Below are positions 1 to 64,000 of a stretch of 64,000 bases of DNA, piece after piece. A model generated the notes under the pieces. That model saw only the letters and a list, made by a program, of their open reading frames with translations. It did not search any database and was not told the DNA's origin. Within the stretch, counting starts at the first letter, position 1, and each line of letters starts with the position of its first letter. A program made the position numbers and the translations under genes. Origin of the DNA: Apostichopus japonicus (taxonomy: Eukaryota > Echinodermata > Holothuroidea > Aspidochirotida > Stichopodidae); NCBI RefSeq assembly GCF_037975245.1, contig NC_092561.1:20087508-20151507 (forward strand). The letters are read 5' to 3'.

Positions 1-123
1 AATGAGCGCTTATAGTCTCTGTAGTTATTCTCATGCTTTAATTTTTTTTTTAATGATCGTGAAGAATTATTTTAGTCAGATTTTCTTTTTAGACAAATCT
101 GATTGGAAGTTATGTGAATCAAA

Positions 124-793
124 CATCGAGGTAAATGAACCTGGAGAAACTATCACACAGTAAATACGCGCGTACCATGCATGGAGGGTCATGTGATGTG
201 TTCCAAGGTGGTACTAATATATTACTCTCCCCATTACGCATGATGATTTCACCCAACTAGTACGTAAATGCGTTTGCGTGCTTAGAGCAGCAGACGACAC
301 CCGTTACCTAGCAATAACCGTGCCTGTAGCCTAACGTGATAGCTACATTCCCGTCGAGCAGCATTAGGCTCTGTTCCATGGAGAATTCCGTGGTTGCACT
401 GAACTAAACATTTCCCCACATTTCCCATTTCTACATTCACTTATAGCGAGTAGTAATAACGTTAGTTCATATGAGACAAAGCTTGCCCCTAGAGCTGTTT
501 TAATAAGTAAGATCTATTATGTAGAAGGCCTGCCTTTATTCAAGAGAATAAGGTTTAACGTTAGCATATTAGCACTATTTCGTAGGCCTGAAGTACCAGT
601 GCCTTCTTATGCCGTTAGTTCCCATGTCCGATCCGTTTTGGTGCAAATCTTTCAAGAAGTCACTAACACTGTTCTCGAACTGCTACAGAGAAATATCAGT
701 TTGGAACCACCCTTGAATACATCATATGACCCTCCCTACATGGTATGCGCGCGCCCAATTGACATGAATCCTCCAGATTCATTTACCTCGATG
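124..793. mobile_element. hAT-like MITE, copy 1
   Basis: A 670-bp non-autonomous element whose ends are inverted repeats: CATCGAGGTAAATG on the left and CATTTACCTCGATG on the right. The similarity of the two ends continues inward for roughly 90 bases with interruptions. It is flanked by a perfect 8-bp target duplication GAATCAAA (116-123 and 794-801). The duplicated block at about 38,680 has the uninterrupted site. The CA...TG ends and 8-bp duplication fit the hAT superfamily; no transposase is encoded. Confidence 0.85.
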
Positions 794-1295
794 GAATCAA
801 ATGCTAAAGGTGGCATACACCTATTAAGAGCTCCATTGACTTACATACTAAATCACAGAAGTAATGTGGTCTCTAAGTCTAAATAAAAGTTCTCACTAGC
901 TGAACGCTATACCCATCATTGGAAACGCTTTCAAGTTGGCCTGTCATGGCCCCATCAATTTCCCATATTATGGCAGTAGAGATTTTTGGCCATCGGAGCC
1001 TGAAGTTTTCGTCACCTATAAACAAACCTCTTCACTCAGTGGTAAAAAAAAAATTGTACGCTGCTCCTGGTAGGCCTAAACTTATTGGTGTAAAGTTGCC
1101 TAAATTGACCCAATGTTTGCACCATATTTACTTCATTCATGCTCTTCAACATACAAGCCACAAAAACAGATCCTGATTGATAACATATCAAAAATGATGT
1201 TTTCCTACTGCCTTTCGGCACATTTCCTGAAGTAGAACACTCGCGCGGATTGATATAAACTCTAATAAGAGTATGCCACCCTAGAAGATCGTTGA

Positions 1296-1961
1296 CAACG
1301 AGGTAAATGAATCTGGAGAAACTATCACACAGTAAATACGCGCGTACGCGCGTACCATGTATGGAGGGTCATGTGATGTGTTCCAGGGTGGTACTAATAT
1401 ACTACTCTCCCTATTACGCATGATGATTTCACCCAACTAGTACGTAAATGTGTTTGCGTGCTTAGAGCAGCAGACGACACCCGTTACCTAGCAATAACCG
1501 TGCCTGTAGCCTAACGTGATAGCTATATTCCCGTCGAGCAGCATTAGGCTCTGTTCCATGGAAAATTCCGTGGTTGCACTGAACTAAACATTTCCCCACA
1601 TTTCCCATTTCTACATTCACTTATAGCGTGTAGTAATAACGTTAGGCCATATGAGACAAAGCTTGCCCTAGAGCTGTATTAATAAGTAAGATTATGTAGA
1701 AAGCCTGCCTTCATTCAAGAGAATAAGGTTGAACGTTAGCATATTAGCACTATTTCGTAGGCCTGAAGTACCAGTACCTTCTTATGCCGTTATTTCCCAT
1801 GTCCGAACCGACCAATCTTTCACGAAGTCACTAACACTGTTCTCGAACTGCTACAGAGAAATATCAGTATAGTACCACCCTGGAACACATCACATGACCC
1901 TTCATACATGGTACGCGCGCACCCAATTGACATGAATCCTCCAGATTCATTTACCTCGTTG
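1296..1961. mobile_element. hAT-like MITE, copy 2
   Basis: A second, 666-bp copy of the element at 124-793, with ends CAACGAGGTAAATG and CATTTACCTCGTTG. The perfect 8-bp target duplication is ATCGTTGA (1,288-1,295 and 1,962-1,969). The empty site is present at 39,168-39,175 in the paralogous block. The two copies are in the same orientation and very similar throughout, which suggests recent activity of the family. Confidence 0.85.
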
Positions 1962-3142
1962 ATCGTTGATTTATAAAGTACAGTATGATTTGGTTCCGCG
2001 AAAGAGATGAGAGCGGTATTAAAGTACTTAGCATGCATACGTTTATAAGTATAATATACTCCGGATGTGTGTTCTGTTTAATTCGCTTCGGCTTCTGCTT
2101 GAGTACGTTTCTCTATGCTGCCATGTTGGGTGAATTTAACCGTAACAGTAATTACCATAGAGATTTAGGTAAGGAGAACGATGTCATGCGACATACATGC
2201 AGCCATTCATATAACTGGTGGCGCTTTGCTTGTATGGGAACTCTAGTGGCAGGAAAGTAACGAAGCGTAATACAAACACTACGTCTTTGACATAACTGAA
2301 GTGATAAAGTTGACATCACAAAATCACTCGAAATGGTGATATCAAGGGCCGCGTTTTGGGGCCAAAATCATCAAAGTGAGAGTGGACTGGAGTTTCGCAG
2401 ATAATTCTTAGGAAGGGACAGTAGTACTTTCATAGTGCCGTCTGCTCAGCTGCTGTATTCTTATTTATTGGACCCTGGATATAGTTAGCCTAGGCCCCTA
2501 GACCGGCTACAGCTGGTTTTTGTGATGTGATATGACTAAAGCTTAATGACAAATATTATCACCACCTCATCTTAATTAAAACTGTATCCCTAGATCCACA
2601 TGCCAGAATACAGGGGTGGGGGGGGGGGTAGGAAGCCTCCAAACAAAAGGTGGGGGGCACAACATCAGAGGAGCACTTTCTCATTCCACAACCACCACTC
2701 GTTATGCCATAAACGGATTAACCGGACATGTCACTTATATCATATATGATATAAGTATGCTATCAATACTATTATGGTGCATATCAACCTACATCTGTAC
2801 TTCTGTCCATCCATAATTTAGAACTTTCCCCCAAAAATCCTCCTGTGTTCATTCCTTGAACAAAAGTCTTTAGCAACCTTGACTAAATCTAAGTCATCGG
2901 GCCTGGGACGTTTATTCTAGGAAAATAGGCATAGTCTAATCTAGGCCTTGTACGTATCCTTGCCCTTAGTCTTAGGTAGGCCTAGGTCATAACTTAGGTA
3001 GGCCTAGGTCATAACTTAGGCCATAGAATATCTCAATAATATCTATTAACATATCTAGACACATATATCCAGCGGACAGGCTTCATTAATTAACTAAGAA
3101 AGTAATAAACGGTCACAATAGATCAGTGTAAGTATTTAATTG

Positions 3143-3148
3143 TTTATT
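3143..3148 (-). terminator. Poly(A) signal of CARD gene 1
   Basis: AATAAA on the minus strand, about 70 bases after the stop codon of the terminal exon at 3,218. Homology with the flank of gene 2 begins right beyond it, as expected for a gene end. Confidence 0.55.
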
Positions 3149-3217
3149 CAGAAAAAATGCTTATAATTTCCTACAGTCTTCATAGACTGTTTGAAGTAAA
3201 TATCTTTAAACGATTGA

Positions 3218-4009
3218 TTATATATTATGATTATTACAATAAATTGATGCAATGATTCCAAGAGCGGAGAAAACCTTTCCAACAGCTGGTCCAAGAAGAG
3301 CTCCTGTTTTCTGGAAATTAGTTTTGGTGGCTTTATTCGCTTTTTTATTATCTTGAATATCATATTGTCTTTTTATTTCATTATTTGATGGTATATATAG
3401 GCCTATTGGTGTTGATGGATTGATTTCAGGAAAAACGAAGCAAACCTTTTCACAGGTGGTGCAAGAAGAGCCTCTGTTGTCATGGGAATAAGTTTGGGTA
3501 TCTTTATTTATTTGTATATTATCCTGAATATCATTATGTTCAACATTTAATGGTATACATAGGAATGATGGCATTGGTGCATTGATTTCATGAACAGCGA
3601 AAATATTTCTACGTTCGGGCCTAGAATATGCTATGATATCATTGATATTAACTTTTATTTCTTTATGAGTTTTTTTCTTATCTTGAGTATTAATAATACT
3701 TTTATTACAATGTTTGTTGACATGATTTTGTGCCTTAACTTTCTTATATAGAGTGACTTTATTTTTAACTTTTCGCTTTTTCAATAAACATTTGGTTTTT
3801 TTGTATCCATTATATCTTTTTTTAGTAAACGACTTGCTATGCTTAGTTTTTTTACTACCATACTTTCTAGACATGTTATTACTAATATTATTCTTACTTT
3901 TACCATTTTTAAATATCGTTTTTATTAATTCATTTATATAATTATCTAATGTATCTTCATTCTCCTCACGATGAATCGCTGCTCGAGGAGAACTGCTAAA
4001 ATTTTCATG
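3218..4009 (-). CDS. Terminal exon of CARD gene 1: lysine-rich C-terminal region, unknown function
   Basis: An open exon of 263 codons plus stop, preceded by a strong acceptor (pyrimidine tract then CATTACAG) at 4,010. It starts in phase 0, matching the phase in which the 38-base exon at 5,069 ends, so I join it to the CARD exons upstream. The first third is acidic or neutral, the middle is very rich in Lys (several KK and KKR runs, a possible nuclear localisation signal), and the last third contains two tandem copies of a motif around EIN.(P/A) with IQDN. It ends in a small hydrophobic stretch (ALLGPAVGKVFSALGIIASI). I recognise no family. Gene 2 has no counterpart and uses death-domain exons instead. 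Function is unknown; adaptor or effector tail is only a guess. An alternative is an independent single-exon gene starting upstream of the acceptor. Confidence 0.6.
   Translation of the reverse strand, partial: HENFSSSPRAAIHREENEDTLDNYINELIKTIFKNGKSKNNISNNMSRKYGSKKTKHSKSFTKKRYNGYKKTKCLLKKRKVKNKVTLYKKVKAQNHVNKHCNKSIINTQDKKKTHKEIKVNINDIIAYSRPERRNIFAVHEINAPMPSFLCIPLNVEHNDIQDNIQINKDTQTYSHDNRGSSCTTCEKVCFVFPEINPSTPIGLYIPSNNEIKRQYDIQDNKKANKATKTNFQKTGALLGPAVGKVFSALGIIASIYCNNHNI
3259..3590 (-). repeat. Tandem duplication inside the lysine-rich exon
   Basis: Two adjacent units of about 165 bases (roughly 3,259-3,427 and 3,434-3,590) are clearly related in DNA and keep one reading frame. Each encodes a segment with the EIN.(P/A) motif and a following IQDN block. 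The copies have diverged but remain open, so the duplication was probably tolerated as coding. Confidence 0.6.
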
Positions 4010-5068
4010 CTGTAATGGAAAAGAGACAAAAAACCAAAACAATAATGGCTACATCAGATTTAGTTCAATGGATATGTCTACACAAAGCTTGGTAGGAGGA
4101 TAAATTTGGTAGCAGATTTACAAAGGGGATGGATGCTGAGTGTATATTAAAGGGACATTCATGTGACAGCCAATGCAATCATTATCTTATAGAGGAAATA
4201 GTCCACCTTGTTAAGTTGAAAACCCAATCTAAATATTTCTTGTAACCTACTCGAGGTATGGTTTATTGAATGTAACATTCTTTGACCAGATAAAGTCTCA
4301 ATTCTTCCAGTGAGTGGATCACAGTAAATGGTCTGTGAATCATAATGTCCGATGTTTATCAAGAGTGTTACTTTTCTTATTGTAATATTGTTATTAATCT
4401 ACAGAATTCTTGACATGTGATACATTTCGAATGTTAGCTTAGCTGTTAATGTTCTCTCTATATAGAATTTCATTCAATGAAAATGCATTTTTTGGTATAA
4501 ATTTTACACACATTGACAGTTGGATTGCTATGAGGACATCAATCCCTCTGTTCTTTCCACCATTCACTAGTCATCACCTTCTTGAATATAATAAATGTGA
4601 ATTTCAACCTAGATGGACTGTTCGACTTTTCATATTTACAAGATTTGGTTTGAGGAAAGTTGATCAACATATGCTGACTTCATTTGGCATGAGAACTCCA
4701 TCAACGTCAATATGCTTTATGTAAATGTGAGGTCCTCCCAAGCTTTCCTTCTTGAGTTACCGTGTTTACAAAGTTCTCACAATTCGACCCCTGATGACCC
4801 CAAATGACCTTTAACCTCCACAACGTGGTGCTTCTACACATAAAGTACAAAGTTGGTCTGACCTTCCCTTCTTGAGATATCGTGTTTACAAGCTGGACGC
4901 CACAAACACACTCACACACAGACGCCATCATAAATGCAAAGGTTACGATGATCATCGGAACCAAAAATATAACCTTGTTGACAAGCGCTATGTGTACGCT
5001 TTCGAGAGTATACCAACAGTAAGTTAATGTTTACACATGCGTTAAGTTAAATTTGAAGGTTTAGTTAC

Positions 5069-5106
5069 CTGTAATGCGACATGTTTGTCAAAGCGATCGA
5101 GTGGTT
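5069..5106 (-). CDS. 38-base linker exon of CARD gene 1
   Basis: Small exon with acceptor ACATACAG and donor GTAACT on the minus strand. It enters in phase 1 and leaves in phase 0, encoding EPLDRFDKHVALQ including the shared first codon. The paralogue at 56,385-56,422 has the same length, the same splice sites and a similar peptide (GPIHRYDKQVALQ). Conservation of length and phase in two paralogues is the main evidence. A third copy near 37,804 keeps only the donor end. Confidence 0.7.
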
Positions 5107-5784
5107 CTGTATGTTCCACTTCTTCCATGAGGGATAATCCTTTAAGATTGAAAAAAATAGAAACATGTGTCATCATTACAACTTTCATTACAAACACTGG
5201 AGTACTGTACATATTTAAAGCCCCCCCCCCCCCCTTAATATACAGACATTTTGGGTTAGGTAATTCACATTGTGCAGTTTTCAAGAAATTTCCAATAATA
5301 TCCAAAAGCAAATGTTGCAATCCAAGAAGTAATGTATGTAATTTCAGAAGAAGATTCCTTGCTAGGGGTTTATATCAGTTGAATATGAAGTACAGTATAG
5401 AGATTTTTACAGTATATATGGGACATAATACAAACGTACGTTGTACAGTATTAGTTGTTTGGCTATTACATAATACTTGCACAACCTTTAATGTGTGACA
5501 CATTAGCCCAAAAGTATCCATCATTTGAGCATCACACCAAAACCATGTTGGGTCTTTTTTACTTTAATTGTATTCGCCATGTTGTTTATACAGGAAATTT
5601 TGAAATATATGAAATCTACCTTATTCACCATGGTATTGTTAAACTTTAACTTGTTGAAAAAAATCAGGGCCAGTCAGTCAGTGCATGGGTTCAAATTCAA
5701 TTAGTATGTTATGAATTAATTGTACAAGTTTGCTAAATTTTTTATGTTGAATTTAACTGGTGACCTTAAAAGTTGTTGAAAATC

Positions 5785-5892
5785 ATGGTGTCCTTTATAA
5801 ATGCAGTAGCCCAATCACTGGTAGGTTCTTTACGCCTTACAGATCCAAATCGGGAATGGATTTACTGCGTTTAACGTCTTCAAACTAATAAG
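5785..5892 (+). pseudogene. Disrupted copy of a putative plus-strand exon
   Basis: This 36-codon stretch matches the open plus-strand reading frame at 58,422-58,529, but has an in-frame TAA four codons before the end and a weaker donor (GTATAT). If the right-hand copy is a real exon, this one is dead. Both lie in the intron after the CARD C-half exon of a minus-strand gene. Confidence 0.3.
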
Positions 5893-6057
5893 GTATATCA
5901 AATCATGTTGATTTATCACAACGAGCACAATGCTTCTTATATTACTAGGAATGTTGTCGAACCATATAAACTTGTTTATTACAAAAAATCACTGAACCTG
6001 AACATGCTGTTAACAGATTAATGCAGCCTTTGCAGGTGTTTGTATCATTATACTAAC

Positions 6058-6223
6058 CTTCGTCATCTTTGCTGAGCTTTTCCACCAGATTATGCAAGCC
6101 CCCGATTTTTTCAAGAGCTTTTACCAGCTTCACATACCCATCGTCATATTTCATTACAGATTTAAGAAGTTGTCGATTTGCAGAACAATCCCCTTCTCTG
6201 TCTAGCTTGCTTTGTATATTTTC
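6058..6223 (-). CDS. CARD C-terminal half exon, CARD gene 1
   Basis: Exon of 166 bases with acceptor ATCCATAG and donor GTTAGT. It enters in phase 0 and leaves in phase 1. The peptide reads like the second half of a caspase recruitment domain: a polar turn, then ANRQLLKSVMKYDDGYVKLV and KALEKIGGLHNLVEKL, matching the CARD pattern of a leucine pair, a glycine or aspartate turn, an aromatic residue, an A-L pair and a final helix with LV..L. It continues in phase from the exon at 9,848-10,118, which supplies the first CARD helices. CARDs assemble homotypic signalling complexes in the cytosol in apoptosis and innate immunity. The assignment is by motif; the partner proteins are unknown. Confidence 0.8.
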
Positions 6224-6435
6224 CTATGGATGTAACAATACAGAAATATAGCAAAAAATCTTTAATAAGGATAACTTTGAAATTTTGAAGATGACTGATT
6301 TTGTCTAAATTTTTAATGTTCACAATTGGTATAAAACATAAACTTAAAATGAACATTTCTCAAGATGGCTTTTCCAACAAATCTAGACTATAATAAATTC
6401 ACCTCACCTATTTATTTAGAGTAGTAACACAATAT

Positions 6436-6437
<2 letters not shown>

Positions 6438-6522
<85 letters not shown>
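6438..6522. repeat. (AT)n microsatellite
   Basis: About 85 bases of nearly pure AT repeat in the intron of CARD gene 1. Reading frames through it are low-complexity artefacts. From here to about 7,950 I see no other structure or exon. Confidence 0.95.
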
Positions 6523-6529
<7 letters not shown>

Positions 6530-7957
6530 AAGTGCACATTAGGTGCCCATTGCATATTGAAAATTGCTACCTTAGAGGGACAGTAACGTTAGGAGAACAT
6601 TTTCGTGTTCCCCTAATGTTTAAGGGTATGTTCATTCTGTTATGAGGGCTTCGGTGTACAGGTAATTAGTACCCATTGATCGTGGATGCTGCCCTCTACA
6701 CCCCTTTATTTTGATTGGACGAGTATACATCTGAATGGATATTTATAGCTTGGCAAATTTTGTAGTAGTATATGTGACCTGTGCAAAATTTAGCTATTAG
6801 GGACCCATCAAGATATATCTCGTTTATTTTATCGTCCTATCGGTATATGTTTTACTATCGATGCTCTTTTAATGCTGGTAAAACTGACCAATGGAACTGT
6901 GACCTTGAAAGTCACAATTTCGATCCCTATCCCTTTCGGTGATACATATACTGATATCCATGTTCATATTGACGCAGTTTCTTTTGGTATACAAACCTTG
7001 TGACGTCATCACCGCGCAATGTCGCTTAGTGTAATGTAGAGCTCATATGGACGTGTGTACAGGTAAACGTGTTGTCCGTATGGCCGCAAGTTTTCACACT
7101 GTATGCAAGCAAGAACGGTAAACCTAACTTTTATTCGCGAATCGGCGCGGTATCCATGTTGCACTATCAAAATGAGAGCCGTCGAGATTGACTTTGGAAG
7201 CCTAGGTAATACCGTAATACTTTCTTGCAATTGCTAGATATTAATTCGTTTACCAAATGCTTTATTGACTAGCCTAGAATTAGTAATAGTATAAAGTAGA
7301 CCTCAGTTCCCTGTGCAGCTGGCTGATTACCAATCACAATTTGTGCAAAATGTGATCATATGTATTGTGTTTCTGGTAACATTGAAAAAGGCTTAGGGAA
7401 CATAGGCTGTGATGGGGGAGGGAAAGGATGTATGATTGATGAATTGCTGACCAATGTCATTGAATATGCTAGACATGGATCTTCCATCTAGCCAAATGGA
7501 TTAAAGCCATATCCGTCAAGATAGTCACAAGTCTGCCCCCCACCTCCACTCACACAACCCCAACATTTTACTCCCTATGCACACTAGTGGTTCAACAATA
7601 GAGCCAAGAGTTTACTGAATAAAATCCGTGGCAAAAAAACCTTCACACCCATAAATACAGCCGCCCACACCCCCCCCCCCCACTAACAAAATAATGCCTC
7701 TTATAATGCAACTTGTACCCTAATTTAATGTCATGTGGTGACCACAGTATGCCTGAAGTATACTGGCTTTGTAAAAGACCAAGCTAATTAGGTTTCCTCG
7801 GTGGAAAAATCTGAGCAAGCTATGTTTGAGGTTAAAGCTACACAGATAAGAGAGGTAGAAGTGTGCCATGAACACTACAAACAGACTGCTAAGACTAGAA
7901 CTTCGTAAAAGACTAACTTTTGCTAATTATACATTGACAGCATTTTCTGATCAAGAA

Positions 7958-9114
7958 TAGTGTTCGACCGATAATAGGTTAGATAATCGGCATCGGGCCG
8001 ATTATCAGACAATCAGTAACCGGCATCGGCAAAATCCATTGCGCTACCGATGATTTGGAACCGATTATTAAGTTCCACATCAAGGATTGTATTTTACGCG
8101 CTTTTGATTTTCCACAACTACAACGGGAGAAGTTCGATTCAGCGCTATTCATAGCCGGGGAAGGTGCGCTAATCTACCGTGAAGCGGTATCGCAAGTCCC
8201 TCACGCGAGTTTGTACTAATGCTGTTCGATATACTATCCAGTTTTAGCAGTTAACATCATACAGTATACTCGCGATAAGCTTAGAGAGACGACGTTATTA
8301 TTTTTTTTTTCACTTCGCTTCTTGCATCTAACGAAACCTCCTGTTATCTGGTTTAATATTAAAGATTGATATGAAAGATTAATTGTTTCGAGTAAATGTA
8401 AAACCAAATCAATATACTTTTAAACCACTTTGGCCATTTCACCTTAGGTGAAAACTGGAAAGTGAGAGTGACGTTACGCTTTGTTCATTGTGAGTTCTAC
8501 GCACATTAGGCTAGTCTGGCTAGAGAACTGTTGAGCTTAATAACTGTTTAGTTTGAAAATACGCCCAATTTTCTACAAATGCCATAAAATTATGCAATCA
8601 AGGCGCCAAATACTCCTAAAATTCCCTAGAAATGTTTGGCGACAGTCCTCGGTAGTTCTACTGCATTACCATTTGTGATTACTAATCACTGATTAGGCAA
8701 ATATTCTTACGCATATTTTTGCGAAAAACCCGAAGCAACTTCTTTCCCCTGACCTAATGTACTACACCTGCTAAAATATCACCTTTGCAGTAATTAAACT
8801 TACCGACTAAAGCATGTCTGATTTCCAGCGAAAACGTCAATGGGACTTTAGTGTGTGGTTTTCCCACGTGTAGTAATGTCAATGGAGAAGCGCCATTGAC
8901 TTACTGTGTATGATCGTTTAAACAACGTTCCATCGGAAGGTTTCCCTTACATATGGCAAAATTTGAAGCAAACGTTCGGGATTGTGTTATCTTTTTCAAT
9001 GAAATATTAAAATAAAACTGCTTATCCACTAAAGGTAATAGGCATCGGCCCGATTGTCACAGAAACTAATCGGTACTCGGTAAAGCTGATTATCATTTAA
9101 TAGGTCGAACTCTA
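7958..9114. mobile_element. hAT-like non-autonomous element, TAG-GTTCGACC ends
   Basis: A 1,157-bp element with inverted ends TAGTGTTCGACC (left) and TAGAGTTCGACC (right, inverted), followed inward by repeated ATCGGCATCGG-type motifs on both sides. The flanking 8-bp duplication ATCAAGAA (7,950-7,957 and 9,115-9,122) is perfect. It carries no recognisable transposase. It sits in the CARD gene 1 intron. Confidence 0.8.
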
Positions 9115-9683
9115 ATCAAGAAATCTTTACCATAATTTGGGTTTTTGTCACACCGTAACATTGGAAAATAGTGTTGTTATAATCTACTAAAATGTGTATA
9201 CTGGCAATTGAAAGTTCTACATTAGCTGGTTATATTTTGAGCAAATTAATTGCTTAAAATTGCCGATAATGCAGTCAACTTTTTTATATAAGATTCTTTC
9301 CTATGACATGCAATGAATGAATGCCACACACACACTTAAACCGTATACCGATCGGAGAGTTGTATAAATGCACACATTATGTGAACATATGTACTGTACT
9401 CTTAACTGTGAATAGGGGGACATATGCAAGTGTCCCTCTATCATACTAAAAATTGTTTGAAGTACGTAAAGGAGACACAGTTACTATCGCTTTTCTGATA
9501 TATCTGTCAATGAGTTGCATAAAAGATGCGATCCAAGTTCCATGCACTGCTATCAATCCCTCCAGTCTGCGGTGAATTTATCCTTAACGACGCATTTGCA
9601 TTAAGACTTATATGTGGCTTTAAATGGAAAGTCCATCCAAGGTGGGTTTTTTGACGGTGTCCTGGTACTGTACACTTTAGGGT

Positions 9684-9715
<32 letters not shown>

Positions 9716-9847
9716 TCAATAGGAAATGTAAACATCAATAACACTTGAGGTACAGTACCTTAGGTGAGATTCTTGAAATGTAAGAACATTGCAACTGACT
9801 GGGCAATGTGAGGTATAACCTTGTATTTGTTGCAATTAGGTACTCAC
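9684..9847. repeat. (AT)n plus segmental block C
   Basis: A short AT microsatellite (9,684-9,713) followed by sequence that matches 63,864-64,000 closely. The same order, AT tract then unique sequence then exon, is expected in the paralogue, whose next exon would fall just past the window end. Confidence 0.8.
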
Positions 9848-10118
9848 CTCTTGTTCTTCTGTTATTTCGTACACTATGTCTACCACAGCCATAGTTGGGA
9901 TTTTCAGCACGAGTTCTCTCTTGTGTTTTTTTAGATGTTTAAGTTGTCTTTCAAGTAATGTATTAACGTTGTATAATTCATTTTGATTTTGATTGTGATT
10001 TTTTTGTTTCTTTTTTTTTTTATTCTTTTGTTTTTGATTTTTTCTTTGAATTTTTTTTTGTTGATTGAAAAGAATAATTGTTTTTTTATTTTGATTTTCG
10101 CTGCTTTTAGCAGCTTTT
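9848..10118 (-). CDS. CARD N-terminal half exon, CARD gene 1
   Basis: Exon of 271 bases with acceptor CCCAACAG and donor GTGAGT on the minus strand, open throughout in the frame that joins the next exon in phase 0. The first half is a low-complexity Lys/Asn/Gln-rich run. The second half begins ELYNVNTLLERQLKHLKKH and continues with a helix ending in VYEITEEQE, which matches the start of a CARD: helix 1 with LL...L, a basic RELV.KI segment, then the I(T)EEQ.E.I motif that leads into helix 4 in the next exon. There is no start codon, so at least one exon lies upstream (higher coordinates). Long A runs make single-base errors possible in the basic region. Confidence 0.75.
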
Positions 10119-12057
10119 CTGTTGGGTAAAAGGAAACGAAAAATATTTTGTTAACATGCGTGCAACATAAAATTTAATATCTGAGATATTCTTTGGAAAT
10201 GAAACACATTTAATTAAACAAATCGATGAGCTAAACAGCAAAGAAGATCAACTTGATTTGGAACATGGGTACATCAAAAGTTGACATTTAGAATGGCTTT
10301 ATAGATAAAACTGCCATGTAAATTTGAAACAAAATCAAAAATCAATTCATCATAATTTTATGACAAGCTATAAAGCAACATATCGATGGCTGATTGCTTA
10401 CGAACATTGCAGGTGACGAGCTCATCGTCAGGTCAAAATAACTACCCATAAGAGTTTACAAGGCAAAGATATAAATAGTAAATGTATCAAATTTAGTGAT
10501 ATTTTTCTAATAGTATCTGACAACAGTAGAGTAAATTATCAACATAAACAGTAATTCAATTGAGAATCATGACTGTTTTCTAATATGATATCTATATCAC
10601 TCTTTCACTATATAATAAAACGAAAAGGATTCATGCAAAACTAAACGTACAGCACACCCTTAGCTAATAATTGTGTCGTATTTCTAGAGTACCTCAACAA
10701 GAAGAGTGTAATTCAATCTTTTTGTGCAACAGTTTTATTGTGATGTCACAGCTCGTCTATACTGCAATCCTCTCCTTGAAGATATAAGTGATTAGCCAGT
10801 AAAAATTAATTATATATTGCAGTATATCGGACAAGTCACATATTCACTTATGTACTGATGTTAGACGAGGACAACACTAATCAATATTTAAGTCTTTGAT
10901 CTCACATGAAAGCTTCCGTGCTATATGGAACTGTTATATTTCATGCACGATGTAAGTTTAGACTTGCAATTGTAACATAAAGGAAACTCTAGTGACAGAC
11001 AATTTGACAACAACAACAAAACCAAAAATATTTTACACTTTTATTTGAAACCTATTTGAATTACTCATATAACGTGATATAAGTTTATTTGAATGGAGCC
11101 AATTTGGGCTGACTTAACTGTCTATCTGTCCATTCTTTAATTCATGGAATGGCTCACAGTAGGTGGAATTAAATGTCACCATGGCAAACAGCTTGACTTC
11201 TTATCCATTGGTTTATCTATATGATACACGTGAAATGTTTGCCTAGCTGTCAAACATCTCTGTATTTACAGTTTTATGAAAACGCAATTTTCATGTACAG
11301 ATATTATATTTCTCTGTAAATAATTAAGCTAAAAATTATATCGAAAATCAAAACATATCCAGCAGAATAGATGTGGTGAAGTCATTCATTCTGCTCTTTG
11401 GCAGATTCATTCACAAAAATACCACGACCACCAAACCAAATGAAAAAGACAAGGAGAGACAATCATATGTATTATAAAATGTGAATTACTATGAGGATCA
11501 AAGTTTGGTCCAGAGTAATAGACTGATAACGTCTCTAACTTTTTATTTTATAATATTAATAAGGAACGAATTTCAGCCAATGAATATCCCTGGTGTTGCC
11601 CATGATAAAATGTGCACTGCAATAGTCTGGAATAACCTTTACTTTCCCCTAATCCTGAGTGGTTCGGTCAGAGGAAAACGATGGTTATCGATCATATGTA
11701 ATAAAATTTGGTTAGTATATATGTAGGCAAAACTCTATTTTGCAAAAGTGTATTTAATGTAGACACTGTACTAAACCTACACATAGTATACATGTACATG
11801 CATATATGGGACTATTAGTCTGCCACTGTGCGACAATGACGATCACTTCCTCTTTCCCATAGTCTGTGGCTTTATAGTAGAGGGTTGTTGTTATGTTAAA
11901 CTGATGTATAATGTGAACACTATGAGTAATCGTGTGAAATTTACAGTTTACACAGTTTTGTGTGGCAGGTACAAGTATTCTCTGTTCAAGTCTAACACAG
12001 CATGCGATGCCACCTACATGTTTGAAATAATGTCACTCTTCAAAATACAAAATGGCG
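10119..12057. other. No gene identified
   Basis: AT-rich sequence that should contain the upstream intron or 5' exon of CARD gene 1. I found no exon with convincing splice sites. A short match to the dispersed repeat at 12,058 occurs near 11,815-11,880. Confidence 0.5.
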
Positions 12058-12400
12058 TCCCAATGACGATCACTTCCTCTTTCCTATATTCTGTGGGTCT
12101 ACGGTATTGGTATGTAAAAACTGACATTTGCTACACTTCGCGCTAACCAATGGGGTTGGTGCTACGCTTAGGCAGTGTCCTGATGATCCCTTTTGGCAGA
12201 TGGCCCACCAACTAATTTTGCTTTAATGAAAACGCTCTGGTTATACGCACATCATAATCATCTCTATGTAACATTATAGTAGGCCTAATATTTAATATTT
12301 CGTGGTGTTTATCAAGTGCCGCTCTATGGATTATACAGCCACGGCCAAGAAGCAATGAACCAAGGAACCGAAATTATATTGATTGAAAAGAAATGAAAAT
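12058..12400. repeat. Dispersed repeat, copy 1
   Basis: This segment, starting with CAATGACGATCACTTCCTC and ending near the poly-A tail-like GGAACCGAAATTATATTG, matches 26,362-26,640 in the same orientation, with an insertion in this copy. No coding content or clear terminal repeats are visible. A second partial start is at 11,830. The family is not identified. Confidence 0.7.
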
Positions 12401-12404
12401 ATTA

Positions 12405-15400
12405 AATAAACAAGAGCCCAAGGGCACTGTGGTTCCTTGCTTGGGGTATATGACAATACACATCATATTATCAAGCAAGATTGGGCTGAAATAGTCCAAG
12501 TAATTGTCCTACATGTTCCCATAAAGTAACCAACACTATAGCCAACACTTTTGTGATCACAAAATGTGATCTGATTTTTTATCAAAAGGCACTTTTGAGA
12601 TCTATAAATGGCGTCGAAAATGTAAGAAATATAAGAGACCTACAAGCGTGTCAACAGATATGATAACAATGGTGACCTCAGATGACATGACCTTTAAGTT
12701 TCAAAATGTTCCACCACCCCATTCACAACTTGTCCCAAAATATCAACCATGTCACACCATGGCATTGAGATTTAATTGCATTAAATGTCAAAAAATTAAC
12801 TTTTGAACTTGTATGTAACTTCACACACAAAGGTCACCCGGAGGTCAACCAATTGACATTTTTGATCGGTGAGACCTAAATAGAGCATGACTGTAAAAAT
12901 TCAAACATTTTTTCTTTGCCCATTTTCTCCCCCCATGATACTACTTTTTTAACATTAGCTGACCTTTGGTGACCTTGGATCACATGACCGTTAAGTTTGA
13001 AAATATTCCCCTATACCATTTGCAACTTGTCCAAAAAAATCAACCTTGTCACACCTTGGCACTGGGAGTTATTGCATTAAATGTCTGAAAATTAACTTTG
13101 ACCTCAAATAACTTCGCACACGAAGGTCAAATGGGGGTCAACCCATTGACATTTATGATCAGAAGGTACCTTTAACATCTGAAAATAGCATCGAAACTGT
13201 AAAAATTCACAAAACACGAAAAGGTCACCAGAGGTCAAATTGAGGGCAAGGGTCACCCAGATGCGGGTCGACAATTAGATTACATTGAAGCAACTCCCAA
13301 CCCTAACGGACAATTTGTTCTCAAGTTGTCGCAAAAATACTAGTTTTTTATCATTAATTGACCTTTGGTGACCTTGTATCACATGACCGTTAAGTTTGAA
13401 AATATTCCCCTATACCATTTGCAACTACTCCAAAAATATCAACCTTGTCACACCTTGGAACTGGGAGTTATTGCATTAAATGTCTGAAAATTAACTTTGA
13501 CCTCATATAACTTCGCACACGAAGGTCACACAGGGGTCAACCTCTTGACATTTATGATCAGAAGGTACCTTTAACATCTGAAAATAGCATCGAAACTGTA
13601 AAAAATCCACAAAACACGAAAAGGTCACCAGAGGTCAAATTGAGGTCAAGGGTCACCCAGATGCGGGTAGACAATTGGATTTCATTGAAGCAACTCCCAA
13701 CTCTAACGGACAATTTGCTCTCAAGTTATTGCAAAAATACTAGTTTTTTATCATTAATTGACCTTTGGTGACCTTGTATCACATGACCGTTAAGTTTGAA
13801 AATATTCCCCTATACCATTTGCAACTACTCCAAAAATATCAACCTTGTCACACCTTGGAACTGGGAGTTATTGCATTAAATGTCTGAAAATTAACTTTGA
13901 CCTTAAATAACTTCGCACACGAAGGTCACACGGGTGTCAACCTATGGACATTTATGATCAGAAGTTACCTTTAACATCTGAAAATAGCATCAAAACTGTA
14001 AAAATCCACAAATCACTAAAAAGGTCACCAGAGGTCAAATTGAGGTCAAGGGTCACCCAGATGCGGGTCGACAATTGGATTACATTGAAGCAACTCCCAA
14101 CCCTAACGGACAATTTGTTCTCAAGTTATCGCAAAAAATACTAGTTTTTTATCATTAATTGACCTTTGGTGACCTCGGATCACATGACCGTTAAGTTTGA
14201 AAATATTCCCCTATACCATTTGCAACTTGTCTCAAAATATCAACTGTGTAACACCTTGGCACTGGGAGTTTTTACACTAAATGTCTGAAAATTAACTTTG
14301 ACCTCATATAACTTAACATACAAAGGTCACCTTGGGTCAACTTATTGACATTTTTGATTGATGAGACCTAAATTAGAGCATCAAACTATAAAAATTCAAA
14401 CATTTTATTCTTTGCCCATTTTCTACCCCCAAAATACTAGTTTTTTTACATTAATTGACCTTTGGTGACCTCGGATCACATGACCGTTAAGTTTGAAAAT
14501 ATTCCCCTATACCATTTGCAACTTGTCCAAAAATATCAACCATGTCACACCTTGGATCTGGGAGTTGTTGCATTAAATGTGTGAAAATTAACTTTGACCT
14601 CGTATAACTTCGCACACGAAGGTCACACGGGTGTCAACCAATTGACATTTTTGATCGGAAGGTACCTTTGATATCCAAATCTAGCATCAAAACCAAACAT
14701 TTTCTTTTTTGCTCGTTTCCTCCCAAAATAAGCACATTTTTTCTAATGTGACCTTTGACCTTTTGACCTTGGTTTCAGATGTAGTTTAATCTCCTGATTC
14801 CAAAAAACAAAACGAAAAGTCTGTACAACCATCCTTACACCGACCGAAAAATTTTGACCCCATATAACTTCGCACATAAAGGTCACACGGGGTCAACCTA
14901 TTGACATTTATGATCAGAAGGTACCTTTGACATCTGAAAATAGCATCGAAACTGTAAAAATCCCAAAAACACGAAAAGGTCACCAGAGGTCAAATTGAGG
15001 TCAAGGGTCACCCAGATGCGGGTCGACAATTGGATTACATTGAGGCAACTCCCAACCCTAACAGACATTTCGTTCTCAAGTTATTGCAAAAATACTAGTT
15101 TTTTATCATTAATTGACCTTTGGTGACCTCGGATCACATGACCGTTAAGTTTGAAAATGCTCCCCTAACCAGTTCACAACTTGTCCCAAAATATCAATCT
15201 TGTCGCACATTGGCACTGGGAGTTATTGCAGTTTTAATATTTTCGGTTTTTGGACCATAACTGACCTTTGGTGACCTTTGTGGGCACCAAAAACAATAGG
15301 GCACACCTTCTCCATATGGCGGATCTATAGTCCAAGTTTGGCCTCAATCCAACATTCCCTTATTGAGATAGAGCGTACCCAAGCAAGTGTCACAGACACA

Positions 15401-15505
15401 CACACACACACACACACACGCATACACGCATACATACATACACACACACACACGCCAACCTGACTGCATAGGTTCCTTTTGCTAAAGCAAGGAACCAAAA
15501 AGGCC
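12405..15505. repeat. 400-bp tandem array within a GGTTCCTTGC-ended element
   Basis: Units of about 400 bp repeat at about 12,958, 13,358, 13,758 and 14,160, followed by shortened and rearranged units (14,457, 14,760, 15,115 and 15,262). Each contains TGACCTTTGGTGACCT and several other GGTCA-type half-sites. The array is bounded by AAGGGCACTGTGGTTCCTTGC on the left and an inverted GCAAGGAACC near 15,487 on the right, so it may be the body of a transposable element with short inverted ends. A CA/CACG microsatellite lies at 15,399-15,455. Short open frames here are not genes. Confidence 0.85.
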
Positions 15506-15790
15506 GACAAATGGATTTTAAATGGTCTAAACTTACTTCTTAGTGGTACCCTCCATAGCGAATTCGTTTGTGAAACGTGTCACAGACAATATCTTGGTTG
15601 ATAGTGTAGTGTACTGATACTGAAAGAGCGCCATTAAGAGCGCCATCAATTTTAAATATGAAGAAAACGAATAGCTGAGTGTCGTGTCAACTTTATTTGG
15701 GCAACTTGCTCTTCCTTACTTTTTATCATGATATAGTCGATCCACGGCCACATATCCACGGCCGACAAAGGCGACGAGGATAAGTCATAA

Positions 15791-16590
15791 TTGACATTAG
15801 TTGTAACAAAACGTGAAATGGCGGTAAATATAGACGTAACAATAGCTTACTTCGATGTAACAGGTGACGTCACAAGCTTAGGCCTTAGGTGGTCGAGATG
15901 GACAAGTGTATTCCAGTACTACATTGTAGGAAGGGGAGTTAGCGATACCAAACAGAAAAAGGCATTGTTACTACATTCAGCGGGAATGGTAGTGCAAGAA
16001 ATTTGTGAGACACTCAGAGATCCAGGACCTCCTACAGCCGCAGGTGAGACAGATGGCACCGATGAGTACGAAAAAGCATTACGTACACTTGACAGCTATT
16101 TTAAGCCGAAGGTTAACATACCTTATGAAAGACATATGTTTCGCCAAATAGCACAAGAGAGTAACGAAACAATTGATTAATATGTAGCGAGACTAACAAG
16201 GAGAGCAGAAAACTGTAATTTTGATAATTTTTCAGAACAAATCAGGGATCAAGTGATAGACAAATGTAGGTCAACAGATTTCGAAGGAAATTATTAGTTG
16301 AAGGGTCAGCATTAACCCTCACCGAGTTACATAAAATTGCAAGATCAATGAAGGTAGTTGATTTGCAGATCAAACAAATGGAACTTGGTAGCCAAGAAAA
16401 TGGGACACAGGCGACAACAGTGAACGGAGTGAATGACGGACAGACATCCAGTAAGACTGCAAATCGATATAACAAAGATAAGGGACAGAACAATAGACCC
16501 AGTACAAACCGTGAGCATAGGTCTAATAATAAACAAAGTGAAAATGATTCGAAGACTTGTTTTCGTTATGGAAAAGACGCACACATAGCT
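15791..16590 (+). pseudogene. Ty3/Gypsy-type retrotransposon gag remnant
   Basis: One frame, interrupted by stops near 16,179 and 16,296, reads like a Gypsy-type Gag. It has a capsid-like segment (QKKALLLHSAGMVVQEICETL, then a Y.KAL..LD.YF.PK motif, then ERH.FRQ...E..E), a second segment (RDQVIDKC), a basic linker, and the start of a zinc knuckle, CFRYGKDAH, where the second Cys of CX2CX4HX4C has become Tyr. The knuckle is cut at about 16,590 by unrelated sequence. Gag packages element RNA in virus-like particles. This copy is inactive: two nonsense codons, a damaged knuckle and no pol. GGCGACGAGGATAA at about 15,771 resembles the leader and primer-site area of such elements, but I cannot confirm it. 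Confidence 0.75.
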
Positions 16591-17370
16591 AGCGGGTTTC
16601 ACTTGTTCTCTGCACGTTACTTTCTGCACATTACTTTCCGCTGAAAAAAATGCTTGTGCGGAAAACAACTTTTTTGTTCCACTTACCTGTACACTATATT
16701 TCCCCTCAATTTTAGGATACCAAATTCAGGATGATGAAAATACCATGAGAAAATATCAAAGGAACGTTGATAAGGATGGTTAGACTGAGTTCATGTCAGA
16801 ACAGTTAAGCTATTTATCATTTACAGGAGGCTTGGGGTGTTTAGGGATTACTTAAAAAAGTATGAGGCATAATATTTTTTTTTTTCAGACTGGCTCACTC
16901 CATGGGGCACAGTGAATCATTAGAAAAGAAAACAAAGAACAACTTAGCTAACTAATTTGCATATATCAAAAGATCGACAAGCAAATTAGATAGCTCAAGG
17001 TGATTCAAATGGCAGCAAGAGTAATAAACACATTAAAATTCAACTATGAATATAAATATAGGCAAAATCCAAACATTGATTAATAGATGTAACTTTGTTT
17101 GATATTTGCCTCAACTAATTTGCACATGTTAAAAGATCATAAGGGAAATAAAAGATCTCAAGGTGATCTTACAGGCAGCAAAGAAAATTGATAGCAAAGC
17201 ACACTAAAGTCAAGCACACTAAACTCAACAATACTAATATAGGCCTAACATTAAAACATTGAGACCATAGCCTACTGTTAATGCTTTTCTATTTATTTTA
17301 GAATTTTTTTTTCCATACCTACCTCAACTGGTTTGCATAAATCGAAAGATCAACATGAAACTTTACAACT
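16591..17370. other. Unclassified repeat-like sequence
   Basis: The start (16,600-16,670) shares TACTTTCCGCTGAAAAAAA with 26,247-26,265, so a dispersed repeat interrupts the gag here. Around 16,930-17,010 and 17,110-17,190 a loose local duplication is seen (TTTGCA...AAAAGATC). No exon found. Confidence 0.4.
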
Positions 17371-18261
17371 GGGTCATTCCATGTCAAATCAACCAGTGGT
17401 CCCCAGGTGACCCCCTCAGATTTAGATGAAACTTCATCAGAATGATTGAGTATGTCCCAAATGAACACACACAAAAAATTATAATCATACTCCATGTCGT
17501 TTTCGAGATATGGCCCGTTGAAATTTGGTCGTTGTGGCCATTTTGCTCGTTTGCAATTCGCAAAAAGTGACTTTTGTGATATTTTACGACTTTGAAAGCT
17601 CATAATTCAGTCTTTGTACCAGGTAGAGAGCTCAAATTTGGTATTCTATCTTACTTCTGGCCAAAATTCATGAATCTGCACTCAATTTAACTGTATCTCC
17701 TTTATTTTTCTGGTTATGATCACCCAAAGTAGGCACTTTATTCTGTCAAAAATGTTTTTTGTGATTTTTAAGGTCACCCTGTGCCCACATGAGGGGTCAC
17801 ATGAATCCTATATTCCACCAGTTAAAAATATATATTATATCTACTTGTACATCAAATTTCAGCTTTGGCACTCAACTCCTTCATGGTATGGTGGAAATTT
17901 GAATATGAGACGTTTTTCGCACATTTTTTAACAACTCCGTACACTAAGTTAATATCATACAGTGTATTTCAAGTTTGAAGCTTGTGTAAAGTATTTTTGT
18001 GCAGTTGGAAAAAAGATTGTTTTTATTATTGTTTTTAGAAATGGGTTGATGATGCATGTATTCCACTGCAATAAACAATCACTTCAGTTAACCCTCCAAT
18101 AGGCTGGTCCCTCATACCTGTAGTGCCTCAAAATCTCCCACCCTAACCCAAAACACACGACACAATTTGGAGCCTTATATACACTTAGGATACAGTACTG
18201 TTGTAGAGTTTCACTTGAAACATGGGTTGAACCACACAATACAAGTTATATCTGCCAGTAC

Positions 18262-18800
18262 TTAAAAGAATAGTCCAGGTCAAAATTTCTTTTTGATGTT
18301 TTAAAGAGGAATATAATCCAAGCATTCTGGTGAAATTTGCATTCAATTCCTATGTATCTTTTTTGAGATATTGACAGTTGAAGTTGCCACCTTTGGTACT
18401 AAAAGTGAACTAGGAGCATACAGGTTTGACGTCATTGTTGCACTATGATAAGTAAAGTTATTTTTTTCTTTAAAATTTATGTCTAATTTTATACTCCACA
18501 ATTGGATGCGTCCATAATGTTAATGTACCATAGGTATTGGTATTTTATAATCTTCACATCCCCTTTAGACAAACTAGTAACCCTATCCAATCAAGGTCAA
18601 ATCAATAGACTGAAAAATACAGAAAAAAGAAAACATTATTTGTCAGTGTGCAACTGTGACATCACACCTGTTTGCTCAAGTTCACTTTGGTAGAATATCA
18701 GATAACTTCAACTGTCAATATCTCAAAAACGGAACATAGGAATTGAATGCAAATTTCACCAGAATGCTTAGATTATGTTCATTTTTAACATATACAGTAT
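18262..18800. repeat. Nested inverted repeat inside the foldback element
   Basis: About 110-150 bases at 18,290-18,400 reappear inverted at 18,670-18,790 (for example GAATTGAATGCAAATTTCACC against its complement). The spacer has no recognised content. It may be a separate small foldback insertion. Confidence 0.65.
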
Positions 18801-19444
18801 TTCATATTAATCGCATACAGTTCCCCCAACCCACTAGTTTGAACTCAACCAATCAGAGATGCAGGTTTAGTTTTGAGCCGTTGCTACTGTAAATAAAGAT
18901 TCAAAAACGTCGAGTTGGTAACTTGGTACAACCAGCAAGCTGGTACTCTTACAACTCCCTGGTTCAACTGCCATAGACAATCTACACAAATCAAGCATGG
19001 TGTTGTAGTACATATCAATCAATGAGGTTCGTAGCTTTTAAATATTCATATTATGGGAGTGGTTTATTGGGATCCCAACGGAAAATATCTTCGGGAAATA
19101 CAAACTTAAAAGTTGTAAAGTTTTCGACTTTTATGCCACCATATGAAGTAAGATTTAAATAGATAATCTAGTTATGTATGTTGTTATGGCATCGAGGAAT
19201 CAGTGAGGTTGAAAAAAAAACCATAGAAAAGGATGCAAAATGCTGCTTTAACCTAACCCAGTCCCCCTTTTTTTCCCCTCATGCTATACAAACACTGGTA
19301 AATCATTTGTATAAACCTTTTGAACAATATCACCTGTGTGTCACATTTAGACACTACATTCTAGAACAATACTACCAGTGTGTCACATGCAGACACCACC
19401 ATAAACTATAGCAGGAATATCATCTCATCACATTTTTATACCCA

Positions 19445-19753
19445 TTGATGTTGGAAAGATTGAGAAGTGGCGACTCTCCAATGACCAACCACTGCAAAAT
19501 TGTGCCCATTAGAGACCACGCAGAAGAGAGAGAATCCACTTCTGCTAATATTCAACCTCAGGCTGACACGAAAGAGTACCAACCAGGCGTTACATCGCTG
19601 GAATGTACGACAATGAGTGGTACATTGGTATATATAGTGGAAATTTCAGAGGAAGAAAATGATGTCTCTGTGAAGTTAATGAAACGAACCAAGAACTCCA
19701 ATGCACTTCCTTGGCCACAAAACACCCACAATAATTGTTGGATACCATTCTAA
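19445..19753 (+). pseudogene. Decayed transposon-associated protein fragment
   Basis: The last part of this frame, EISEEENDVSVKLMKRTKN then LPWPQ and NCWIPF, looks like a small beta-rich domain seen at the C-terminus of transposon-related proteins. The expected preceding motif, MYDNEWYIGI, is present just upstream (about 19,602-19,632) but in another frame, so a frameshift separates them. I infer a dead copy of a host-element protein. The family name cannot be given from sequence alone. Confidence 0.45.
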
Positions 19754-21327
19754 ACTATTATTTGTGTCATCAGTGCTCCAGAGTAACAGGGACATGGAGG
19801 CCGCCAGTACACTCTCCCTCATGAATTAGACTTAAAAGACCATTCCAGCCAAACTGCAAGCATTCATCAAGTAAACAAATTAATGTGTGCTAACTTGTAT
19901 ATCAAGCCACACTGCAAGCATTCATCAAGTAAAAGGAATTAAAGTGTGCTAAACTTGTTTACTTGTATATCCATGTGTGGTAAGAAAATTGTAAGGACAT
20001 TGAAGCATTTCAATGACATTCCTTATGATCCCAGGACTGGCCTCTTGAGAGTTGTGACAGTATATAAGTAATTTAAATGTGCGTGAATCATTAATGATGT
20101 GATTAAATGTCATTAATTTGACCTAACACAATTTGTTATGTTACATTTTGATTCAGCTGACTGAAATGAGGATACAATGATCATATCACTCATTATTATA
20201 CTATGATTACATGACGAATATATAAGCTTGAGATTAAAAAATGTGCGAAAAACGTCTCATATTCAAATTGCCACCATACCATGAAGGAGTTGAGTGCCAA
20301 AGCTGAAATTTGATGTACAGGTAGATATAACATATATATTTAACTGGTGTAAATTTCAATAAATGTTTCAATTGATCGCGGGGTCAACCGGGGTCAAGAA
20401 GGGCGGGGTCTTTTCGACCTTTTTCTGGCTAGAGCCAACCTTGGGCCCATGCCATTTCTTAATTAATGCACTGGTGGGCTTATAATTGCTTATGGGTATA
20501 GACATGCAACCATAGATAATACCCAAGGAATATAGGATTCATGTGACCCCTCATGTGGGCACAGGGTGACCTTAAAAATCACAAAAAACATTTTTGACAG
20601 AATAAAGTGCCTACTTTGGGTGATCATAACCAGAAAAATAAAGGAGATACAGTTAAATTGAGTGCAGATTCATGAATTTTGGCCAGACGTAAGATAGAAT
20701 ACCAAATTTGAGCTCTCTACCTGGTACAAAGACTGAATTATGAGCTTTCAAAGTCGGAAAATATCACAAAAGTCCCTTTTTGAGAATCACAAACGAGCAA
20801 AATGGCCACAACGACCAAATTTCCACGGGCCATATCTCGTAAACGACATGGAGTATGATTTTAATTTTTTGTGTGTGTTCATTTGGGACATACTCCATCA
20901 TTCTGATGAAGTTTCATCTAAATCTGAGAGGGTCACCTGGGAACTTTTCAGAAAATTGGTTGATTTGAGGCGGAATGACCCAACTAGCCGCTAAACCCTG
21001 GTGTAAACACAATGATGAGCAGCCGCAATTACATTGGAAAACAAGAAAACCAAGAGGTTTTGAGATTCCTTGGCATCTAAATATTACTGTAGGTTCATTG
21101 TGTACACTTGGTTCCGACCTTTTATGAATATTAATATAGCATCAACACAAATGTTGTTCCTTGCTATCAGCTCAAGTTTGATGAACAAATTGATATTTTA
21201 AAGAATTTGCTTTAAGCTCTACCACTCATTAATATTCATGCCCCCCTCATTAATAGTATTGGGGTAGAATTCCGACTTGCAGCTGGAAGGTTAGGGGTTC
21301 GACTCCTGGCCGGGTCATACTGTAGAT

Positions 21328-22385
21328 TTGTTGAAAATCACTCTAAGCCCCGCCCACTCATTAATATTCATGATATTAGCACACAAAAAATAGGGATCGT
21401 CTACTCATGACGGGTAACCAATGTACCAAAACTGAGATCAATCCACCTTGGGATTGCTGAGAAAACCTAATTTCAAGCTTTTTTGCGAAAAACAACTTAG
21501 CCCCACCCCTCATAAATAATAATGAGATTGGACAAACTGTTACCATATTAATATAGAGGACTTTCCTCTAGTACCACCAAACCAAGTTCCATGAAAATTG
21601 AACATACCGTTGCGAAGATATTAACATTTGTTGAAAATCACTCTAAGCCCCGCCCACTCATTAATATTCATGATATTAGCACCAAAATAAATAGGGATCG
21701 TCTACTCATGATGGGTAACCTATGTACCAAGAATGAGATCAATCCACCTTGGGATTGCTGAGAAAACCTAATTTCAATCTTTTTTTGCGAAAAACAACAC
21801 TTAGCCCCGCCCCTCATGAATAATAATGAGATTGGACAAACTGTTACCATATTAATATAGAGGACTTTCCTCTAGTACCACCAAACTAAGTTCCATGAAA
21901 ATTGAACTTACGGTTGCGAAGATATTAACATTTGTTGAAAATCACTCTAAGCCCCGCCCACTCATTAATATTCATGATATTAGCACCAAAATAAATAGGG
22001 ATCGTCTACTCATGATGGGTAACCTATGTACCAAGAATGAGATCAATCTACCTTGGGATTGCTGAGAAAACCTAATTTCAAGCTTTTTTGCGAAAAACAA
22101 CACTTAGCCCCGCCCCTCATGAATAATAATGAGATTGGACAAACTGTCACCATATTCATATAGAGGACTTTCCTCTTGTACCACCAAACCAAGTTCCATG
22201 AAAATTGAACTTACGGTTGCGAAGATATTGACATTTGTTGAAAATCACTCTAAGCCCCGCCCACTCATTAATATTCATGATATTAGCACCAAAATAAATA
22301 GGGATCGTCTACTCATGATGGGTAACCTATGTACCAAGAATGAGATCAATCTACCTTGGGATTGCTGAGAAAACCTAATTTCAAG
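21328..22385. repeat. 300-bp tandem array
   Basis: Three and a half units of about 300-304 bp start at about 21,328, 21,628, 21,932 and 22,236, each opening with TTGTTGAAAATCACTC. Units contain CTCATTAATATTCATGA and a related CCTCATGAATAATAATGAG. A weakly related single unit is at 40,640-40,960. No coding content is likely; frames here repeat with the unit. Confidence 0.9.
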
Positions 22386-22470
22386 CTTGGCGTCACACAC
22401 ACACAGACACACACACATACACACGCAGTCATGACCGCATAGATTCCTACGGCTACCGCCAAGGAATCAA
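22386..22470. repeat. CA microsatellite and tail of the 300-bp array
   Basis: GGCGTCACACACACAC leads into CA repeats, then CCGCATAGATTCCTACGG and CCAAGGAATCAA. The same order (tandem units, GGCGTCACA, CA tract, GCATAGGTT-like sequence) occurs at 15,390-15,500, 40,910-41,170 and in block B at 4,890-4,950. It appears to be a common 3' end of one repeat superfamily. Confidence 0.7.
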
Positions 22471-23519
22471 TGAAGGTTCAAACTTGTCTGGTACTGCAGC
22501 CACTCTGGTAATTCTTTTGGGAGTTATGGCCTTTGATGTGATGGCCTTTATGGCCTTTGAAGTGTATCACTGTACCACATGATCCTCTCTGCCCCATGAT
22601 CCACTTTGCCCCCCCCCCCCCACTGATTAATGTTACCAATCCTAACCCTAACACTAACCCTAACCGGAAATTATTGTTACTCCTGGTCGTAAAAATAGTA
22701 CTGTACTCCTGTCATAAAAATAGCAACTGCGCATGCGTAATCGGAAATTATTCTTACAAATAGTCGTAAGAATAGCCACTTTGTATATTATATAGCCCTA
22801 TATATTCTCACTCTGTACTGTGTTATTGTTAATGTAAAAATATCACAAAAGACACTCCTCCCCCTCTGCCCGCCCCCTAAAGGATGAAACTTAGCGAGAC
22901 CAAATCGTCACGGCAGCTCACCTTCTTTTCACCCAGAGCCTTATATAGAGAGAGTTGCGACAACTGAAATTTGGGCGCCATTTTGGGGCCAAATGGGCAA
23001 CATACAGTATGTGTGGGAATGGACGTTCAGGTGGATAGGGGAATTTTTCGATGGCATTGTAGAAGTGTGAGCGGGATTCTGGGTTTTATTTTTGGCCTGA
23101 TAATGTTGTGGTGCTTTTGGGCGCCGAGGCTGTGTAAGTAGGGCGTCGAGTGTCGAACGGGAGGGGGGGGGGAGGGATTGGCTGCGCTCAAGTTCAAGGG
23201 GATGAGGTTGGCACATTTGGAAGTCCAAATTCAACAGTTGATATTCTGGTACGGTAAAATTGTATTATGACTGGCTATATATCATATTGTAACACATATT
23301 GCACAGTTGCGGAATAATGTACATTCTTCCATTGTTGCCATGGTAACCAAACAAAGCCTGTGATTGGTCAAAATTGGGATTAACTGTAACTTGAGCTAGC
23401 AATGGCTGATGAAGTTGATATTTGGACATGTGACTGGTACTGACATGGTGCACAGAATCATGAAGCTAGGTCTTTGAAAATTGGTTGCTATGGTAACTAA
23501 ATGGACCAATCACATCAGG

Positions 23520-23665
23520 TTTGGGGCGATTACATCTGAATGTAATCGATTACGATTACTTGAGAATGTATGATTACGATTACAGCCTAAAGTTGAAGTA
23601 ATCGATTACGATTACATTGTAATGTAATCGTGATTACAATCATGATTACATTGTGGTTACTTGCA
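23520..23665. repeat. ATTACGATTAC-rich inverted repeat patch
   Basis: Several copies of GTAATCGATTACGATTAC in both orientations within about 140 bases. It looks like a small palindromic MITE core or satellite-like patch. Ends and target duplication could not be set. Confidence 0.6.
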
Positions 23666-24990
23666 CAATCCTCTGCATATCTGTTTAATATAACTCTCTG
23701 CCAGGAAATAGGGCAATGAAATAGGGCAAGGGAAGGGCATTTACAGTATATACGGACAAAACTGTGGAAGTATATCTAGAATTCCTACCAGGCATTACAC
23801 ATTTATGCCTTAACACGTTTAAGATGTGTAACCCATAAGTCCAGTAAAAAATACAATTTAAACAGACAAAGAGTAAACAGACAAATACTAAAGTAAAACA
23901 AATGAAGATTTTCATGCAACACTTTATTTCAAATGTATGAAATACGAATAATAAATTGCAGCTGACAGGACTTTACCACCATAATATGACCCAAACTGGG
24001 TGCTGTAAGGAATTTACACTAATCTGGAACTCACATCGCAAATATATGGTATATGTGAGTAGGATATTTCAGCGTTATGAGAACTAAGCTGCTGCTGGAA
24101 TTTGAAAAGATCTACTTCAGAATATTTTTGTATGAGAGTCAGGCTTTTATCTACGAATTTTATGTCTAATAACTTGAAAAAGCTGCATCTATATACTATA
24201 GGATCCAAAAAGTCAGAAATTCTTCAAAATACCAATTGAGCCTCTATTACTAGGCATGGGCTTCTATTATTATTGGATAAGGTAATCGTGACCAGACAAC
24301 ACCCCCCGGACAACCCCCCCCCCCAACAGAAGTACGTACGTAAGTACGTACCTATGTATGACATGGACAAACATGATTCCTGAGCCTAATTTGGCCTATG
24401 GTTATCAGTTGACTCTGTTAGTTTTACCTGCTATCCTCTAACAGGACACAATGTTCTAGGAAATATTTTTACCTAGCCTACAGTGATATTTTAGTAACCT
24501 AATTTTTCAATATTATTTCATAAAAGATAGTGGAGTTCTGGACCAGTTCAATTCAAATCATCAAGTGCAAAGCAGAATGATTAATCATTTCAATGGTCTG
24601 CCAGATCGCCACCCAAATTTTCATAAATAGTAATCCGAACAAGCTCATGACTCAATGGAGCCAAGCAGTTTTTCATTAGGGGGCTAGGCTAGCCCTTGGT
24701 GATTTGTATTGCACACTGTGCTTCGTAGATCCCCGATTTGTCTTGCCACGCTGGAGCCTTCAATTTAAGGAATATACCCACTAAACTTTGCAGAGATATT
24801 TTTATGCACCTTATAACAGATCTCATCCCAACATCGCAACTTTCTTGATCAGAACTTGTTAAAAATAGACCATTTTCATGCCTGAAATTTATGCTGTTTT
24901 CTGTGATGTTAACTATGCGTGTATGTACACTGCACAGTGCACCATACATAGCTGTAAGGACTGTGTGGTGTAACCCACAGTCCTGGTTAT

Positions 24991-25652
24991 CAGGGATGTA
25001 AGTGCAGCCAAAAAAAACCCGGAAAACTATTCGGAGAAACCGGGGAAATGTCGTCCTAACGCATCCTACTCCTAGCTCTGAATACTTACGCACTATCGTT
25101 ATGTTAGGCTAGCTCAAAAGTATTAGCGCTCTAACACATCATACCCCTAGTTCTGACTACTTACACACTATAGTATCGTTATGTTAGGCTAGCTCCAAGT
25201 AACGAATACGTCGCAGCGAAATCCGGAATAAAAAACAGTCTCACATTTGAAAGCGATCACGAATATCGACTATCATATGCGTATCCCGTAGATTTACCCG
25301 CTCACAAATATCACAAGCGTTATTTCCGAAACTTATGTCGAGCACCAGCAGTTACGAATCAACGTGAATTAGGCAAGGTTTTTCAACGACATAAATGAGC
25401 TATGGCGATTTGAAGTTCGCACGTACGCAACGATGTTCACATGGCACACACAATGTTGTACAGTGCAATGCGATGTGTAACAGGAAATGGTATTTTGGTT
25501 GATCGATGAGTGAAAATTGAAGTTAGCTTGCTGCAACGGGCCAGGCATATTTGCCGCGTTGTGTATTTGATATTTGTACAATTTTGTGGAACTTTATTGG
25601 AATTAAAAAAAACCCCGGATTTCCGTAAAAATACGGAAGACTTACATCCCTG
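24991..25652. mobile_element. hAT-like MITE, CAGGGATGTAAGT ends
   Basis: 662 bp with inverted ends CAGGGATGTAAGT and ACTTACATCCCTG-type sequence, flanked by a 7-bp duplication TGGTTAT (24,984-24,990 and 25,653-25,659). Runs of A and CCGG follow the left end and are mirrored on the right. A direct repeat of about 83 bp (25,053-25,198, with GTTATGTTAGGCTAGCTC twice) lies inside. It is nested in the element at 22,934-26,016. Confidence 0.8.
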
Positions 25653-26239
25653 TGGTTATGGACTAGGCTAGGCCTAGTGTTACGAATCTTAGTTCATTGT
25701 ACTAGGCCTAGGTGAAGTACTCACATCTCAAAGTTTGTGACTGGAGTTCGCCTTCCAGTGAAGCCTGTTTACTTTTGCCTCCCATGTTTTCCTCCTATCT
25801 AGGTTTGTTGTGAATCTGAAAAGTTTTGAACCGTTTTCGGGACGATTTGAACAGCCCCACGCTGAACAGCCAGGCATTTTGTGATGGCAGCGCATATGCT
25901 GACTGCTCGAACGTACGTTGTTGCAGAATTAGTTGGCCCCAAAATGGTGCCATGAGGTCACGTGATCGAAAATTCCGGGACCCGAGTTGTCGCAACTCTC
26001 TCTATATAAGGCTCTGTTTTCACCCTCATGCCATATCGAAAACTACAACCAAATAAGGTGGCGCTGTTTAACTAAAATTAAACTTGTGCTAACAGCCTAA
26101 GCTACAACCTTAGCTATCCTAACATAATAATCTAGTCTTGAAGCTACATTTTATCCTGCCAGTTAAATGCTATCTTTCCCATCTTCCTAAATCCTTCTAT
26201 GTGCCTAATCATTTCAGTAAGTCATTCTGTTCCTCCCAA

Positions 26240-26350
26240 AAAAGGGTACTTTCCGCTGAAAAAAACGTTGTTTTCGGCTGACAAATTTGTTTGCGGGAAA
26301 AACACCGTTTTGTTTCAGCGGAATGTAACGTGTGCGGAAAATAACGGTAC
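26240..26350. repeat. Short hairpin repeat (CCGCTGAAA type)
   Basis: Contains CCGCTGAAAAAAACG and, inverted, CGTTTTGTTTCAGCGG, plus GTGCGGAAAATAACGG. It is shared in part with 16,620-16,670. It directly precedes the second copy of the dispersed repeat. Confidence 0.5.
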
Positions 26351-26361
26351 CCGTATTACTC

Positions 26362-26640
26362 TGCCACTGTGCGACAATGACAATCACTTCCTCTTTCCCA
26401 TATTATGTGGGTCTACGGTATTGGTATGTGAAAACTGCCAATTTTTACTACGCGCTAACCAATAGGGGTGCTCCGCTTAGGCAGTGTCCTGATGGTCCTT
26501 TTTGGCAGATGGCCCACCAACTAATTTGGTGTTAATGAAAACGCCCTGGTGTATACGCACATCATAATTATGTGCCGCTCTAGGGATTGTACAGCCACGG
26601 CCAATAAGCAATGTACCGAGGAACCGAAATTATATTGTTA
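26362..26640. repeat. Dispersed repeat, copy 2
   Basis: Matches 12,058-12,400 in the same orientation from ACTGTGCGACAATGAC to GGAACCGAAATTATATTG. Not coding. Confidence 0.75.
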
Positions 26641-28158
26641 AAAAAGAACTGAAAATATTCAATAAATAACGCTGAAAAAATGGATTTAAAAGGTCTAAAC
26701 TTACTTCTTAACAATACATGGAACTGATTGTCCAATTCCTGAAGTATTATCTTTTATCTTGTTAAAAAAGATTTCTATTATAATCTCACGTCCATCTTGT
26801 TTCGATTCCATTTTTATTGTAATATGGTAGAAGTTAGCAGTCACTTAAGCAAAAAGAATGTTGAGGGCAGCAATCCTAAGTGATTACTTGCAATAATAAA
26901 AGGTAACATATGTCATAATACAACAATTCCCTCAATAACTAGTTCGTTTGTCTGCATATCTTGATTAATAGTTCTTAATTTTATTCACGCTTCATTAATT
27001 AACTCAGTCGGCAAGGGGTTAGGAACCGGGGGGCTGGGGCGCTAGCCCCCCAGTGCAAAATACTGTATGGTGGGGCGGAAGTATCATTCCGCCCCCCCCC
27101 CCCCCGCTTCGCAAGTCAGAAAACCCCTTTTTCATTTCCAAATGAGAAAAATATCTCATTTGGAGCACCAAATTGCATCTAAGGCCAGGTGAAATGCAAA
27201 AATTTTTACAAAATGGAGTGGGTGTTGAAGTGTGCTACTGCATATTGCACCAAATTGCATCTGAGGCCACCTGGAAATGCAAAGAAATCAAAAGGGGAGG
27301 GGGACACCCCCTCCCCTTAGACCCCTCCCCCAGGCCGGTCATCAGTCTTCAGCCCCCCCCCCCCCCCACTCAAAAGTACCTTCTTACGCCACTGTCAGTC
27401 AGTATCCCAATGTATGAATGTCGTATCAACATGTGCGTACTTCACGTTTCCCGTATTTTGATGTAACATTTTAACACAGTGCTACCATATATAACATGTG
27501 TTGCTTTAAAACGCTCGACCCAATCCGCGAATACACGTTTAGTGATGTTACGAGTATAGTATTGCTTCTAATGTGCAAGCGATAACGCAGACGTCCGGTG
27601 GAAAATATACAAGAGATGGATTCCAAATCATCATATCATAAGACGGAAAACAGATATAAGGTTTGAAATAACATTTCTTTATATGAATTTACCCCAAATC
27701 AGGCTATGCTAGGCTACCGTAAAGCTAACAAGAGTATTGCCTAGACTAGGCTACTGTAGCCTATACTGTATATGTCAGGCCTTACGTAAAGTGTGTAAAT
27801 TGTAAATGTCAAATATGGTATTACCGTTACTTGTATTGCGGACATCTACAAATAACGGGATGACGTGACTTTTATATAGTTGGATGTTAGTATCTTTTAA
27901 GGCCAATTGTTATATGAAACCATATATGTTCTTGAACAATGCTTTACAACTTGAGATTTTGGTACTACCTGTAATTTAGAATCCGTACCATTCATTAAAA
28001 CCCCTAACCATATTCCCTACTTCCTAACCCTATTCCCTACTTCCTAAACCTAATTCCTAGCCCCTAGTAAGCTTTCCCATTCATACAGTATGGTATGGAT
28101 TCTAAAGTTAGGCCGAGATTTTACTCAGAGTCATACTTCAAAGCAAGTTTTCAGTACT
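26641..28158. other. No gene; C/G homopolymers and short repeats
   Basis: Contains poly-C tracts near 27,100 and 27,355, a small direct repeat AAATTGCATCT(A/G)AGGCCA (about 27,170 and 27,250), and a set of CCTA-rich near-repeats at 27,998-28,070 flanked by inverted ATCCGTACCAT / ATGGTATGGAT. I see no exon. Confidence 0.5.
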
Positions 28159-29113
28159 GGGTCATTCTGTGTCAAATCACGGATGGCTGTTGCTGCACCC
28201 TTTCCAAAAATTCCCAAATTTATTTTATGATTGAACCACCATAAAATAAGCATATTCTGAAAATTTCAGTTGCATTGCTTTAAAATTGGCCGATTTAAAA
28301 TTCTTTGAAATTCCGCAATTTGTCACCACCATGGCATTTTGGCATTTTCTTGACTTTTGAGGTCTCATTTCTCAGCAATTAAACATTCTACTACCTTTCT
28401 ATTACAGATGCCTACAGAGTCTAACCCATAGAACAGGAAAAGAAAAAATTAGGTTACAAAAATATTGTCTTGTGGAGTTAGGTCAACTTAAAAGTGTCAA
28501 AATATTTGATTTTTGTACTTTTCACTAAAAAATGTGCTATTGTTAGTTATGAATTGTTCCTAAACCATTGCTTCAGGGTACTTGATTCTTTCAGAGGTTA
28601 TTATGTCTGGTACAATCATTACTAAATATTGATTACAACGCTTTCCTATAATATATATGCAAGTTGTGCAACTCTAAAGTTGCTATTTCATGCTGCGATT
28701 CAGCATGAGGTAGGGGTTTTGATGCCAATTTTTTACCAAAGTAACCATGTTAGAGCTGTCAGGGTTTATACTTTATTAAAGAGGTTATGAAATGAAAAAA
28801 AAAAAATCTTTATCATCGTATTCTGTACACTCGTAGCTTTCCAATGATACCCAATTTGTGTCAAACGAAGCTTGCATTCTCGAGGAATAAACGATCAAAA
28901 ATTCGAGGGTAATAAAAACTTTCTAAAAATTGTTGTATTTACGGTAACGCGGCGTGACGTCAGTCGAGGAACTCAGCTCACTTCCGAGACGCTATGTTTA
29001 CATTCTTAAACGTCTGAGAATACACACCATTACACTGTTGCATTGCTCCGTAGTAATTGAGATTTAGTGTTTGGAGTTTGTTTTTACGTAAATTTATCTC
29101 GTAAATGTTAAAA

Positions 29114-29230
29114 ATGCCGAGCCGATATGTGGTATCAGGTTGCTCCACCACAAGTAAAGACGGAGTTCTACTGCAAGCTTTTCCAAAAGATGACAAAATC
29201 GAAGAATTTGAACACGACTCGCTCAAAACA
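29114..29230 (+). pseudogene. THAP zinc-finger N-terminus fragment
   Basis: The frame MPSRYVVSGCSTTSKDGV then a FPKDDK motif matches the first third of a THAP domain, a C2CH DNA-binding finger that sits at a protein N-terminus. The first zinc Cys is replaced by Tyr, and the rest of the domain (the Trp, C..H and AVPTIF-type end) is not found downstream. It lies in the core of the foldback element and is probably a broken transposase or captured gene. Confidence 0.6.
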
Positions 29231-29709
29231 CTACACATACACAACGTTACGAGTGCCTGTAGGCCTATACTGTTGCCAAATTACTTGTTATGACCATAGC
29301 CTAGGCCTCCTCGTTACAGCAAATGACGATTTTTTTATGGTTACCTAATATTTCGCACAAATTTTAAAGCCAGTTGGTTTAAGAACAATCAATACTAGAT
29401 CTGCAAGTTTTCTTTTGTGGTAAAACTGGCGTTGTGTTGCGATTTTACGTAACAGTTGGATGATACAATTACACTGGCTAGCCTGTTATACAACGTCTAT
29501 TAGTTAGGTCTAGACCCCATGTTACCACTACTAGTACTATAGGGTTGCAATGTACAGAATGTCACATTTTCCTTGCACTGTAAGACACAAAATTCTAGAA
29601 GCTTCGCTACGAAGTTAAGTAGCAGGATCATCGACATTCGAGATAATTTAAATCATACGATGGTCTTAATAACGGTGGTTTTGTTTATGCTCAACCAACC
29701 AGTTTCGGT

Positions 29710-29947
29710 TCAGGGTCGTCCAACCGTTTTGCTCGGGGACTTCGATCGGCAGCGACGCGTCTCGGCCACCGGGATCGTTTTACAATTCTTCTGCAAGGGG
29801 CTAAATTGATAGGGAAAAACATCGATATTATCTTCATCACCCTCGAAAACTATTTCCTCCTCTTCTTCCTCAAGAAAATAATTTTCGTCAAAGCTTACGA
29901 ATGTCCTGAGAGATTTCCTCTGAATCGGAAGATTCGGGAGAAGACAT
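29710..29947 (-). pseudogene. Acidic protein fragment with PYQF motif
   Basis: On the minus strand an ATG at 29,947 opens MSSPESSDSEEISQDI. After a frameshift near 29,898 a second frame gives a Glu-rich run, EGDEDNIDVFPYQFSPL, and a basic segment up to a stop at 29,710. The layout, an acidic N-terminus and then a PY(Q/R)F.P motif, resembles proteins often found in multicopy in aquatic invertebrate genomes. The family is not certain. The frameshift suggests a pseudogene. Confidence 0.35.
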
Positions 29948-30182
29948 TTTCAATTGATGAGAAGAGTGTTGTGGTTACATGTAGTAAACTGTGTAACGCC
30001 GTATCGGTAAACAGCGGGGAGTCGGCTTTGGCTGAAATGGTTCCTTTGATGACGTCAGATGAACTGCGGTGGGCAGCTTTGCTTTTTTTTACGAGTGGCA
30101 GCTCGAGAGGTCTCTGGGGAATACTTTGACAGCGAATTTCTGGCGTTTGAAGCCGTATTTACGGAAAGTTGTGCATGGATGG

Positions 30183-31673
30183 CAGGGTTCGCAGGTTTCT
30201 TCCGGGGGTGGAAAAAACCGCGGAATAAACCGCAGTTTTTTCCACTCGGAAGAAATAGGTTTCTTCCAGTTTCTTCCGGACAAAATGGAAGAAACTCAGT
30301 TTTTGGGGAAAAACTGTTGATAAAGTTTCATAACAACCTGCAATGATTTCTAACTATGTAATAAATGGACAAGAAGCAATATAGTGTCATCTAGGTAGTC
30401 TATATCTAGGTTTGGAGCACATGATCTGCTTCCAGCATATACTGTACACAATATTGTAGTACTGTAGGCTACTAGCATTGGACAATTCAGGGAACAACTA
30501 TGGGCAAGCAATATTTTGCAGACCAGAATGGTCCTGATTATAGCCCAGTTCTTAGTTAAAAACTGTGTTCCCTGGAAACTAGTGTAGGCCTACTACAATG
30601 CACACTCATTACTACTATTACATTGACCACTATGACCATAGGTTTCAATCCTACTCCTGAAGCCTGAGTGCATGGGCCAATCCAGGTTAATCATTCATAC
30701 TGTACAGTATGGCCAGTTATGCAATTCTGGTTGATGGGGGCATCGCGAGATGATAAGTAGTCCTTCCATATTTTGATCTATAAGCAACATCTTTTGGTGT
30801 AGAAAAACAACCCAAAATTATAATCAAAACAAAAACAAAATCATATTTTGATGGTTTCAATGGTATGCATTTCAGTCAGATGGTTTAATCTGAAGAAGAT
30901 CCGGAAATATTTGGACAAGTCGACATGTCTCAAAATTGCAAATGCCATGATTTTCTCTCATATGGACTATTGCAATGGTCTTTTTATCAACCTCCCGGCC
31001 TCCACACTTCATCCCCTACAAAGGATCCAAAATTACACGGCTAAAATTATTCTCGGCAGATCAAAATATGATAGTGCCTCCGCAGCATTGAAGGAGCTGC
31101 ACATCCTCCCCGTCAATGTCAGTGCCGAGTACGAGATCCTCCTCCTCGTTTATAAGTGTATACATAATTCAGCACCAGCTTATCTGTCCGAGTTGCTGGA
31201 AATTAAGACACCTGGTCGTTCAACACGCTCGTCAAAGGGCATCCTTCTCAAGGTTCCTTTCACACGCCGCAAATGTTTCGCAGGCCGCTCTTTCAGCGTC
31301 ACTGGCCCTAGACTTTGGAACGCTCTCCCCGTCGACACAAGAAATTCGAAGACCATCAGAACTTTTAAAGCTGCTTTAAAGACTCATTTATTTAAGAAAT
31401 CGTTTTTATAATTGTTTTGTTTGTTCAGCGCCATTGAGTGTTTTTTACAGTAATGTGCGCTTTACCAAGTGTTACCACCTTAACCCTTAAACTATTTGTC
31501 TCTTTATCATGTATGTGGGTTGTGCTGCGTATATGCCAATTTTCACAGTTTCTTCCGGTTTCTTCCGGTTTCTTCCAGTTTTTTCCGGAAGAAACCCGGA
31601 AGAAACAGGTTTCTTCCAGTTTCTTCCACGTCCCCGGAAGAAATAGGTTTCTTCCGGAAGAAACCGAACCCTG
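30183..31673. mobile_element. hAT-like element, CAGGGTTCG ends, nested
   Basis: Inverted ends CAGGGTTCG, followed by repeated TTTCTTCCGG on both sides, with a perfect 8-bp duplication ATGGATGG (30,175-30,182 and 31,674-31,681). It carries a non-LTR retrotransposon fragment and is itself inside the foldback element. Confidence 0.85.
30848..31411 (+). pseudogene. Non-LTR retrotransposon (CR1/L2-type) reverse transcriptase, C-terminal fragment
   Basis: The frame from about 30,885 reads LKKIRKYLDKSTCLKIANAM, SHMDYCNGL, LHPLQRIQN.TAKII, a LHILPV..R-like segment, ..LLVYKC, APAYLSELL, PGRSTRSS and a final FSVTGPRLWNALPVDTR with FKAALKTHLF. This is the typical thumb and C-terminal end of CR1/L2/Jockey-type LINE proteins, which copy element RNA at the target site. 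The catalytic reverse transcriptase core and endonuclease are missing, as in a 5'-truncated insertion. The C-terminal frame is intact, so the insertion may be fairly young. Confidence 0.85.
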
Positions 31674-33269
31674 ATGGATGGTGTTGTAGTAATGTAGATA
31701 AACCATTCTAAGACATGAAAATTTTTCATTTCATAACCTCTTTAATGAGTATAAAGTTCTTACACATTAACAATTTTCAGGGTTCTAGCTGTTCTCAATA
31801 TTAATTTATGAAGTTGTTAAGTTGCTCAGATGTACAAAAGAGGTCGTTTTTGACGGCCAATAACTCAAAACGCGTCAAATTAAAATTGGCATCAAAACCC
31901 CTACCTCATGCTGAATCGCAGCATGAAATAGCAACTTTAGAGTTGCACAACTTGCATATACATTATAGGAAAGCGTTGTAATCAACATTTTGTAATGATT
32001 GTACCAGACATAATAACCTCTGAAAGAATCAAGTACCCTGAAGCAATGGTTTAGGAACAATTCATCACTAAAAATAGCACATTTTTTAGTGAAAAGTACA
32101 AAAATCAAATATTTTGACACTTTTAAGTTGACCTAACTCCACAAGACAATATTTTTGTAGCCTAATTTTTTCTTTTCCTGTTCTATGGGTTAGACTCTGT
32201 AGGCATCTGTAATAGAAAGGTAGTAGAATGTTTAATTGCTGAGAAATGAGACCTCAAAAGTCAAGAAAATGCCAAAATGCCATGGTGGCGACAAATTGCA
32301 GAATTTCAAAGAATTTTAAATCGGCCAATAATAAAGCAATACAACTGAAATTTTCAGAATATGCTTATTTTATGGTAGTCCACTCATACAATAAATTTGG
32401 GAATTTTTCAAAGATGTCGAACTACAACATACCCCAAAATTTGGTGATTTGATATGGAATGACCCTACTAGGCCCTAGGTCACCATCCTATAGGCTTATT
32501 ATATATTTAAGTAATGCCCGGTTTGCCATACCTTAAAACTTAACTATTCACACTAGGTTACCAGAACCTCATAGTATTTTTTATTATTAAATGCAGCTTT
32601 CACCAGGATACTCAAATATATCATGAGTTAACCTAGGTGTTTATTTTATTTATTTATTTGTTTTGCCACAAAAGTACAAAGTGGAGGGAAGTCTTCCATT
32701 AAGCTCAAAAGCTTAACAATGTGGAACACTCCCTGAAGAAAGAAAAGAAAAGAACAAAAATATATACTGTATGTATAAATACATATATATAAATACAAAT
32801 TAAATGTTCAATTTATATAGTAATTACAAACAGGTGTTTGGGGTATTTCTCTATGAATTTACAGTAGGCTATGAATTATTTAGGAGATTCTGTTTTCATT
32901 ATTTCACAGTTTGAAAGTTTCACCGAGCGGATTTCAAGTATCAACGTTGATGTCATTCGGCGGGGTACCCGAGCCACCGATGAGCTGAATGAGGTAGGCC
33001 TGCTGCACATGAGATACATGCATTAACTTGGATGGGCTACTGTTACTTTCGGGACCCATTACTGTAGTTTCCTCCCAGGCTGAAAAACCTTAGTGTCCTC
33101 CCCTAAATTTTTAGTCTCCTCCCGTAAATCATATGGGAGGAAAATAACAGTTTTAGGGGAGGATGTACAGGAGATGTCTCTACTGTATTACACTGTATTT
33201 ACAGGCATTAACTGTATTTCATGGGTTAGTACTATATTCCTACAAGGCCACAATCAATTTTAAGAGCAA

Positions 33270-33650
33270 CATAGCGGTGTGGTTGAAGGCAGTGGACTTG
33301 TGATCCAAGGCTTTCAGGTTTGAGAACTGACCAGATCATTACATTGTGTCGTTGGCCAAACACTTTATCTTAAATTGCCTCTTTTCACCAAAGTGTGTGA
33401 ACTGGCACCCTGGAGGTAACTTGTAAGTATAGTTGCATGTGCTGGTTTTCGGCTGCACCCTATGCGAAGTCCCCCGGGGTACACCTAGATGTGGTATTGC
33501 CTTAGGAGGGATTGTTTAAATTGGGCATTCTTCGGTGTGTGGGTGTGACAACATACCAACGACCAGGTGTTAAGTTGTAAAGTTTTGTGAGGGAGCCTTG
33601 GCCTGAAACAAGACTGAAAACCTTCAACTTTAACTTTATCTTTACTTCAA
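33270..33650 (+). mobile_element. tRNA-derived SINE-like element
   Basis: TAGCGGTGTGGTTGAAGGC resembles an A box and TTTCAGGTTTGAGAACTG a degenerate B box. These are followed by TGGCCAAACACTTTATCTT, a phrase typical of tRNA-derived SINE bodies in marine invertebrates. It sits in the first intron of the UTP20-like fragment. Ends were not determined. Confidence 0.5.
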
Positions 33651-35804
33651 ATGATGAACATTGTAGAGGTACAGTAACATTTACAAGGGCAACTCATATC
33701 GGCTTAAAATATAACATTCGGTTAAAATGTATAAGCAGTAAATGCATCTGAGTTTGGCTTCTTTCACATATTTTATTTTTCTGAGAATAATTTAAAAGGT
33801 AATAAATAATGTTTGATAATCACTCCAAATATAAATGTATATTTGAACCTTTGATTTTAGTTTTCAGTTCTGTAATTGTCTGTTCTTTCTTATTCTTCAG
33901 GATGGAGATTCATATTTTGTAGTAGGGTTAGCAAAATGGTCTGACTTCAATTGCACTCAAGACTTTGGTGAGTTGGCTGCAAAAGCTGCACATGGTATTC
34001 ATACAGTAGCAGGGTTGGTTTGAGTTAGTAAATTTATCCTCTGAGATTTGTTGTATTCAGAAGGTTGGTGAGTTTCGCAAGTTGTGCTTTAGTCATATAT
34101 AATAAGTTTAAGGCTTACCTTACAAATTCTAGTTCACTGGTCCAGGGGCATAGCTAGACTTTTTCTATGGAAGGTGGGGGGGGCAATGCTTTTCTAGGGG
34201 GGCTACCATTTAATCTATTTTCCAAAAAGAAAAACATTTCCTGACAATTGTTTTTTTTTTGGGGGGGTGGGGTCTAGTTCCCCCTCTCCATGGTTACACC
34301 ACTGCGCTGGTCTATCCTCTACACATGCATGATATGGTTGTTTTAAATGTGTACTGTACAGTACTTGGGGTTTTGGTAGGTTTCAAATGTCATCTTTTCT
34401 CAATATGAATATCCTAGGGTACTGTATGCCTGGGCTTAGCGAATAACAGTTCACTGTTTTCAACAACAAAGACAGAATACCTTTGAACTATTCTTTGAAA
34501 TGATTCCTTTTGACATTCTTTATGTAGTAAAATGTTGATCCCTTCACTTCTTGGACAAAGGTGTCTTGCATACTTTAATCCTCAAGTCTCCAGTGGCACC
34601 TAAATGGTTTATTTAAACCGTAAAGTTATGCGCCGTTTTATTTCTGTGGTAAAAAAGTACCATCCTCCTTTTTGCAGTCAACTTTACACGGGAGGTTTCA
34701 TTCAACATTCGGAACTTCGCACAACTTGTTCACCATGAGGCCGATTGTTTGTCGCTGTTGAAGAAGCATTTGAAGATCAGATCAAGCTTAGCGTACCTAC
34801 CGCTGTTGGAGTAAGTACTATCATTGAAACAATAGATACTTTACATGATCACACAGTGCAGTACTTACAGATGTGTTTTCTTTTTGTTTCTGTATGTGCA
34901 AAAAGGAATATTTGGTATTCAAGATAGTTGCTAAGTAACGACATCCCAGATCCAGCTTGAATTTCTATTTCACCAGGTGTTATCCTCTTTGTTCCATTTT
35001 CTGAAGTAAGAAAGAGTTTATTTCCCAAAATTTATGTCTCCTTGAAACAACCATATTCAAAGTTCAAAGAAAAAGTGATTGAGGTACTCCGGGAATAAAT
35101 CTTCAAACTTTGTGCTGCAGTTTTTGAAGGCTCTGAAATTTGTGTCTAACTACTGTAAGTGCTAAGTTTCCTATGTAAAGAAAATATGTTACATAAATAC
35201 AGTAGATCTCTGGACTTTGCATTTTACATAGTATTTTGCCATGAATTATTTCCCCAAGGTAGACTTCCATCTATTAGCAAGGAATGTTTCTCCATGAGTG
35301 TCATATTGCACGGTCAAAGAATATATGCTTCTCATGGTCAATGTTTTGGAGTACTCTATGATACTGCGTGATGTATGTATGATGTGTGATGTCGCTACAT
35401 AAAGATATTAGAAAATTTTGGGCTAACTTTGTCACATTGCCCAGGTCCTGAGCGTGCTTTTCAGAGTCTTGGGAAATCTAAGAATACTTAATCACTCTAT
35501 GATACTATGATATTATAACTGCAGTGCAGATATTGTGGACGACGTTATGAGAACAGATTTTGATTTGACTTTATCTTCATTTTCTTCTACTTCTTCTTCT
35601 TAGTTTGGTGGTTCAAATTGCTCAAGATCTCCAAAAGGACATGTACCCTCACTTCCGAGAGTTTTTTCTCATCATTGTTGACTTGTTGGACACCCAAGAT
35701 ACTGATCAATTGAGGCCGCTTTCAGACACTGGGCTACCTCTTCAAGTTTCTATGGCGATAGCTTTTTGCAGTTTGGAATAGGTCTAGAGAATTTGGTTCC
35801 TGGT

Positions 35805-35872
35805 TAGGTTTTGAACCGAGAACCCAGATCACCTTAGGTAGACACTCTACCACTAGATACTATCATGATACT
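35805..35872 (-). mobile_element. tRNA-like sequence, SINE or tRNA pseudogene
   Basis: On the minus strand TAGTGGTAGAGTGTC fits an A box and GGTTCAAAACC a B box about 40 bases later, the spacing of a tRNA. The anticodon arm and acceptor pairing are poor, so this is a tRNA-derived element rather than a functional tRNA. It immediately follows the damaged fourth UTP20 exon. Confidence 0.45.
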
Positions 35873-36659
35873 GACTTCAAAAGTGCCGATGCTAAGTTTA
35901 TCCTGTGCATAAACATTAACAATGTTATCATGATTTGTCACTCTCATTTAGGGTAAAACACAAAAACCCATCAAAACAGTCTCATTTAGATCAATTGAAC
36001 TCTGATATATAACAGTAAATACTCGTTAATTTCCTTAAAACAAAAACTAGTCGCTTCTTTTATACTAAAAATGATCCATTTTATGAATCAAGTACTATTT
36101 GTTCTAAAACTGCAATCAATTATGATGATTTTTTTGCTCCCCACCTTGAAATCTTTTAGTTTTTACTCAGTATTGCTCACCAGTGACAGGAAGCAACACA
36201 TCCAGCGGTTTGCAGCGGACAGCTTTGCATAAATGATGAGGAAAGTGAAAACCCAAGATGACTTTTTCGAGTTCCTTTTCAAAGATCTTACAAAGAATCC
36301 AGATGTAAGTAGAATACATTCAGACTTCCTTCATTCCTTCGACTCATTCACGATGTAGTTCACGTAAGTGTGGTTATGACATATTTTTTTCCATTTTTTT
36401 TTATTATTAGTTGAAGCTCCATCTCAGTGAGTAGCAAAATGGCTTTGTTTATCTCAAAATCCTTCTAAAACAGACCCTTATGCACCGTCATTGCATATTC
36501 ATGTGTAAATTCTGGGCATTGGTTGTTTGGCAATTAACTTGTTGCTGCAGTGAGCCATATGTTGCAATGCACACCTGTATATAGTATCTATCCTATGTAT
36601 GTTTATGTATGTATCATAGCAACATTACATTACTTCCAATAATCTGCAGAAAAATGTGA

Positions 36660-37815
36660 TTTAAAAAAAAACGAGAAAAAAACCCAAAACAATATTGGCT
36701 ATATCAGATTAAGTTGAATGGATATATCTACAAAAGCTATAGGAGGATGACATGTGATACATTTCGAATGTTAGTTTAGCTGTGAATGTTCTCTGCATAT
36801 AGAAGTTCATTTAATGAACATGCATTCTTTGGTATAAATTTTACACACATTGACAGCTCGGTTGCTATGAGGACATCAGTCCCTCTGTTGTTTCCTGCAG
36901 CGTTCACTAACCATCACCTCATTGAATATAACCCACTTTTGTTTGCTCTTGGCAGGTACACTACCAGAAGGTCAAATGGCTGAGTACTTCATTGCAACAC
37001 TTTATATGAAAACATTCAATGGTAACACTGCAAATAAGACCATTACCCAGTGTCTTGAAGAGATCAGCATGATTCTCCTAATGAAGGGGAACTGCCCTTC
37101 AAGTTCAAAATTCATTCACTCTTTACTGTTGCAGCTATAAGGGTTTCGGAATTTGATCACTATTGGCGTATTTTCAATAGATTTAATTTGTTGACGGACG
37201 AATGTCCATGCAGTACAAACCAACTATTAAATTTAAATAAGCTGAACATTTTTGATATTGTTTTTACAAATAAAATTTGACGTCCACATACCACTATGTA
37301 GCTCTTCCAGTCTCTAAGGTGAAGCTGCATACCAAATACGAATTTCAACCAAGATGTACTGTACGACGTTTCATATTTACAAGATTTGTTTTGAGGAATT
37401 TGATCTATATATGCTGACTTCGTATGGCATAAGAAATCCACCAACGTCAATAGGCTTATTGTATTCATCAAAGAGATCTGCATAATAAATATTTACCTCA
37501 ACCAAGATATCTCTTGAGTGACAGTGTTTACAAGTTTGTCTCACTTTGACTTCAGTTGACTCCAGAGAAAGAATATGATTCTTGCACCACATACTTTTTA
37601 AGTTACAGTGTCTAATAGCAAAGGACATGTCTCTCTGTCTCTCTCTCTACCTCACGATATATATCAACACAAAGAACCGATTCTTTTTGCATGCACTAAC
37701 AAAAATGTAACCTTATTGACAAGAGCTATATTTACGCTTTCGAGAGTATACCAACAGTAAGTTAATGGTTACACATTCGTGTAGTTTGAAGGTTGATTTA
37801 CCTGTAATGAGACAT
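36660..37815. repeat. Segmental block B', truncated third copy
   Basis: 36,660-36,735 resembles 4,025-4,105; 36,749-36,930 matches 4,416-4,590; and 37,330-37,815 matches 4,597-5,090 in part. About 400 bases (36,930-37,330) are inserted relative to block B; they contain an open frame beginning TLPEGQMAEYF that I cannot assign. The copy ends within the 38-base exon near 37,804, so the paralogue here is a relic. Confidence 0.75.
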
Positions 37816-38565
37816 CGGCAAATTTGATATAAATATCTCCTTACGTTAATGTTGAAGTTAACTCAGTAAATCTATATATCGCCCTCTTTTGAAACAGATG
37901 TACACTATATACCATCATATTCCTGCCTCGGAGTAAACAACACCATATATAGTGTGAATGATGATTTCAAATCTACGACTTGCGATTAATGTTAAGACTC
38001 TAGTTATGTGTAAAGTGGGTCTGTTAACATTGTCTACATGTACAATTTTCTTCTGCGGGTTGGGGAGTAATTGATGAGGGAAAAGTGTCGGTATCTATGA
38101 AAAGGGTTATATTTTTCACCTTGCAAATTTCATGGCGTTTTGGTTTGACACAGTATTCTGACAAGCCACGAACGCATTCTCAAACTGCCGCCCACCTTGT
38201 TTAAATTAGTGCAATACAGAGAGAATCAAAAAAGAAAAAGAAAGGGGGCGAGCGTGATTTGCGCAGTAGGCTACATTTAGATTGATTATCCAAAACTATA
38301 GCATTTGATTTTTGATTGCACATTATAATGTAGGCTACAGGTTAAATAGTCGACCTGTTAGAATTTCCTTAAAGCTATTAGTATAGAAATTTTAAAGCAG
38401 ATACGAAGCATTGATTTCCTTTACTGACGTGATACACTAGGCTTGGTTTAGTGTCTGGAAATAATGCATATTGTGTAGCCATTAGTGTCAAGATATTCAT
38501 GAATTTCGTATAACTGGTACATGCTCCACATTATTCATATATACGATATATTATATAACAATATT
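37816..38565. other. No gene identified
   Basis: Unique AT-rich sequence between blocks B' and A'. No exon or repeat recognised. Confidence 0.5.
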
Positions 38566-40455
38566 AATGAGCGCTTATAGTCTCTAGTTATTCTCATGCT
38601 TTCATTTTTTTTTTAATGATCGTGAAGAATTATTTTAGTCCGATTTTCTTTTTAGACAAATTTGATTGGAACTATATGTAAATCAAATGCTTAAGGTAGC
38701 ATAACACCTATTAAAAGCCCCATTGACTTACATACTAAATCACAGAAGTAATGTGGTCTCTAAGTCTAAATAAAAGTTCTCACTAGCTGAACGCTACCCA
38801 TCACTGGATACGCTGACAAGTTGGCCTCTCATGGCACCATCAATTTCCCACATTATGACAGTAGAGATTTTTGGCTATCAGAGCCTGAAGTTTTCGTCAC
38901 TTATAAACAAACATCTTTACTCAGTTGTAAACAATTTTCGTACGCTGCTCCTGGTAGGCCTAAATTGGTCTAAAATTGCCTAAATTGACCCAATGTTTGC
39001 ACCATATGTAAGGCCATTCATGCTCTTCAACATACAGACCACAAAACAGATCCTGATTTATAATATATCAAAAATGATGTTCTCCTACTGCATTTTGGCA
39101 CATTTCCTGAAGGAGAACACTCGGTCGGATTGATATAGACTCTAACAGGAGTATGACACCCTAGAAGATCGCTGATTTATAAACTACAGTATGATTTGGT
39201 TCCGCGAAAGAAATGAGAGCGGTAATAAAGATCTTAGCATGCTTACGTATATATGTATATACTCCGGATGTGTGATCTGTTAAATTCGCTTCGGCTTCTG
39301 CTTGAGTACAACGTTTTTCTATGCTGCCATGTTGGGTGAATTTAACCGTAACAGTAATTACCATAGAAATTTAAGTAGGGGGAATGATGTCATGGGACAT
39401 ATATAAAGCCATTCAACTAACTGGTGGCGCTTTGCTTGTATGGCAAGAAAGTAACGAAGCGTAATACAAACACTACGTCTTTGACATAACTAAAGTGATA
39501 AAGTTGACATAAAATCACACCAAATGGTGATACCAAGGGCCGCATTTGGGGGCCAAAATCGTCAAAATGTGAGAGTGGACTGGAGTTTCGCAGATAATTC
39601 TTAGGAAGGGACAGTAGTACTTTATTAGTGTCGTCTGCTCAGCTGCTGTATTCTTATTTATTGGACCCTGGATATAGTTGACCTAGGCCGGCTTCGGCTG
39701 GTTTTTGGGGATGTGATATGACTAAATATTAATGACAAATATTATCACCACCTCATTTTACTTAAAGCTGTATCCCTAACGATATAGATCCACACGCCAG
39801 AATACAGGGGGGTAGTAATTTTCCAACAAGATGGGAGGGGGGGCACAACATCAGAGGGGCACATTCTCATTCCACAACCATCACTCGTTATGCTATAAAC
39901 CGGTAAACTGGCCATATCACTTAAATATATATGATGTGTTAGTATGCTATCAATACTATTATGGTGCACGTGACTCTATCAATGAACCAACATCTGTACT
40001 TTGATCTGTGTTCATCCATAATTTAGAACTTTCCAAAACAAATCCTCCTGTGTTCATTCCTTGAACAAAAGTCTTTAGCAACCTCGGTAAATCCACGTCA
40101 ACGGGCCTGAGAGGTTTGCAATGTTGCACCAAACCGAGGATTCAGCTGACGGACCATGGGAGTATAGAACAATATGCTAGTAAAATGAGCTGCAACAATG
40201 ACTTTTTATTTATTGAGATTGTTTATTGTTTACTATGCTACAAAAAGATATGCGATGCCATTTTATAAATTGAATGTATACAGACTAAAATTGATAATTA
40301 AAATGAAATATTAAAATTAACAAAGGCTAGGTCATAACTTAAGCCATAGAATATCTCAATAATATCTATCAACATATCTAGACACATTTATATAGGGACA
40401 CGCTTCATTAATTAACTAAGAAACTAATAAACCATCACAATAGATCAGTGTTAGC
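38566..40455. repeat. Segmental duplication block A', 3' flank of CARD gene 2
   Basis: Matches 1-3,135 but lacks both hAT-like MITEs, preserving empty target sites at about 38,680 and 39,168. It carries a private insertion of about 210 bases (40,115-40,325). It lies downstream of the poly(A) signal of gene 2 on the minus strand, as block A does for gene 1. Confidence 0.85.
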
Positions 40456-40639
40456 GTTGCGATTGTATTATTTTATTGAGAAAACCAGAAAGCCAGTGGG
40501 TTTATCGTGATTCCTTGCCAACTGACATTATAATCCCAAGCTTTGGTCATTGTTGATTAATTTGATCAGCAAGGTTCTTTCACTGACTGTGGACCTACCT
40601 ACGAGATATGTTAACAAAACATGTTTTCAAGCTAAATGT

Positions 40640-40965
40640 AGCAAAAATCAACTCAAGCCCTGCCCCCTAATAAATGTGCATTTTATCACATTGAACATAC
40701 ATTATCATGTACCCACTATTTACCAACACCTTCACACAAACTATGATTCAATTCTGAAAATATTTACATTTGACCCTGTGATCTCATTATTATTCATGAG
40801 ATGAGCACAAAAAATCAATAGGGCTCTTCTACTCACTATGGCACATATCTGTACCAAGTATGAATTCAATCCAACTTGCCATTGTTGAGTTATCATGTTT
40901 ACGAACCAAGGGCGTCACATACACACACACACCCATACACACCCATGATCATGTGTATCATCTTT
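40640..40965. repeat. Degenerate unit of the 300-bp repeat family
   Basis: CAAGCCCTGCCCCCTAATAAA, a TTATTATTCATGAGATGAGC segment and GTACCAAGTATGAATTCAAT parallel the units at 21.3-22.4 kb. A GGGCGTCACA and CA tract follow. Not coding. Confidence 0.6.
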
Positions 40966-41344
40966 TCCCTTTTAAGGGGAATGGTGATGCACACCCGACA
41001 ATGATCACACAGTGACAGTCCCGATGCAAGGGGACTGGGGCTGAGAGCGGATCAGTCGTTTGGTAGGTTGGTTTTCGTGCCCACGTTCTTTCCTGGGCGA
41101 CTTTTCCTTAAAAAAAAACACACCCACCCACAAACATGTCATCATGAATGCATAGGTTACGATTATCATCAAAACCAACATCAGTATCTGTAAAAAGAGA
41201 TACATTTAAAATATTTTTTAGATTTCTTAGCGGCACAGATATTACTAGTGCCTTAATTACTGCACAATGTTTTCATGAAGTGCAGTAAATAAACAGATAA
41301 ACAGATATTATGGCAGCTGTTTACATTTTAAATCAAAGTTTTCA

Positions 41345-41383
41345 GCCTCTGAAGAAGATCCTGCTAGGATCTAAACGTCAGGC
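41345..41383 (+). ncRNA. Hammerhead-like motif, degenerate
   Basis: Stem I is GCCT (41,345-41,348) with AGGC (41,380-41,383). The core CTGAAGA (41,349-41,355) is intact. Stem II pairs GATCC with GGATC. The second core element is TAAA instead of GAAA (T at 41,372), and the palindromic ACGT for stem III precedes C at the expected cleavage site. The lost G12 should inactivate it. Confidence 0.5.
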
Positions 41384-41455
41384 CTACTTACTTTTACGCA
41401 TTCTATTACACAGGCTCTCTAGTGGATAAGCAGTTTGCTCACATTTTTATTTTTA
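41345..41455 (+). mobile_element. Penelope-like element terminal fragment (putative)
   Basis: From 41,345 through CACAGGCTCTCTAGTGGAT to about 41,455 the sequence matches, inverted, the debris at 45,880-45,988 and 51,515-51,625. Each copy starts with a hammerhead-like motif, a known feature of Penelope-like element termini. No reverse transcriptase remains, so the family is inferred from that motif. Confidence 0.45.
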
Positions 41456-41864
41456 TTTTGATCATGCAAGGAATTCACTTAAGCAAATTAGTGCAAAGAG
41501 TTCTGAGATATCTGACAAATCTATAACATACAATACGAGATATCGATGCTGATGAACAGTATTACTGACATAAATTCTCCATCACCGTATCGTTGTGTTT
41601 TGCACCTCTGATTCGGTCATACTGCCTGAATAACCATGATATGATTAATGATATTCTGTTTAAGACGAAAACCAGAAAGCAGCACAAGTAGCGTTGGCTA
41701 CAATGGTAGTTGATTATAAATGCAGGTATATCATTCTAAATTGATGTATGTTGTGAGTATTACTTTAAAAGCTGAAATTGACAAATATCTAAAAAGGAAA
41801 AAACATACTTTCATGCAAGTATAAACTGATATCATTGCTTTAAGACAATTCTGAGTTTTGCTTA

Positions 41865-41870
41865 TTTATT
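41865..41870 (-). terminator. Poly(A) signal of CARD gene 2
   Basis: AATAAA on the minus strand about 325 bases after the proposed stop codon at 42,192. Block A' homology begins further downstream. Confidence 0.45.
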
Positions 41871-42191
41871 GACAAACTTCATATAAATATATTTTTTCGT
41901 TCATATCAATTGAAGTCAGCCACTCTCAGCTCACATATAGCTTCAGATATTAGTTACTACAGTTACAATGTTCAAAATAAACTTACTTCTACATAACATA
42001 TCTCCCATTCCACAAGAATCTGTCAATATGTTATCAAGAACACTAGTACAAGTTGCCTCACTGACAGTGACTGTCACATTCGTTCCTCCAAGAGAAGAGG
42101 AAAATGGAAAACCTTCTGACAAACAGAACAGTTTGGCTGGAGACAGTACCTCTGTTAGTTGGCAAAGCACTTGCCTGGATCTAACCAATCA

Positions 42192-42214
42192 TCAGTTATC
42201 ATTTTGGATAGTGG
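42192..42214 (-). CDS. Putative terminal coding exon, CARD gene 2
   Basis: A strong acceptor (TTTCTACCTTTTTAG) ends at 42,215. The preceding death-domain exon leaves one base, and that phase gives seven codons (ATIQNDN) then TGA. The phase fit and downstream AATAAA support it, but the exon is short and this is a modelled join. Larger open frames on both strands overlap the spot. Confidence 0.4.
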
Positions 42215-42713
42215 CTAAAAAGGTAGAAAGGTGTTTAGTAAAATAAAAGTTGATAGTCAAAAATGTTCTATATATGCAAAGGCCTAAAAACTTCTACCAT
42301 AAAAAAAAGCTTTTTTGGCAGTGTAATTTAAACCAAAAAAGTACGCTTCACAGAAATGACAACTAAAATATCCTTACAACAATTAGTGTTATATTTTGCT
42401 GAGGAATGTTACTCGGGGTCTTACATGAACATAAGTGGCAGCTTTGTAAGTTTACAGTGATGAGATATATGATTCATTTACTGGTACACTGACATTGGAT
42501 TCCATCTGTCCACTTCATTTAATGGGAAAGTTGTAAAAGTGAGATTCTTCACAGTTTATTTGCTGTTTTAATTTTGCAGAAAGAAATCAAGTTAACTTTA
42601 AAGGGTAAAGTTGATACAGTATCTGTAGCAGAAAGTATTTTTATATATGAAACAGTTATATATTTAATTGCTTATGTCTTTGATGTATTTATATTATTAA
42701 ATTAAATACTTAC

Positions 42714-42951
42714 CTAGCTTATACAGCTTCTCTTGCAGGTCTCTGCGTTTAGCTGCTATTAAAGCCTCTCCCAGTACTCTGTATGTGGCTTGACTTCCAT
42801 TGCTCTGTTTCCAATACAACAACATTTGATAAACAGTTTCCGTGCGTCCATTGTTGGTATTATCTCTCTCAAGTGTACAGAGCTCTGAGTCATCTAGTCC
42901 AAGATTTCTACCTACATGTTTCCATTCATTTTTAATTTTCCTCGAGAGATC
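42714..42951 (-). CDS. Death domain exon, downstream cassette, CARD gene 2
   Basis: Exon of 238 bases with acceptor ATATTACAG and donor GTAAGT, entering in phase 0 and leaving in phase 1. It encodes a nearly complete death domain: EWKHVGRNLGL (helices 1-2 with the conserved Trp), CTLERDN, then TVYQMLLYWKQSNGSQATYR and VLGEALIAAKRRDL (helices 4-6, with the typical L..W and A.L pattern). Death domains form homotypic complexes in cytosolic apoptosis and NF-kB signalling. The other cassette copy (48,375-48,611) differs at 21 of the first 74 residues, although the adjacent introns are nearly the same. Confidence 0.85.
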
Positions 42952-44648
42952 CTGTAATATGATCAGAGTTTATGTATATTGAGTGTTACCTGAGTAGAAC
43001 ATACACAAACTATATCAGTTCTCTATCAGGTCCCCTTGTTGAAAGTATTTCATAATTTTTGTTAATTCGATTACAGTATGAAGTAACATTCAAATTGATG
43101 GTACTCCATTTATTGTTCATTTGAAAATTATACTATAACTGACTCCTGCTGTATATCGTATATACTGTATATTACAGCATGATACAGAATGACAGAGTTA
43201 ACATGCGGGTCATAGGTCATTAAATTCCAAGAGTGAAGTCACCCCAAGGAGTTTGTGAACACCTCCCTCCCCCCCCCCCTCCCCCATTAAGATAATAAGG
43301 TGACTTGGTTCAGGAAAATCACTGGTAATGACTAGACTCTAAAAACAATCCATGACCACACTGCAGAATGGATCATGAAAATTCCAATAGTTGTCACTAG
43401 CGAGATGTCTCTTAGATGTGATGAAAATAACATATAACGCTTTTCCCAAGTAAAAATTTGAAACTACTTAGCACTTGTGCAGGCCCAGAACGAGCAAATC
43501 GAAAACATTACGAAACAAGAATTGGTGACAAGTTGTGAGTCACCACCCAACCGAAGTGTGTAGCACACTCAACTTATTTGCAATGCATGCTGGATGATTG
43601 CAGACAAAATGAGTACTAATGGAGTGTGTACTGAATAGTTATACGTGTAGTGTGGATTTTTTTTTAAACCCTTACAACTGGTGCACATCCCCATCTGTCT
43701 CAATAAGACTTTTGTCATCTCACTTTGTGTGCTGGAGGTTAGGTTTCTATATGGAATCACCTGATTGATTAAGCAACTTGGGAAAATATGTCTTAGATAC
43801 AAGCACTAGGAGAACAGAAAAAAGATTTCAGATAACCTGACAATGCAAAGTCATTCCCTTTTGAAAGTTGACAACAGTAGTGGCATAAGTGGAAGTTGAA
43901 AATCTCTCAGTCACCTAATAGAGCAAAGGTCAAATCCTGTGACAGTTAGTGACATATAGGTATGCCAGTCGTCAAAGAAATGGTGCTCAAACTTAAACTA
44001 ATGATATGAGAGTCATTTTGTAAGCTGGTATTAATTTGATTTGGGCAATTTAAGACTTAATGACTTAATGGACCCAAGACTAGTATCTATGCACAGTGGT
44101 TGTAACTGTGTAAAGTTGTGCTTAGTACTTAATTTATTGTATTTAATCTCCAAAAGTTGACTTGTGAACCAACATTGTGCCAGTTTTATCCTTCTTGTGA
44201 ACAAGTTGCAAACATGTGTGTCAGCTGTGAACATTACAAATTGTTGGCAAGAGGCGCACATTCAGCCTTTTTTTGACACACTCTAATTTGTAAGAGCTCA
44301 TTCACAAATCATGATACGGTTTGGTAAGGGCTTGTTCGTATGCTCTGTCAAAATTGGTTATAAGTTACTGCATTCACTATTGATACATTTCAGTCGCATA
44401 AATCTAACTGCAGCAAGAACATACCTCATTAAAATCAGTTATTATAAAACAGTATCAGTATTAGGTGGCAAGCATTTTAGAAGAAATAAATCATGATGTA
44501 ACTTATACAAGCAAACCATAGAGTTTGAACCTCAAAGTTGGTATGCTTTAAGGGCCAGTATGGACAATCTGTAATTCACCAATTTGTGTTATATGGGCTA
44601 AAAAGACTGTTTCCAGGACAACAGAATCTTGTATATGTAAATTCTTAC

Positions 44649-44798
44649 CAAGAGACTTTCTTTTCTGACTTCTCGATCAATGTTTTCTAGGGGTTGTTTG
44701 ACAGCTAGACTTTGATAATAAGTCCTCTTCGGTGACTGAGATAGTCTCGCAGCTACTAATGTATCATAACTGCTAGCTGCAGAATCTTCCACTCCACC
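44649..44798 (-). CDS. Linker exon of cassette 1, CARD gene 2
   Basis: Exon of exactly 50 codons, phase 0 at both ends, with acceptor GATATTAG and donor GTAAGA. It starts GGVEDSAASSYDTLVAARLS and continues with QSPKRTYYQSLAVKQP. No domain recognised; it is a polar linker before the death domain. The copy at 50,305-50,454 is identical except for four residues, all in the last eight. Confidence 0.7.
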
Positions 44799-45411
44799 CT
44801 AATATCAGAAAATAAGAAAAATATAAATAAATATGTTAAACATCCAGCATTGTATTCAAGTCACTTGTTTCTGACTACTTTACACCAGTCAATGTTTCTC
44901 AATTCAAGTCAAGTCAAAGGTTAATTTTATTTCATCAGGTCAAGTCTATCACAAGTCATTTGACTTTCTTGCAAGTCAAATCAAGTCACAAATGAATGTT
45001 TCTAAATCCAAGTGAAGTTGAAAGTCCAATATGAAAGCAACTTATATAGTCATGCTATAGGTATAGGCATTACAATGCATCAATGGTTAAGGACAAACAA
45101 GTTACTTTTGTGAAGTGATGCAGGTGTGCGGTGGATGACATGCATCAATGAACACCAGCTGCATTGCTTGAACCAATTATATATATATTTTGAAAATTGG
45201 GGATTGTACAACCCTGGTTATATGAAACAAGTTTTTATTTCATGCCAATATGAACATTTTGATCAAGTTAATTCAACATAAGCAACTCCAACATTGTCAA
45301 TGTCACTTGTCATCAGTACTTTACAGGCTGTTTGCTAAGAATATAGTTTTACAGTCGAAATTATCAATATTTTGGAAGATATTTTGAGATGACAAATAGA
45401 CTGAACTATAC

Positions 45412-45516
45412 CATCAATGCAGCTGTAGATTCAATATAGCATCTCTTCTTTGAGTGTGGGACATCTGCTGACTGTGATGGCACAGGAATGCCTGAGAGAG
45501 ATGGTGCTGATACGTC
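45412..45516 (-). CDS. Ser/Pro-rich exon of cassette 1, CARD gene 2
   Basis: Exon of 35 codons, phase 0 at both ends, with acceptor TTAATTGCAG and a weaker donor GTATAG. It encodes DVSAPSLSGIPVPSQSADVP, then HSKKRCYIESTAALM. It is disordered-looking and has a small basic cluster (KKR). The copy at 51,049-51,153 differs by one residue. It joins in phase to the linker exon. Confidence 0.6.
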
Positions 45517-45949
45517 CTGCAATTAAATATGTTGAAATGAGGTTAGACACAGGTATTACGATATTGACTAGTAAAGAAGTAGCCATAATTGGGCTTTTAA
45601 GTGATTCTTACTTGCAAAAATTGAGAATATTTAATGTAACACTGCTGACAAGATTGGAAGTTTTGACCACTGGTGAATTCACAAGATTTCATCCTTTGAC
45701 TACTGTTGACCTCAAAAGACCTTTCACCTTTTGATTCTTGTACTTGAACAGGAACTATCATTGTAACTCCCAAAACAGTGATTACAAGGTTTTAAGATTC
45801 CAGAATGAATCCACATGCAATTCTGAAAATTATCCAAGCTTCACTGTTGGAGATGCCATGCTTAAATATTCAAAATAAAATAAAACTGTTAGCAAACTGC
45901 TTATCCACTAGAGAGCCTGTGTAATAAGAGAATGTGTAAAAGTAAGTTG

Positions 45950-45988
45950 GCCTGACATTTCGATCCTAGCAGGATCTTCTTCAAAGGC
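45950..45988 (-). ncRNA. Hammerhead-like motif, degenerate (cassette 1)
   Basis: On the minus strand: GCCT, core TTGAAGA (C3 replaced by T), stem II GATCC/GGATC, GAAA, then a short ATGT stem III, C and AGGC closing stem I. The first core base is changed, so activity is doubtful. It marks the end of Penelope-like debris next to the DIRS fragment. Confidence 0.45.
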
Positions 45989-45991
45989 TTA

Positions 45992-47979
45992 ATTGTAAGC
46001 CAGCCTTACGAGTGGACAAAGGAATAGTAGGTGATGTCCGGCCTCGTTCCTGGAGACCTGGTTGTCGTCTTGTGGGAGCTGCTGATGCTGCCTCAGTTTT
46101 CTTCTGGCCCCCTGTAGGATAGTTGGACATTTAAGCAGAGCTTTCCAAGCGTCATCGTGTACTCTGATAGCTCTGTCCGCTTTAGCTGGAGTGAAGTCTA
46201 TTTCCTTTTTGTCTGCGATTTCCTCGAACATATCGTAGCACGAGGCATTGGCATAGCGGCTCTTGGTTGGCACGCGACCTCCCCTGTCACCGTTAACTTC
46301 GAGACCTGAGTCGGTGTCTGTGGCGTTCTGGCTACTCGTCAAAACCCAACTGCTTTCAGAAGATATCAGCTGGCCTGCATTGTAAGCTCTAGGGGCAATA
46401 CTCCCCATCCCATGAGGGGATTGGAGCCCGGGGGTTCATGGGTTTCTTCCTTAAGTCCCTTAAGGTTAACGGAAGCCCTAGAATCTAGGGTATCCTCTCC
46501 AGTGACAGTTTCTTCTGGCTCTGGAGTTGATTGCAGGACCATGACCGGGCTGGCCATTATCTTCCTGCTCCCACCTTTTGCCTCTGTTCAACTCTCTGTT
46601 GTTCCAAGAGTGGTTTTAAGAGGCCTGTCAGTTGTGCCCCGTCGGAGGATTCGGAAGATTCATCTGTGGCCTGTGACCATCTCCTCCTATAACCTTGTCT
46701 CAGGAATCGTGACCAAGATCTACTGCGGTCCCATCTGGCTGGTCTGCGGGCTGTCTTTACTCCCGCTCTCAGTCCCCGCTCCGGGACCGGCTCCGATGCA
46801 GCGACCCTCCGGCCGCGGAATCTCTCTCCTGTGTCCCCGATGGGACTGGGGCTGGGCTTTCTGAGTTTCCGGTGCCTGCTGCTGCCCTACCTCCCCATCT
46901 GTGACCCGGATTGGGACGATCTCTCCAGGCCGGCCAAGCCGGACTTCTTTTTAGGCAACTCTTTCTTTGCCGTAGCCTTGCATTTTCCTTTGCCGTTTCC
47001 CTTGGCCATAACCAAACCGGACGTCGCCGGGACCGATGGAGGGACTCTCTCCACCTCTCTTTCTCTTTCTCCTTTCTCTCCTTCCGGCCTCTCTTGGCCA
47101 CTCTCCTCTACCTCTCATTCCTCCTCTTCCTTTCCCATTTGAGCTACTTCCCTCTCCACTAGGGAACTTTTGGGGTTGGGGATCAAGTCTAACTTGTCCT
47201 GTAGCTGATTCCTTTGTCCCCTTAACCAGACATCAATATCTTGCCATTGGTTGGGGGTGAACTGGATGCAAACCAGACACTAATCCTTTCTGGTGCAAGA
47301 ATGGCAATTCAGGCAAAGGTCATGTTCGTCCCAAGCCCTCCCGAGATGGAACATGGAGCCGCTAACGCATTTCAGTTGACTACATGACATGACTGAAAGA
47401 AAACTAGTTAAGGAACAACTTCTTAACGTAAATTACCAAAATGATGTGAGAAACAGGGAAGGAGAAGTAAACTAACAAAATGTAGAGATACGTAGTTGTA
47501 CCTTAACAAAGCGCCTCCCCTAGAGGCCCGCGGCTTAAAAAGGTAACAAGAAAATTACCTAATTTAACCCCACCACAAAAAGTAAAGTAAACAAGTGACG
47601 AAACTTGAAGAAAATAAACTCAAATACGAGAGAAGGCAATATGAAACAAAAATATCCGAGAGAAAAACGAATTCCTGCATATAGCCTGTGTGTGAGAAGA
47701 AGGTAGGAAAACTACTGTAGCGTAACTACGGTAAACAATTTGCGGAACTGCTACCCTGCTAGTGCTTACACATAAAAAACACGGAGCGAAAAGCGCTCCC
47801 TAAAATAGCCCCAACAAACCTCCCTAATGCAAGGAAAGGATACTTATCTGGCTGCAAGAACTTCCAAGGTCTCTCTTTACCAATAGATGGAAAAATCTAC
47901 AATCCTAGGTAACCGTAAACAGACAAATTCCGATCGGAAAATTCCACTTGAAAAATAACAATCCAGACACTTTGGATTA
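45992..47979 (-). mobile_element. DIRS-type retrotransposon, 5' part with gag-like region (cassette 1)
   Basis: On the minus strand, leader sequence (47,979 to about 47,150) is followed by frames beginning near 47,101: a basic Arg/Lys/Glu- and SR-rich region (MAKRGRKERKEKEKERW, then RSRSRSGD), then a more ordered gag-like segment including RVHDDAWKALLKCP. This matches the layout of DIRS gag. The reverse transcriptase present in the other unit (52,921-53,470) is missing here. The frames are broken in several places, so the element is inactive. Confidence 0.6.
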
Positions 47980-48374
47980 AAATTTAAACCAAAAAAGAGT
48001 ACGCTTCACAGAAATGACAACTAAAATATCCTTACAACAATTAGTCTTATATTTTGCTGCGGAATGTTAAACGGTGTCTTACATGAACATACTGTAGGTG
48101 GCAGCTCTGTAAGTTTACAGTGATGAGACATATGATTAATTTACTGGTACACTGACATTGGATTCCATCTGTCCAGTTCATTTAATAAGAAAGTTGTGAA
48201 AGTGAGATTCTAAACAGTTTATTTGCTGTTTTAATGTTGCAGAAGGAAATCAAGTTAACTTTAAATGGTAAAGTCGGTATCTGTAGCAGAAAGTAGTTTT
48301 ATGTATGAAACAGTTATATATATTTAATTGCTATGTTCCTTTGAGGTATTTATATTATTACATTAATTATTTAC

Positions 48375-48611
48375 CCAGCTTGTACAGTACTCTTGCAGGT
48401 CTCTTCGGCCAGCTGCTATAAAAGCCTCTCCTAGTACTCTGTAGGTGGCTTTACTGCCATTGATGTGTTTCCAAGTCAGCAACATCCGATAAACAGTTTC
48501 CTTGTGTCCCAGGTTGTTATTATCTCTCTCAAGTATATAAAGCACTGTGTAATTTAGTCCAAGATTTCTTCCTACATTTTTCCATTCTTTTGGAATTTTC
48601 ACGGAGAGATC
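48375..48611 (-). CDS. Death domain exon, upstream cassette, CARD gene 2
   Basis: Exon of 237 bases (79 codons), phase 0 at both ends, with acceptor ATATTACAG and donor GTAAAT. It encodes a death domain: EWKNVGRNLGL, YILERDNNN, then ETVYRMLLTWKHINGSKATY and VLGEAFIAAGRRDL. Relative to the downstream copy it has lost one base near its 3' end, which changes the last residues and lets the exon leave in phase 0. That is the phase needed to splice into the next cassette at 45,516. It could alternatively be a terminal read-through ending VNN. Confidence 0.85.
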
Positions 48612-48625
48612 CTGTAATATGATCA

Positions 48626-48630
<5 letters not shown>

Positions 48631-48681
<51 letters not shown>
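48631..48681. repeat. (AT)n microsatellite
   Basis: Expanded AT tract in the intron beside the upstream death-domain exon. The corresponding place in unit 1 (about 42,970) has only a few AT repeats. Confidence 0.95.
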
Positions 48682-48683
<2 letters not shown>

Positions 48684-50304
48684 AGTGTTACCTGAGTAGA
48701 ACATACACAAACTATATCAGTTCTCTATCAGGTCCCCTTGTTGAAAGTATTTCATAATTTTTGTTAATTCGATTACAGTATGAAGTAACATTCAAATTGA
48801 TGGTACTCCATTTATTGTTCATTTGAAAATTATACTATAACTGACTCCTGCTGTATATCGTATATACTGTATATTACAGCATGATACAGAATGACAGAGT
48901 TAACATGCGGGTCATAGGTCATTAAATTCCAAGAGTGAAGTCACCCCAAGGAGTTTGTGAACACCTCCCTCCCCCCCCTCCCCCATTAAGATAATAAGGT
49001 GACTTGGTTCAGGAAAATCACTGGTAATGACTAGACTCTAAAAACAATCCATGACCACACTGCAGAATGGATCATGAAAATTCCAATAGTTGTCACTAGC
49101 GAGATGTCTCTTAGATGTGATGAAAATAACATATAACGCTTTTCCCAAGTAAAAATTTGAAACTACTTAGCACTTGTGCAGGCCCAGAACGAGCAAATCG
49201 AAAACATTACGAAACAAGAATTGGTGACAAGTTGTGAGTCACCACCCAACCGAAGTGTGTAGCACACTCAACTTATTTGCAATGCATGCTGGATGATTGC
49301 AGACGAAATGAGTACTAATGGAGTGTGTACTGAATAGATATGCGTGTATAGTGTGGATTTTTTTTAAATCCTTACAACTGGTGCACATCCCCATCTGTCT
49401 CAATAAGACTTTTGTCATCTCACTTTGGGTGCTGGAGTATAGGTTTCTATATGGAATCACCTGATTGATTAAGCAACTTGGGAAAATATGTCTTAGATAC
49501 AAGCACTAGAAGAACAGAAAAAAGATTTCAGATAACCTGACAATGCAAAGTCATTCCCTTTTGAAAGTTGACAACAGTAGTGGCATAAGTGGAAGTTGAA
49601 AATCTCTCAGTCACTTAATAGAGCAAAGGTCAAATCCTGTGACAGTTAGTGACATATAGGTATGCCAGTCGTCAAAGAAATGGTGCTCAAAATTAAACTA
49701 ATGATATGAGAGTCATTTTGTAAGCTGGTATTAATTTGATTTGGGCAATTTAAGACTTAATGACTTAATGGACCCAAGACTAGTATCTATGCACAGTGGT
49801 TGTAACTGTGTAAAGTTGTGCTTGGTACTTAATTTATTGTATTTAATCTCCAAAAGTTGACTTGTGAACCAACATTGTGCCAGTTGTATCCTTCTTGTGA
49901 ACAAGTTGCAAACATGTGTGTCAGCTGTGAACATTACAAATTGTTGGCAAGAGGCGCACATTCAGCCTTTTTTTGACAAACTCTAATCTGTAAGAGCTCA
50001 TTTACAAAATTTGTTATAAGTTACTGCATTCACTATTGATACATTTCAGTCGCATAAATCTAACTGCAGCAAGAACATACCTCTTTAAAATCAGTTATCA
50101 TAAAACAGTATCAGTACTAGATGGCAAGCATTTTAGAAGAAATAAATCATGATGTAACTTATACAAGCAAACCATAGAGTTTGAACCTCAAAGTTGGTAT
50201 GCTTTAAGGGCCAGTATGGACAATCTGTAATTCACCAATTTGTGTTATATGGGCTAAAAAGACTGTTTCCAGGACAACAGAATCTTGTATATGTAAATTC
50301 TTAC

Positions 50305-50454
50305 CCTGAGACTTTCTGTTGTGACTACTCGATCAATGTTTTCTAGGGGTTGTTTGACAGCTAGACTTTGATAATAAGTCCTCTTCGGTGACTGAGATAG
50401 TCTCGCAGCTACTAATGTATCATAACTGCTAGCTGCAGAATCTTCCACTCCACC
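50305..50454 (-). CDS. Linker exon of cassette 2, CARD gene 2
   Basis: Same 50-codon, phase 0 exon as 44,649-44,798, with the same splice sites. The first 42 residues are identical to the other copy; the last eight read VVTTESLR instead of EVRKESLL. Confidence 0.7.
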
Positions 50455-51048
50455 CTAATATCAGAAAATAAGAAAAATATAAATAAATATGTTAAACATC
50501 CAGCATTGTATTCAAGTCACTTGTTTCTGACTACTTTACACCAGTCAATGTGTCTCAATTCAAGTCAAGTCAAAGGTTAATTTTATTTCATCAGGTCAAG
50601 TCTAACACAAGTCATTTGACTTTATTGCAAGTCAAATCAAGTCACAAATGAATGTTTCTAAATCCAAGTGAAGTTGAACGTCCAATATGGAAGCAACTTA
50701 TATAGTCATGCTATAGGTATAGGCATTACAACGCATCAATGGTTAAGGACCAACAAGTTACTTTTGTGAAGTGATGCAGGTGTGCGGTGGATGACATGCA
50801 TCAATTGAACCAATTATATATATATTTTGAAAATTGGGGATTGTACGACCCTGGTTATATGAAACAATTTTTTATTTCATGCCAATATGAACATTTTGAT
50901 AAATTTAATTCAACATAAGCAACTCCAACATTGTCAATGTCACTTGTCATCAGTACTTTACAGGCTGTTTGCTAAGAATATAATTTTACAGTCAAAATTA
51001 TCAATATTTTGGAAGATATTTTGAGATGACAAATAGACTGAACTATAC

Positions 51049-51153
51049 CATCAATGTAGCTGTAGATTCAATATAGCATCTCTTCTTTGAGTGTGGGACA
51101 TCTGCTGACTGTGATGGCACAGGAATGCCTGAGAGAGATGGTGCTGATACGTC
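51049..51153 (-). CDS. Ser/Pro-rich exon of cassette 2, CARD gene 2
   Basis: Copy of 45,412-45,516 with one residue changed (Ala to Thr near the end). It enters in phase 0, which matches the exit phase of the 38-base exon at 56,385-56,422, so it is the first cassette exon spliced after the CARD. Confidence 0.6.
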
Positions 51154-51586
51154 CTGCAATTAAATATGTTGAAATGAGGTTAGACACAGGTATTACGATA
51201 TTGACTAGTAAAGAAGTAGCCATAATTGGGCTTTTAAGTGATTCTTACTTGCAAAAATTGAGAATATTTAATGTAACACTGCTGACAAGATTGGAAGTTT
51301 TGACCACTGGTGAATTCACAAGATTTCATCCTTTGACTACTGTTGACCTCAAAAGACCTTTCACCTTTTGATTCTTGTACTTGAACAGGAACTATCATTG
51401 TAACTCCCAAAACAGTGATTACAAGGTTTTAAGATTCCAGAATGAATCCACATGCAATTCTGAAAATTATCCAAGCTTCAATGTTGGAGATGCCATGCTT
51501 AAATATTCAAAATAAAATAAAACTGTTAGCAAACTGCTTATCCACTAGAGAGCCTGTGTAATAAGAGAATGTGTAAAAGTAAGTTG

Positions 51587-51625
51587 GCCTGACATTTCGA
51601 TCCTAGCAGGATCTTCTTCAAAGGC
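51587..51625 (-). ncRNA. Hammerhead-like motif, degenerate (cassette 2)
   Basis: Duplicate of the motif at 45,950-45,988 with the same C3 change. Debris matching the same element family, including CCAACTTACTTTTACACATGC, continues to about 51,950. Confidence 0.45.
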
Positions 51626-52007
51626 TAAATGACAAGTAACAGTAACAGAAGAGACAAAAACACGAACAGAATACAGACAGGTTAATAAGCACGGTGAACA
51701 CAAAGAGATAGATGTAAGGGGATTAGTAAACAAGGGATGGAGAGAAGAAAGAAAGAAACCACCAGGGGTTTATTATAGCTCTCTTCCACCCTTTTTTTCT
51801 CCACACTTTTCTGTCTTTGTCCTTCTCCAGTTTATTCCCTACCCCCTTCCCTAATCATCTCTTTGCCACTCCACTGTTTATCTCCTACCTCTCCTCTTCC
51901 ACTGGTGGTTTCTTCCTCTCTTCTCTCCAACTTACTTTTACACATGCTTAAATATTGTTATACTTTGACAATGGCGACCTTTCAAATCTATAGCAATACA
52001 CAGAAAA

Positions 52008-52008
<1 letters not shown>

Positions 52009-52045
<37 letters not shown>
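52009..52045. repeat. (AT)n microsatellite
   Basis: AT tract followed by a second copy of sequence from the cassette intron (CTATAGGTATAGGCATTACA, also at 50,712), so part of the intron was copied with the repeat. A further short AT tract is at 52,185-52,208. Confidence 0.9.
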
Positions 52046-52049
<4 letters not shown>

Positions 52050-52327
52050 CTATAGGTATAGGCATTACAACGCATCAATGGTTAAGGACCAACAAGTTAC
52101 TTTTGTGAAGAGACACGGGAGTGTGTGGTGGATGACATGCATCAATGACCACCAGCGGCATTGCTTGAACCAATTATATTCCATAAAAATATATATATAT
52201 ATATATAGGAATAACGGAAAAACTGTTAAACAACTATGCTGCATTTAGAGAAAGGATGGATCTCGAGTGAGATACAATAATTGAATTAGGTAAGTGATTG
52301 GAAGTAAAACAGCCAATGTTTGGTTTT

Positions 52328-52366
52328 TGCAGAGCTTTCGAGCAAAACTAGCTCTTCTTCAGTGCA
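52328..52366 (-). ncRNA. Hammerhead ribozyme-like motif with GAAA core
   Basis: On the minus strand: TGCA, core CTGAAGA, stem II GAGC/GCTC with a seven-base loop, GAAA, stem III from the palindrome AGCT, C at the cleavage position, then TGCA closing stem I. Both core strands match the consensus CTGANGA and GAAA. Stem III is too short to fold alone, as reported for hammerheads of Penelope-like elements, which act as dimers. Confidence 0.55.
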
Positions 52367-52386
52367 TGATCACCGAAAGTGACCAG

Positions 52387-52420
52387 TATAATTCGTGAAG
52401 TGGAATTTTTTTTTCTAAAT

Positions 52421-52466
<46 letters not shown>

Positions 52467-52499
52467 ATTTAGAAAAAAAATTCCACTTCACGAATTATA
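52387..52499. repeat. Long AT-centred palindrome
   Basis: TATAATTCGTGAAGTGGAA and the following T run are mirrored at 52,466-52,499 around an AT tract, a near-perfect hairpin of about 113 bases. GTGAAGTGGA also follows the hammerhead at 52,743, so the arms are probably two copies of the same element end joined head to head. Confidence 0.8.
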
Positions 52500-52644
52500 T
52501 GCAAGCCAAGAGTGGTTATTCTGAGTAAAATTGTCAGATTCAAAGCGCCAGGGGTGCACTCTGTACAATCATAACACTTGGGTAATACACCCTTAATGAC
52601 AGTTATTCAAAGCCAATTTATACGCTTCAACACACCAGTAGAAT

Positions 52645-52706
52645 CACTGTGGTCGAGTAGTACGGACTTCGGTTCCTGACACGAAGATCCGGGGTCCGAT
52701 TCCTAC
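52645..52706 (+). mobile_element. tRNA-like promoter segment before a hammerhead
   Basis: TGGTCGAGTAG (52,650-52,660) fits a pol III A box and GGTCCGATTCC (52,693-52,703) a B box at tRNA-like spacing. It is tRNA-derived rather than a functional tRNA, since anticodon and acceptor stems are not convincing. The hammerhead at 52,707 follows with no gap. Confidence 0.55.
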
Positions 52707-52748
52707 CTTCACCTGATGAGTCCCAAAAGGAAGAAACCGGTCGTGAAG
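52707..52748 (+). ncRNA. Hammerhead ribozyme motif
   Basis: All parts are present: stem I CTTCAC (52,707-52,712) pairs with GTGAAG (52,743-52,748); core CTGATGA (52,713-52,719); stem II GTCC/GGA(A) with a CAAAA loop and one mismatch; GAAA (52,733-52,736); stem III from the palindrome ACCGGT; and C at the cleavage site 52,742. The loop-less three-pair stem III implies action as a dimer or multimer. Self-cleaving hammerheads of this kind occur in retrozymes and Penelope-like elements. Confidence 0.75.
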
Positions 52749-52834
52749 TGGATTTTTTCTGGTGTGTTATTCTTTATTGATTTACTATTTATCTGTCATA
52801 CCACTTGCTACACATTCAATATATATATGTACAG

Positions 52835-52837
<3 letters not shown>

Positions 52838-52890
<53 letters not shown>
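52838..52890. repeat. (AT)n microsatellite
   Basis: Pure AT repeat between the hammerhead unit and the DIRS pol fragment. Open frames through it are artefacts. Confidence 0.95.
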
Positions 52891-52894
<4 letters not shown>

Positions 52895-52920
52895 TATACT
52901 ACAGTACTTTGTGAAATCTA

Positions 52921-53470
52921 TTACAGCCTCCAGGAACTGGATTGTGTCGTGGACAGCTGTGACTTTTCCTTGTTGATTATCCAACCCAGTTCCTGGAGAG
53001 TCTGTACTGTCTTGTGGACATTGTTTTCTGCGTCAGATTCTGACTCCCCTACCATGAGCCAATCGTTGAGGCTGAAAACTGTGAGACCTCTTTTTCTAAG
53101 GTAGGAGACTACCGTTCCCGTTATTCTTGTGAATCCTCTGGGGTGTGGCATATAGTCTGAACGGGTGAGCTTTGTATCTGAAATCCTTTCCGGCTTATTC
53201 GAAGGCTAGGTACCGTTGATGGCCTCGGTGCATGGGCATGTGTAAGTAGACGCCTTTGATGTCTATGCTCGCTGCCCACATGCCCTTTCTGAGAAAGGGT
53301 ATAACTAAATTTAGCGTTGAAATGTTTTGGCTTTAATAAGTTTTTGTTTAGGGGTTTTAGATTAAGGATGGGACACCAAGATCCGTCCTGTTTTTTTGTT
53401 AGAAAGAAATAGGACCGGAAGCGGGGTCCCACCTCCCGAAACCTCTACAACTGCCTGCCTGCTTGGCCAG
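52921..53470 (-). pseudogene. DIRS-type reverse transcriptase fragment
   Basis: Minus-strand frames read FLTKKQDGSWCPILNLKPLN (the RT fingers motif KKDG.WRP.L.L..LN), then after a frameshift MWAASIDIKGVYLHMP (the SIDIKDAY..VPI motif), then PRGFTRITGTVVSYLRKRGL and FSLNDWLMVGES, and ELGWIINKEKSQL. The order is that of DIRS/Ngaro-type RT. The catalytic YLDDW box has become SLNDW, losing one catalytic Asp, and at least two frameshifts are present, so it is dead. RNase H, methyltransferase and tyrosine recombinase domains are not seen. Confidence 0.8.
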
Positions 53471-53659
53471 CAGGCCTGAAATTTCCCCTTCTAGGGCAGC
53501 TCTTTGAACGGGTCCGTGGTTGTTGAGGTTATTCTTCCTCCATCCCCAGAAGGCAGACTAGAGGTAAATTCTATTTGATACCTTATGAAATCGTCTCCAA
53601 CACCCATTTGTCCCTGCCCATGATCACCCATTTCTGGGTTAAGTATGTTAATCTCCCCG

Positions 53660-55340
53660 GGGGTTCATGGGTTTCTTCCTTAAGTCCCTTAAGGTTAACG
53701 GAAGCCCTAGAATCTAGGGTATCCTCTCCAGTGACAGTTTCTTCTGGCTCTGGAGTTGATTGCAGGACCATGACCGGGCTGGCCATTATCTTCCTGCTCC
53801 CACCTTTTGCCTCTGTTCAACTCTCTGTTGTTCCAAGAGTGGTTTTAAGAGGCCTGTCAGTTGTGCCCCGTCGGAGGATTCGGAAGATTCATCTGTGGCC
53901 TGTGACCATCTCCTCCTATAACCTTGTCTCAGGAATCGTGACCAAGATCTACTGCGGTCCCATCTGGCTGGTCTGCGGGCTGTCTTTACTCCCGCTCTCA
54001 GTCCCCGCTCCGGGACCGGCTCCGATGCAGCGACCCTCCGGCCGCGGAATCTCTCTCCTGTGTCCCCGATGGGACTGGGGCTGGGCTTTCTGAGTTTCCG
54101 GTGCCTGCTGCTGCCCTACCTCCCCATCTGTGACCCGGATTGGGACGATCTCTCCAGGCCGGCCAAGCCGGACTTCTTTTTAGGCAACTCTTTCTTTGCC
54201 GTAGCCTTGCATTTTCCTTTGCCGTTTCCCTTGGCCATAACCAAACCGGACGTCGCCGGGACCGATGGAGTGACTCTCTCCACCTCTCTTTCTCTTTCTC
54301 CTTTCTCTCCTTCCGGCCTCTCTTGGCCACTCTCCTCTACCTCTCATTCCTCCTCTTCCATTCCCATTTGAGCTACTTCCCTCTCCACTAGGGAACCTTT
54401 GGGGTTGGGGATCAAGTCTAACTTGTCCTGTAGCTGATTCCTTTGTCCCCTTAACCAGACATCAATATCTTGCCATTGGTTGGGGGTGAACTGGATGCAA
54501 ACCAGACACTAATCCTTTCTGGTGCAAGAATGGCAATTCAGGCAAAGGTCATGTTCGTCCCAAGCCCTCCCGAGATGGAACATGGAGCCGCTAACGCATT
54601 TCAGTTGACTACATGACATGACTGAAAGAAAACTAATTAAGGAACAACTTCTTAACGTAAATTACCAAAATGATGTGAGAAACAGGGAAGGAGAAGTAAA
54701 CTAACAAAATGTAGAGATACGTAGTTGTACCTTAACAAAGCGCCTCCCCTAGAGGCCCGCGGCTTAAAAAGGTAACAAGAAAATTACCTAATTTAACCCC
54801 ACCACAAAAAGTAAAGTAAACAAGTGACGAAACTTGAAGAAAATAAACTCAAATACGAGAGAAGGCAATATGAAACAAAAATATCCGAGAGAAAAACGAA
54901 TTCCTGCATATAGCCTGTGTGTGAGAAGAAGGCAGGAAAACTAGCGTAACTACGGTAAACAATTTGCGGAACTGCTACCCTGCTAGTGCTTACACATAAA
55001 AAACAAGGAGAGAAAAGCGCTCCCTAAAATAGCCCCAACAAACCTCCCTAATGCAAGGAAAGGATACTTATCTGGCTGCAAGAACTTCCAAGGTCTCTCT
55101 TTACCAATAGATGGAAAAATCTACAAACCTAGGTAACCGTAAACAGACAAATTCCGATCGGAAAATTCCACTTGAAAAATAACAATCCAGACACTTTGGA
55201 TGGTGGAATGAGAAGGAAGGGCGGTGACCGGTGGAGCCAGTCATAGAGGGCGCACATTGTTAAAAGGCTACCGGGACATTCCAGACACTGTAGAATGTGG
55301 ACGCTATGGTTGTGGGGAGACAGGTAAGTGAGGAACAAAG
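53660..55340 (-). mobile_element. DIRS-type retrotransposon, 5' part (cassette 2)
   Basis: Nearly identical to 46,430-47,979, including the basic SR-rich gag start at 54,330. It extends about 140 bases further 5' (55,200-55,340) than the copy in unit 1. Gag sequence equivalent to 45,992-46,430 is missing, and a jump near 53,655 joins gag directly to the RT region at 53,520. Confidence 0.6.
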
Positions 55341-56384
55341 TAAATCATGTATTTACTAAAACAGATCCACATTCCATGTACAAGAGTCACACAAACTTTA
55401 TTACTAAAGTTTCCCATAATTTGATTCCTATCAATTTGTACAGAGGGTCAAGTTTATATGAGTTCACATAGGTCAATTCATATAACAGGACTTATCAATT
55501 TAAACTTGAAAAAACATGTGCTTACAAGGATTTAAGATTCCAGAAGGAGAAAACCTTAAATTATGAAATTTAATCCAAGCTTCACTTTTGGAATTGCCAT
55601 GTATATATATTTGTATACTTTGTCAAATCACCTCCTAACCTACTGTACTGTATAGCCACACAAAGAATTCCTAAAATATAACCACAGCGAAAGCCCTCTC
55701 AGTGGTTACTTGCCGTCAAATACATTACGTATGCAGCACAAGAGTACAGTAGTTTGCATGCTAACCCTGGCTGAAGTTCATACTGAATGTACAGTACCTG
55801 TACCTAAAGCTAACGTTTGAGCTCCACCTAAAACAGCAAGGAGGTTCTACTGCATATGAGGTATTCAAATCAGCATAACGTTCACATCTTCATGGATGGG
55901 TGTTTGAAAATCTTAATCCAATAGCCCGAAGGATGTTTGTACTAGCCCCAATTCTTCAAACTAACGTTAGGCTATGGCTTCCACATATACTATGCACACA
56001 AGTAACCTGCTATGAATGTTAATAGGCAATTGAAACCTCAGTACAGTGACATACAAAGAAGACACCTAATATACAAGCAAACAACTCCTCAATAGTGACC
56101 CTCTATGACCATTGACCTCCACCAAAAACGATAGGCTTCTTATTCTCAATGTGGTACTTGTACGCATTAAATATGAAGTTGGTCTGACCTTGCCATCTTG
56201 AGATATCGTGTCTACAAGCTGGGCGTCACAACGCACTCACACACACACACACATATGCCATTATGAATGAAAAGGTCCCGATTATCATCGAAACCTTATT
56301 GACAAGAGTTATGTGTACGCTTTCGAGAGTATACCAACAGTAAGTTAATGGTTACACATTCGTTAAGTTTGAAGGTTGATTTAC

Positions 56385-56422
56385 CTGTAATGCGACTTGT
56401 TTGTCATAGCGATGGATTGGTC
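56385..56422 (-). CDS. 38-base linker exon of CARD gene 2
   Basis: Acceptor CAATCTTACAG and donor GTAAAT, entering in phase 1 and leaving in phase 0, encoding GPIHRYDKQVALQ with the shared codon. Same length and phase as 5,069-5,106. It joins the CARD exon to the first cassette exon at 51,153. Confidence 0.7.
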
Positions 56423-58421
56423 CTGTAAGATTGAGAACAAAAACATGTGTCATCATCATTACTATCATTACAAACACTGGAGTACAGATTAAAAGCCCCC
56501 CCCCCCCCTTAATATACAGATCTTTCGGGTTACGTTATTCACATGTTAGTTGCAGTTTAAAGAAATTTCCAATAATATCCAAAAGCAAATGTTGCATTAC
56601 AAGCAAGAACGTATGTAATCTCAGAGGAGGGTTCCTTGCTAGGGGTTTAAATCAGTTGAATATGAAGTATAGAGATTCTTAGAATATATTATTCTTAGAA
56701 TATATGTGGGACAGAATACAAATGTTCGTGGGAATACGCATTATTTACCTTCTTGGCTCCACACAGCTCCTTTGGTTGAGGGTTGGACACCCCGCACAGT
56801 CTCTAAACAAAGTTAACTTTCACTTATTATTCAGTGCTCGCAATTACTACTCGAGTATGCGACACCTCATTGTTTCGAAAAATGTTTATTTTCACCTTTG
56901 CGTGGCAGGTTAAAAGCTCTATGAGGTAAATATGTATTTCAGTTGCATTACTTCTAAGATTGATTATCTCGACGGCAATTACCCTGTATTTTCATAGTTG
57001 TTTTTAGGCCTCGAAACAGAGAGTTCTCTAGGAGCAGAGGCTAGGCTAGTAGATTGTGGTTATAGCAGTGCTCAGGTTACGTTCGCTGTTCCAACGACGG
57101 AACAAGTTACTGTATAGGAACTTATTTTACTGCTACTACTGCATGTAACATTTGTAACATAGATTTGATGTTTACTAAGTAATTAATGGGTATCGCGGAT
57201 GGCAGGGGACCCTCTGGGATATTTATTGTTTGTATATGTTCACATGTTAAAGTTATATTCAGACTGGCAAGCTGGTAAGCTTTGGAGCCTATCGGGTTAA
57301 ATTACACTTAGGCTGTATGTGTTAGCGACTGTAGAGGTGTTCGCTAATAGCGCCCTCGGATAGTCCTCACCAAAGCATTGTATTAAAATGGCCGCGCCCA
57401 TGTGTCGTTAAACGTAATTGTTGCACACATAACAGTGTAGGTGTTGGTACCGACTTGTATCCCACTGGACATTAGTTAATTGTTTCAGTAATGTATAGGA
57501 TGAGTTGAATTAAACCAACTGTTTATTTAATTCTTGAGTTGCCATTTATATTTAGGGAAAATCCCCATATGTTTGGTATTACAGTTGGAAGCAGAGATAA
57601 GGGTTATATGAAAGTGAGACCCCCCCCAGTGGTGTTCCATTTTATACAAGGGGTAAACTTCACATGCATTGTTTGTATTTTTCAGTTATCCTTTTGTCCA
57701 AGGAACATCACTTACATATGTCTAAGATTAAGTGTTATTGTTCTGCGGCCCGGTCATTTTTAGCTCACTTAGCCAACTTAAAGGAGTTTTCCAATTTTAT
57801 TCTATTAAATAAAAGGAGTATTACCTATGATTAAAGGTGAGGCTATACTGCTTCTTATTCCTTAAGAAACTATTCTAGTGGTTTTCTTATTTTCTTCTTT
57901 CACATTTCGAGCTCGCTAGAGAGGAGCGATTAATATACTGCTTACTACAATACCAATCGTTTGACTCAGTCATTTGTGTCACCCCATCTCCCCCCATGGG
58001 CGTCACCACACCGACAACCTCACCACTCCCGCCCGGCTTTACATGTACGTTGTACAGTATTAGTTGTATGGCCATTACATAACACTTGCACAACCTCTAA
58101 TGTGTGACACATTAACCCGAGAGTATGCATCATTTGAGCATCACACCAAAACACATTAACAACGTTTGGTCTGTGTCACTTTAGTTATTGTATGCATGTT
58201 TTTTATACAGGAAATGGGTCACAGCCGCAGTTTTTGAATTATATAAAGTCTACCTTATTCACCATGGTATATAGTTAAACCTTAACTTGTTCAAAAAACT
58301 CAGGGCCAGTCAGTCAGTGTACAGTATCGATTCAAATTCAATTAATATGTTATGAATTTATTGTACTTGCTAGGTTTTTATGTTGAATTTTAACTGTTGA
58401 CCTTAAAAGTTGTTGAAAATC

Positions 58422-58529
58422 ATGGTGTCCTTTATTAATGCAGTAGCCCAATCACTGGTAGGTTCCTTACATCTTACAGATCCAAATCGGGAATGGATTT
58501 ACTGCCTTGAACTTCTTCAAACTTATAAG
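58422..58529 (+). CDS. Putative plus-strand exon in the CARD gene 2 intron, unknown
   Basis: An ATG opens 36 codons (MVSFINAVAQSLVGSLHLTD, then REWIYCLELLQTYK) running straight into a good donor GTATGT. It is strongly conserved in the copy at 5,785-5,892, where a TAA breaks it. I do not recognise the peptide and find no matching downstream exon. It may be the first exon of another gene carried in the duplication, or a chance frame preserved by recent duplication. Confidence 0.3.
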
Positions 58530-58696
58530 GTATGTTTCAATCATATTGATTTATCACAATGAGCACAATGCTTCTAATATCATTAGGAATGTTGCCAAAC
58601 CACATTTACTTGTTTATTAAAAATAAATCACTGAACCTGAAAATGCAGTTAACAGATTAATGCAGCCTATGCAGGTGTTTGCATCACTATACTAAC

Positions 58697-58862
58697 CTTT
58701 GTCATCTTTGCTGAGCTTTTCCACCAGATCAGACATGCCCGGGATTTTGTCTAGAGCTTTTACCAGCTTCACATACCCATCATGAAGTCCCATCACAACT
58801 TTAAGAAGTTGTCGATTGGCTCTAACACTTCCTTTGTTGTCTAGCTCGCATTGTATTTGTTC
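58697..58862 (-). CDS. CARD C-terminal half exon, CARD gene 2
   Basis: Same 166-base exon, splice sites and phases as 6,058-6,223. It reads ANRQLLKVVMGLHDGYVKLV and KALDKIPGMSDLVEKL. It differs from gene 1 at 18 of 55 residues, clustered in the polar turn and helix surfaces, while LL, GYVKLVKAL and LVEKL are kept. The matching N-half exon should lie just beyond the right edge of the window. Confidence 0.8.
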
Positions 58863-59780
58863 CTATGGATGTAACAATCCAGAAATATTCGAAACAATCA
58901 TTTAATGATTGTAAGAAAACTTTATGGTGACATTTTATAGATGATTGATTTTGTCTACATTTTACCAAGATTTGCTGGATTTTCACAACTGGTATCAAAC
59001 ATAAACTTCAAATGAACATTTCTCATGATGGATGGTTAGATTAAATTCACCTCACTTATTCATTTAGCTTAGTAACACAATATTTAAATGTATAATATAT
59101 ATAAATATATATATTTATATATACTGTATATTTATTTATATTTATTTGTTTTCATTGAATATTGGAATATATAAGTCAATCTTCTTTTAAGAGGACCTTA
59201 ATATTGCAGCTGGTCGATCCAACGAACTAAACTTTTATTTCCAACGCAATAATGACTAAGAAAATTCTTGATGAAAAAGGATAGAGCTATCACTTAGGTC
59301 ATCAGAAAGGAAAGTCTGACACCCTTAAAGTATAGAAACATTTTATGTCTATAAACGTAACGCTCATGTGCAGGAACTTTATCGGATAAGGAGTGCTCTG
59401 AATAGTGTGAAGCTCTGAAGATGTGAAGCTTCATATCGAACACATGAGTCGGTGAAGCCTATATTTTCGTATAAAGTAGGGTTCTTACATGCATCACGAA
59501 AGAACATTATCTACCCAGGACATTATAAAACTTTGAAATTGGAAAAAGGGTGCGAATATCTTGCGCACCGGTCTGTGATTTTGTACTGATTTTATACTTA
59601 TGGGCTATGTGGCTATATTAGGTTATTTTAAGGCTAGCCAGCGCGAGAAACACCTGGGGTGGGGATTGCTGTTATATGAAATAGGGGGGGGGGATGAAAT
59701 CCTATCAATACTAACTGTTACTTATTAACTGTCCTCACAGGTGTTCGAAATCGAAAATGTTACCAGCACTAAAATATTAG

Positions 59781-62451
59781 TGTACATACCTGTTCGTATT
59801 GGGACTTTGAACTGAATAAAGGACATGGTGTTTGGTCATCAGAAGGATGCTTTACGACTTACGTCAAATCTAACTCGGTTCAGTGTAATTGCTACCATCT
59901 TACCAATCTCTGTGTGCTTGTGGTGAGTAAAGCCATATAAAATGGTTGCTTAAAGAATGCCTTTTTACTCAATCTTAATTAACTGTGGTATGTTGCAGAT
60001 TGTGAAGAACATTGTAATCATTTCATGTTGTATTTCTATTTCACTATTATTTTCGATACTTAGAATAAATGAAAGTTAAACGCTCCGAAAACTGTTGTCA
60101 AATTTTCCGTAACCCATTTTTGGGTCGCGTCTATGGCAAGCCATATGTGCAAAAACTTGATAAACCGAGTTTATCGCTGTTAAACTCGGTTTATCGAATT
60201 ATTGCATATGTGGCTTGCCATACACGTCTCATACAGTACAGTAGTTTGCAGACCGCCCGAGTGGGTCAGTTTTTGCTGCATAACTGCAAGATGTGTCAAA
60301 GATAAGTGGTGTAAAAATGCTTTTCAGTGCTCTCTTGCTCATAGAAAATGTTTAAGCTGAGTTATAAGAATAAATAAAAGAATATATATTAATATTTAAC
60401 CGACCTAATTATCACCTTAGCCTTAAAGGAGCATTCCAACAATATATCATGTTTGCAACTGATTTACTTGAAAAATGAAATAGCACTAAGTACTGCTTTA
60501 TTCTGTTTTTTGGGAATATACAGTAACATGTACCAGAACTAAACTTTTGTCTTAAGTCATAATTGCAGTATATTTTACATCTCATTTACATAAAAAAAAA
60601 TAACTACCACTGACGCAAAATACAATAAAAAATTACTTCCGGCGATATGTTCTTCAGAATGGATGGGATTTGTTGCTGTCATACATCATTTCACTCCCTT
60701 GAATGCGGCTGTTCGTCTGATCCAGTTTTCTCACTTTTTAATGAAATTTAAGATATTTAAATTTCATGAAATCAAGTGGTACATTCTGATGAGACAAATA
60801 ATAACTAGTAGTTTATTGAACCTTATTCAACATCCAAGTATTTAAGACATAATAATGACAACTGAAAACATGCCAAATTGTTACCTCCATTGGTCCAACA
60901 AGGGACTTTGGGTTAACGTTTCGGGCGGATGTATAGTTCTCTAAATGTGCTACTGTTCCTTTAGTTTCCAGACGGGCAGTATATCATTCGATATCTGCAC
61001 ATACATGACATGTGAACTCTTTTCATATGTTCACAGATGTTAACTTTGCTCAATATTTACTTAACATGTTGAATGTTTTTTTTTCTTTAAATGTTACACT
61101 ATGCTTGTTTATTTCATCTTTTCCATAGCATGAATCACATAGTAAACTCCTTTAACCTCTATTACCCAGGTTGGATGTTTGCTGTCGGCTGTGGGGCTTG
61201 CTACAACCATATAATGTTACATAAATATGAGGTATGTGAAGATTGCATGCCATGGCTGATTCATATCCCTATATATATGTATATCATCAGGTATATCAAA
61301 AATCCAAAATTTATTGAGTTGACCAGTTACGTGCCAAAGAAGAAAAAAACAACGATTACAGTTATTGGAACATGTGTAAAACCAAACTCTCTGGTAATTT
61401 TGACTCTTAAAGATATTGGGGTGATGAAGAGTAGAAACTTGTATACATTAGTGTGTAACATGAGGTACAGTGCAAGACCAATAAAAGAGTTGTATGGTGT
61501 AACATTAAGCTGGTGTAATGAGTGGGCAGAGCTACAACACCAGTAGGAAGGTACTGTACTGTAGGATGGTAGGAAGCTACTGTAGCAACAAATATCATTT
61601 TACTTCTGAATTTACGGGAAGCAACATGATTCTGTATGATTTCACTCAATATCGCGTACCGGATGTGTTTCATATTCGAACACGCCTTTAGTGTATCGAT
61701 AGTAGTATCCTAAGTGAATAATTATGTAGTCTTTGATACTATGTATCTGCATAATTTATCTTGCGTTACATATTAATGTTACTATGTTTACAGTGAGACC
61801 TGGAACGTACGAGGTTAATCAATTCAAGTCTTGCACAAAACCAGAGTGTTTAGTTTAAGAATGTAAAATGCCCTTGTAAGATGTTTAAGAAGATATTACA
61901 CTGAAAATTTTACATCTGCTTCGACAGGGTGAAGATTTGATTAATGTCATTTCAAGAAATTATTTTTACTAGTATTATAATTATTACAGTATTATTATAT
62001 TTATAGTTGTTTATTGGATTGGCGTCCACCTCTGAAGTATGGTTTTGTGCCAGTCATATTTCTAATGTTCCTCTTCAATGGTGTCTGTTACGTCAGAATC
62101 TTCCAACGTTTGGTTTGCTCAAAGGAAATGGGATCTTCGAAGACGTCTTGGTGAGTTGCAGGGTTCAGGGTTATGAACTCTATCGCTATTTGGACCCTAC
62201 TGGGGATGTCTTGGGGCTTCGGCTTTATGAGCTTGGCGTATTTTGAGATAAGTGGATACGAAGGGGTCAGCATATTCGGCATATTATTTGTTTTAACTCT
62301 GTCCCTTAAAGGTTTCGTGATTTCCTTCTCTTCTGCGTTGGCAACAAAGAATTCCGCGAGATATGGAGACGCACTTACCTGCGCGTTTGACGCCATGGCA
62401 AGCAGACGGCCGAAGTTACCTACCCACTGGGAGTTAATTATTCAGATGTAA
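59781..62451 (+). pseudogene. Adhesion-GPCR remnant: GPS, TM1-like and TM5-TM7 exons
   Basis: Exon 59,781-59,922 encodes a textbook GPS motif: CSYWDFELNKGHGVWSSEGC, then CNCYHLTNLCVLV, with donor GTGAGT. Exon 61,170-61,231, in the right phase, gives a TM1-like VGCLLSAVGLATTI then TAA (61,212). Exon 62,008-62,451 gives KYGFVPVIFLMFLFNGVCYV (TM5), an in-frame TGA at 62,152, then FRVMNSIAIWTLLGMSWGFG (TM6) and a TM7-like segment ending in SALATKN, and a stop at 62,449. Adhesion GPCRs are surface receptors self-cleaved at the GPS. TM2-TM4 and the ectodomain were not found. The two nonsense codons and missing exons point to a pseudogene. A GTGAGT overlaps the TGA, so a splice variant losing TM6 is also possible. 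Confidence 0.75.
60132..60222. repeat. Near-perfect hairpin
   Basis: TATGGCAAGCCATATG at the left is mirrored by CATATGTGGCTTGCCATA at the right, continuing to TAAACCGAGTTTA / TAAACTCGGTTTA around a seven-base loop. Arms are about 42 bases. It lies in an intron of the GPCR remnant and is probably a tiny foldback element. Confidence 0.85.

Positions 62452-64000
<1,549 letters not shown>

What the first reader, a model, noticed from the sequence alone, without database searches (positions are those of the whole stretch)
42714..48611. Death-domain exons differ far more than their introns
The two death-domain copies differ at 21 of the first 74 residues, and by eye at about one base in six. The introns beside them are nearly identical on one side and only slightly diverged on the other. 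The Ser/Pro exon has one change in 35 residues, and the linker's four changes all lie in its last eight residues, nearest the death exon. Coding DNA evolving faster than intron suggests diversifying selection, or gene conversion that replaced only this exon.
Basis: seen in the sequence. Interest (0 to 1): 0.8.

Follow-up and report, generated by a model that had tools for sequence, protein, structure and literature searches.

The report
Swapped death-domain exons in tandem units
Two neighbouring gene copies with almost the same introns carry clearly different death-domain exons, most likely because the exon region was exchanged between copies of a large immune-type gene family whose death domains also show signs of selection for change.

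Summary
In detail: 21 of 74 residues and 37 of 222 bases differ between the two death exons, beside an intron stretch with 0 of 612 differences. The genome fits the sea cucumber Apostichopus japonicus by assembly size. The exons belong to a family with relatives mainly on C12, where they lie downstream of NACHT exons, as in NLR-like genes. Unit 2's exon plus about 200 bp of 3' flank groups with a mostly C12 clade, while its 5' intron and outer 3' flank are of the local type. Unit 1's exon is identical to that of a third local unit 38 kb away. So the contrast comes mainly from patchwork exchange (gene conversion). Selection is not shown by the pair (dN/dS 0.5-0.8) but is supported across 30 family exons: about 15% of codons at omega near 2.5; 0 of 61 null simulations were as extreme. 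No NACHT exon of the subfamily was listed beside the local cluster (best candidates only), and its exon tips average omega 1.00. Whether the local units work is open.

The parts
42325..45993 (-). Unit 1: Ser/Pro exon, linker exon, death exon (likely the last exon)
   Evidence: blastn of the window against itself
47981..51630 (-). Unit 2, same order of exons
   Evidence: 93.6% over 3724 columns
42730..42951 (-). Death exon of unit 1, codons 1-74; open frame runs on to 42697
   Evidence: identical in 222 of 222 bases to locus L009 (C1:20168603)
48390..48611 (-). Death exon of unit 2, codons 1-74; one base shorter than unit 1 just after
   Evidence: nearest exon among those compared L041 on C12, 18/222 differences
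48180..48631 (-). Exchanged tract in unit 2 (edges approximate): death exon plus about 200 bp of 3' flank, of the mostly C12 'B' clade
   Evidence: Informative sites local:B = 50:0 in 5' intron, 3:23 in exon, 5:15 in 3' flank 1-210, 76:4 in 3' flank 211-418; trees
42986..43600 (-). Intron stretch identical between the units (0 of 612)
   Evidence: its first 205 bases are identical in unit 1, unit 2 and L009
48632..48681 (.). (AT)n run about 20 bp upstream of the unit 2 death exon, at the edge of the exchanged tract
   Evidence: 51-nt run in unit 2, 0-6 nt in the other 46 members scanned
44649..44798 (-). Linker exon of unit 1 (phase 0 at both ends)
50305..50454 (-). Linker exon of unit 2
45412..45516 (-). 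Ser/Pro exon of unit 1
51049..51153 (-). Ser/Pro exon of unit 2
46427..47977 (.). Repeat between the units, 99.2% identical to 53656-55201; unit 2 begins 4 bp after it

Best explanation
Shown by sequence: the two units are a tandem pair in a cluster of five such units on C1 (20.13-20.28 Mb), part of a larger death-domain family. Unit 1, unit 2, L009, L010 and L011 have similar introns, but their death exons fall into four clearly different sequences (unit 1 and L009 share one). Unit 2's exon plus about 200 bp of 3' flank is of a mostly C12 type; unit 1's exon equals that of a local unit 38 kb away. Inferred: short gene-conversion tracts between family members (ectopic exchange) moved or preserved terminal exons independently of the introns, while other tracts homogenised the introns. 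On C12 these look like last exons of NLR-like genes (NACHT ... linker ... C-terminal death domain), and selection for amino-acid change acts on part of the domain, plausibly on the surfaces by which death domains assemble. The exon's excess over its own 3' flank is partly this selection and partly older exon ancestry. Direction of each exchange is not known.
For: Exon tree: unit 2 inside a 13-row clade whose other rows are C12 (11) and C16 (1) exons (98/99); 4 local rows as one clade rejected, AU P = 0.0066. 3' flank (215 bp): unit 2 again with such rows (12-row clade, 94/93), local clade rejected, AU P = 0.0002; 5' intron (180 bp): all five local rows together (88/86), and unit 2 with the B clade rejected there, P = 0.0015. 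Site scan 50:0, 3:23, 5:15, 76:4 (exon+3' 1-210 against the rest, Fisher 4e-26). Synonymous informative sites in the unit 2 exon: 6 B-like, 0 local, so not convergence alone. Three-way: in 42325-42984, 67 sites have unit 1 = L009 and 5 have unit 1 = unit 2; beyond 43190, 125 have unit 1 = unit 2, 19 unit 1 = L009, 20 unit 2 = L009 (sums). NACHT: 37 of 37 close NACHT exons typed (C12 27.6-34.1 Mb) have one or two death exons 11-56 kb downstream on the same strand. Site models: M1a/M2a P = 3.4e-4, M7/M8 1.4e-5, M8a/M8 7e-5; own M0 likelihood equals IQ-TREE's (-2065.36 and -2065.39); 0 of 31 and 0 of 30 null simulations reach the real statistic.
Against: A clade of unit 1, L009 and unit 2 is not rejected by the exon alone (AU P = 0.224), nor one of unit 1, L009 and L010 (P = 0.084); only 4 and 5 exon sites are shared privately by unit 2 and L010 with their proposed donor clades (0 with unit 1/L009). 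Unit 1-unit 2 dN/dS is below 1 and the four local exon tips average omega 1.00, as drift would give. Without three long rows M1a/M2a is only P = 0.049; without the local rows the selected class shrinks to about 3% of codons. The exon shows internal patchwork (log-likelihood about 125-130 units better with separate trees for its halves), so a single exon tree is a simplification. One C12 pair (L030-L040) also has synonymous change above its flanks (P = 0.0069). Only 62 of the 150 listed death exons were looked at, so closer donors may be missed. Transcripts were not seen: exon limits rest on splice consensus and open frames.
Confidence: 0.75

Rival explanations
1. Diversifying selection alone: the exon simply changes faster than its introns after an ordinary tandem duplication.
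For: Family-wide site models. Nonsynonymous change exceeds flank change in 6 of 6 local pairs at P < 0.05 (pairs are not independent; L009 left out, its exon equals unit 1's), with synonymous change not clearly raised in unit 1-L010 (P = 0.21).
Against: For this pair synonymous sites are raised too (9.7/48 against 23/339, P = 0.004); about 200 bp of noncoding 3' flank shares the foreign history.
Confidence: 0.1
2. The C1 cluster is a set of partial, non-working copies: NACHT-less cassettes drifting neutrally, with conversion as a by-product. (Compatible with the best explanation of the pattern.)
For: No NACHT exon of the subfamily is listed near C1:20.13-20.28 Mb (123 of 466 candidates scored); local tips have omega 1.00; unit 2 is one base shorter at the end of the domain.
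Against: 5 of 5 local units keep 74 codons open and ungapped. About 95 inferred changes on four tips (branch lengths) times 0.049-0.063 stop chance would give about 5 stops by my arithmetic, and none is seen; but recent conversion from working donors could also keep them open.
Confidence: 0.4
3. Flanks were homogenised and the exons merely kept their old, distinct lineages, through selection against conversion, rather than a foreign exon being inserted. (A variant of the best explanation.)
For: Sequence patterns would be the same; the 0/612 tract between unit 1 and unit 2 stops next to the exon.
Against: Needs several lineages to have been present in the local cluster before homogenisation; L010 groups within a 10-row clade of otherwise C12 exons (96/89), though a clade with unit 1/L009 is not rejected (P = 0.084).
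Confidence: 0.35
4. Assembly artefact (two haplotypes placed in tandem).
For: Divergence of 0-2% over most of the unit would suit haplotypes.
Against: Further units at 38 kb and beyond with their own mosaics; a separate repeat lies between the units; the genome fits a HiFi and Hi-C assembly. Reads were not seen.
Confidence: 0.05

Closest known systems
Zebrafish NLR-B30.2 family (PMC4852459; abstract and passages read)
   Same: Large NACHT gene family in which gene conversion acts differently on different domain exons, and the C-terminal domain shows positive selection.
   Different: There the domain is B30.2, proposed to recognise pathogens; here it is a death domain, a signalling module. Here one tract of about 430 bp is mapped between sequence types of different chromosomes, and a cluster without detected NACHT exons takes part.
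Echinoderm NLRs with death domains (PMC8913654, PMC11508797; passages read)
   Same: NACHT proteins with death domains in echinoderms.
   Different: The passages seen describe N-terminal death domains; here the death exon lies 11-56 kb downstream of NACHT and its frame soon ends in a stop.
A. japonicus Ig-NACHT receptors AjNLRC4 and AjNLR-new (PMC8699970, PMC13133943; passages read)
   Same: NACHT proteins in the species that this genome fits.
   Different: Described as Ig + NACHT; no C-terminal death domain in the passages seen. Not tested whether they are the same genes.
RIPK1 death domain (PDB 9kv7)
   Same: Best solved relative by sequence (8.9e-7); domain at the C terminus (position of RIPK1's domain recalled).
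   Different: No kinase match in the minus-strand stretches scanned.
Primate L/M opsin genes (PMC3213168; search listing with start of abstract only)
   Same: Tandem pair whose introns are homogenised while some exon differences persist (recalled).
   Different: Single pair under selection against conversion (recalled); here several exon types and more than one chromosome.

Membership tests
Death domain (PF00531) | Profile match over the curated cut-off | tested here: met
   55.2 and 39.5 bits against 22.6
Death domain (PF00531) | Bundle of about six helices | tested here: inconclusive
   Five helices in a two-sequence AlphaFold2 model, mean pLDDT 67.4; fold search did not complete
NLR / NACHT protein family (C12 relatives) | NACHT exon in the same gene | tested here: inconclusive
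   37 of 37 close NACHT exons followed by death exons on the same strand; 27 of 34 listed family exons have a NACHT exon within 60 kb upstream; joined transcripts not seen
NLR / NACHT protein family (the two window units) | NACHT exon | tested here: not met
   No Pfam NACHT in 51601-63992 minus; none of the subfamily listed near C1:20.13-20.28 Mb (best candidates only, and parts of the cluster not fetched)
NLR (LRR-bearing) | Leucine-rich repeats | not tested
   No search of the genome for LRRs was made; none appears in the Pfam scans
RIPK1 | N-terminal kinase | tested here: not met
   No kinase hit in the stretches scanned; parts of the local cluster were not fetched
Gene conversion tract | Foreign ancestry bounded on both sides by local ancestry | tested here: met
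   Unit 2: 50:0, then 3:23 and 5:15, then 76:4
Gene conversion tract | Non-reciprocal transfer | not testable with these tools
   One assembly, no outgroup species
Positively selected domain | Codons with omega above 1 | tested here: met
   (family level); not met for this pair alone or for the local tips as a whole

The most novel reading that the evidence does not exclude
The C1 cluster is a genomic bank of death-domain exons that exchanges terminal exons with NACHT genes on another chromosome, so that signalling specificity, not only recognition, is diversified by cassette swapping; the free death-domain units could act as adaptors or decoys for the NACHT proteins that share their exon type.
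Probability: 0.15. Interest if true: 0.8.

Novelty: new variant of a known kind. Interest (0 to 1): 0.55.

Why it matters
Death domains are usually regarded as conserved wiring. A family in which the signalling end of NACHT proteins is swapped between copies and chromosomes, and changes under selection, would suggest an arms race or an insulation problem at the signalling step, and gives a natural set of variants in which to test which death-domain surfaces set pairing specificity.

Tried and rejected
Pair-only diversifying selection: dN/dS below 1 by four methods. Exon-only conversion in unit 2: the 3' flank shares the foreign history. For L010 an exon-only tract looked clear by site counts (5' 53:4, exon 4:22, 3' flank 53:6), but two of three reference rows sufficed to define a local site, so in the exon unit 1 and its twin L009 could define it alone, and only 2 synonymous sites support it; a clade with unit 1/L009 is not rejected (P = 0.084), so I give it as suggestive. 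'PF19033' and 'Lambda_ea8_5' hits on the minus strand are below their cut-offs. Kinase, NACHT or other N-terminal domains near the units: none in the scanned stretches (the last found only a weak reverse transcriptase in L010). Full-length flank alignments across the family inflate distances where flanks are not homologous, so the trees use only the nearest 215 and 180 bp.

Rows dropped: L057 and L060 (shorter by a codon), L064 (long branch; kept in site models, out of the trees), exons with other acceptor sequences, and distant death exons; identical rows entered once in the site models (34 to 30). Of 150 listed death exons 62 were looked at, by my count of the loci.
Full report
WHAT IS THERE. 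The window lies at C1:20087508-20151507 of a 671.58 Mb genome in 35 contigs. Size and scaffold number fit the published Apostichopus japonicus assembly of 671.60 Mb and 34 scaffolds (PMC10344927, abstract and passages read); the species is thus inferred, not read from a record. Two tandem units on the minus strand (42325-45993 and 47981-51630) each hold a Ser/Pro exon, a linker exon and a death exon, all starting in phase 0 (my reading of the frames). A repeat of about 1.55 kb with a 99.2% twin at 53656-55201 lies between them. The death frame soon ends in a stop: many relatives stop right after EKLY, unit 1 after ...GKYLI. It is therefore most likely the last exon, although unit 1 also has a donor-like GTAAGT there.

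Death exons differ at 21 of 74 residues and 37 of 222 bases, evenly over codon positions 11, 13, 13. Mismatch by region: 3' flank 7.75%, exon 16.9%, 2 of 34 beside the exon, next intron 0 of 612, then 5.5% over 200 bp, then 0.4-3.3%. dN/dS is 0.76 (NG86), 0.73 (LWL85), 0.52 (YN00) and 0.56 (ML), ratios of the printed dN and dS; bootstrap 0.36-1.95. Synonymous and nonsynonymous sites are both above the flank (P = 0.004 and 0.0025). That calls for older ancestry of the exon, not only for selection.

RELATIVES. A Pfam Death search of the genome lists 150 exons (a lower bound), 79 of them on C12 by my count. I looked at 62 of these places. 34 have the same acceptor (TTACAG) and 74 ungapped codons, 30 of them distinct in sequence, none of the 30 with a stop; blastn finds flank similarity to unit 1 around these. 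Five lie in a local cluster: unit 1, unit 2, L009 (C1:20168603), L010 (C1:20238207), L011 (C1:20273260). A DNA search with unit 1 finds the same five there, plus two short pieces.

MOSAIC. L009's death exon is identical to unit 1's in 222 of 222 bases. In 42325-42984, unit 1 matches L009 against unit 2 at 67 sites and unit 2 against L009 at 5; 42985-43189 is identical in all three (205 bases); from 43190 on the sums are 125 for unit 1 = unit 2, 19 for unit 1 = L009 and 20 for unit 2 = L009, with two bins at 45000-45411 that do not follow the rule. So unit 1 changes partners just 5' of the death exon. Unit 2's exon has its nearest relatives, among those compared, on C12 (L041 18/222, L039 19/222, against 37/222 to unit 1). 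Trees of 33 rows: in the exon, unit 2 sits in a 13-row clade otherwise from C12 (11) and C16 (1) (98/99), and the four local rows as one clade are rejected (AU P = 0.0066). In the 3' flank unit 2 again sits with such rows (94/93; local clade rejected, AU P = 0.0002), while in the 5' intron the five local rows group together (88/86), and unit 2 with the B clade is rejected (P = 0.0015). Counting sites that separate the local type from the B clade, unit 2 reads local 50:0 in the 5' intron, B 23:3 in the exon, B 15:5 in 3' flank 1-210 and local 76:4 beyond; with L028 and L046 alone as reference the 3' flank 71-140 reads local 7:4. Six of six synonymous sites in the exon are B-like. This is a tract of about 430 bp with foreign ancestry and local sequence on both sides. 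A 51-nt (AT)n run, seen in unit 2 and not in the 46 other members scanned, marks its 5' edge. Results against: with the exon alone, unit 1 + L009 + unit 2 as a clade is not rejected (P = 0.224). For L010 the evidence for an exon-sized tract is weaker.

SELECTION. I wrote a small codon-model program; its one-ratio likelihood (-2065.36) agrees with IQ-TREE (-2065.39). Over 30 exons: omega 0.82 overall; M1a/M2a P = 3.4e-4, M7/M8 1.4e-5, M8a/M8 7e-5, with about 15% of codons at omega about 2.5. Eight sites have a simple (not Bayes-corrected) posterior above 0.9 under M8: 12, 22, 25, 34, 45, 46, 50, 65; unit 1 and unit 2 differ at six of them. In a modest model (pLDDT 67.4) these lie in the first four of five helices and one loop. 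That such faces make contacts between death domains is recalled, not tested. Re-runs, M1a/M2a and M7/M8: separate trees for the two halves 0.012 and 7.4e-4; without three long rows 0.049 and 0.0033; without the local rows and L064 9.1e-4 and 4.4e-4, with only about 3% of codons in the class. Null simulations: 0 of 31 with one tree and 0 of 30 with two trees joined reach the real value of 19.82 on the same kind of tree (largest 10.06). The run stopped by time before all 50 of each. The four local exon tips have omega 1.00, not different from the rest (P = 0.33). Pair comparison: in 6 of 6 local pairs (L009 left out) nonsynonymous change exceeds the flank at P < 0.05, while in 0 of the 8 C12-C12 pairs printed does it; two further C12 pairs that I asked for (L028-L046, L043-L062) gave no row because one member was missing from the flank alignment, and one C12 pair (L030-L040) has raised synonymous change (P = 0.0069).

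WHAT GENES. On C12, 37 of 37 NACHT exons at 85-90% identity to the query and 27.6-34.1 Mb are followed on the same strand by one (25) or two (12) death exons, 11-56 kb on (from; three NACHT exons in the range at 35-36% were not included). [quoted passage not shown] joined transcripts were not seen. One such pair exists on C1 at 18.70-18.72 Mb, with NACHT at 18704779 and the death exon at 18719681. Near the local cluster no NACHT of the subfamily is listed (123 of 466 candidates scored) and none is in the scanned window parts. The local units are thus NACHT-less as far as seen; 20151508-20164000 and other gaps could not be fetched.

HOW IT LIKELY WORKS. Inferred: repeated short conversion tracts between copies make exon and intron ancestry independent, and selection on death-domain residues favours keeping or importing different exons. 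What remains unexplained is why exon change exceeds intron change so strongly in the local cluster: selection, an unsampled donor, or relaxed constraint in NACHT-less copies all remain possible.

COMPARISON. The closest precedent is zebrafish NLR-B30.2, where conversion acts differently on domains and the C-terminal domain is positively selected (PMC4852459, abstract and passages). Searches of the paper library for death domain with gene conversion and positive selection (5 papers, none opened), for sea cucumber NLR (5 papers, PMC8913654 and PMC8195603 opened for passages) and for C-terminal death domain, NACHT, echinoderm (107 papers, 10 listed; PMC8195603, PMC13133943, PMC8699970 and PMC8913654 opened for passages) showed nothing describing this case. 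The passages of PMC8195603 report expansions of TRADD-N domains in echinoderms and other marine animals, a different domain. This is a limited look, not proof of novelty.

Noticed in passing
C12:27.6-34.1 Mb of the same genome (outside the window): A regular array of NACHT exons each followed by one or two death exons; 12 of the 37 used have two, in the cases sequenced of different subtypes.
   Followed up: partly
L030 503-607 and 2477-2587: Two Ser/Pro exons in one unit, a tandem exon duplicate.
   Followed up: no
window 46427-47977 and 53656-55201: Two 99.2% identical repeat copies; a reverse-transcriptase-like frame lies beside the second at 53121-53444 minus (judged by eye, no family hit). 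Unit 2 starts right at the end of the first copy.
   Followed up: no
window 45870-45992 and 51507-51629, inverted at 41341-41461: A short repeat ends both units and occurs inverted just downstream; it could have seeded the duplication.
   Followed up: no
window 12670-15230: Tandem array with repeats about 400 bp apart, 73-93% alike.
   Followed up: no
window 48632-48681: (AT)n run at the edge of the exchanged tract, in unit 2 and not in 46 other members scanned.
   Followed up: partly
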